Origin: Candidatus Symbiothrix sp.
GTDB lineage: Bacteria; Bacteroidota; Bacteroidia; Bacteroidales; Azobacteroidaceae
Direction of reading: 5' to 3'
DNA: 37,791 bases
Assembly: GCA_031272095.1 (NCBI GenBank)
Contig: JAISUM010000050.1
Location: 1 to 37,791 of the forward strand
The position numbers were made by a program, and so were the translations under genes. The notes beneath the pieces are model-generated. The model had not been told where the DNA came from. It saw only the letters and a program-made list of their open reading frames with translations, and made no database searches. Positions within the stretch are counted from its first letter, which is position 1; each line of letters begins with the position of its first letter. Positions 1 through 37,791 of this stretch are shown here, in pieces.

Positions 1-137
1 TTGGCTTCTTTGTTCTGCGTTTTCCATAAAATTGCAAATATAATTACTCATTGATGGCGACAAAGGTAGTAATTTTTTTGGAATAAAAAAAGTATATATC
101 TTTGTCGTTGAATTAAAACAGAATAAGATATGCCAAC

Positions 138-158
138 ACTCGGAGTGATACTATCAGT
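138..158. repeat. Half copy of palindrome family C (ACTCGGAGTGATACTATCAGT)
   Basis: Matches the right arm of the copies at 6802-6835 and 7261-7295; left arm absent. Confidence 0.7.
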
Positions 159-266
159 TTTTTTATCGGCGGCTTTTTGGTTTGTTCCGGAAAAAATATT
201 CACTTTTTGTAGAAATTGACCTAATATTTGGAACTTTTTATCCGATACCCTAACGATTTTTTCGCT

Positions 267-274
267 TACCTTTG
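267..274 (+). promoter_or_regulatory. Bacteroidota -7 promoter element TACCTTTG
   Basis: TACCTTTG about 40 nt upstream of ATG 315; matches the known TAnnTTTG consensus. Confidence 0.5.
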
Positions 275-314
275 CACCGAAATTCAAAATATAAATTTTA
301 AAATTGAAATATCA

Positions 315-3300
315 ATGAAAAAACCATTATTATTTTTTCTGCTAACGACAGCCGTTGCGATGTGTTGTTTTAGGTTGGAAGCACAGAACTTTGTCCATCC
401 GGGCGGTTTGGTTTCGCAAGACGATATCGAGCGGATTCAATACCTGCGGGAAGTGGAAAAGGACGCTACCATTGTCGCCGCTTACAACAAATTGCAGGCG
501 AACAGCCACGCCAAAAGTACTTACAGCCCTAATCCGCAAGTGCGTGTGGACAGGGGTGGCGACGAGTTTTCCGACAACTATACGATTGCCATGAACGATG
601 CGGCGGCGGCTTTTCAAAATGCTTTAATGTGGCGCATCACGGGCATCACCGCTCATGCCGATTGCGCTGTGCGTATCCTCAACGGATGGGCAAAAACCTG
701 TACGAACATCACCGGCGACACCAACGCCTCCTTGGCTTCGGGCATCTACGGATACGAATTTGCGCAGGCAGGCGAACTCTTGCGCGGCTATTCGGGCTGG
801 GCGGACGCCGATTTCAAAGCCTATCAAAACTGGATGCGCGATTTGTGGTATCTTCGCGCACTGTATTTTCTCGATTTCCGGCACGGCAGAACTTGCGCCA
901 CCAACGAAGGCGCCCATTATATGTCGAATTGGGGACTCTGTAACGCCCTTGCCGTGATGAGCATCGGTATTCTTTGCGACGACGTGGATATGTATAATCG
1001 CGGTTTGCATTATTACAAAGATGATATTTGCGGCAACTTTACCGACGAATACCGCAATCCCATACGCGCCACCGGTAACAACGAATTTCTGGGAAATTTG
1101 GTGAACTGGCTGCATCTCGACGCACGCGGTCCTTACGGCTATCTCGGACAGATGCAGGAAAGCGGACGCGACCAGTCGCACGCGATGATGGCTGCCGGAT
1201 TGGCTGCCGACGTCTGTCAGACGGCTTGGAACCAGGGCGACGACCTCTATTCTTTTATGAATAACCGTATCGCCGCCGGATTTGAATACATCGCCTTGGT
1301 CAATTCGCTCGCTTCCGAAACGATAGTCGCCGACTCGGTGCCTTTTCAGCCCTATTCGCGGGTAGGTTTGGCAGCCGAAGGCTACGAAATGACTGCCAAC
1401 GGGCTGACCGGCTGGGGCGCTTCCCGTCCGTATTGGGACAAAATTGTGGCGCATTACGGATATTATAAAGGTGTAAATATGACCTATTCGCGCAAGATGA
1501 AAACCAAAGTCGGCGTCGATGGCGGTGGCGGCGATTACGGCAGTAATAGCGGCGGCTATGACCACCTTGGTTTTTCGACCATCATCAATTATATTCCGCA
1601 AACGTGGTATCCGGCGGCAAATATGGTGCCGGTTGTCGTAACGCCACACATTATCTATAACGGAATAACTATCAACGACAACCGCAAAAGCGGCGTTACG
1701 GCAGGCAGCAGCATCACCCTCTCGCCGACTTTGCCCGAAGGCGTAACCGGCGGAACATGGAAATGGGACAGTGGTGAAACTACCCGCGAACTCACTTTTA
1801 ACGTGCAGAACAGCGGCATCCATCGTGTCGTCTATACAGCGACCAACGGCAGAACCACCAAACAGGCATTCAACATTTCCGTATGGGGCGACTGTATCCC
1901 CGATAAGATTCATCCGTCCATCAGCGTTGGCGATGTTACTTACGAAGACAGTGTCGTTACGGTGTTGCCCTATCAAGCGTTTACCTTAAAAATCCGCAAT
2001 TTTGTATGGGGCGAAACGCGCTTTGCAAGTTCGATCAAATGGAGTACCGGAACGAGTAATAATTCCTTGTCATGCACCGTATCAGGCGGCGTGCGCAGCG
2101 ATTCTACTTTATGGTGCGAATATACCAATCTGGGCGGCGCCGTTACCCGCGTCAACTACCATCTCAAAATAGTCTATGTAACGCCTTCGCATGCGATCGA
2201 CGGCGGCAGCGATGTGTCGGGCAGTCAGATTCCGTTAGAGGCAGGACAAAGCGTCGAATTGAAACCGGTAACGGTTACCGGCTACAACGGCGGCGCCTTC
2301 CATTGGAACACCGGTCATCATTCGCAAAACCTGTTGTTGCTGAATGTGCAGAAAGGCGCCAAATATACCACCTGTTATACGCTCACCAAAAACGGCGTAA
2401 CGACGGTGGATACACTGGAATTTACGGTTGGCGTCAAGAAAAACGTCTATCAGTTGGCTAACGGCGATTATTACATTCGGCGGGCAAGCGACGGCGCCTA
2501 CCTGACCAATCCCAACGCGACGGCATCGGAAAAGATCAAACCCCTCTTTGTCGCAGAGCACAACACCGCCGATTCGCTTTCGCAGATCTGGACGATCAGC
2601 AAAGAAACGGCAAGCGACGCGGGCGGACGTTTTAAAATCGTTTCCAAAAAGAACGGCAACTACATCAATGAAAACTGCGAGTTCGGCACCAATCCCTATT
2701 ATTCGGCATGGAACACCTACACTTTCTATGCGGTGGAAGGCGCCGATTTGTATGCCATTCGGAACGGTGGTAGCAGCGGCACCATGTACTGGACTATTTC
2801 CGGCGACCAGATTGTCGGCAAAGGCGCCAGCGCACAGGACGGCTATCCTTTTTTGATTCAAAGCGTTAACGGATCGTATCCTCTCACGCCACCTGACGAA
2901 GGCGAAAACATCATTTCTTACATTGCTCCGGCATATTCCGTCAATGGCGGCAAATCGCAACGCGGCAGCACGATTTCGTTAGAGGCGGGGAAAAGCCTCA
3001 TCCTCAAACCCTACAAAGTCAGCGGATTGAGCGGCGGCAGTTGGCTCTGGTCTGACAATTCGACCGCAGCCACTCTCGATCTGGGAACCGTCAACAGTAG
3101 CGGCGTCTATACCGTAACGTTCACCTATCCCGAAGCGGATTCGACCTACGTTTTCCCGCTCACATTCACTGTGTCCGTTCCCAGCGATCTCCCTGCGGTA
3201 GAACAAGGAAAGATAGCGATTTATCCCAATCCGGTGAAAGACAATCTCGTCATTGCGGGCTTGACCCGCAATCCCCTGCAAAACGTGCAGATTTACGACA

Positions 3301-3434
3301 TCACCGGTGTCCGCATCTCAACCCCTCTCCCTGTCGGAGAAGGACAAGGGGTGAGGATCAATGTCTCCCACCTGCCTTCCGGCATATATTTTATAAAAAT
3401 CGGCGCTTGGACAGGCAAATTCATTAAACACTAA
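315..3434 (+). CDS. Secreted alginate-lyase-like (alpha/alpha-barrel) protein with a beta-trefoil-like region and a T9SS C-terminal sorting domain
   Basis: ORF 228..3434; ATG at 315 gives a signal peptide (MKKPLLFFLLTTAVAMCCFRLEAQ). N-terminal region (FVHPGGLVSQDDIERIQYLR...ALMWRITG...ANEGAHYMSNWG) resembles alginate lyase family proteins. C-terminus AIYPNPVKDNLVI...GIYFIKIG is T9SS-type. Confidence 0.75.
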   Translation: MKKPLLFFLLTTAVAMCCFRLEAQNFVHPGGLVSQDDIERIQYLREVEKDATIVAAYNKLQANSHAKSTYSPNPQVRVDRGGDEFSDNYTIAMNDAAAAFQNALMWRITGITAHADCAVRILNGWAKTCTNITGDTNASLASGIYGYEFAQAGELLRGYSGWADADFKAYQNWMRDLWYLRALYFLDFRHGRTCATNEGAHYMSNWGLCNALAVMSIGILCDDVDMYNRGLHYYKDDICGNFTDEYRNPIRATGNNEFLGNLVNWLHLDARGPYGYLGQMQESGRDQSHAMMAAGLAADVCQTAWNQGDDLYSFMNNRIAAGFEYIALVNSLASETIVADSVPFQPYSRVGLAAEGYEMTANGLTGWGASRPYWDKIVAHYGYYKGVNMTYSRKMKTKVGVDGGGGDYGSNSGGYDHLGFSTIINYIPQTWYPAANMVPVVVTPHIIYNGITINDNRKSGVTAGSSITLSPTLPEGVTGGTWKWDSGETTRELTFNVQNSGIHRVVYTATNGRTTKQAFNISVWGDCIPDKIHPSISVGDVTYEDSVVTVLPYQAFTLKIRNFVWGETRFASSIKWSTGTSNNSLSCTVSGGVRSDSTLWCEYTNLGGAVTRVNYHLKIVYVTPSHAIDGGSDVSGSQIPLEAGQSVELKPVTVTGYNGGAFHWNTGHHSQNLLLLNVQKGAKYTTCYTLTKNGVTTVDTLEFTVGVKKNVYQLANGDYYIRRASDGAYLTNPNATASEKIKPLFVAEHNTADSLSQIWTISKETASDAGGRFKIVSKKNGNYINENCEFGTNPYYSAWNTYTFYAVEGADLYAIRNGGSSGTMYWTISGDQIVGKGASAQDGYPFLIQSVNGSYPLTPPDEGENIISYIAPAYSVNGGKSQRGSTISLEAGKSLILKPYKVSGLSGGSWLWSDNSTAATLDLGTVNSSGVYTVTFTYPEADSTYVFPLTFTVSVPSDLPAVEQGKIAIYPNPVKDNLVIAGLTRNPLQNVQIYDITGVRISTPLPVGEGQGVRINVSHLPSGIYFIKIGAWTGKFIKH
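3252..3280 (+). repeat. Palindrome family A, in-frame copy (ATTGCGGG-CTTGA-CCCGCAAT-CCCCTGCA)
   Basis: 8-bp perfect arms, loop CTTGA, flank CCCCTGCA; encodes IAGLTRNPLQ inside the T9SS domain. Loop and flank shared with the intergenic copy at 30101-30130. Confidence 0.85.
3318..3358 (+). repeat. Palindrome family B, in-frame copy (encodes STPLPVGEGQGVR)
   Basis: TCAACCCCTCTCCCTGTCGGAGAAGGACAAGGGGTGAGGA; similar to copies at 6875-6921, 6933-6975 and 16419-16459. Confidence 0.85.
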
Positions 3435-3465
3435 ACATTAAGCACTAAACAATAAACACTAATTA
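3424..3465 (+). repeat. Degenerate heptamer array (TTAAACA CTAAACA TTAAGCA CTAAACA ATAAACA CTAATTA)
   Basis: Six period-7 units; the TAA stop of the upstream CDS (3432-3434) lies inside. Confidence 0.7.
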
Positions 3466-3477
3466 AATATTATCAAA

Positions 3478-6400
3478 ATGAGCACAACAATTCAAAAATT
3501 CGGTTTTTTATGTCTGTTTTTAGTAGCAGGCATATCGGCGTGGGCGCAACAAACATTGCCCACCAGCGGCGAGTACTATGTAATCAAAAATTACGCGAGC
3601 AGTACTTACATCGGAGGTTCAGGGTCAGGCAACGATGCGGTCAAAAACGAAGCATCCGGCACTAATGACATCTACCATGTATTTTCGGTAACCGGTAATA
3701 ATACCGATGGTTGGACATTGAAACAGCCATACACCGGTAATGAAATCAGGTACAACAACCAATGGACTATGTCTTACAAGACGTCAGGCGATAATGTCTT
3801 GTGGATTCTGGTAGATCAAACCGATTATTTTGTTATCAATCGGAAAGGTCAGTCCAACGGTATCGGCGGCGACAATGTGGCATCGGGAAACACTTTGTAT
3901 TCCAACAAAACGGAAACGGCAACCCTCCCCAATAAATGGCTGTTCGATGCCAATGAAGCCCGCAGTATTTGTCTTACCCATCTTCAAGCTGTGATTGATG
4001 ATGCGCAAAGCTTTCACGATGCTAATTCCACAGTGGCAGGCGCGAGCGATTTGCAAACAGCCATCAATACGGCAAACGCTGTGGTCAGTAACGGCACGAC
4101 ACAAGATCTCTTGGATGCAATAGCCCCGCTGCAAACAGCAAAACAAGCTTTTGTAAGTGCTATTGCGCTTGCCAACGCCATCGCTAATGCTTCGTTTGAT
4201 AATCCGGTAGATCTGACCGTCGTGATTACCAATCCCGCTTTCGACAACAATACCAAAGACGGTTGGACAGGGACAGGTACGGCAAACTACCACGAAATAG
4301 AAAATTATCAGGTGAATTTTGATTTCTATCAGGTGTTGAGCGGATTGCCCGCCGGAAAATACGAGCTGAAAGTGCAGGGTTTTCAACGTCCCACAGGCAA
4401 TTCGGCAGATCAGGTCATCGCCGCTGATAACGGTACGGATGTAAAAGTGGCAAAATTGTATGCCACCGGCGCTACGGAAATCAATCTTTTGCTGTCGTCT
4501 GTTTATTCCGAAAAAGAATGTACGGCAGGTTGGGAAAATGCAGGTATTAAATATCCCAACTCAATGGCGGATGCCGAAACGGCTTTCAATGCCGGCAAAT
4601 ATGAAAACACCTTGAGCAATATTGTTGTAACGTCGGCAGGCACGCTGACTATCGGCGTGAAAAGTACTTACACCTCAGGCGTATCCGGTCAATGGATCCT
4701 GTTCGATAATTTCCGTCTGACCTATTACGGTGAGGTTTATGCGGTTACTTTTGAGGTTGATGGCGGCAGCGAAGTATCGACGCAACTCTTGTCAAAAACC
4801 GGCGACGGACTCGTTACCGAGCCTGCTGCTCCGAACAAAACAGGTTATACTTTCGACGGCTGGTATGCCGATGCAGGTTTGAATACACTTTTCAACTTTG
4901 CAACTGCCATTTCGGGCGATGTAACTATCTATGCTAAATGGCATGATAATACTCCCGATGCCATTGCCACACTGATAGCCGCTTATACTCCGGCGAAAGC
5001 TTTTTATGACGGCATTGATGAAAGCGACGTAATGGCGTCAGGTGATCCGGATGAGGCAGGCAAATATTCATACACGAATTATACGGCGCTCGGCAATGCG
5101 TTGACCGCCGCCGCAAACATATTGAACGATTGGGACGAATCGACTTCCACTTACAGCGGATCCGTCTCGGTCATCGATATCCTTGCCGCCGCTGCAGCCA
5201 TAGCGCCTGCACAAGCTGCTTGTACCGTGTATGTGGCTTTGAATACGATCCCCGATGGCGAATATTACATCAAAGTCGGCAACTATTATTTCAACAATTT
5301 CGGCACTATAAATCAAGTCCTTTCAACCGCCAACAACGGGTTGCAAACGACAAAAAACATTACCGACGGACATCAAATATTTACCGTAGCCAAACTGTCG
5401 GGAACAGACCATACTACCGTGCTGACAACCGGAAGATACTCAATATTCAATGTCTTTAACAGCGCCTATCATATAACGGAAGAGGCTGTATTCAGAGATA
5501 CTTGGGGGACTCCGGCAAATGCAGGCGACGACCTTTGGCGCACCTTCAATATCTATTACAATGGTACGGCTTATGCCATTCAACGCAAAGCAGGCAACAG
5601 CGACAACGTAATGTGCTATTGGACTTTTGACGGTGCTGTACTGAAACCGGCGACTGCAACAAGCGCTTCGTATATATTTGACTTCATCCCCGTTGCCACC
5701 GTCTTTGCCGAAGAAATTGCCGCAGGTCGCGCATTGTACAACACCGCAACCGAAGGCAATGGCGACGGACAATATGCAGCAGCTGTGTTGTCGGCTTTCG
5801 ACGCCGCCCTTGACGTTGCCGAAGCCATCAGCGTCGGCACAAAAGAAGATTTGTTCGTATATGCCGCCGCTCTTGCCGAGTTTATACCGAACAAAGTATA
5901 TAGTGCAGACGAAACGCTGACTGCATCCGCTCGCTACTACAATGTTACCGTCAATGCAGGTGTAACGCTCACCGTCCCCACCGGCGTCAGCCTCACTGCG
6001 GACAACACGCTCACGCTCAAAAGCAATGATGCCGACGGTACGGCGCAAATCGTAACCGACGGATCCGTCGTTGCCAACGGCGCCGTTGTGGACAAAACGG
6101 TTTCGTACAGCGCCAACAGCTGGTATCCGATAGGTTTTCCGTTTGAATTGAACGGCGTCTATGCTTTTTCCGAATATCTGACGGCACACAAAGAGACAGC
6201 CGGCGTGAGTGGTGATTACTGGCTGAAAACCTACACATCGGGCGCAGAAACCGTATCGCAGTGGGCAGATACCATTGAAGCAAACACAGGCTATGTTGTC
6301 GCTTTCCCAACGGCGTTCAATAATACCGAAGTCAGCTTTATCTCTGCCTCCGGCGTCAATATCAGCAATGCCGGGTTCGCACCGTCAGGCACGGCAGCAT

Positions 6401-6795
6401 ACGCTTTGATCGCCAATCCGACTTTGCAAAATATCACTTTGGCAGACGGCGGCAACTACTATTATTACACTTATGTGGCTGCCTCCAATCGTTTCCTGCG
6501 CATCGCTTACGAAGGCGACGCCACGCTGCAACCCTTCGAGTCGTTCATTGTCGCCTACACCACTGATCCGAGCAGTTTGCGAAGCTCGTTCTCGGTAGAA
6601 GAAGCGACAGATATTCCATATCTGCGAGATATGGAATATCTTGACGATCCTATCGTGAAAACGGAATATTATAATCTGCAAGGTATTAGATATTCCATTT
6701 CTCAAAGAAATGGAATATCTAACGGAACTCCCTACATCGTGAAAGAGGTACGCCAATCGGGGAGAGTAACTTCTAAAGTGATTAGTGGTAAGTGA
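3478..6795 (+). CDS. Large secreted protein with InlB B-repeat (Listeria-Bacteroides repeat) and beta-trefoil-like regions; C-terminal sorting-like domain
   Basis: Signal peptide MSTTIQKFGFLCLFLVAGISAWAQ; motif VTFEVDGGSEVSTQ...PAAPNKTGYTFDGWYADAGLNTLFNF...VTIYAKW; C-terminus EYYNLQGIRY...PYIVKEVRQSGRVTSKVI. Confidence 0.75.
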   Translation: MSTTIQKFGFLCLFLVAGISAWAQQTLPTSGEYYVIKNYASSTYIGGSGSGNDAVKNEASGTNDIYHVFSVTGNNTDGWTLKQPYTGNEIRYNNQWTMSYKTSGDNVLWILVDQTDYFVINRKGQSNGIGGDNVASGNTLYSNKTETATLPNKWLFDANEARSICLTHLQAVIDDAQSFHDANSTVAGASDLQTAINTANAVVSNGTTQDLLDAIAPLQTAKQAFVSAIALANAIANASFDNPVDLTVVITNPAFDNNTKDGWTGTGTANYHEIENYQVNFDFYQVLSGLPAGKYELKVQGFQRPTGNSADQVIAADNGTDVKVAKLYATGATEINLLLSSVYSEKECTAGWENAGIKYPNSMADAETAFNAGKYENTLSNIVVTSAGTLTIGVKSTYTSGVSGQWILFDNFRLTYYGEVYAVTFEVDGGSEVSTQLLSKTGDGLVTEPAAPNKTGYTFDGWYADAGLNTLFNFATAISGDVTIYAKWHDNTPDAIATLIAAYTPAKAFYDGIDESDVMASGDPDEAGKYSYTNYTALGNALTAAANILNDWDESTSTYSGSVSVIDILAAAAAIAPAQAACTVYVALNTIPDGEYYIKVGNYYFNNFGTINQVLSTANNGLQTTKNITDGHQIFTVAKLSGTDHTTVLTTGRYSIFNVFNSAYHITEEAVFRDTWGTPANAGDDLWRTFNIYYNGTAYAIQRKAGNSDNVMCYWTFDGAVLKPATATSASYIFDFIPVATVFAEEIAAGRALYNTATEGNGDGQYAAAVLSAFDAALDVAEAISVGTKEDLFVYAAALAEFIPNKVYSADETLTASARYYNVTVNAGVTLTVPTGVSLTADNTLTLKSNDADGTAQIVTDGSVVANGAVVDKTVSYSANSWYPIGFPFELNGVYAFSEYLTAHKETAGVSGDYWLKTYTSGAETVSQWADTIEANTGYVVAFPTAFNNTEVSFISASGVNISNAGFAPSGTAAYALIANPTLQNITLADGGNYYYYTYVAASNRFLRIAYEGDATLQPFESFIVAYTTDPSSLRSSFSVEEATDIPYLRDMEYLDDPIVKTEYYNLQGIRYSISQRNGISNGTPYIVKEVRQSGRVTSKVISGK
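6609..6641 (+). repeat. Palindrome family D copy 1, in frame (15-bp arms, 3-nt loop)
   Basis: AGATATTCCATATCT-GCG-AGATATGGAATATCT; 33 nt. Confidence 0.9.
6686..6722 (+). repeat. Palindrome family D copy 2, in frame (17-bp arms, 3-nt loop)
   Basis: TTAGATATTCCATTTCT-CAA-AGAAATGGAATATCTAA; translated in a different phase from copy 1. Confidence 0.9.
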
Positions 6796-6802
6796 TTAGT
6801 TA
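6782..6802 (+). repeat. Short heptamer array (TTAGTGG TAAGTGA TTAGTTA)
   Basis: Three period-7 units; stop TGA 6793-6795 lies inside. Confidence 0.6.
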
Positions 6803-6835
6803 CTGATAGCATCACTTCGGAGTGATACTATCAGT
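6802..6835. repeat. Palindrome family C, full copy
   Basis: ACTGATAGCATCACT-TCGG-AGTGATACTATCAGT; 15-bp arms with one mismatch. Confidence 0.85.
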
Positions 6836-6874
6836 GAAAAACAGAGATCTTTAAAAAACAGAAATACTAACAAT

Positions 6875-6921
6875 CCTCACCCCCGACTCCTCTCCAATTT
6901 GGAGAGGGGCAAGGGGTGAGG
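6875..6921. repeat. Palindrome family B, intergenic copy
   Basis: CCTCACCCCCGACTCCTCTCCAATTTGGAGAGGGGCAAGGGGTGAGG. Confidence 0.85.
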
Positions 6922-6932
6922 AAAAACGCACT

Positions 6933-6975
6933 CACTACTCCCCCTCCCTTTGTGGGGAGGGGGTTGGGGGTGAGG
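6933..6975. repeat. Palindrome family B, second adjacent intergenic copy
   Basis: CACTACTCCCCCTCCCTTTGTGGGGAGGGGGTTGGGGGTGAGG. Confidence 0.8.
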
Positions 6976-6981
6976 TCTAAT

Positions 6982-7230
6982 ATGAAAAAGATAATATTAA
7001 TTTTAGCAATTGCCCTTTTGACGGGCGGCGCTCTGACAGCGCAAGCGTATTGGGGACAAACCCAAAGAATGGAAAGACAGTCGCAAGTTTTTAACAAGCG
7101 CTTGTTTAGTAACGAACCGGAAAAAATCGGCGAAAGTGGCGCTTTGCGTGGCGACCGCACCAAAGGTGAAACGGCTCCCACTGATGCAGAAGTGCCTGTG
7201 GGGGGGGGGAGCTTTTGCTCATCGCATTGA
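6982..7230 (+). CDS. Small signal-peptide-bearing protein with a G10 tract near its 3' end; probably frameshifted or phase-variable
   Basis: MKKIILILAIALLTGGALTAQA...EVPVGGGSFCSSH*. In the alternative frame after the G tract the sequence reads GELLLIALSVVYCFKRNNN* (stop 7263-7265), a hydrophobic tail plus basic end. Confidence 0.6.
   Translation: MKKIILILAIALLTGGALTAQAYWGQTQRMERQSQVFNKRLFSNEPEKIGESGALRGDRTKGETAPTDAEVPVGGGSFCSSH
7200..7209 (+). repeat. Homopolymeric G tract (10 G)
   Basis: Ten consecutive G within the small ORF. Confidence 0.95.
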
Positions 7231-7260
7231 GTGTAGTGTATTGCTTTAAACGCAACAACA

Positions 7261-7295
7261 ACTGATAGTATCACCTTCGCAGTGATACTATCAGT
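7261..7295. repeat. Palindrome family C, full copy
   Basis: ACTGATAGTATCAC-CTTCGCA-GTGATACTATCAGT; 14-bp perfect arms. Confidence 0.9.
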
Positions 7296-7306
7296 GAACA
7301 AAAAAA

Positions 7307-8764
7307 ATGAAAAACTTATTAATCATCCTCTGCATTTTCAACCTACAGTTCGCCGCCTACAGTTCGCCGTTCTCGATTTTTGATGCGGAAACGCCTGTGC
7401 GCGAAGTGCAAACCGATATGGGGATTGCCATGCAGCCCGACGAAAAAGTCCGCTGGATGCTCGACGACAAACTCGGTATGTTCATCCACTGGGGCTTGTA
7501 TGCAGGCGTGGCGCAAGGCGAATGGTATATGGAAAACAAAGGCGTTTCTCTCGAAGAATACCGCAAATTGGCATATCCCGAATCGGGCGAGCTGTATTTC
7601 GATGCCCGCGATTTTGACCCCAAAAAATGGGTAGCGCTGGCGCAAAAAATGGGCGCCCGTTATATGAATATGACTGCGCAACACCACGACGGCTATGCGC
7701 TTTTTGAAAGCAAATACATCAACGCTTTCACATCCAAACAGACGCACAACCGCGATTTTGTGCGCGAATATGTTGACGCCGTCCGTGCCGCAGGCTTAAA
7801 AGTCGGACTGTATAAAACGCTGATCAACTGGCGATTTGCCGGTTATTACGATGTTACGGGAACAGATTGCCAGCCCAACAAATTCGGCTACACAACGGCA
7901 GCGTGGCACAAAGAAAATGCGCGTCTGATGAAAGAAGAACTCTTTTGTCAAATCAAAGAGCTGATGAGCAATTACGGACGTATTGACCAGCTTTTTTGGG
8001 ATGGCGGTTGGTTAGCGCAACAAGGCACAGACGCTTCCGGCGCCTATTTCTGGGAGCCGGGGAAATATTTAGACCCCGCCAATCAATGGCAGGTCAATCC
8101 TTATTTTCAGGAATTGGATGACAACGGCAAAGCGCTGGGGTTGATGGGCATTGTGCGAAAATATCAACCCGATATTCTTGCCAACCTGCGCAGTGGATGG
8201 TGCGGCGACTATACTTGCGAAGAAGGCGGGGCGGCAGTCAAAGGCAAAATCCGGCAGGGTGTGGTGGAAAAATGCTTTACCATCACATCCGGCTGGGGCT
8301 ATACCAAAGCGATGGAAGATGAAAGCAGACTGATGTCCCTGCGCGAAATCAAACGGATTTTTGCCGACTGTATTGTGCGTAATATGTGCTGCCTGATCAA
8401 TGTCGGACCGGATCGACACGGCAACATCCCGCAGCCGATAGAAAAGCGTTTGAGCGAATTTGGCGAGTGGGTACATGCGGCAAGTGAAGCAATTTACGGC
8501 ACACGGGCGCTCTGGCAACCTGTTGATAATCAATACGGTTTCTGCTACAAAGACAATGTGATCTACATTTATTTTCTCGGCGGCTACACCGACCGCGAAT
8601 TTACCTTACCGACGCTCAATAAAGGCATCAAAGCTCGACAAGCCTATAACGTCCTCACAAAAGCGAAAGTCGAATTTGCGCAAAAAGGACAGACCATCAC
8701 ACTGAAAAACATCCACCCCATTCAAAACGACATCACTATCATCGCACTAATCACTAACCACTAA
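7307..8764 (+). CDS. Alpha-L-fucosidase, GH29 family
   Basis: KLGMFIHWGLYAGVAQGEWYMEN, KKWVALAQKMGARYMNMTAQHHDGYALFES, GRIDQLFWDGGW; signal peptide at N-terminus. Confidence 0.88.
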   Translation: MKNLLIILCIFNLQFAAYSSPFSIFDAETPVREVQTDMGIAMQPDEKVRWMLDDKLGMFIHWGLYAGVAQGEWYMENKGVSLEEYRKLAYPESGELYFDARDFDPKKWVALAQKMGARYMNMTAQHHDGYALFESKYINAFTSKQTHNRDFVREYVDAVRAAGLKVGLYKTLINWRFAGYYDVTGTDCQPNKFGYTTAAWHKENARLMKEELFCQIKELMSNYGRIDQLFWDGGWLAQQGTDASGAYFWEPGKYLDPANQWQVNPYFQELDDNGKALGLMGIVRKYQPDILANLRSGWCGDYTCEEGGAAVKGKIRQGVVEKCFTITSGWGYTKAMEDESRLMSLREIKRIFADCIVRNMCCLINVGPDRHGNIPQPIEKRLSEFGEWVHAASEAIYGTRALWQPVDNQYGFCYKDNVIYIYFLGGYTDREFTLPTLNKGIKARQAYNVLTKAKVEFAQKGQTITLKNIHPIQNDITIIALITNH

Positions 8765-8821
8765 TCACTAATCACTAATCACTAACCACTAACCACTAAC
8801 CACTAACCACTATTCACTAAT
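8745..8821 (+). repeat. Heptamer array, 11 units of CACTAAY-type
   Basis: CACTAAT CACTAAC CACTAAT ... CACTATT CACTAAT; the GH29 stop TAA (8762-8764) is the third unit. Confidence 0.9.
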
Positions 8822-8827
8822 TATTAG

Positions 8828-8835
8828 TATCTTTG
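8828..8835 (+). promoter_or_regulatory. Bacteroidota -7 element TATCTTTG
   Basis: TATCTTTG 28 nt before ATG 8863, directly after the heptamer array. Confidence 0.55.
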
Positions 8836-8862
8836 CAGCCGATTAATATATTACTAATAAAA

Positions 8863-10002
8863 ATGAAAAAAACTTTATGGATTGTATTTTGGTTGGTATT
8901 TTTGACAGCCTGCAACAAAACCGACAAAAAATTGCCGGACAACGACGCGGATTGGACAATATTTCGCGGCGATTCGGGATTGAGCGCTTATGCCGATGTC
9001 GAACTGCCCGACCAGCCGACGCTGTATTGGACATTCAAAAGTAACTCGCGAACCGCTTCTTCACCGGTGATTTATCGGCAAACCGCTTATTGGAGCGATA
9101 AACGCGGACATATCTATGGAATTGACAATCAGGGGATAGCAGTCTTCAATTACGATTTTGCCACCGCTATCGACGCAAGTCCTATGATCAGCGATTCCAT
9201 TCTTTTCATCGGACGGATCGACGGATGGATGAGCGCCCTCTCCTTGAGCCGCCAAGATACGCTTTGGAATTTTGAAACGCTCGGACAAATATCCGCATCC
9301 CCCAATACCGGTATTTTTCAAGGCAAAGAAGTCGTCGTATTCGGAAGCTACGACAATTTTCTTTATTGCGTAGATAAATATAGCGGAAAAGAAATAAACC
9401 GTTTTGAATCGGGTTATTACATCAATGGATCGGTTGCCGTGCAGAATAATTATTTTGTTTTGGGCGGATGCGATGCGTGGTTGCGGGTGTTCAATGGCGA
9501 AGACGGTGCCGCCTCCGACTCCTTGCAGCTTGATACTTATATTCCCGCTTCACCTGCTATCGACGGCAAGGAGGGCTACATCGCCGACCATTCGGGCAAT
9601 GTTTATGCTTTCTCCCTCGAAAACGGAAAAATCAGCCACCCCCGAAAAATCCTTACGGCAAGCGACAATAGCGGCGCTGTCGTATCTGTTCCGGCGCTGT
9701 CGGCTACCTGCATTTATATTCTTTCCGACGACAGACATCTGTATGCTATCCGTCGCGCCGACGGCAAAATTCTGTGGAAATACCTTCAAAAAGGAGATTC
9801 CGGCGAAAGTTCACCGCTCGTATGCCGTGACAAAATCATTTCCTGCACCCGCAACGGCATCGTATCTATTCTTGATGCGCACGACGGCTCGCTCCTTTGG
9901 GAATACGATACCGGCGAACCCATCACCGCCTCGCCTGCTGCCATCAAAGGCAGATTTTATATCTTGACCAACAAGGGCAGCTTATTTTGTTTCGGCAGTT
10001 GA
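8863..10002 (+). CDS. PQQ-like beta-propeller repeat lipoprotein
   Basis: Lipobox MKKTLWIVFWLVFLTACNK; repeated blades (SPVIYRQTAYWSDKRGHIYGID, SPAIDGKEGYIADHSGNVYAFS, ADGKILWKYLQKGDSGESSPLV, DGSLLWEYDTGEPITASPAAIKGRFYILTNKGSLFCF). Confidence 0.8.
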   Translation: MKKTLWIVFWLVFLTACNKTDKKLPDNDADWTIFRGDSGLSAYADVELPDQPTLYWTFKSNSRTASSPVIYRQTAYWSDKRGHIYGIDNQGIAVFNYDFATAIDASPMISDSILFIGRIDGWMSALSLSRQDTLWNFETLGQISASPNTGIFQGKEVVVFGSYDNFLYCVDKYSGKEINRFESGYYINGSVAVQNNYFVLGGCDAWLRVFNGEDGAASDSLQLDTYIPASPAIDGKEGYIADHSGNVYAFSLENGKISHPRKILTASDNSGAVVSVPALSATCIYILSDDRHLYAIRRADGKILWKYLQKGDSGESSPLVCRDKIISCTRNGIVSILDAHDGSLLWEYDTGEPITASPAAIKGRFYILTNKGSLFCFGS

Positions 10003-11276
10003 AAATCTGAAAGTCGGTTGCGGACGACATTGTATATTTTGTGTAATTTTTCCGCTTGTACCACACCATTGTAACGTGTTTTTGCGAGTTGAATGGCATT
10101 TCGGCGGCAGTCGTCCCATACATTTTGTGCAGTAAACAGCTCAATAATAGCGGCAGCAAGGCAATCGCAATCGTTGTGCGGATAGAGGACGCCACCGTTC
10201 CCCACAATTTCAGGAAACGAGCCGGTAGCAGGCTCCACGACCGGACGACCGGAGGCAAAAGCTTCGCAAACATACAGTCCTACCCCCTCGTCGAAAGTGA
10301 TCGGCACGCAAACGGCTGAGGTCTCCTTATAAAATGCCGCATGTTCGCTCAAACTGTAAGTGTCGTGCCAAATCACATCATCGCTATAGGCTTGAAGAAT
10401 GTGTCGCACTTTGCGCAAAAATTTCTTGTCCGCGCCCGAAAAACCACCGCCAATGCGCAACTTTAAGTGCGGAATATTGCCGGATTGTTTGACTTTTACA
10501 AACGCTTTCGCCAAAATATCCAGCCCGTCCAAAACATTCATTCGATAGAAAAAACCGATGGTCGGATCTGCGGGATAGTGTTCGGAGGCGTATTTTTCGA
10601 TATCCAAACCCGGATATACCACTTCAATTTGCCCCTCCAACGGAAAACGGGTAAGTACAGCCGCTTTGTAAAATTCGCTCGATACCACAAAGCGGTCGAT
10701 GTATTTGATGTTCTCGGCGATGCCCCGCCAAGCGTTTTCTGCCTCTTTGCCCAGCGCATTGATCCAAATTTCTTCGTCTTGCAGCGAACATACCACCGGA
10801 ATGTTCATTGCTTGTTTGATTTCTTTGGCGATGCCGATCACAAGGCTGCTCGACAGCTGCACCACATCAGGGCGTTCGTGCTGCCGGATCCATTCGATAA
10901 GTTCGCTCACATGTTTTTTGAACACAAGGTCGTCGCCGTTGATCATCGACAAAGTCATGTCTTCCATTCCTTCCGACGAGGTGCTGCCGGAAAAAGAAGC
11001 TGCCAAATCTAAAAAACGATCGGAATTAAGCCGACGTTCCATCCATTTGGGCATGGATTTCTTTTTGAAAAATTTCTGCGTAACATACAGCGAGATAGCC
11101 GGAAAAAACAGAGGCGTATCTGCACGGAACGACTTGTCTTTCAAGGGTAAATAGAGTGGCATCACGACGATATCGTGTCCTGCTTTCCGCAATGAATTTG
11201 CCTGTAGATTATCGCGAAAACAGTTGCCGCAATAAAACGCATCACCCGATCCGGGTACTATAAATAATATTTTCAT
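9957..11276 (-). CDS. Glycosyltransferase family 4 protein
   Basis: MKILFIVPGSGDAFYCGNCFRDNLQANSLRKAGHDIVV...; C-terminal VCVPITFDEGVGLYVCEAFASGRPVVEPATGSFPEIVGNGGVLYP is a GT-B retaining motif. Confidence 0.82.
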   Translation of the reverse strand: MKILFIVPGSGDAFYCGNCFRDNLQANSLRKAGHDIVVMPLYLPLKDKSFRADTPLFFPAISLYVTQKFFKKKSMPKWMERRLNSDRFLDLAASFSGSTSSEGMEDMTLSMINGDDLVFKKHVSELIEWIRQHERPDVVQLSSSLVIGIAKEIKQAMNIPVVCSLQDEEIWINALGKEAENAWRGIAENIKYIDRFVVSSEFYKAAVLTRFPLEGQIEVVYPGLDIEKYASEHYPADPTIGFFYRMNVLDGLDILAKAFVKVKQSGNIPHLKLRIGGGFSGADKKFLRKVRHILQAYSDDVIWHDTYSLSEHAAFYKETSAVCVPITFDEGVGLYVCEAFASGRPVVEPATGSFPEIVGNGGVLYPHNDCDCLAAAIIELFTAQNVWDDCRRNAIQLAKTRYNGVVQAEKLHKIYNVVRNRLSDFQLPKQNKLPLLVKI

Positions 11277-11283
11277 TTCTCAA

Positions 11284-14244
11284 TCATCTTTTGAATGAAT
11301 GTTCTACTTCTTTTCCGACCATTCGCGCAATCAAAAACCATGCGCCCGCCATCAGCAACAGCATAAAAAGCAATGCCGTCAGCCAAATATCGAGGCTCAC
11401 GTTGGCGATACTGCCACTGATGCCCGCTAACGACAAGACCACGCCACAAGCAATCGCCGATACCGGTATGATGCGGTTTTCGGCTGTCAGTAAAGCCTTT
11501 ATCTTTTTTTCGGTGAAACCCAGCGACCGATACAGTGCGATTTGCTCTGCGCGGGACGCCAAACTTTTTCGCAGAATAATGATAAAACTCATCACGCCAA
11601 TCAGCAATCCCAAACCGCCCAAAGTGAGGAAAATGGTCAGATAGGTGTCCGTTACGCTGTTAAATTCTTGCAGTCGCCGAGCGGTAGGCATCACGCGGAC
11701 GCCATATTCGTGGAGCGCTTGGGATATTTGCTTTTGCACCCTTCCGATGTCAGCCTCTTTCACCTTCAACAAGGCGATTTCGCTCCCCGTAATTTCGCTC
11801 CATATCTCTGAAAATAAGTCCTTGTCCATCAATAAATTACCTTGAAAAATAGAGTTTTGCAAGGAGGCGGAAATTTGTAAATAGACCGTCCTGCCATTGC
11901 CGGATTCGTAACGAATGGTATCGCCGATTTTTCGCTGCAAGCCCCACAACAAAGTCGTTTCATCTACTACTACCGGATAGACGGAATCGTGCGCGACGCA
12001 TAAGCTATCAAAAGCATTAATGCTTTCTTTATAAATGTTTTGCAAGATTTTAAAATCGCTGTGTTTGAAAATATTCATATCCAATCCAAGTACGGTTGCC
12101 TGCGTAACTTTATTCAGATTCAGGCAGCTGGCGTCGTCGGCGCTATAGCGAAACGCCTGCAAAATCTGCACATCGTCCGGCAAATCGGTGAGCGCCAACT
12201 TGTTACGTCCTTCTCGATCGGCAATATTATGATAAATCGGAAGGCTGCTTTCGCACCACAATGAGTAACCGCCCGTACCACTCTTCAGTTGCGAACTGTC
12301 GGCAAATCCGCGCCTGTTCAGCCCAACCGAAAAAACAATCAGAACGCCCGACGCCAATGTTGCAAATGACAGCCATGCCCGTTTTTTGTTGGCTTGCAAT
12401 TCCGCCCATATCAATCGTTTTTGGGCAAACGGTTTTATTTGGTGAATTGTCATCTGCTTTATTTTCAAGTCTGTATTTGTTTTCTTTACGGCACGGACAA
12501 TGCTTATTCGCAAGAGAAACAAGGCAATCGCCGAACCTGCGATCCACGCCGCAAAGAGCGATGATATGCTCGAAAAAAATGTGAATCCGCCGGTATGAAC
12601 GGCGCCGTTCCAAAGGCTGTTTAAAAGTAACAATATCAACATGGTATAACCTGCACCCGCCACTACGCCCGGCAACGAGGCGCGGAAAACTACTCCTGCC
12701 GATTCCTTCCAAAGCATTTTGACAATCCGTTTTTCGGGAAACCCCAAAGCTCGTATCAAAGCAAATTCATTCCGACGATGAAACATCATTTCCGACAGCG
12801 GCACCAACATCAGCATAACAGCTGCAAACACAATAAAAATCCCCAACGAGAAAAAAAGCGATGCAAAATCGATGCCATTGCGGGCAGCTGTCAGCCCTGC
12901 CTCTTGCGGATGAATTAGCTGAATTCCCAACATGGATGGCTGCAAATGACTCATATTCGGACTGTTACGAAAACGCAAGGCGGTCGCGTTGCCATACACA
13001 TTGCTCCATTTGTCGGCAACCGCAGCGTAGGCTACAATCGCTTTGGGAGCAGTGCGATATTTTGCCCAATAGTCTTCGTCGGCTTTGGTGATGCGGCTCA
13101 AATCTATCGGTAAATCGCTGTCCCAATCCGTGCATTTTTCCACATCCGACAATCCGGGAAAATCGGCGCTTAAAGTTTTATCGGCAACCAACTGCGCTAT
13201 CGGCACAATATCAACGACTTGGCAGCGAACAGCCTCTTCGCGCAAAATTTTCAGGTCGCCCGAAACGAAAAAGCGCAATTCGATACTGTCGTTTTTTTTG
13301 ACATGCAAATGTTCGGCGGTATAGTCTGATAGTATTATTTCATTGTGAGTCAATCGTTTACCGTTGAACTCGTCCATCGCCGTAACAAACGAATAGGGAA
13401 GCGTATCTCCCGCTGCCGCCAACGAATTGACCATGTAGGAAAACAGGCGATTGACCTTCGGATTGTCTGTAACGAGCGATTCGACCAAATCGCGTTGCAA
13501 AAAAATTCTGTCCGAGCTGATTTCTACCGTGTTGCCATTTGCGCTTTCTTTGATGCCCGACATGGCAGGTGTCCAAACTTGGGCAAAATCAGACGCAGAG
13601 ATATTTTTTTCGGAAAGAATCAGATTGCTTCTTCCTTCTACTTTCAGGCTGATAGCCAAGTCGTTACGATTTACGAAAATATTGCAGGGAATGATTTGTT
13701 CGTTTTTCAGATTTAAGTTTGCCCCGTCTTTCACCTCGACAATACCGGCGTATGACAAGCGCATCGAGGTCGTATAATTGTCCGAAACAAACAAGGAACC
13801 GGAAGGCGTCAGACCGGTCGCAGGCAAGCGCAAGGTCAAATCCGCCGTTTGCTGTTTGTTCAAAGAGAGTTCTTCGGCAAGCGTCGCATTGATTTTCGCG
13901 CTACCGGCAGGAATATCTCGCTTGTCCATCCCCCAGACCATCACGGGAATCAGGCGTCCGAAATTGGAAATAAAACCTTGACTTAACAATACCGCCTGCG
14001 CTTTGTTTTCAAACAGCGGCATGTCTGCAAGCGTGGCGTCAAAAAATGAATTTTTTGCAAAAATGACGGTCTCCGTATTGCCAATCCGTTCATGCACCCG
14101 TTTGATCAAGGTATAACGCACCGATTCGCCGATCATCAGACTGCCTGCAATGACGGCTGTCATTATCAGCGTTGCCGCCATAATCAGTTGATAATAACGA
14201 CGATAATACTTCACGTTGGCTCCGGTCAGCACCTTCAATTTCAC
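11284..14244 (-). CDS. ABC transporter permease with two FtsX-like domains
   Basis: Two blocks with multiple TM helices and FtsX-like MMFHRRNEFALIRALGFPEKRI and SLASRAEQIALYRSLGFTEKKI motifs; next to an ABC ATPase. Confidence 0.82.
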   Translation of the reverse strand: MKLKVLTGANVKYYRRYYQLIMAATLIMTAVIAGSLMIGESVRYTLIKRVHERIGNTETVIFAKNSFFDATLADMPLFENKAQAVLLSQGFISNFGRLIPVMVWGMDKRDIPAGSAKINATLAEELSLNKQQTADLTLRLPATGLTPSGSLFVSDNYTTSMRLSYAGIVEVKDGANLNLKNEQIIPCNIFVNRNDLAISLKVEGRSNLILSEKNISASDFAQVWTPAMSGIKESANGNTVEISSDRIFLQRDLVESLVTDNPKVNRLFSYMVNSLAAAGDTLPYSFVTAMDEFNGKRLTHNEIILSDYTAEHLHVKKNDSIELRFFVSGDLKILREEAVRCQVVDIVPIAQLVADKTLSADFPGLSDVEKCTDWDSDLPIDLSRITKADEDYWAKYRTAPKAIVAYAAVADKWSNVYGNATALRFRNSPNMSHLQPSMLGIQLIHPQEAGLTAARNGIDFASLFFSLGIFIVFAAVMLMLVPLSEMMFHRRNEFALIRALGFPEKRIVKMLWKESAGVVFRASLPGVVAGAGYTMLILLLLNSLWNGAVHTGGFTFFSSISSLFAAWIAGSAIALFLLRISIVRAVKKTNTDLKIKQMTIHQIKPFAQKRLIWAELQANKKRAWLSFATLASGVLIVFSVGLNRRGFADSSQLKSGTGGYSLWCESSLPIYHNIADREGRNKLALTDLPDDVQILQAFRYSADDASCLNLNKVTQATVLGLDMNIFKHSDFKILQNIYKESINAFDSLCVAHDSVYPVVVDETTLLWGLQRKIGDTIRYESGNGRTVYLQISASLQNSIFQGNLLMDKDLFSEIWSEITGSEIALLKVKEADIGRVQKQISQALHEYGVRVMPTARRLQEFNSVTDTYLTIFLTLGGLGLLIGVMSFIIILRKSLASRAEQIALYRSLGFTEKKIKALLTAENRIIPVSAIACGVVLSLAGISGSIANVSLDIWLTALLFMLLLMAGAWFLIARMVGKEVEHSFKR

Positions 14245-14909
14245 GATAGCAATCCGTTTTTAAGGGTGAGTATCCGACTTGCTGCCGCAACCGTTTCTGC
14301 CGAATGACTGACCATGACGATCGTTGTGCCAAGTTCGCGGTTGATTTTTTGCAAAAACGCCACGATTTTTCGGGCATTTTCCGCGTCTAATTGTCCGGTA
14401 GGTTCATCGGCAAGCAGGATTGTCGGTTGCATTATCAAGGCGCGACATAAGGCGGCACGACCGGCTTCTCCACCTGATATTTCCGCCGGATATTGTCGCA
14501 ACAAAGCGCTGATTCCCGCCATTTCCATCAAAAATTGTGCATAGTTTAACTGCTCGCTTGACGGTCGGGATTGAAACGCCAGCGTCGGCAACAGGATATT
14601 GTCGCGCACTGACAGCTGGGGCATCAGGCGGTGTTCCTGAAAGACAAAACCAATTTTGCGGTTGCGAATTTCGGCATAATCTGTCCGTCCGGCAACAAAA
14701 ACCATTTCGCCGTCAAGCACATAACTGCCGCTGTCGGGGGATGTCAAAGTTCCGAGAATGGACAGCAAAGTCGTTTTTCCAGACCCGGAAGCGCCGGTAA
14801 TCGCTACAAATTCACCGCGACCGACCGACAATTGCAGCCCGCGCAACACCTGTAAGCGATGGTTCGCTCCATCAGGATAAGTTTTAACAATATCGCACAA
14901 TGTTATCAT
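14241..14909 (-). CDS. ABC transporter ATP-binding protein (LolD/MacB-like)
   Basis: Walker A GASGSGKTTLL, signature SGGEAGRAALCRAL, Walker B ILLADEPTGQLD; overlaps the permease start by 4 bp. Confidence 0.9.
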   Translation of the reverse strand: MITLCDIVKTYPDGANHRLQVLRGLQLSVGRGEFVAITGASGSGKTTLLSILGTLTSPDSGSYVLDGEMVFVAGRTDYAEIRNRKIGFVFQEHRLMPQLSVRDNILLPTLAFQSRPSSEQLNYAQFLMEMAGISALLRQYPAEISGGEAGRAALCRALIMQPTILLADEPTGQLDAENARKIVAFLQKINRELGTTIVMVSHSAETVAAASRILTLKNGLLS

Positions 14910-14937
14910 ATTTCATTGATTTGATTTTAGAAGACTA

Positions 14938-14945
14938 CAAAGATA
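14938..14945 (-). promoter_or_regulatory. Bacteroidota -7 element TATCTTTG (minus strand)
   Basis: CAAAGATA on plus strand upstream of the ABC ATPase. Confidence 0.45.
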
Positions 14946-14988
14946 ATCATTTTTTTCGCTAAATGTTGTGTAATCAAAATTTTTGTAC

Positions 14989-14996
14989 TAATTTTG
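14989..14996 (+). promoter_or_regulatory. Bacteroidota -7-like element TAATTTTG
   Basis: TAATTTTG about 50 nt upstream of ATG 15045. Confidence 0.4.
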
Positions 14997-15044
14997 CAGC
15001 GAATTTCAACGCCGGTTATAATCTTTTTAATATAGTGATAGTTT

Positions 15045-15810
15045 ATGAAGATCCATTTTAAAAAAAATCTCGAAAATTTAATCCTTTTGTTCCTGATTTT
15101 TGTCATTGTGGCATGCAGCGCGTTCACAATCCTCTATGTTTTTATTGGTTTTAAAATCGCCTTTTTTTACGAATTAATGTTAGCATTAGCCAATTTTATC
15201 TGGTTGATTACCCTCCGAAATGCCTCTTATAAGGAAATGCGGATTTCGGCGCGGCTCTATCTGAATTTGATGACCGTTTTACTCTATCCGCTCCTCTTGA
15301 TCAATTACAAAACCGGTCCGCCCACCTCGCTGATGTATTATCTCCTAATCCCGCTCGGGATGTTGCTGTTTGACAAACGAAAAAATCTTTGGATATTAAT
15401 CGTAAAAAACGTTCATCGTTACTCCCACCTTCGACTTTGAGTTCGACGATAGTGTCGGACAATCTGAAGATCGCCGCCAAATCTTGCTCTCCAAGATTCT
15501 GAATTATTATGAGCGGCGCCAGGCTTTTACTCACAATGATTTCACGCTTTCGCAACTGTCCAACGACTTAAATTCAAACAATCTGTATGTCGGACAGGCA
15601 ATTGCGCTGACCGGTATGAATTTTTCCGAATTTACCAACAAATACCGCGTCGAAATGGTCAAAAAAATGATCGCACAAGGCGACTTGAACAAATATGCGT
15701 TCCGTCATATCTATACCAAAGCAGGCTTCCGTTCGCAAAGCGCTTTTAATGAAAATTTTAAAAAATTTGAAGGCATGACACCCAATGAATATAAAAAGAA
15801 ACGGAGGTAG
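15045..15810 (+). pseudogene. Membrane-anchored AraC-family HTH regulator, broken by a frameshift or internal deletion
   Basis: ORF 15045..15440 has several TM segments and no HTH; ORF 15484..15810 has an AraC-type HTH (FSEFTNKYRVEMVKKMIAQG...IYTKAGFRSQSAFNENFKKFEGMTPNEYKKKRR). The HTH frame reads open upstream to about 15406 (TFIVTPTFDFEFDDSVGQSEDRRQILLSKI), overlapping the first ORF in another frame. Confidence 0.65.
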
Positions 15811-15905
15811 TGGTTAGTGATTAGTGGTTAGTGATTAGTGGTTAGTGATTAGTGGTTAGTGATTAGTGGTTAGTGATTAGTGGTTAGTGATTAGTGGTTA
15901 GTGAT
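15808..15905 (+). repeat. Perfect 14-mer (double heptamer) array, 7 x TAGTGGTTAGTGAT
   Basis: Read directly; first TAG (15808-15810) is the stop codon of the HTH ORF. Confidence 0.95.
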
Positions 15906-15924
15906 TGCGACTTCTTAGGCTTTT

Positions 15925-16992
15925 CTACCCCATTTCCCTTAAATAATCTAACGCTTCTTCGATTTCCTGTCTGTCGGCAGTTTGGTTGATTTCAATTTGT
16001 CCGACGCCACGCAAAAGCGTAAAATTGATGTTGCCCGATTCGTTTTTTTTGTCGTGCTGCATCAGTTCGTACAGATGCGGATAATCGCTGCAATCAAGCG
16101 GAAAAACGCCATAATTTTCTTTCACAAAGCGCGTTGTTTTCGACAAGATTGCCTTATCGAAACCGAGTTTGAGAAACGACAGATAAAGTTCGCAAACCAA
16201 TCCCCAAGCCACCGCGTAACCGTGCGGAACGGGATGATGCCGCTCGTGCGACAAACTTTCAAAAGCGTGTCCGACGGTATGTCCAAGATTGAGCGCCTTG
16301 CGGAGTCCCTGTTCGTCAGGGTCTTGGCGAACAATATTTTCCTTTATCAAAACCGATTCAAAGAGCAGGTTGTTGAGTTTTTCGTAATTGATAGCATCGA
16401 AATCGAAAGCGAGGATTTCCTCGCCCTCTCCATTTTGGAGAGGGGGTTGGGGGGTGAGGAACCAATGTTTCATCAATTCCGCATACCCGGAAAGTAAATT
16501 CGTCATATCCAGCGTTTTACAGAATTGCGCATCAATCAAAACCGCAAAGGCAGGGCAAAACGCGCCGATTTCGTTTTTCAGTCCGCAGAAATTGATACCG
16601 GTTTTTCCGCCGACAGCCGCATCCACCGCGCCGAGTAGGGTAGTGGGGATATTGATAAATCGGATGCCGCGTTTGAAAGTTGCCGCAGCAAAACCGGCGA
16701 GGTCTGTCAACATTCCTCCTCCGAGATGGATTAACAGCGATTTACGGTTTGCGCCGTTTTCCGAGAGAAATTTCCAGACTTCCGACAGGGTTTGCAAATT
16801 TTTATTTTCATCGCCTGCGGAAATACTGAATTTTTTTGCCCTTTCGATTTCCGGAATGGAAGCAATGCGTGGCAGGCACAATTTTTCGGTATTCTCGTCG
16901 GTCAATACGAACAAACCGCTGTATTTCAACGTTTTTAGCAATGCGGATAAATCGTTTGCAATATCGTTGCTGCGGATAATTTTTTGCTGCAT
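15925..16992 (-). CDS. aroB: 3-dehydroquinate synthase, with an in-frame palindrome insertion
   Basis: LIHLGGGMLTDLAGFAAATFKRGIRFINIPTTLLGAVDAAVGGKTGIN, LNLGHTVGHAFESLSHERHHPVPHGYAVAWGL. Confidence 0.92.
   Translation of the reverse strand: MQQKIIRSNDIANDLSALLKTLKYSGLFVLTDENTEKLCLPRIASIPEIERAKKFSISAGDENKNLQTLSEVWKFLSENGANRKSLLIHLGGGMLTDLAGFAAATFKRGIRFINIPTTLLGAVDAAVGGKTGINFCGLKNEIGAFCPAFAVLIDAQFCKTLDMTNLLSGYAELMKHWFLTPQPPLQNGEGEEILAFDFDAINYEKLNNLLFESVLIKENIVRQDPDEQGLRKALNLGHTVGHAFESLSHERHHPVPHGYAVAWGLVCELYLSFLKLGFDKAILSKTTRFVKENYGVFPLDCSDYPHLYELMQHDKKNESGNINFTLLRGVGQIEINQTADRQEIEEALDYLREMG
16419..16459 (-). repeat. Palindrome family B, in-frame copy within aroB (encodes LTPQPPLQNGEGEE)
   Basis: CCTCGCCCTCTCCATTTTGGAGAGGGGGTTGGGGGGTGAGG on plus strand; same family as 6875-6921. 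Confidence 0.9.
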
Positions 16993-17004
16993 AAATCGGT
17001 TGTT

Positions 17005-17322
17005 TTATGAGAGCAAAGCCTTGACTTTGTCTTCCAAAACAGCTTTGGTAGCTGCGCCGATATGTTTATCGACCAACTCTCCGTTTTTGAAAAACAGCAA
17101 GGTCGGAATGCTGCGGATACCATATTCAACGGGCAAACCGTCATTTTCATCGACATTCACTTTGCCGATGACGACACGGTCGGCGTATTCTCCGGCGAGC
17201 TCGTCCACGATGGGGGAAATCATCTTGCAGGGTCCGCACCATTCTGCCCAAAAATCTACTACTACAGGCTTGTCGCCCGCTATCAAATCACTAAAACTTG
17301 CATCTGTAATTTGTAATGCCAT
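17005..17322 (-). CDS. trxA: Thioredoxin
   Basis: VVDFWAEWCGPCKMISPIVDELA; cis-Pro RSIPTLLFFKNGE. Confidence 0.95.
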   Translation of the reverse strand: MALQITDASFSDLIAGDKPVVVDFWAEWCGPCKMISPIVDELAGEYADRVVIGKVNVDENDGLPVEYGIRSIPTLLFFKNGELVDKHIGAATKAVLEDKVKALLS

Positions 17323-17337
17323 GATCTTTATAATTTA

Positions 17338-20300
17338 TTATTTATTAATAGAAAATTCAATATTTATATTTTGTTCTTCTTCGTTGTCGTCATTGTTTTT
17401 GCGCTGACTTTTTTCTTCTAAATATTGGATCAGCTGTTTGCTGATCTGATACCTTCCGGAGCCGATTTTCGTATCTATTCGCAGATGTTTGATGGTATCC
17501 AAAATCGTGAAATAGACCGTTGTATTGCCGGCATTGGCTTTGACAAGTTCCGACAGCTCTTTGATAAGTATTTCGTCTAAGAGATGAAGCGGCAGCAGAA
17601 TGGTACATTTTTGAATCAGCGTATTATTGACCTCGGTCAGCAGTTGCATGGATCTAATGTTGAAATTGACGTTGGTACTCCAGTCTGATGTAGTATATAC
17701 GCCTTTGACAAACAGATAGATACCTGTGCGTCCGTATTTTCCGAAATCAATATAATCTTTTCCGAAGAGGGGGATTTCGCCGGTGCCTGAAAAATCTTCT
17801 AATGTGATGAATCCGCAGGGTTTACCGGCTTTGGTAGTGGCTTCGCGGTATTTGGTAACGATGCCACCCATTGTCAATTCTTGCCCGACGCGATCGGTTT
17901 TTGCGTTGGCGAAGTTGCTCATAGTAACGTTACAAACGTATTTGAGCGTGATATAATATTCGTCCAGAGGATGTTCGGAGAAATACATTCCGATCAGTTC
18001 TTTTTCTTTGTTGAGCCGTTCGATTTTGCTCCAAGTTTCGGCTGTCGGGATGGCAGGTTTGGCGATTTCGACCGAATCACCGCCTCCAAACAGCGAATTT
18101 TGCATCGTTTGGCTATCGGTTTGATATTTGTTGCCGTAGCGAATGAGGGTTTCGACAAAGGTTTCGCCTTTTGAGGAAGCGTTTGCAAAATACTGTTCGC
18201 GTGTGGCTTCCGGGAAGTTATCGAAGGCTCCCGACAGGCAGAGGGCTTCCAATGTTTTTTTGTTGCAGGCATTGAGATTGACACGTTCGACGAAGTCAAA
18301 AATGCCTTTGAACGCGCCGTTGGCTTCCCGTTCTCGGATGATTGCCTCGACCGCACCGTTGCCGACGCCTTTCACGCCGCCCAATCCGAAACGGATGTCG
18401 CCTTTTTTATTGACGGTGAAATTGAGTTCGGATTCATTGACGTCGGGTCCCAGGACATTGATTCTCATGTCGCGGCACTCGTCCATAAATTTGGTGATTT
18501 CACCGATATTATCCTTGTTGCGCGTCAAGTTGGCAGCCATCAATTCGGCGGGATAGTGGGCTTTCAGATACGCCGTTTGATAGGCGACCCACGAGTAGCA
18601 GGTGGCGTGTGATTTATTGAAGGCGTATTTGGCAAATTCTGACCAGTCGGTCCAGATTTTTTCGAGTTTATCTTCGGGACCGTAGCCGTTATTCTTTGCG
18701 CCTTCCATAAATTTGGTTTTTAATGACGCCATTTTGTCGAGTTGTTTTTTCCCCATTGCTTTGCGCAATTCGTCGGATTGACCGCGTGTGAAACCTGCCA
18801 AATCGCGGCTCAAAAGCATCACCTGTTCCTGATAGACGGTGATTCCGTAGGTCTCTTTCAAGCGTTTTTCCATAATGGGGAAATCGTATTCGATGGGTTC
18901 TTCACCGCGTTTGCGCCTGATAAAACTCGGAATGTATTGCATAGGACCGGGGCGATAGAGCGCGTTCATCGCAATCAGATCTTCAAATTGTGAAGGTTGC
19001 AGTTCGCGAAGGTATTTTCTCATTCCGGGACTTTCAAACTGGAAGGTACCGATGGTTTGTCCTTTGCTGAAAAGTTCGTATGTTTTTGCGTCGTTGATGG
19101 GGATTTTGTCGATGTCGATGGTGATGCCTCGCGATTTTTTGATATTGTCGAGCGCCTCGCGCAGGATAGAGAGGGTACGCAATCCGAGAAAGTCCATTTT
19201 GATCAAGCCGATTGTTTCGATCACCGCGCCTTCGTATTGTGTTACCATTACCATTTCGTTGGTTTCTTTGTCCATTGCCGTAGAAAGGGGAACTAAATTG
19301 GTCAAATCGTCGGAGCCGATGATCACGCCGCAGGCATGGACGCCTGTTTGTCGCACGGTGCCTTCGAGCATTTGCGCGTATTTGAGCGTGGTTTTCACGT
19401 TTTCGTCGGACGAATTGAGTTCTTGTTTGAACTCATTGACCAAGTTATAGCAGTTTGTCAGCGTAACTTTTGGCGCTTCTTTGCCGTCTTTTCCTTCGGG
19501 AAATTTGTCGGGAACGAGTTTTGTCAGGCGGTCTGATTCGCTCAATGGCAGTTTTTGCACGCGGGCGACGTCTTTGATCGACGATTTGGCTGCCATAGTG
19601 CCGTAGGTAACGATATGTGCTACCCGTTCTTTGCCGTATTTATCTGTAACCCATTTCAGCACTTTTCCGCGTCCGTCGTCGTCGAAGTCAATATCAATAT
19701 CGGGCATCGAAATACGGTCGGGGTTGAGGAAACGTTCAAACAGCAGGTCGTATTTCAGCGGGTCAATATCGGTGATATGCAGGCAATAAGCGACGACCGA
19801 TCCGGCTGCCGATCCGCGCCCCGGTCCGACGGAAACGTCCATCTCGCGGGCGGCTGCGATAAAATCCTGCACAATCAAAAAGTAGCCCGGAAAGCCCATT
19901 GTCTTCATCACGTCGAGTTCAAAGTCGATGCGTTCGCGGATCTCCTGCGAGAGTGGCAGCTCATAGCGTTGTTCGGCGCCCTGATAGGTTAGCATTTTCA
20001 GATATTCCGATTCGAGTTTGACGCGCACGACTTTGTTGTAGCCGCCGAGTTTTTCAAAACGTTCATCGCCAAATTCCTGACGCAGGTCTTCTTCCGAATA
20101 TTTTTGCATGTATTCTTCTTCGGTGCCAAACGAGGTTGGAATTTCAAAGATCGGCATCAATGCTGCGCTGCTGATATCGAAAAATTCCACTTTATCGGCG
20201 ACGGTCTGCGTATTTTCCAACACTTCGGGCAGGTCTTTGAAAATCTCTGCCATCTCGTCTTGTGTTTTCAGCCATTCCTGCTGGGTATAGCGCATACGTT

Positions 20301-21132
20301 TGGGGTCGTCCAAGTCTTTGCCGGTACTCAAACAGATCAGGCGGTCGTGCGCTTCGCCGTGTTCTTCATTGACAAAATGCACGTCGTTGGAGGCGATGAC
20401 TTTGGTGTTGGTGCGTTGCGCTAATTCGAGGATAGCGGCATTGATAATCTGTTGTGTTTTATAGACGTCGCGATCGGCGCCGGGTTTGTTGGTTTCGTGG
20501 CGTTGGATTTCCAAGTAAAAATCGTCTCCGAAAATCTTTTTAAACCACAGAATAGCGTCTTCGGCGGCTTGGATGTTTTCGTCTGCGATTTTGTCCGGTT
20601 CGGTCAATTCGGTATTGACGTCGTCGTCCACATTTTTTGCGCGATTGCCGAGCAGTTTTTGCGGAATTTCGCCGCCGATACAGGCAGAGCATACGATCAA
20701 GCCTTCGGCGTATTGTTCCAAAATTTCTTTGTCGATGCGCGGTTTGTAGTAATAGCCTTCGATCCAAGCTAACGAAACGAGTTTGCAAAGATTGCGATAG
20801 CCCGTTTTATTTTTAGCCAACAAGATCAGATGCCAGCCGCCCCGATCGTCTTTGACGTCTTTTTCTTGGAGTTTTCTGTTGCGGCGGGCTACATATACTT
20901 CGCAGCCTATAATGGGTTTGAATAGTTTACTTTTTTCGGTTATGCCTTTATTTTTCAGTTGGACATAATTGTACAATTCCATTATTCCGAACATATTGCC
21001 GTGATCGGTCAATGCGATAGCGTTCATATTGTTGGCGATAGCTTTATCGACCAAGCCTTCAATGGTTGCCATGCCGTCGAGCAATGAGTAATGTGAGTGG
21101 ACGTGTAAATGTACAAAATTTCCTTGTGTCAT
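17338..21132 (-). CDS. dnaE: DNA polymerase III subunit alpha
   Basis: PHP domain FVHLHVHSHYSLLDGMATIEGLV; GPGRGSAAGSVVAYCLHITDIDPLKYDLLFERFLNPDRISMPDIDIDFDD; 1264 aa. Confidence 0.96.
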   Translation of the reverse strand: MTQGNFVHLHVHSHYSLLDGMATIEGLVDKAIANNMNAIALTDHGNMFGIMELYNYVQLKNKGITEKSKLFKPIIGCEVYVARRNRKLQEKDVKDDRGGWHLILLAKNKTGYRNLCKLVSLAWIEGYYYKPRIDKEILEQYAEGLIVCSACIGGEIPQKLLGNRAKNVDDDVNTELTEPDKIADENIQAAEDAILWFKKIFGDDFYLEIQRHETNKPGADRDVYKTQQIINAAILELAQRTNTKVIASNDVHFVNEEHGEAHDRLICLSTGKDLDDPKRMRYTQQEWLKTQDEMAEIFKDLPEVLENTQTVADKVEFFDISSAALMPIFEIPTSFGTEEEYMQKYSEEDLRQEFGDERFEKLGGYNKVVRVKLESEYLKMLTYQGAEQRYELPLSQEIRERIDFELDVMKTMGFPGYFLIVQDFIAAAREMDVSVGPGRGSAAGSVVAYCLHITDIDPLKYDLLFERFLNPDRISMPDIDIDFDDDGRGKVLKWVTDKYGKERVAHIVTYGTMAAKSSIKDVARVQKLPLSESDRLTKLVPDKFPEGKDGKEAPKVTLTNCYNLVNEFKQELNSSDENVKTTLKYAQMLEGTVRQTGVHACGVIIGSDDLTNLVPLSTAMDKETNEMVMVTQYEGAVIETIGLIKMDFLGLRTLSILREALDNIKKSRGITIDIDKIPINDAKTYELFSKGQTIGTFQFESPGMRKYLRELQPSQFEDLIAMNALYRPGPMQYIPSFIRRKRGEEPIEYDFPIMEKRLKETYGITVYQEQVMLLSRDLAGFTRGQSDELRKAMGKKQLDKMASLKTKFMEGAKNNGYGPEDKLEKIWTDWSEFAKYAFNKSHATCYSWVAYQTAYLKAHYPAELMAANLTRNKDNIGEITKFMDECRDMRINVLGPDVNESELNFTVNKKGDIRFGLGGVKGVGNGAVEAIIREREANGAFKGIFDFVERVNLNACNKKTLEALCLSGAFDNFPEATREQYFANASSKGETFVETLIRYGNKYQTDSQTMQNSLFGGGDSVEIAKPAIPTAETWSKIERLNKEKELIGMYFSEHPLDEYYITLKYVCNVTMSNFANAKTDRVGQELTMGGIVTKYREATTKAGKPCGFITLEDFSGTGEIPLFGKDYIDFGKYGRTGIYLFVKGVYTTSDWSTNVNFNIRSMQLLTEVNNTLIQKCTILLPLHLLDEILIKELSELVKANAGNTTVYFTILDTIKHLRIDTKIGSGRYQISKQLIQYLEEKSQRKNNDDNEEEQNINIEFSINK

Positions 21133-21144
21133 ATATCTTAATGT

Positions 21145-22545
21145 TTATTGAATGATAATTTTTCTTGATTGATTGTTGATAAAAATGATATATACGCCGG
21201 CATTGGGGAGCGTGAAAGTTTCCCAATGACCGTTGCTTGGTCGGTCAAGTAAATATTGTCCCTGCACATTTGCGATACGCACGCGGTCGCCTGCGGCATA
21301 AGTGCGATAGGCAATGTCGCGTCCGTTGGTGTAGAGGTCGGCGTAGCTGCTTCCGACGGGAACGATGGCGTCAGCCGACGAACAGACGCCTTTCAGCGGG
21401 ACGGCAACGCTGCCCGAAATTCCGCCATCGGACAGGACTAATAAGGCGCTATGTTCGCCGTAGTCTTTGGGGTTATAACTGATTTTCAGGCTGTAACCCG
21501 ATTCCGCATTGACCGATGCTGCGGATACGGAAGTTACATTCGTCGAGAAATAACCCGATGCGTTGGAAAAGAGCGTGATTGACAAATTGCCGGTCAGCCC
21601 AACGCCTTTCAGCGCTACGGTGCGTTCCACTTCCGCATCTTTGCGGATATCGCCGAAATAGATTTCCGTAGAATTAGCCGTAGGGGTAATCAGGGCTGGT
21701 CCTACCGGTATCAAATTTTCGGGCAGGGCAAAGGGGTAGTCGATCGAATCTCCCCAGATATATTCCACCAACTGCGGAAAATCAATGAAGGGATTGCGAT
21801 TTTGCTGGTAGCCCCAGACGGCATTGTTGCGGTCGATTTCTTTTTGACTGACCGCATCCTGACGGTGCCATTGGAGCAACATTGCCTGCGCCCATGGTTT
21901 CAACACCGGATAGGTCTCTTTGTTGAACATATTCAGGGCGTCGCTACGCCAATAATCGGCATAATCTTCGTAGCACGTTATCATATAAAAATAAGTGCGG
22001 GCAAAATCGCCTTTGTATTCGTCGGCAGGTTCAAAGGCTTTGGCGGTAGAAACCGCCTGAAAATTGTAGGCATTGGCGCCGATTTTGGAAACGCCGTTGT
22101 CGAAGGTCGGCGATGCCACTTCGCCCAGCATATAGTTCGATTTTGCAATATTGGCGGCGCCGTCGGAGGGGTAGAGGTGATTCAAATCGCTGTAAGCGTC
22201 ATATTTACTGACTTCGGACGAGACTGCCCACCAGCTTTTCGGCAATGAATGTTCTTTGTTCATATCGGAGGTGCTGCCGTAAGGGTTGCTGTTAAAATAG
22301 CGCACTGTATTGGAATACATATCCCAGACGGTTCGTCCGTCGGCATGCACGTCGGTCGTATGAAAATAATACCACAAATCGTTGTAACTCAACACACTGT
22401 GATTTTTCAATATCAGGTGCAAGGCGGTTTTGATGGCGCGTTGCTGTTTGCCGTCTATCGTGCTGTAATAGCCTTCCGGTATTTGTGCCGACAAGAGTGC
22501 AGGCAGCAGAAGAAACGCGATGATCAGATGAAATATACTTTTCAT
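21145..22545 (-). CDS. Secreted endonuclease I (EndA/Bsn-type) family nuclease, paralog 1, with C-terminal sorting-like domain
   Basis: DLWYYFHTTDV...VWDMYSN...NKEHSLPKSWW...DLNHLYPSDGAANIAKSNYMLGEV; signal peptide; C-terminus GVYIIFINNQSRKIIIQ. Confidence 0.85.
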   Translation of the reverse strand: MKSIFHLIIAFLLLPALLSAQIPEGYYSTIDGKQQRAIKTALHLILKNHSVLSYNDLWYYFHTTDVHADGRTVWDMYSNTVRYFNSNPYGSTSDMNKEHSLPKSWWAVSSEVSKYDAYSDLNHLYPSDGAANIAKSNYMLGEVASPTFDNGVSKIGANAYNFQAVSTAKAFEPADEYKGDFARTYFYMITCYEDYADYWRSDALNMFNKETYPVLKPWAQAMLLQWHRQDAVSQKEIDRNNAVWGYQQNRNPFIDFPQLVEYIWGDSIDYPFALPENLIPVGPALITPTANSTEIYFGDIRKDAEVERTVALKGVGLTGNLSITLFSNASGYFSTNVTSVSAASVNAESGYSLKISYNPKDYGEHSALLVLSDGGISGSVAVPLKGVCSSADAIVPVGSSYADLYTNGRDIAYRTYAAGDRVRIANVQGQYLLDRPSNGHWETFTLPNAGVYIIFINNQSRKIIIQ

Positions 22546-22555
22546 AGTCAGTAGA

Positions 22556-23662
22556 TTAACGGTTAAACAGTCGGGTGGTTTTCGACCTGCCTTGTCGGTC
22601 GATAAGTTGTATCACATAGACAGCTTGTGGCAAGGCACTCGTTTGATAGGGCGCTGCCGACAGCTCGGCTTGCCACACCGTTTGTCCCTGCATATTGTAG
22701 ATGCGCAACAAAGCCGGTGCGTAGAGATTTTTCACTTGCAGGCAAGCGTTTTCAAAACAGGCAAGCGGCTCAAATACTTCGAGCGTTTCCAAATCGGTTT
22801 CGGAATAGGGGTTGAACGCGAAAGTGATCGAATCGCCCCAGACATATTCTGCCAACTGCGGAAAATCGATATAGGGATTGCGGTTGTGCTGATAATTTGT
22901 ATAAATTTCGTTGTTGCGGTCGATCTCTTTTTGACTGACGGGGTCGGCGGCGTTCCATTGCAGGAGCATTGTGATTGCCCACGACTGAAAGGCGGGATAT
23001 GCCGTGCCGTTGATTGTCGGTTTTGCCTCTGCATTGCCATACCAGCTTGCCACCACATTTTCGTAGCGGGTTACCATATAAAAATAGCTGCGGGCGAAGT
23101 CGCCTTTGTACTCGTCGGCAGGTTCAAAAACGATGCCGGTATAGCCTGCGATGGTGTTTTGTCCCAATTTTGTGCCGGTGCCGTTAAGTTCCGATTGGGT
23201 ATTGTTGGCTACCATGCCGAAGGGATAATTGCTGCGATAGCCGTTCACTTTCCCGTCGGTGGGGTAGAGGTGAAAAAGGTCGGTGTACATGGGATAAGCA
23301 TCGTTGAACCAGCTTTTCGGGAAAGAATGTTCGCGGTTATAGCAGTCGCATACGGCGTTGTAATTGCCGCATTGTTCGCTGACAAACGTGAAGGTGCAAT
23401 TGCTGTACATATCCCAGACTTTCCCGTCGTTGCGGACGTCGGTTGTTTGAAAAGCCGTCCACAAGTCTTTGTAGGTCAATTCGTCGTGGTCTTTGATCAC
23501 GTTATACATCGCTGTTTTCAGGGCTGCCTGTTTTTTCCCGAAGGCGCTGTTGTAGTATCCGGCGGGAATTTGTGCCGACGCAGAAAACAAAAGGAAAAAT
23601 AGGGCGTTGCCGGTGAGCAACGCCTTATTCAAAAGAATTATATAACGTGATTGAGTGTGCAT
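22556..23662 (-). CDS. Secreted endonuclease I family nuclease, paralog 2, with T9SS-like C-terminus
   Basis: DLWTAFQTTDV...VWDMYSN...NREHSFPKSWFN...DLFHLYPTDGKVNGYRSNYPFGMV; C-terminus LRIYNMQGQTVWQAEL...AVYVIQLIDRQGRSKTTRLF. Confidence 0.85.
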   Translation of the reverse strand: MHTQSRYIILLNKALLTGNALFFLLFSASAQIPAGYYNSAFGKKQAALKTAMYNVIKDHDELTYKDLWTAFQTTDVRNDGKVWDMYSNCTFTFVSEQCGNYNAVCDCYNREHSFPKSWFNDAYPMYTDLFHLYPTDGKVNGYRSNYPFGMVANNTQSELNGTGTKLGQNTIAGYTGIVFEPADEYKGDFARSYFYMVTRYENVVASWYGNAEAKPTINGTAYPAFQSWAITMLLQWNAADPVSQKEIDRNNEIYTNYQHNRNPYIDFPQLAEYVWGDSITFAFNPYSETDLETLEVFEPLACFENACLQVKNLYAPALLRIYNMQGQTVWQAELSAAPYQTSALPQAVYVIQLIDRQGRSKTTRLFNR

Positions 23663-23669
23663 TGTCGGC

Positions 23670-25061
23670 TTATTTGTTTAAGACTTTGAATGCTTTGCCA
23701 TCCACTTTGACGATATAAACGCCTTTGTCGGTCAAAGGAATCACTGTCGAAACGGTCTTTTTCAACAACCTGCCGGACAGGTCATACACCGTGATATGGG
23801 CTTTTTCGGCGGCGCCGGAGATGATGATGCTGCCATCGCGGGTGGCAACTGAAATATTCTTTGCGGTAGCTGTCGGCAAAGAGGTAAGCACTAATTCATA
23901 GTCTCTAACATTTTTAACTGCCGGAACTAAATAATATGCTTCCAGAGTGCCTTCAAGTTTGACAAATACACCCAAATTAGCGGGGTTATCAACAAGGTTC
24001 AAAGCTGTACGCACAGTGCCGCTCGGTAATTGAACCGGCATGCATTTAGCTGTATCCGTTTCGGTAGGAGATGCTGCAATTAAGATGTTGGTTGCCGTAT
24101 TGAATGGCGCTTCCAACGAAATAGAATCTTGTTTGCCTACTACGCCGACGATGTAACCTTCCACCCAATAATATTCCGACGTACTTACGCCTTGGTTGGC
24201 AACAACGTCTGCAACATTATAGGGATTTTCTTTTGTACCATTATTCCCGTCGACAGAAATCACTGCGTTTAGCTCAATGGTTTTAGACACTGTTCCGCTG
24301 GCGATGGTCAATGTGGCGGTGGTCGAAGCGGTTCCCGTAAAACTTACAGTTACTTCTTTTGCTCCGTCTGCCTTATCCAATGTAGCGGGAGTAACAGTGA
24401 AAGCTGCATTGTCAGCTGATACCGTAACATCGTCCGTCAAATCGGCAACCGTAAAACCAACTGTCCTCGACAAATGCGTTTCGTTGAAGAAAATGTCTGC
24501 AACCGACGCTAAAGTAATGGTGGGTTGCGCTGCAGCCTGACCCGCCGTGATGACCAAATCATCTAAAAAGAAACGACCTTTGGAGTCTTGTTGTCCTTCA
24601 AATTTGATAGTTGAACCGGTTGTTCCTCCGGTTAAAGAAACCGTAAAATCTTGCATGACATAACTTGCAGTGTTGGGCAAACCGCTTACCAATGCTACCG
24701 AATCTCCATTCAGATAGATTTTCAGGTTAGTTGCATCCCCCGACCAAGCCATTGCTTTAAAAGAAATTGTAAATTGGTCAGGCAAATTGATAGCCGGCGT
24801 CTGAATCCAACCCAAAACGGTTGACGTACCCATTTTGATTGTCTTGCCGGCTGAATACACTTTGGAACCTGTCCAGCCTGAAACTGCCGTATAAGTATCC
24901 AAAGATGTCGATAGATCGGTAGATGCCGCGCCACCACCGGTACTTCCCGCCGTAAATCCTGCAAAATCTTCGCTAAACAAAGTTTGCGCATTTGCACTCC
25001 AACTCATCATCATTGCTGCTGCGGCAATGAATAAACTCTTAACAGTAAAACTTTTTTTCAT
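23670..25061 (-). CDS. Secreted DUF6359-type protein with T9SS C-terminal domain
   Basis: GTKENPYNVADVVANQGVSTSEYYWVEGYIVGVVGKQDS...PVQLPSGTVRTALNLVDNPANLGVFVKLEGTLEAYYLVPAVKNVRDYEL; C-terminus ITVYDLSGRLLKKT...GVYIVKVDGKAFKVLNK. Confidence 0.72.
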   Translation of the reverse strand: MKKSFTVKSLFIAAAAMMMSWSANAQTLFSEDFAGFTAGSTGGGAASTDLSTSLDTYTAVSGWTGSKVYSAGKTIKMGTSTVLGWIQTPAINLPDQFTISFKAMAWSGDATNLKIYLNGDSVALVSGLPNTASYVMQDFTVSLTGGTTGSTIKFEGQQDSKGRFFLDDLVITAGQAAAQPTITLASVADIFFNETHLSRTVGFTVADLTDDVTVSADNAAFTVTPATLDKADGAKEVTVSFTGTASTTATLTIASGTVSKTIELNAVISVDGNNGTKENPYNVADVVANQGVSTSEYYWVEGYIVGVVGKQDSISLEAPFNTATNILIAASPTETDTAKCMPVQLPSGTVRTALNLVDNPANLGVFVKLEGTLEAYYLVPAVKNVRDYELVLTSLPTATAKNISVATRDGSIIISGAAEKAHITVYDLSGRLLKKTVSTVIPLTDKGVYIVKVDGKAFKVLNK

Positions 25062-25095
25062 ATCTCTATAAATTTAAAAATTAGTAATTTCATGT

Positions 25096-27390
25096 TTATG
25101 GTTTTGTTCCGTCAATACGGATGTTATCCAAGCGGATGCCCATAGTATTGGTATTGGATGTTGAGAACTTGATTTGCAAATTGGATGTTGCCGGAATGCC
25201 GGTAATGCCCGATATGGTTTTGAAAGTATTTTTGGCGCCCAAATCGGTTGCCGGAACGGTCAGCGTCGTTTCCGTATTGGTATTCAGGTCTGTAACAACA
25301 ACGCTCATCAAATTGGCGGTTACTCCACTTTCTCCATTGTGCGTCATATCGAACGAGAGCGTCATATTGCTGCATCCGGCTGTGTTGATGCCTGAAATGG
25401 TCAAATATTCGTAATCGGGATATAGTTCCGACCATGCGGCGAACCACAAATGAGAGTTCAAAGAGCCGGTTGAACGGATGTCGGCATTGCCGGAATAGGT
25501 TATCGGTGCGCCGTTGTCCCAGTCGGTATAAGTGTCGGGGGACGGACGTGTGCCAGTGGAGGGACCTGCCTCGCCGCAGGTTTCCAAGAAGATGGCGCCT
25601 GTTTCGGTGCCGCCGCCGCCGCTACCGCCATTGTCGGGGTCGATCACCGGCGTTCCGAGCGGGTCGGAAGTGGTCAGTGTGATGTCATCGACGCGGGTAC
25701 CGTAGGTGGTGGTTGCCGCCGTAAATTTCAGTTTGATGGTGTTGGCGCCTGCGGGCAAAGTGATGTCTATTCCGCTGACCAATTCCCACGAATCTGATGT
25801 TTTCGTATAAGGAATCGATACCCAATCGGATGTACCGTTGATTTTATAGGCTACAGACATGACGGAGCTTGTTTCGTTAGCGCCGAATTGCAGGTGGAGG
25901 GTGGTTGCGCCACAAGTAGCGATGTCGTTGATAATCAGACTTGCGCCGGTGGCTGCCATCATTGCGTTACATCCGCCGGAAGCGTCTTGATAGGAGGATA
26001 CGGCATTACCGCGTATCGAAACCGTGCCGCCTTCGGAGGTGTAAGTTACTTGACCTGCGCCTGCGCCGGTGGTGGTGTAGCCCGTATAGTCAGCGACAGA
26101 GGGCCAAGGAGAGGCGGAGGCTGCGGTGCCGAATGTTTCGCTGTAAAGGACTTCGCCGGTCGAAACTGCGCCTTCCAATTTGAAATTTGAGGCGGCGCCG
26201 TCGGTGGTCAGCCCTGCTGCACCCCATTTGGTTCTCAGTGTGCCATTGACTTGCAGTTTCTTGCCGATATTTTCGGGGTGGTCGCTCAAATTGACGACGG
26301 TGCGAATGTCTGTTCCGGCAGGCAATTCGACGACGACAACTTTTGTCCAGTCGGTGATGTTCGCTTCCTGTGCCAAAACGACCGAATTGTTGAAATAGGG
26401 CGCTGCGAAAGAGATGCCGCTGTTGCCGGTGATCGGAGCTGCATCGCTGACGCCCGGAGCTGCTGCGCCGACGATGTAGCCTTCTATCCAGCCCGACACG
26501 CTACCGTCTTGTTTTTCAAGCGCATATTCGATAGAGTAGGGGCTTGCTTGCGTTCCGCTGCCTGTGTAGGTAAATCGATCGGGACTGCAGTCGGCGTAAG
26601 TGCGGAATAAGATTTGCAGCGTCGAGTTGTAAACTGTCAAGATGCCGGTAACGCTGCCTGTGCCTTTGGGCAGGGTGTTGGCTGCGAAATCGGCTGCACT
26701 GCTGATGCGAGCGGTCAAAGAGCCTGATCCGCTGCTCGGTTTCAATACTTTGTTCAGCGTTTGCGGATTGCCGCCGCCAACCGGTTGTTCGGCATATAAT
26801 TCCGTGCCGCCTTTTTCAAAATATACGTCCTTGACGGTTATCAAAGTGCCGACTAATGGACTGCTGACACTTAATTGGTCGATAGTCAATTCCGGCACGG
26901 TAACTTTTTTGATGTCGATAGCGCCGTCTTTTTGCGCATGGTTCTGATCAAAAGTTTGCAAGCCTACGCGACTGATCGTTCCATTGTTATCGACGCCCAA
27001 CTGCGGCAAGGTGCCGTATTCGCCGTAAGCTAATCCCTGACATTTGACGACAATGTCTTGTCCGATGGGGAGAGAGCCGCTCAAACCGGTTGCGTCGATC
27101 TGGATGTTGATGCCGCCGGTGCTGTCCTGAATCTGGATTTGTTTATAGACATTTCCCGACACATCGTTTGCCGTAATAGTGCCTTTGATGAAAATTTCTT
27201 CGGAAATCGGCGTACATGCCTGTCCTTTATAGGTATCTAATATGGTGCGGATCGGCGTCATCTCGTAGTTTCTCAGCCATTCCGACTGGGGCAATTCCTC
27301 TTTGGGAACTTCCACTTCGCGTTCGTCACATGCCATCAGCAATGGCAGGAAAAATAACACTGTAAAAAGTGATTTTTTGAAAGTCTTCAT
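25096..27390 (-). CDS. Surface lipoprotein with DUF5689-type and DUF6359-type regions plus jelly-roll (choice-of-anchor-like) domains
   Basis: Lipobox FLPLLMACDERE; IFIKGTITANDVSGNVYKQIQIQDSTGGINIQIDATGLSGSLPIGQDIVVKCQGLAYGEYGTLPQLG; WIEGYIVGAAAPG...VVELPAGTDIRTVVNLSDHPENIGKKLQVNGTL. Confidence 0.75.
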   Translation of the reverse strand: MKTFKKSLFTVLFFLPLLMACDEREVEVPKEELPQSEWLRNYEMTPIRTILDTYKGQACTPISEEIFIKGTITANDVSGNVYKQIQIQDSTGGINIQIDATGLSGSLPIGQDIVVKCQGLAYGEYGTLPQLGVDNNGTISRVGLQTFDQNHAQKDGAIDIKKVTVPELTIDQLSVSSPLVGTLITVKDVYFEKGGTELYAEQPVGGGNPQTLNKVLKPSSGSGSLTARISSAADFAANTLPKGTGSVTGILTVYNSTLQILFRTYADCSPDRFTYTGSGTQASPYSIEYALEKQDGSVSGWIEGYIVGAAAPGVSDAAPITGNSGISFAAPYFNNSVVLAQEANITDWTKVVVVELPAGTDIRTVVNLSDHPENIGKKLQVNGTLRTKWGAAGLTTDGAASNFKLEGAVSTGEVLYSETFGTAASASPWPSVADYTGYTTTGAGAGQVTYTSEGGTVSIRGNAVSSYQDASGGCNAMMAATGASLIINDIATCGATTLHLQFGANETSSVMSVAYKINGTSDWVSIPYTKTSDSWELVSGIDITLPAGANTIKLKFTAATTTYGTRVDDITLTTSDPLGTPVIDPDNGGSGGGGTETGAIFLETCGEAGPSTGTRPSPDTYTDWDNGAPITYSGNADIRSTGSLNSHLWFAAWSELYPDYEYLTISGINTAGCSNMTLSFDMTHNGESGVTANLMSVVVTDLNTNTETTLTVPATDLGAKNTFKTISGITGIPATSNLQIKFSTSNTNTMGIRLDNIRIDGTKP

Positions 27391-27414
27391 TTTATTGTTG
27401 TTTTAAGATTGTTT

Positions 27415-29967
27415 TTAGAATTTGAATGCTACCATTGCAAAGACGTTAAATCCTTGCGCGTAATAATATTTGTTCGGAAATTTATTCATGTTTTTGGTCG
27501 AACTCGATGCACCGTAGTCCATACGTCCCTGTTCAAAACCGCCCGTTTTCAATTCCGTATTGTTTAAAATATTATTCAGCTGAAGATTAAAATTCAGTTG
27601 GTATTTACGTTGGATGCGTAATGTTTTTCCGATCGACAGATCGACGGTGAATCCGCCTTTGAATTTTTCCTGCGCCGTAACTCGTCTGAAAGCGGTTTCC
27701 CAGTCTTCCGTTTCGCCGTTATCATATACTAAACGCATGCCCTGAACTGCCGATTGGGTGCGGTGATTGGGCGATGGATCGACATAAGTGCGGTCGTATC
27801 CGTTGATGTTTGCGTCGAAAAACCAGTATTTGTAGAAGGCATGTATGCCGAAAGTTCCGGCAATTTGAGGCGTTGCTCCGACATATACATTTTTCATATA
27901 GGCAGTTTCGCTCTTGTCTTCCTTTAAGCCGTTTTCATACGAAAGGACGGCGGTTGGATTGTTGGTGTAGATGTATTCGGCGACGGTGCCTGCCATCGAC
28001 AGCGAAAAGATGGAGTTGATTTTGACGTCCAAACCTGCTTCGACGCCCTGATTGGTTTTATTTACGCCCGAAAGGGTATAATTCAGCAGGGTGTTCGCGG
28101 CATTGTCGTAATAGACGGTTTTTTCCATCTGATCGTAGAAATTGGTATAGAAGGCGGCAAGTTTTCCGCGCACGATGGGGGTAGAAAACATATAAGCAAT
28201 ATCTGCCGACAATACTTTTTCCGACGAAAGCCCTTTGATTGCGTCGTCTTTGATGCGTTCCGACACATAAGCGTTGCTTGTCAGCGGCGGCAGGTAAGCA
28301 TAAGACAGATTGGCGACTAAGAGGTGCGAGCCGGTAAATTTATAAATCAGACCTGCTTTTGCCGAGCGATTGAAGAAGGAATGGGTAGCGCCTTTGCCGT
28401 AAGAGTTTTCGGGCGAGCGTCCGTTTCTCATATTGCCGTAACGATAAAATTCCGAATAGCCCAATTTGAGTCCGTAATAGACGTCGATTTTATTGTAGCG
28501 ATGCGTATTTTGGATCCAAGCGTTTGCTGCATTGATATGAATATCGTAATCGTAGCCGAAACGGTCGCCTTTGCGGACTTGTCGGTTGGGATGGTTCAAA
28601 TCGTTCTGTGCAAAATCGCCCGGATTGCTAACGATGCTGGGGTTGCTGTCTTCGTCGCGTTGCGCAAAGGGATCGGTATCTAAAAAGTATTCGCCGCCCA
28701 AGAGGTCGCTGATGGTTTTATAGTGCATACCTTTGGTGGTGCTGGCGTCAATCCCGGCGACTAATTCTATCTGATCTATCTGTTTGTTCAGCACCGACGA
28801 GAGCGAGATGACTTGCTGGTCGTTGTGGCGTTCTTCGACGATGTAATCCGATTCGCCGCCGAGATAGCGGTTGGCTTCGTACATTTTATCCCAATTGACT
28901 TGCGTTACCGACTGTACATTGCTTTGCCACAGATCGGTATAGACGGCTTTGTCATATTCCGAGGTTTTGTAGCTGGGCAATTCGCGGTAATAATCGGGAC
29001 GCGGGTCGTATGCGTCTTTGCGATTCAGCGCCGTGCCGCCGTACATCGTATATTTGTAGCCGAGTGCGGTGGTCAGTTTGGTTTCGCGGTCAATTTGAAA
29101 TTTGTGTTGCAAAATGGAGGTTGGCTCATAGACGGTGATGATGCGCGAATTGCGTTTCTTGCCGTTTTGCCATCCCCAATAGGAGTTATAATAATTATTG
29201 TCTAACAGATCCATTGTTTCCTGTACATTGGGCGACGATTGGGCGCGTTGTGTGGGCGATCCGAGCGTGGTGAGCGACAGGCTGTGTTGGTGGTTCAGCA
29301 CTTTTTCGATGGCGAGCATATAGCCCAGACTGTTGTAGAATGTTCCTTCGATATAGCCTTCGTCTGCCCAACGATAGCCTGCGGAGGCAGCGATTGCCCA
29401 GCCGTTGTCCATCAATCCGGTAGCGTAGGTTGCCATTGCGCGGGTTTTGTAATTGCGGTTGGTGTATGCCAAACTGACTTTTCCTCCGGGTGCATACGAC
29501 GAGGCAGTGGTGTTGATATTGCTGTAGCCGCCGATTTGTCCGAAAGCGAAAGTCGATGGCGTGAACCAGTTGATATTGTCCTTGTTGCGCATGGCGTCGT
29601 TCAAACCGCCGATCAGTCCGTAACTGAATCCGCCACGTTCGGGATCGTTGAGGTTGATACCGTCAATATATACTTCGGAATAACGATTTTCGTAGCCGCG
29701 CAATTTAAAGCGGACAGCCGAAAAGTTATAGGCTGTGTTGTTGATATACACATCGTTGGATGGAATCAGCATTGCCGAGATATTGAAGTCGCCTGCTTCG
29801 GAGTCGTCGCCCAGCGCCTCTTCTTCGATGACGACCAAATTGCCTTCGTCAATCAGTTTGCGGATGTCTTGAACTAAAGTATCTTCATCCATTGCACCTT
29901 GCGCCCAAGAGAAGGCGGCGACACAGGCAAATAGTGCTGTAAAAAACATTTTTTTTGTTGCTGTCAT
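27415..29967 (-). CDS. TonB-dependent outer-membrane receptor
   Basis: Plug-like AVRFKLRGYENRYSEVYIDGINLNDPERG; long beta-strand-rich barrel ending FNVFAMVAFKF (C-terminal aromatic); signal peptide. Confidence 0.85.
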   Translation of the reverse strand: MTATKKMFFTALFACVAAFSWAQGAMDEDTLVQDIRKLIDEGNLVVIEEEALGDDSEAGDFNISAMLIPSNDVYINNTAYNFSAVRFKLRGYENRYSEVYIDGINLNDPERGGFSYGLIGGLNDAMRNKDNINWFTPSTFAFGQIGGYSNINTTASSYAPGGKVSLAYTNRNYKTRAMATYATGLMDNGWAIAASAGYRWADEGYIEGTFYNSLGYMLAIEKVLNHQHSLSLTTLGSPTQRAQSSPNVQETMDLLDNNYYNSYWGWQNGKKRNSRIITVYEPTSILQHKFQIDRETKLTTALGYKYTMYGGTALNRKDAYDPRPDYYRELPSYKTSEYDKAVYTDLWQSNVQSVTQVNWDKMYEANRYLGGESDYIVEERHNDQQVISLSSVLNKQIDQIELVAGIDASTTKGMHYKTISDLLGGEYFLDTDPFAQRDEDSNPSIVSNPGDFAQNDLNHPNRQVRKGDRFGYDYDIHINAANAWIQNTHRYNKIDVYYGLKLGYSEFYRYGNMRNGRSPENSYGKGATHSFFNRSAKAGLIYKFTGSHLLVANLSYAYLPPLTSNAYVSERIKDDAIKGLSSEKVLSADIAYMFSTPIVRGKLAAFYTNFYDQMEKTVYYDNAANTLLNYTLSGVNKTNQGVEAGLDVKINSIFSLSMAGTVAEYIYTNNPTAVLSYENGLKEDKSETAYMKNVYVGATPQIAGTFGIHAFYKYWFFDANINGYDRTYVDPSPNHRTQSAVQGMRLVYDNGETEDWETAFRRVTAQEKFKGGFTVDLSIGKTLRIQRKYQLNFNLQLNNILNNTELKTGGFEQGRMDYGASSSTKNMNKFPNKYYYAQGFNVFAMVAFKF

Positions 29968-29990
29968 ATACTTGATTTAAAATGAACGCC

Positions 29991-29998
29991 CAAAAGTA
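29991..29998 (-). promoter_or_regulatory. Bacteroidota -7 element TACTTTTG (minus strand)
   Basis: CAAAAGTA on plus strand, 24 nt upstream of the TonB receptor start. Confidence 0.5.
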
Positions 29999-30100
29999 CA
30001 AAAATATCTTGAAATATCCGCTATCTTTTACGGTCTTTTTGGCAAAAAAGTTTTCAACAATGAAATTTTGCCTTTTGAGACGCCTCGTCAGTTTAACGAT

Positions 30101-30138
30101 TTGCAGGGGATCCCGCGTCAAGCGCGGGATAACGCGAA
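30101..30138. repeat. Palindrome family A, intergenic copy
   Basis: TTGCAGGGG-ATCCCGCG-TCAAG-CGCGGGAT-AACGCGAA; reverse complement shares CTTGA loop and CCCCTGCAA flank with 3252-3280. Confidence 0.88.
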
Positions 30139-30140
30139 CA

Positions 30141-30182
30141 TTAACCACTAATCACTAATCACTAACCACTAACCACTAACCA
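30141..30182 (+). repeat. Heptamer array, 6 units (TTAACCA CTAATCA CTAATCA CTAACCA x3)
   Basis: Period-7 repeats between divergent genes, next to palindrome family A. Confidence 0.85.
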
Positions 30183-30201
30183 CTATTTCACTATTTTTTC
30201 G

Positions 30202-30209
30202 TACCTTTG
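30202..30209 (+). promoter_or_regulatory. Bacteroidota -7 element TACCTTTG
   Basis: 20 nt upstream of ATG 30229. Confidence 0.55.
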
Positions 30210-30228
30210 TCGGCATATTTTTAATATT

Positions 30229-30981
30229 ATGCTTTCAAAAGTAGGTAGTTTTCGGTTCTATATTGAATCATACGTTTGTGATTTTACGGCAAAAGCGACT
30301 TTGCCGGTCGTCAGTAATTTTATTTTAGACGCCGCCTCGATCCATGCACAGCAGCGTGGCTTTGGTTTCAGCGAAATATCGAAAGACAATGTGGCGTGGG
30401 TCTTGTCGCGAATCAGTATTGAGATGAACGAATATCCCGATCACAATCAGCACATTACGGTAGAAACGTGGATCGAAACCGTATCGCGGTTTTTTACACA
30501 GCGCTGTTTCCGTTTTGTCGCCGACGACGATCGGGTGCTTGGTTATTCTCGCACGATTTGGGCGGCAATAGATATGGACACGCGCCGTCCGATAGACATT
30601 CCGGCTTGGCGTCCCGATCTGCTGGATTATCTTGTTCCCGAAACGGAAAAGCTTTGTCCGATAGACAAACTTGCCAAAATTCCGTCGGTAGAAAATGCAG
30701 CGCCATCGATGGGTTACAGTGTGCGCTATAGCGACATTGACATCAACAAACACATGAACAGTGTCAAATACATTGAACACGTCTTGAATGTGTTCGACTT
30801 GAATTTTTTCAAAGAGAAATTCATCCGAAAATTTGAGATGGTCTATTTGGAAGAAGGCATGTTCGGCGACAAACTCAAACTCTATCTTCAACAAATTTCG
30901 GATACGGAATACGTCATCGACACCAAGAAAGGCGCCGATTCGGTATGCCGCAGTCGTATTATCTGGCAAGCTAAACAGTAG
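30229..30981 (+). CDS. Acyl-ACP thioesterase (hotdog fold)
   Basis: FILDAASIHAQQRGFGFSEISKDNVAWVLSRISIEMNEYPDHNQHITVETWIE; second hotdog VRYSDIDINKHMNSVKYIEHVLNVF. Confidence 0.85.
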   Translation: MLSKVGSFRFYIESYVCDFTAKATLPVVSNFILDAASIHAQQRGFGFSEISKDNVAWVLSRISIEMNEYPDHNQHITVETWIETVSRFFTQRCFRFVADDDRVLGYSRTIWAAIDMDTRRPIDIPAWRPDLLDYLVPETEKLCPIDKLAKIPSVENAAPSMGYSVRYSDIDINKHMNSVKYIEHVLNVFDLNFFKEKFIRKFEMVYLEEGMFGDKLKLYLQQISDTEYVIDTKKGADSVCRSRIIWQAKQ

Positions 30982-31782
30982 TCAGAATTTTCCCGCTTTG
31001 ATGCCTTTGATGATGGCGTTGGTAAATCCGTTGGCTTCTAACTCGTTCAAGCCGCGAATAGTGATGCCGCCGGGGGTTGTAACCTTGTCGATTTCCGTTT
31101 CTGGATGCTGACCGTTAGCGTCTAACAGCATCGCTGCGCCCAGCATCGTTTGGGTCGCCATCGTTTGCGCCTCGCTCGGATAAAGTCCCAGTTCGACGCC
31201 TGCCAACATTGCTGCACGAACATAGCGAAAGAAATAGGCGATGCCACAGGAGGTCATTGCCGTACCCGCCGCCATTTTGTTTTCGTCTAATACCATGGTG
31301 CTGCCCAGTTCGTCGAAGATTTGCACTAACAAAGCCGTCTGTTCGGGCGTGGCGTTTTTGGTTGCAATCAGCGTGATGCTTTGTCGGACAGCGATGGCAG
31401 TGTTGGGAATCAATCGGAACACCGTCGGCAGTTGTGGGGTGAGTTGCGATTTCAGTAGGGCGGCGTTGATGTCGTCAATACTTACACCTGCCGCTATTGA
31501 GACCAAGATTTGTTTTTCGTAGTTCATCCGAAATTTAATGTCGATCAGCACATCTGCTACCAACCAAGGCTTGACGGCGAGCAGGATAATATCCGCCGTA
31601 TCCACGCTCGCATAATCACTTACAGCCGTTTGAATTGCCGGATTAAAAGCCTGCAAAGCCTTCAATGGCGCTTCGTGTACATCGATGACCGTAATCTCTT
31701 CCGGTCTGAACAGGCTTCCCTGTACCAAGCCGCGCACGATAGCGCCGCCCATATTTCCGCTTCCAATAATTGTCAGTTTCAT
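30982..31782 (-). CDS. proC: Pyrroline-5-carboxylate reductase
   Basis: MKLTIIGSGNMGGAIVRGL; GTAMTSCGIAYFFRYVRAAMLAGVELGL; VTTPGGITIRGLNELEANGF. Confidence 0.93.
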   Translation of the reverse strand: MKLTIIGSGNMGGAIVRGLVQGSLFRPEEITVIDVHEAPLKALQAFNPAIQTAVSDYASVDTADIILLAVKPWLVADVLIDIKFRMNYEKQILVSIAAGVSIDDINAALLKSQLTPQLPTVFRLIPNTAIAVRQSITLIATKNATPEQTALLVQIFDELGSTMVLDENKMAAGTAMTSCGIAYFFRYVRAAMLAGVELGLYPSEAQTMATQTMLGAAMLLDANGQHPETEIDKVTTPGGITIRGLNELEANGFTNAIIKGIKAGKF

Positions 31783-31785
31783 ATT

Positions 31786-32787
31786 TTATTCTGTTTTTAA
31801 AATAAGTATTGCTTCTTCTATCAAAGTATCTTTTCCGTTTTGCACATCAATGTCGGAGAGTTGCATCGGTACATCCGGCTCAATGCCCGATTCGATATGT
31901 TGCATTTCGGCGTTGTAAGTCGGGCAGGCTGAAAAGCGCACATACCAGCCATTAGGCAGTTCCGATGAAAAAGGCAAACCGCTGCCGCCACCGCTCCGGT
32001 CGCCCATAGTGATCACCTTCGGCGCATAACGGATGGCGTTAATGAAATCGTTGCAAGCGCTGTAACATTTGCGGTTGGTCAATACGACGACTTTTTGCGT
32101 CGGACGCACGCCCTCCGACGGAGTGATGTACTGCGGCACAGGCTCCGAAAAGTCATTATGTCCCGTTCCGGTCTTGTGTTGAATGTATCCGATCCGCGTT
32201 TTTTGTTCAAAAAATCGGGAGGCGAGCAGGGTAGAGTAGCTCAAATAGCCTCCGCCGTTGTTGCGTACATCCAAAATAATTCCCGGACAATCTTTGAATT
32301 GCGTAAAAATATAATTCAATGCCTGATTGCCGATAGATGACGAGAAGTCGGAATAGCGAATATATCCGATGCTGTCATCGGGCAAGACCTTATAATACAA
32401 GCCTCCGGCGATGCGGTAATCAAATCCGAGATATTGTTCGATCAGTTCCGATTTGTAATTTGCCGGATAATCTTCAAACCATTTCCAGTAACGCCCGACG
32501 TCGAAGACCGATACCAAATTGACGTGTCCGTCTTTGACTTCCTGCAACATTTCGTTCAGGACGGCAAACAAATCTTCGTCGCTCATCTTGTCTTGAATAC
32601 GCAGGCTGTAGTCGTCGTGAACTTGTTGCCAATCCACATTTTTGTATTCAAAAAAGCAATAATGCTCGTCCATGATTTTCCACAAGGCTTCAAAATTATC
32701 GCGTGGCGTATTGTCATAAGTTTCGATTTCCACGCAGGACGACAGGCAGACAAGGAACAAACAAGCGTATGCAGATTTAAAACACAT
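31786..32787 (-). CDS. S41 family peptidase (C-terminal processing peptidase-like), lipoprotein
   Basis: ATG at 32787 gives lipobox MCFKSAYACLFLVCLSSC; GIILDVRNNGGGYLSYSTLLASRF; VLTNRKCYSACNDFINAIRYAPKVITMGDRSGGGSGLP. Confidence 0.82.
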   Translation of the reverse strand: MCFKSAYACLFLVCLSSCVEIETYDNTPRDNFEALWKIMDEHYCFFEYKNVDWQQVHDDYSLRIQDKMSDEDLFAVLNEMLQEVKDGHVNLVSVFDVGRYWKWFEDYPANYKSELIEQYLGFDYRIAGGLYYKVLPDDSIGYIRYSDFSSSIGNQALNYIFTQFKDCPGIILDVRNNGGGYLSYSTLLASRFFEQKTRIGYIQHKTGTGHNDFSEPVPQYITPSEGVRPTQKVVVLTNRKCYSACNDFINAIRYAPKVITMGDRSGGGSGLPFSSELPNGWYVRFSACPTYNAEMQHIESGIEPDVPMQLSDIDVQNGKDTLIEEAILILKTE

Positions 32788-33607
32788 AACGGTATTGGGG
32801 TTTATAGGTTCGACTTGAAACGGTATGCAAATACATCGATACGCCTGCAAAGAAGGAGTTTGCGGTGATGCGTGTTTGCAAACCATTGATCTTTAAGGCG
32901 TAATAGTTGTTGCGATAGGCTATGAAAAGTGCAAAACGATTCAGCGGCAGTTCGAGCGACAGGTAGTTGTTCCATCGCTGATGATTGTGCCACGATGCGA
33001 AATGAAACAAGTTTTCGTTGCTTTCTTCCAAAGCCATTTCGTAATAAGCTTGCCCGTATTCCGGCGAAAAACATACGCCGACTGCCGGCGCCGACAACTG
33101 ATAACGCACTTGCAGCGCTTGTTTCGCAATCTGAAAACGGTATGCTGCCAACAGTGATAAGTTTAGGTTGAGGTGCAGTTTGACATTGACCGGATTATTT
33201 CCGTTGCGTGTGTTGTACAAAATACCGACCAACGCCTCGCCGGTTACTCCGGCAAAAACCGTCGGCATATTGTTTTGTGTCGATAGCGGCAAGCGATACA
33301 GCTCGCCGAAAACGCCTGAAAAATATCCTGCATAAGTGGCTGCGTTTTGCGCAGGATTGAGCGTGCTTGCCAAACTGAAATTCAGCATCGACTGACTGAC
33401 GACACGCCCTTTCAGCAAGTTGGTGGCACGCAACTGTTCGTCGATGAAACTTAACTGCAAGCCGTCGTATTGCAGCGGCGAAAGGTAGGAATCGTAAATG
33501 GAGGTAGTCCCGACTCCGATAGATTTAAGCCGATAGGTCAAAATTTCCTGTGCTCGACCGGACGACAAAGCAAGTATTCCTGTTAATATTATAAGGACAA
33601 GTTTCAT
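32777..33607 (-). CDS. DUF3316-type protein, probable outer-membrane/periplasmic beta-rich protein
   Basis: ATG at 33607 gives signal peptide MKLVLIILTGILALSSGRAQ; SIYDSYLSPLQYDGLQLSFIDEQLR, LVGILYNTRNGNNPVN, VGVCFSPEYGQAYYE. Confidence 0.65.
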   Translation of the reverse strand: MKLVLIILTGILALSSGRAQEILTYRLKSIGVGTTSIYDSYLSPLQYDGLQLSFIDEQLRATNLLKGRVVSQSMLNFSLASTLNPAQNAATYAGYFSGVFGELYRLPLSTQNNMPTVFAGVTGEALVGILYNTRNGNNPVNVKLHLNLNLSLLAAYRFQIAKQALQVRYQLSAPAVGVCFSPEYGQAYYEMALEESNENLFHFASWHNHQRWNNYLSLELPLNRFALFIAYRNNYYALKINGLQTRITANSFFAGVSMYLHTVSSRTYKPQYRYVF

Positions 33608-35007
33608 GACAAGCCAAATTCTTGATGCAGTTGGGGGATTTCGACGTCTAAAAAGCCTTTTTTCAGCAGTCGGCGTTTGAACTCGTTTTGCACTTCCGGT
33701 TCGCCATGCACGATGAACAGGCGTTTGACGTCTTGCGGATGCTGGCATGACAAATATTGACACAGGTCATTGTAATCGGCATGGGCGCTCATCGAATTGA
33801 GGGTAACAATATCGGCTTTGACCGTGAACGGCATCCCGAAAATACCGACGGTTTCGGGATGTTTTTTCAGTCGTGCGCCCAATGAATCCGGCTCGCAATA
33901 GCCGATAATCATAATCGTGTTGCGCCAGTTTTCGATGCTGTTGGCAATGTGGTGTTTGACGCGACCTGCTTCTGCCATTCCCGATGCCGAAATGATGACC
34001 GACGGTTTGGCGTCGCTGTTCAATGCCTGCGATTCGCGTTTGTCGGTGATGTATTTCAGCCCTTTGAATCGGAAGGGGTCGGCATCGGCTTTCAGCAATT
34101 TTTGCACCGAGCGGTTGAAACATTCTTTGTGATGTTTCACCACTTCTGTTACCTTGACCGACATCGGACTATCCACATAATAATTGACCGGAGGCAGTTC
34201 TCCGTCCAATTCCAAATCGTTGAGTGCGTAGAGCAATTCCTGTGTGCGTCCGACGCTGAAAGCCGGAATAATCAGTTTTCCGCGTTTTTGCAGACAAGTG
34301 GTTTGTATATTTTTCAACAGATCGCCTGCGTAAGTTTCGATACGGTCGTGCAAACGATCGCCATAAGTAGATTCGATGATCAGGTAATCGGCTTGCGGAA
34401 AGGTTTCGGGTGAGCGCAAAATTGGGTCGCCGTAACGTCCGACGTCGCCGCTGAAAGCCAATGAGATAGTTTTCCCGTTTTCGGTCAACTGCAAAAAAAT
34501 CGTAGCGCTACCGACAATATGTCCGTCGTCGTAAAGCGTCAGGCGGATATCTTTATCAACTTGCACCGGCTGCCGATAATTGACGGCGTGCATATAATCG
34601 AAAGTGCGCATCACGTCTTCTTTCGTATAGATCAGTTCGACAGGCTGTTTGCCTTCTTCGCGTCGCTTTTTATTGACGAAATGCAGGTCTTGTTCTTGGA
34701 TTTCAGCCGAATCGAGCAGCAATATTTTGATGATGTCAATGGTTGCCGTTGTCGCATAGATCTTTCCTCGAAAACCGTCTTTTACCAATTTCGGCAGCAA
34801 GCCGGAGTGGTCAATATGTGCGTGAGACAGAAACACATAGCTGACTTCTTCGGGTTGGAAGCCCCATGTGCGATTCAAGGATTCGGTATCGTGTCCCATT
34901 CCTTGAAACATACCGCAATCAAGCAAAAATTTTTTGCCGGTATTGAGTGTTACCAAGTGCTTTGAGCCGGTAACAGTGCGAGCTGCGCCATGAAAAGCAA
35001 TTTTCAT
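33604..35007 (-). CDS. MBL-fold beta-CASP hydrolase (RNA-processing exonuclease-like)
   Basis: ATG at 35007; MKIAFHGAARTVTGSKHLV, VFLSHAHIDHSGLLPKLVKDGF, AFSGDVGRYGDPIL, IIPAFSVGRTQELLYALN, VIISASGMAEAGRVKHH. Confidence 0.9.
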   Translation of the reverse strand: MKIAFHGAARTVTGSKHLVTLNTGKKFLLDCGMFQGMGHDTESLNRTWGFQPEEVSYVFLSHAHIDHSGLLPKLVKDGFRGKIYATTATIDIIKILLLDSAEIQEQDLHFVNKKRREEGKQPVELIYTKEDVMRTFDYMHAVNYRQPVQVDKDIRLTLYDDGHIVGSATIFLQLTENGKTISLAFSGDVGRYGDPILRSPETFPQADYLIIESTYGDRLHDRIETYAGDLLKNIQTTCLQKRGKLIIPAFSVGRTQELLYALNDLELDGELPPVNYYVDSPMSVKVTEVVKHHKECFNRSVQKLLKADADPFRFKGLKYITDKRESQALNSDAKPSVIISASGMAEAGRVKHHIANSIENWRNTIMIIGYCEPDSLGARLKKHPETVGIFGMPFTVKADIVTLNSMSAHADYNDLCQYLSCQHPQDVKRLFIVHGEPEVQNEFKRRLLKKGFLDVEIPQLHQEFGLS

Positions 35008-35032
35008 ACCAATGTAAGTTTGAATGATGTCG

Positions 35033-35040
35033 CAAAGGTA
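35033..35040 (-). promoter_or_regulatory. Bacteroidota -7 element TACCTTTG (minus strand)
   Basis: CAAAGGTA on plus strand, 26 nt upstream of the 35007 start. Confidence 0.5.
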
Positions 35041-35150
35041 AGCAATAATTATGAAATAACAGTTCGGATGTTGTTTTTTATGCAAAAAAATTGCCACCTT
35101 TGCAAGCTGAAAAAATAACCTTACCTTTTTGCAAATCAAAATTTAATTTG

Positions 35151-35158
35151 TACTTTTG
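35151..35158 (+). promoter_or_regulatory. Bacteroidota -7 element TACTTTTG, with TTTTTG about 19 nt upstream
   Basis: TTTTTG at 35126-35131 and TACTTTTG at 35151-35158; ATG at 35187. Confidence 0.6.
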
Positions 35159-35186
35159 TAGCGATATTTCAAATCCGTCAAAAATT

Positions 35187-36809
35187 ATGGCAACGTTACG
35201 CAAAAAACTGCCGATTGGCATACAAACTTTTGAGACAATTATCAGCGAAAATTATGTTTACGTTGATAAAACGCGGTATTTGGTCGAAATGATTGATACA
35301 GGCAAAATTTATTTCCTGTCCCGTCCGCGTCGTTTCGGCAAATCGTTGACTGTATCGACCTTTGATGCAATGTTTTCCGGCAAAAAAGAACTGTTCAAGG
35401 GACTGTATGCCGAAGAGTTTATGAATCGGGCGGATTATTACAGTTCGCCGGTTATTCGTCTGGATATGAGCCAGGTAACAACATATTCCAACTTTGAAAG
35501 ATTCGAGGCGTCGATAAATCTCATGCTTGAAAGTATTGCAAAAAAATATGACATTGAGATTAATAACAGTTTTTCGCCGGATGTTATTTTCAACAAATTA
35601 ATTCAGGATATTGCCCAAAAACACGGTAAAGTTGTGATTTTGCTCGACGAATACGATAAACCCTACGTCGATTTCTTCACTCAACCCGAAAAAGCAGAGC
35701 AGATTAGAGGTTTTTTGCGAAACTTCTATGTCCAAATAAAAGCAAACGACGAATATATCCGCTTTGTGTTTATCACCGGAATTTCAAAATTTGCCCGTTT
35801 CGGCGTGTTTTCGGGCTTAAATTCGCCTGAAGATATTTCACTGACAAAACGATATGGCAAAATGCTGGGATATTCCGAAGAAGAAATCGTTAAATATTTT
35901 TCGGAAGAATTAAAAGATACTGCTGAAGAATTGGGAATTTCCGTTGACGCACTGCTTGACAGAATGCGTTATTATTACGACGGATTCTGTTTCGACGGCA
36001 TTCATAAACTTTACAATCCGTTTTCTACTATCAACTTTTTCAAAGCAAAAAGTTTCGACAATTTTTGGATGGAATCAGGCACTACCAAATTGATTACGGA
36101 TTATCTGAAAACGCATAAATTAAGTGTAGAGCAGTTTCATAATATTCAGGTTTCGCGCGATTTTGCTCGAAGTCCGGGCGATATGGATTCGACGCCGCCC
36201 GAAGGTTTTCTTTATCAAGGCGGATATTTGACCATCAGCCGCGCCGAAGGCGAGTTTTTAGCGCTTGATTATCCTAATACAGAGGTGCTTAACTCGATGT
36301 CGCGCTTGGTGTCGGAAATTGTTTGCAAACGTAACGACGATGATTTTGCGCATTATCGCAGCGATTTGTTGGCAGCACTTTCTTCCAAAAATAAAGAGAA
36401 ACTTTCAAAAGTATTTAATTGCCTTTTGGCAAGTATTCCGTACGATGATTTCAGGCGTGGCGCCGAACGAAATATCTCTGATAATATTTATGACTTTCCT
36501 TTGCACGAATGGCACTATCGTTCGATGATTCTGGCTTTTGTGCGCGGTTGCGGAGTGGCTGCTGTTGCCGAAATGCACACCAATCTGGGGCGTGCCGACT
36601 TGGTGCTGGACTATCTGGGAAATGTTTGGGTAATAGAAATTAAAGTAGCATACAAACCGGAAGACGTACCTGCAAAACTTGCCGAAGCAAAAGCGCAAAT
36701 TATAGACGGCAATTACACAGCGCCTTATCCCAATTCTACCGCAATCGCAATGGTGATTGACGATACCAAACGGGAATTTACGGAAAGCGAAATAGTGGTT
36801 AGTAGTTAG
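35187..36809 (+). CDS. AAA-ATPase-like / PD-(D/E)XK nuclease-like protein
   Basis: LPIGIQTFETIISENYVYVDKTRYLVEMIDTGKIYFLSRPRRFGKSLTVSTFDAMFSGKKELFKGLY; VILLDEYDKPYVDFF; C-terminal GRADLVLDYLGNVWVIEIKVAY (nuclease core). Confidence 0.88.
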   Translation: MATLRKKLPIGIQTFETIISENYVYVDKTRYLVEMIDTGKIYFLSRPRRFGKSLTVSTFDAMFSGKKELFKGLYAEEFMNRADYYSSPVIRLDMSQVTTYSNFERFEASINLMLESIAKKYDIEINNSFSPDVIFNKLIQDIAQKHGKVVILLDEYDKPYVDFFTQPEKAEQIRGFLRNFYVQIKANDEYIRFVFITGISKFARFGVFSGLNSPEDISLTKRYGKMLGYSEEEIVKYFSEELKDTAEELGISVDALLDRMRYYYDGFCFDGIHKLYNPFSTINFFKAKSFDNFWMESGTTKLITDYLKTHKLSVEQFHNIQVSRDFARSPGDMDSTPPEGFLYQGGYLTISRAEGEFLALDYPNTEVLNSMSRLVSEIVCKRNDDDFAHYRSDLLAALSSKNKEKLSKVFNCLLASIPYDDFRRGAERNISDNIYDFPLHEWHYRSMILAFVRGCGVAAVAEMHTNLGRADLVLDYLGNVWVIEIKVAYKPEDVPAKLAEAKAQIIDGNYTAPYPNSTAIAMVIDDTKREFTESEIVVSS

Positions 36810-36820
36810 TAGTTAGTGAA
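36793..36820 (+). repeat. Heptamer array (TAGTGGT TAGTAGT TAGTAGT TAGTGAA)
   Basis: Four units; the stop TAG (36807-36809) lies inside. Confidence 0.8.
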
Positions 36821-36868
36821 AAATCATATAAATCAATAGAGTCATTCTAAAATCAATTCAGACAATAA

Positions 36869-37791
36869 ATGCTTTTCAACTCACTCACTTTTGCCCTGTT
36901 CTTTCCAACAGTTTTTCTGATTTATTGGTTTGCGTTTCCCGTAAGGGCAGGGCGCGCCCTGCCCCTGCAACTGCAAAACCTGTTTTTGCTTGCGGGCAGT
37001 TACGTCTTTTACGCCTGGGCTTCTTGGAAAATTCTTCCCCTACTCTTCGTTTCCACGCTCGTTTTCTACAGTTTGGGCATTGTCATCTTTGAGGCAAAAA
37101 CCGAAAAACGGAAAAGTTTGTTCGCCGTTTTGGGCGTTGTGGCGGGATTAGCGACATTGCTTTATTTCAAATACACCAACTTTTTCATTACCTCGTTCAA
37201 AGATCTGTTTGAAAGTTTTGGTTTGCAAACCAATCTGCACACTTTCAATATTATCGTTCCGGTAGGTATTTCTTTTTACACTTTCCGCTTGTTGAGTTAC
37301 GTAATCGATATAAACAGAGGTAAATACGAACCGACACGCGATTTTGTGACATTTGCCGCTTATGTGGCATTTTTTCCCTGTATTTTGTCGGGACCGATTG
37401 ACCGCCCCAATACATTGATTCCGCAACTGCAATCTAAACGCACATTCGATTACTCGCTTGCCGTGGATGGTTGCCGGCAAATTCTGTGGGGATTGTTCAA
37501 AAAAGTAGTCGTTGCCGACCAGTGCGCCAATTTTGTAAACGATATATGGGATTCTTTTCCTGATTATTCCGGAGGAACGCTTCTGATTGCCGCTATACTT
37601 TATGTATTTCAAATGTACGCCGATTTCTCCGGTTACAGCGACATGGCAATAGGTGTTGGCAAACTGATGGGGCTGAAAATCACGCAAAACTTCAATTATC
37701 CGCTTTTTGCGCAGAATATTGCCGATTTCTGGCGGCGCTGGCACATTTCACTCACCTCATGGCTGACCGATTATGTATTTATGCCGCTGAA
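36869..37791 (+). CDS. MBOAT-family O-acyltransferase (AlgI-like), truncated by window end
   Basis: My translation from ATG 36869 is open to the window end: MLFNSLTFALFFPTVFLIYWFAFPVRAGRALPLQLQNLFLLAGSYVFYAWASWKILPLL...CILSGPIDRPNTLIPQL...ADFSGYSDMAIGVGKLMGLKITQNFNYPLFAQNIADFWRRWHISLTSWLTDYVFMPL. Not in the ORF track because it has no stop. Confidence 0.9.
   Translation, partial: MLFNSLTFALFFPTVFLIYWFAFPVRAGRALPLQLQNLFLLAGSYVFYAWASWKILPLLFVSTLVFYSLGIVIFEAKTEKRKSLFAVLGVVAGLATLLYFKYTNFFITSFKDLFESFGLQTNLHTFNIIVPVGISFYTFRLLSYVIDINRGKYEPTRDFVTFAAYVAFFPCILSGPIDRPNTLIPQLQSKRTFDYSLAVDGCRQILWGLFKKVVVADQCANFVNDIWDSFPDYSGGTLLIAAILYVFQMYADFSGYSDMAIGVGKLMGLKITQNFNYPLFAQNIADFWRRWHISLTSWLTDYVFMPL
36945..36964. 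repeat. Palindrome family E, 20-bp perfect palindrome, in frame in the MBOAT gene
   Basis: GGGCAGGGCGCGCCCTGCCC; encodes RAGRALPL in context. Confidence 0.85.

Follow-up and report, generated by a model that had tools for sequence, protein, structure and literature searches.

In-frame copies of dispersed palindromic repeats in a loop of 3-dehydroquinate synthase from Candidatus Symbiothrix and its relatives

Results

The window analysed here, a stretch of 37,791 nucleotides, belongs to a Candidatus Symbiothrix genome of 2.3 Mb (G000; 141 contigs, 87% complete), of which it forms a single contig. Its nearest named relatives, the Dysgonomonadaceae and Candidatus Symbiothrix, are termite-gut dwellers, with Symbiothrix living attached to gut protists. 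On the reverse strand of the window (positions 15925-16992) lies an intact aroB gene for a 3-dehydroquinate synthase of 355 aa, recognised as an ORF with the Pfam domains DHQ_synthase and DHQS_C and by the TIGR01357 aroB model, for which it scored 304.3 bits against a cut-off of 305. Its predicted fold agrees with solved 3-dehydroquinate synthases. Comparison with the nearest relative gave a dN of 0.18 and a dS of 1.95, and dN/dS was approximately 0.1 for most of the AroB and IlvD pairs tested; aroB is under purifying selection. An earlier note on this DNA had described AroB as an essential core enzyme. It is a core enzyme, but no AroB match was found in two genomes of the same genus, G030 (99% complete) and G061 (97% complete); its essentiality is therefore unproven here, and it may be dispensable in the genus.

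Within aroB lies a copy of a palindromic element, termed family B, with one arm truncated (16415-16461, forward strand). A covariance model whose training set included this copy matched it with 51.7 bits and an E value of 4.6e-12 in its own genome; the copy is carried by one MAG. The hairpin core, the exact palindrome CTCTCC-ATTTT-GGAGAGG, occupies positions 16426-16443, and a conserved one-sided tail, GGGGTGAGG (longer form GGGGGTTGGGGGGTGAGG), lies at 16451-16459 on the forward strand. The core arose in 0 of 100 shuffles and the tailed half-element in none, neither being expected once in the window, which rules out a chance palindrome and upholds the earlier note's observation of a palindrome lying in frame in AroB. 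The aroB transcript segment is predicted to fold at -33.3 kcal/mol (z = -4.73).

On the coding (reverse) strand, positions 16417-16455 are the codons supplied by the element, for AroB residues 180-192 (TPQPPLQNGEGEE), and positions 16417-16458 code for LTPQPPLQNGEGEE, residues 179-192; the predicted translation across the insert reads HWFLTPQPPLQNGEGEEILAFD. These residues form a loop directly after a helix that carries E172 and K175, both invariant across a 52-sequence alignment. In the predicted structure (mean pLDDT 92.7), this loop appears as the only poorly ordered segment, the block of residues 181-190 being the sole one below 70, at 58.

The segment from the SGYAE motif up to, but not including, the FD motif spans 28 residues in the window AroB and 23 in Dysgonomonas and most relatives, in keeping with the earlier statement that it is typically shorter. 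The element contributes 13 residues where the baseline loop holds 8, a net gain of 5 aa or 15 nt that came at the expense of about eight host codons, lost or overwritten. The homolog alignment that had been proposed as a check was made with 30 genus members (Dysgonomonadaceae/Symbiothrix, the window included) and 47 other genomes. At the element site the outgroups keep a constant short loop of 8 residues; the family-B segment of AroB is non-ancestral, and an ancestral AroB loop is ruled out as its source. What had been called an insertion is thus a non-ancestral palindrome, but one that partially replaced the host loop rather than being simply added to it.

Family B has the consensus CCCCTCTCC-N4/5-GGAGAGGGG-N1/4-GGGGTGAGG, about 35-47 nt long, and a census was taken by pattern and model searches of the 2.3 Mb genome. 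The exact tailed pattern gave 15 copies, compared with 0 for a reversed-pattern control, and the covariance model, trained on 36 copies including that of the window, gave 37 matches at approximately 28 distinct places, most of them intergenic. Two intergenic copies, one near-symmetrical (6873-6923) and one a CCCTCCC variant (6932-6977, forward strand), lie in the window where members of the family had previously been placed, near 6875-6975. A further repeat, CTTCG.AGTGATACTATCAGTGAA, was seen at 6815-6848 and 7275-7308, and similar GATAGCATCAC stretches adjoin B copies elsewhere in the genome. The B pattern was present in 45 of 297 genomes sampled phylum-wide, and the family is therefore not confined to this genus. 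No relevant paper was retrieved from the literature for the core CCCCTCTCC.

Eight copies in this genome, with three weak matches left out, lie in long ORFs of recognisable genes. They are found in AroB, IlvD (two), MurC, NuoL, the start of LeuRS (two, in an ORF truncated by the contig end), and the T9SS sorting domain at the tail of the alginate lyase-like protein encoded at 228-3434 of the window (copy at 3314-3358, forward strand). The MurC copy sits within a MurG-MurC ORF; at locus L228, MurG and MurC appear as a single continuous open frame of 736 aa with a B copy within the MurC portion. Coding palindromes were also present in XylB, WbqC and a pectate-lyase-like protein of relatives. In B, the TGA of the tail GGGGTGAGG puts a fixed stop into one of the six frames; each of the others stays open in 37-42 of 42 copies. 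As the earlier note had stated, the P-L-x-x-G-E-G phase is common to the aroB copy and that at 3318-3358 (STPLPVGEGQGVR), but different phases are used in IlvD (DPSPIWRG), LeuRS (SPNPSPQGRG) and NuoL (TPSPQGEGG).

Within the genus, all internal AroB inserts of at least 3 aa fell in core columns 185-189 of 356, and inserts occurred in 10 of the 30 genus sequences versus 1 of the 47 outgroups (Fisher p = 2e-4, a value that ignores relatedness). These inserts range from 4 to 21 aa, are unrelated in sequence and are absent from many relatives. They derive from unrelated palindrome families, B, GTAGAGAC and TCATTGCGGG, the latter two of which are scattered through the genus and reach 48 and 174 copies, respectively, in a single genome. 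The loop DNA is family B in the window and in G026, with a decayed B-like stretch in G012; it is GTAGAGAC..GTCTCTAC in G002, G004 and G007, and TGTCATTGCGGG..GGGATGACA (also given as TGTCATTGCGGG..CACGGGATGACA) in G011. The stretches in G005, G016 and G032 have no clear palindrome and were left unclassified. A GACAATG heptamer array lies in frame in the same loop of one Paludibacteraceae sequence outside the genus (L128). A tree from which the loop was left out required a minimum of eight state changes, an approximate number because 15 of 31 inner branches are open, and the insert types alone demand at least five events. The AroB loop thus tolerates small repeats that land in it.

A similar recurrence was observed in IlvD, where three loop sites hold elements of the B, TCATTGCGGG, CGTCATTCCCGCG, CCCCCTTAATCCCCC and GTAGAGAC types; reading frames were open in the relatives of both AroB and IlvD that were retrieved as loci. 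Site 1 carries B in five genomes, with two copies in this genome, and the B copies take the place of a six-residue loop. At site 2, the element is TCATTGCGGGCTTGACCCGCAATC in both G026 and G019; G011 carries a CGTCATTCCCGCG type there and G005 a CCCCCTTAATCCCCC type. Five genomes retain remnants of the GTAGAGAC family at site 3. The AroB and IlvD trees each place G005 and G011 as close sisters, yet the two differ both at IlvD site 2 and in the AroB loop, which points to recent turnover. The IlvD structure model (mean pLDDT 51.6) was too poor for placing these loops structurally.

Other repeats were noted in the window. Heptamer arrays of CACTAAC/CACTAAT or the complement, mostly intergenic, are scattered over it as a second repeat class (3425-3462, 8745-8820, 15808-15906, 30139-30185 and 36793-36835). 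Two 33-nt palindromes, AGATATTCCAT..ATGGAATATCT, at 6609-6641 and 6688-6720 lie inside the ORF at 3478-6795 and are read in two frames (DIPYLRDMEYL and RYSISQRNGIS), forming a further coding palindrome family. Positions 21145-23662 contain paralogous stretches in two adjacent ORFs with a DNA identity of 84-86%.

Discussion

Non-autonomous palindromes very probably spread genome-wide in these bacteria, with purifying selection retaining, among genic copies, only those in frame in tolerant surface loops. Family B would have multiplied through the genome alongside several unrelated palindrome families, its copies inserting anywhere, and those in genes would persist only where the frame was kept and a solvent-exposed loop tolerated the extra residues. 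One such place would be the loop that follows the E172/K175 helix of AroB: a B copy may have landed there at the cost of about eight ancestral codons, and different palindromes would have entered this loop independently in other species of the genus. The peptide encoded by the insert is presumably translated and close to neutral. Family B seems suited to survival in genes because a fixed stop is confined to one frame out of six, and a large element load combined with strong selection on frame would leave genic survivors that are in frame and in tolerant loops, as observed. The earlier note had proposed selection for frame and position. The open frames and the recurrence in one loop do indicate a filter acting after insertion, but no observation points to selection for the insert as such.

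We infer the mobility of B from its distribution. A comparison of filled and empty AroB and IlvD sites by eye revealed no target-site duplication, and the net gain of 15 nt fits a simple insertion poorly. Of 41 genus genomes, 20 had genes for Y1_Tnp (PF01797), and none was found in G000, which is 87% complete. Across the 41 genomes, the counts of B and of Y1_Tnp were not correlated (rho = 0.20, p = 0.21). With neither a Y1_Tnp gene here nor co-variation, the proposal that B is a REP moved by a Y1 transposase of this genome was unsupported.

The enzyme loops might also exchange material with intergenic repeats, such that palindromes are replaced or gene-converted at the same codons and the loop evolves together with selfish DNA, although we regard this as tentative and rather unlikely. 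Several observations hint in this direction. In three AroBs (L006, L009 and L010), GTAGAGAC inserts that look orthologous have similar flanks and differing cores, each perfectly palindromic, which suggests gene conversion or re-insertion, and the GTAGAGAC core of G004 was found again elsewhere in the G004 genome with one mismatch. The family differences between G005 and G011 and the overwriting of host codons by B in both AroB and IlvD are further such hints.

The very tight positional recurrence could instead reflect targeting at the DNA level, whereby a transposase or a replication-linked process favours a target sequence within aroB and ilvD, tolerance by the protein being secondary. The frequency of Y1_Tnp genes in the genus would agree with this; however, none was found in this genome, and B does not vary with them. 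Moreover, the elements in the AroB loop belong to unrelated families at slightly different codons, and the IlvD sites lie in a different gene with different flanking sequences, all of which makes such targeting improbable.

A Pro/Gly/Glu-rich loop could give AroB a binding, regulatory or stability function, and both the persistence of inserts in core enzymes and the position of the loop beside the helix with the invariant E172 and K175 would suit this. Nevertheless, an adaptive role is very improbable given that inserts in the same loop share neither sequence nor length, that many relatives have none, and that the peptide of the decayed G012 copy is not conserved. The hairpin might act in the aroB mRNA instead of as coding sequence, by affecting stability, pausing translation or being excised, and the strong folding of the segment accords with this; yet any palindrome would fold in this manner, no Rfam family matched the element, and the open frames would be left unexplained. 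Removal of the hairpin from the mRNA, as raised in the earlier note, was unsupported, since precise excision requires no open frame and the retrieved AroB and IlvD relatives keep theirs; we accord the RNA-level reading only a very slight probability. Ordinary variation in loop length combined with chance G+C-rich sequence may be dismissed almost entirely: the G032, G016 and G005 variants without a clear palindrome would fit it, but not an exact match to a dispersed family where none is expected by chance, nor three unrelated dispersed families in one loop.

In-frame palindromes are already known, best from Rickettsia and Wolbachia and, in the form of REPs, from a scatter of other species. New here are the phylum, how many unrelated families occur within one loop, and the fast turnover. 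The genus offers natural replicates, in that close species can be compared at sites that are filled, empty or swapped, and the long-standing question of whether such elements are neutral junk or serve proteins as raw material thereby becomes directly testable.

The Rickettsia palindromic elements (RPEs) and the protein-coding palindromes of Wolbachia were reportedly described by Ogata et al. in 2000, 2002 and 2005. Family B resembles RPEs in being dispersed and in frame in AroB, IlvD, MurC, NuoL, LeuRS and a T9SS tail of a host-associated bacterium. RPEs likewise are dispersed palindromes in frame in many unrelated conserved genes of host-associated bacteria, but those reviewed are about 100-150 bp and Rickettsia-specific (PMC2229807, PMC10969869), whereas B measures about 35-47 nt, occurs in Bacteroidota and shares one loop with several other families. 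Intragenic REPs of the GTAG and CGTC superfamilies are 20-40 bp stem-loops, mostly intergenic with some in frame in genes, and different REPs occupy about the same recB site in two Xanthomonas species (PMC3733652). Family B is similarly a short, mostly intergenic stem-loop with some genic copies in frame, and the G011 IlvD insert is REP-like in containing CGTCATTCCCGCG, which bears the CGTC tag. However, the B consensus CCCCTCTCC..GGAGAGGGG..GGGGTGAGG carries no GTAG or CGTC tag, and, unlike for GTAG REP families, no REP-type tyrosine transposase was found in this genome (87% complete). Like MITEs, B is short, non-autonomous, dispersed and able to fuse with ORFs, but it consists of one hairpin with an asymmetric tail, no target-site duplication was seen by eye between filled and empty sites, and no parent transposon was identified. 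At 13 aa, the AroB insert is also unlike inteins and other self-splicing inserts, whose splicing domain exceeds 100 aa. Its size sets family B apart from RPEs, and its ends set it apart from GTAG/CGTC REPs; by analogy, it would work in the same way as RPEs and intragenic REPs, in a new phylum.

Follow-up and report, generated by a model that had tools for sequence, protein, structure and literature searches.

A candidate TonB-dependent DNA importer with secreted nucleases in Candidatus Symbiothrix, related to a Riemerella transformation pair

How DNA crosses the outer membrane of bacteria without DNA-uptake pili, such as the Bacteroidota, is an open question; members of this phylum are the dominant bacteria of animal guts and take part in the exchange of resistance genes. 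To approach this question, we analyzed a window of 37,791 nucleotides (the whole stretch of DNA studied here, contig JAISUM010000050.1) from a Candidatus Symbiothrix sp. genome of 2.31 Mb in 141 contigs that is 87% complete. This gut bacterium belongs to the Bacteroidales and is a relative of the termite-associated 'Candidatus Azobacteroides'. An earlier note on this DNA had proposed that five of its genes capture extracellular nucleic acids through a TonB receptor. Our analysis supports the proposed capture and the OB fold guessed for one of the proteins but not the treatment of the five genes as one unit. Taking up transformation, which the note had not raised, we judge it fairly probable that the locus is a TonB-driven outer-membrane DNA importer feeding this process, like the module that Riemerella anatipestifer needs.

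Composition of the five-gene run

The five genes lie on the minus strand at 21145-29967 and encode a receptor (850 aa), a lipoprotein (764 aa), a DUF6359 protein (463 aa), and two Endonuclease I proteins, EndoI A (368 aa) and EndoI B (466 aa). They are co-directional, with gaps of 24, 34, 7, and 10 bp from the receptor to EndoI B, matching exactly the coordinates and the 7 to 34 bp spacing first described. In total, Pfam finds two Endonuclease_1, one DUF5689, and two DUF6359 domains in the locus. The run is longer than five genes: 12 bp beyond EndoI B comes dnaE, which makes the choice of left border an arbitrary one. The region upstream of the receptor (29968..30228, minus strand) holds two copies of TAnnTTTG, the Bacteroidota -7 consensus, which precede the start of the receptor gene by 39 and 31 bp. 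No matching -33 element was seen in this region, and a scan for sigma-70 promoters and terminators gave results at chance level.

The receptor (27415..29967, minus strand) matched no Pfam or NCBIfam model, SusC models included, and its class was therefore settled by structure prediction. The model, built from 53 homologs (pLDDT 87, pTM 0.86), is a large beta-barrel with a plug, and its top structure matches are PqqU, Fiu, FecA, and FhuA:TonB (E down to 1e-27). The predicted fold is thus that of the TonB-dependent receptor superfamily, in agreement with the initial assignment of an outer-membrane TonB receptor. A hydrophobic run, LVVIEEE, precedes the plug and is a candidate TonB box.

The adjoining lipoprotein (25096..27390, minus strand) matches DUF5689 at 173.6 bits (Pfam cut-off 28.6) over aa 45-267 (26590..27258, minus strand) and DUF6359 at 68.8 bits (cut-off 23.2) over aa 285-396 (26203..26538, minus strand), and its cysteine C21 is invariant across 57 homologs. 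Both domains are modeled confidently, with pLDDT mostly >90 and about 97 for DUF6359. A Foldseek search with this model returned the HIN-200 domains of IFI16, p204, and p205 (E 3e-5 to 5e-4), which are DNA-binding tandem OB folds, one of the matched structures having been solved with ssDNA. With modest TM-scores to these targets (0.34-0.40) and no indication from the tool of which residues align, the match supports an OB fold for DUF5689, as had been guessed, and leaves DNA binding by this domain as an unproven proposal. The same search also returned jelly-roll carbohydrate-binding and reelin folds, which fit the C-terminal part. Searching solved structures by sequence with the lipoprotein and the third protein yielded nothing useful.

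The third protein (23670..25061, minus strand), predicted to be secreted, carries the other DUF6359 domain (113.7 bits). Its N-terminal part resembles the T9SS DNase AS87_RS02955, matching NF052644, an R. anatipestifer T9SS DNase family, at 92 bits (below the cut-off of 260), and its C terminus has a sorting-like domain (DUF6383, weak Por_Secre_tail). EndoI A (22556..23662, minus strand) and EndoI B (21145..22545, minus strand), the latter with a choice-of-anchor-D/ASH-like part, are likewise predicted to be secreted and match Endonuclease_1 at 260.8 and 162.1 bits, well above the cut-off of 25. Their assignment to the EndoI family in the earlier note is thus borne out, and both are probably active enzymes, because the His motif (REHSFPKSW, within NREHSFPKSW, in EndoI A; KEHSLPKSW in EndoI B) and the following Asn region (DLFHLYPTDGKVNGYRSN in EndoI A) are intact. 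The T9SS or sorting-like C termini reported for these last three proteins do give sorting-domain matches, but at 22.4, 22.6, and 18.5 bits all fall just below the cut-off of 23; the genome encodes the T9SS protein SprA.

A transformation pair in Riemerella and a conserved core across the phylum

The only tested relatives of the receptor and lipoprotein come from the duck bacterium R. anatipestifer, in which, as published in 2021, markerless deletion of either RA0C_RS04915 or RA0C_RS04920 brings transformation below detection (PMC8459023). RA0C_RS04915 is an outer-membrane, TonB-receptor-like protein and RA0C_RS04920 carries DUF5689 and DUF5017; pilus homologs were reported absent from this species (PMC8459023). 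The authors proposed, labeling the idea speculative, that DNA binds RS04920 and crosses via RS04915, the crossing itself not having been demonstrated, and they reported that Flavobacterium johnsoniae has the genes yet could not be transformed in the conditions they tried (PMC8459023). Normal transformation of R. anatipestifer also needs tonBA and tonBB, but not tbfA: transformation decreased in the mutants, partly via an effect on iron, and the tonBA mutant transformed less without an iron defect (PMC8383284).

We recognized this published locus in one genome of our set (G481), where recA is followed by dinB, three sdh genes (sdhBAC), comEC, genes for 145-aa and 542-aa proteins, Exo_endo_phos_3, the receptor, and DUF5689; recA, comEC, the nuclease, and DUF5689 were confirmed by Pfam, and dinB and sdh were read from sequence. 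The identification follows from the fit of this order to the locus-tag numbering: starting at RS04870 (RecA) and adding five for each gene, comEC falls on RS04895, the receptor on RS04915, and the DUF5689 gene on RS04920, as published.

When 86 receptors were placed in a tree, a clade of 57 (clade A, support 100) holds both the window and the R. anatipestifer receptors, leaving 29 sister receptors outside. Within clade A, the window receptor groups with those of Bacteroidales and the Riemerella receptor sits in a different subclade, as would be expected under descent. The nearest named receptor, from 'Candidatus Azobacteroides sp.' (locus L169), is 53% identical to that of the window, and RA0C_RS04915 (locus L147) is only 30% identical over 845 aa, so the function of the window receptor may have shifted. 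NCBIfam family NF052645 (M949_1556), which takes its name from a protein of R. anatipestifer, has matches in 145/150 genomes of that species' family, and the DUF5689 partner in the R. anatipestifer genome scores 599 bits against it (cut-off 475). At 70.9 bits, far below the cut-off, the window lipoprotein is a homolog, and a probable counterpart of RA0C_RS04920, that is not placed in this subfamily.

To see which parts of the run travel together, we examined the neighborhoods of these receptors. In a first set of loci, which are not independent in descent and for which clade-A loci had supplied the seeds of the search models, DUF5689 is adjacent to the receptor in 47/53 clade-A loci and Exo_endo_phos_3 in 42/53, against 0/30 sister-receptor loci for each. 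In another 80 loci, all of them named, DUF5689 lies near the receptor in 73, Exo_endo_phos_3 in 47, DUF6359 in 41, and EndoI in 6; DUF5689 and nuclease partners are kept beside clade-A receptors in more than six families. A receptor with a DUF5689 lipoprotein, usually joined by a secreted Exo_endo_phos_3 nuclease/phosphatase, is therefore a conserved core and not a random set. EndoI lies near just 9/133 clade-A receptors, so the five genes of the window do not form one recurring unit, and the EndoI and DUF6359 genes are add-ons to the core. Exo_endo_phos_3 is absent from beside the window receptor, but the genome has such a gene at the end of another contig (G000:C69:40060-41001; 558 bits to the core model built here).

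The module occurs in Flavobacteriia and many Bacteroidales, including all 12 of the genomes searched from the genus to which Porphyromonas bennonis belongs, as well as Dysgonomonas, Paraprevotella, Alloprevotella, and 'Candidatus Azobacteroides'. Some sister receptors adjoin S1/P1 nucleases or DUF5017 lipoproteins, and the wider receptor family may accordingly serve nucleic acids. We dropped the idea that the module is conserved near competence genes, having found comEC within about 8 kb in 3/6 loci of the Riemerella genus and nothing consistent elsewhere. Weeksellaceae neighbors of 613 and 340 aa, considered as ComEC and RecA, read as Rho and a phosphotransferase and were also set aside.

Competence genes in the host and the fate of captured DNA

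The host genome encodes ComEC and DprA, a membrane-anchored ComEA-like protein with two ComEA-type helix-hairpin-helix repeats, and a ComF-like protein, the last two scoring below the NCBIfam ComEA and ComF cut-offs, respectively. With these components, and assuming RecA, a route from surface to chromosome can be proposed. The surface lipoprotein, with its OB-like DUF5689 and its DUF6359 domain, would hold extracellular DNA above the receptor, and EndoI A and B, possibly with the DUF6359 protein, would cut it at the cell surface, making ends or pieces available for engagement. Drawing on TonB energy, the receptor would then move DNA into the periplasm, and the ComEA-like protein, ComEC, the ComF-like protein, DprA, and RecA would bring one strand to the chromosome. 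We infer the passage of DNA through the receptor, the order of the steps, and a helping rather than hindering role for the nucleases.

The distribution of competence genes bears on this proposal unevenly. ComEC is found in 67/67 genomes whose receptor falls in clade A (the receptor being split in two cases) and in 314/326 others in our sample of 393 Bacteroidota genomes; being present in 381/393, it says little, and we dropped its co-occurrence as an uninformative test of function. One genome that is 99% complete (G026) has the full core and no ComEC match; either the module can do without this classical channel or the search overlooked ComEC. Two relatives in the window's genus (G003 and G023) have near-complete genomes of 1.0-1.2 Mb, which we infer to be those of reduced termite-protist symbionts. 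In both, we found no receptor, DprA, ComEA-like protein, SprA, or Exo_endo_phos_3 nuclease, and the ComEC of G003 is only a broken trace; these losses fit loss of a whole pathway and also plain genome reduction.

The main rival, which we rank after DNA import and regard as unlikely, is nutrient scavenging. Here the nucleases would break down DNA or RNA outside the cell, and the receptor would take in oligonucleotides, nucleotides, or a different product to supply phosphate, nitrogen, or carbon; transformation in Riemerella would be a side use of this importer. The arrangement invites this view: two or three secreted nuclease-type proteins, which could equally serve feeding on DNA, adjoin the receptor; Exo_endo_phos_3 enzymes are the usual receptor partner and S1/P1 nucleases stand beside some sister receptors; and the core of G026 comes without a ComEC match. 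By contrast, the relatives that have been tested are essential for transformation (PMC8459023), and of the window genes scanned, none was recognized as coding for a nucleoside or phosphate transporter or kinase. Besides the nucleases and G026, the 30% receptor identity and the F. johnsoniae result also count against import for transformation. The two uses may also coexist, as one DNA importer can feed both.

A separate role for the EndoI genes, in defense or biofilm dispersal beside a DNA importer whose uptake they would lower, is more doubtful still; it concerns only the add-on genes and is compatible with DNA import by the core. Surface nucleases could aid transformation or destroy DNA, and our data favor neither. 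Vibrio cholerae Dns, which is related to EndoI, reportedly lowers transformation. Entry nucleases are known elsewhere, such as Moraxella NucM, a nuclease of the betabetaalpha metal class that is required for competence (PMC6384898). The rarity of EndoI near clade-A receptors would suit a separate role, but EndoI partners recur in L169, L170, L209, and L218, and in three of these distant loci tandem pairs lie straight after the core (L209 and L218) or close by (L169). Least probable is that the receptor carries an unrelated substrate, such as a metal complex or small nutrient, with the nucleases as chance neighbors and the Riemerella defect indirect: 30% identity leaves space for a change of substrate and TonB acts on transformation partly via iron, but the core partners persist across families, the tonBA mutant transforms less often despite having no iron defect, and the DUF5689 model resembles a DNA-binding fold.

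We thus prefer DNA import feeding transformation for this locus. That a TonB receptor, an OB-fold lipoprotein, and surface nucleases replace the DNA-uptake pilus across Bacteroidota, importing a polymer of DNA length and represented here in a nuclease-armed form, is a broader idea that we hold at slightly less than an even chance. If true, a TonB receptor would import a long polymer, whereas the substrates usually ascribed to such receptors are small ligands and oligosaccharides.

Relation to known systems

The role of the Riemerella pair in transformation was already known (PMC8459023). The present survey adds the reach into Bacteroidales, the nuclease association, the OB-fold evidence, and a nuclease-rich variant in a gut symbiont lineage, linking the one genetically proven pair to a conserved and recognizable receptor-lipoprotein-nuclease module that can be tested by gene removals in cultured species. 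The window shares with that pair a receptor of the same clade, an adjoining DUF5689 lipoprotein, and later competence genes in the genome. Beyond the distances in receptor identity and NF052645 score, it differs in a receptor without the N-terminal CarboxypepD_reg domain, in a lipoprotein that also carries DUF6359, in carrying three additional genes, two for EndoI and one for a DUF6359 protein, and in having Exo_endo_phos_3 on a different contig.

SusC/SusD loci likewise combine a TonB receptor with a surface-type lipoprotein and secreted hydrolases, and to this extent the analogy with polysaccharide utilization drawn in the earlier note holds. It fails in content: the window has DUF5689 in place of SusD, nucleases as hydrolases, no glycan enzymes, and a receptor without a SusC-model match. 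As the only domains of the lipoprotein are DUF5689 and DUF6359, with no SusD family, we dropped a SusCD glycan locus as a candidate. The window EndoI proteins share the Endonuclease_1 domain and intact motifs with Vibrio Vvn and E. coli EndA, but are longer, have sorting-like C termini, and are linked to a receptor. Finally, the task proposed here, ahead of ComEC, is the one performed by type IV pilus or T4SS-like uptake systems in Neisseria, Vibrio, and Helicobacter; in the window, a receptor, a lipoprotein, and TonB would carry it out in place of a filament or secretion-type machine.

Surroundings of the receptor gene in the window

Between the TonB-dependent receptor gene (27415–29967, minus strand) and a divergently oriented thioesterase gene lies a 7-bp repeat of 6.3 copies (30142–30185; unit TAACCAC on the plus strand). 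Elsewhere in the window, the interval 228–8764 encodes an alginate-lyase-type protein that bears a clear T9SS sorting domain, together with a List-Bact repeat protein and an alpha-L-fucosidase. A gene at 35091–36809 encodes an AAA-ATPase_like protein with a PDDEXK_9 nuclease domain, a family that is frequently multicopy in gut Bacteroidales.

Variation among receptor loci and ComEC in other genomes

The lipoproteins of three Weeksellaceae loci (L101, L103 and L105) are about 700 aa long, each with two DUF5689 regions of the M949_1556 type, the family of the Riemerella anatipestifer lipoprotein. In the Flavobacteriaceae-type genomes G147 and G262, the receptor of clade A, the group to which the window's gene belongs, is divided between two reading frames or interrupted by a gap, and in a Riemerella-type genome an ORF that we read by eye as Cas9-like from its N-terminal sequence adjoins the receptor locus (L150:17211–19901). 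We found no ComEC match in the near-complete Bacteroidales genome G026 (loci L030 and L038), although its core of receptor, DUF5689 lipoprotein and Exo_endo_phos_3 nuclease is complete; G003, a genome of 1.2 Mb related to that of the window, retains a comEC remnant with three stop codons.

Clade B receptors

In the sister group, clade B, an S1/P1 nuclease gene precedes the receptor at L037 and L041, and the L041 lipoprotein carries DUF5017. The clade B receptors of these two loci are possibly a second family of nucleic-acid receptors.
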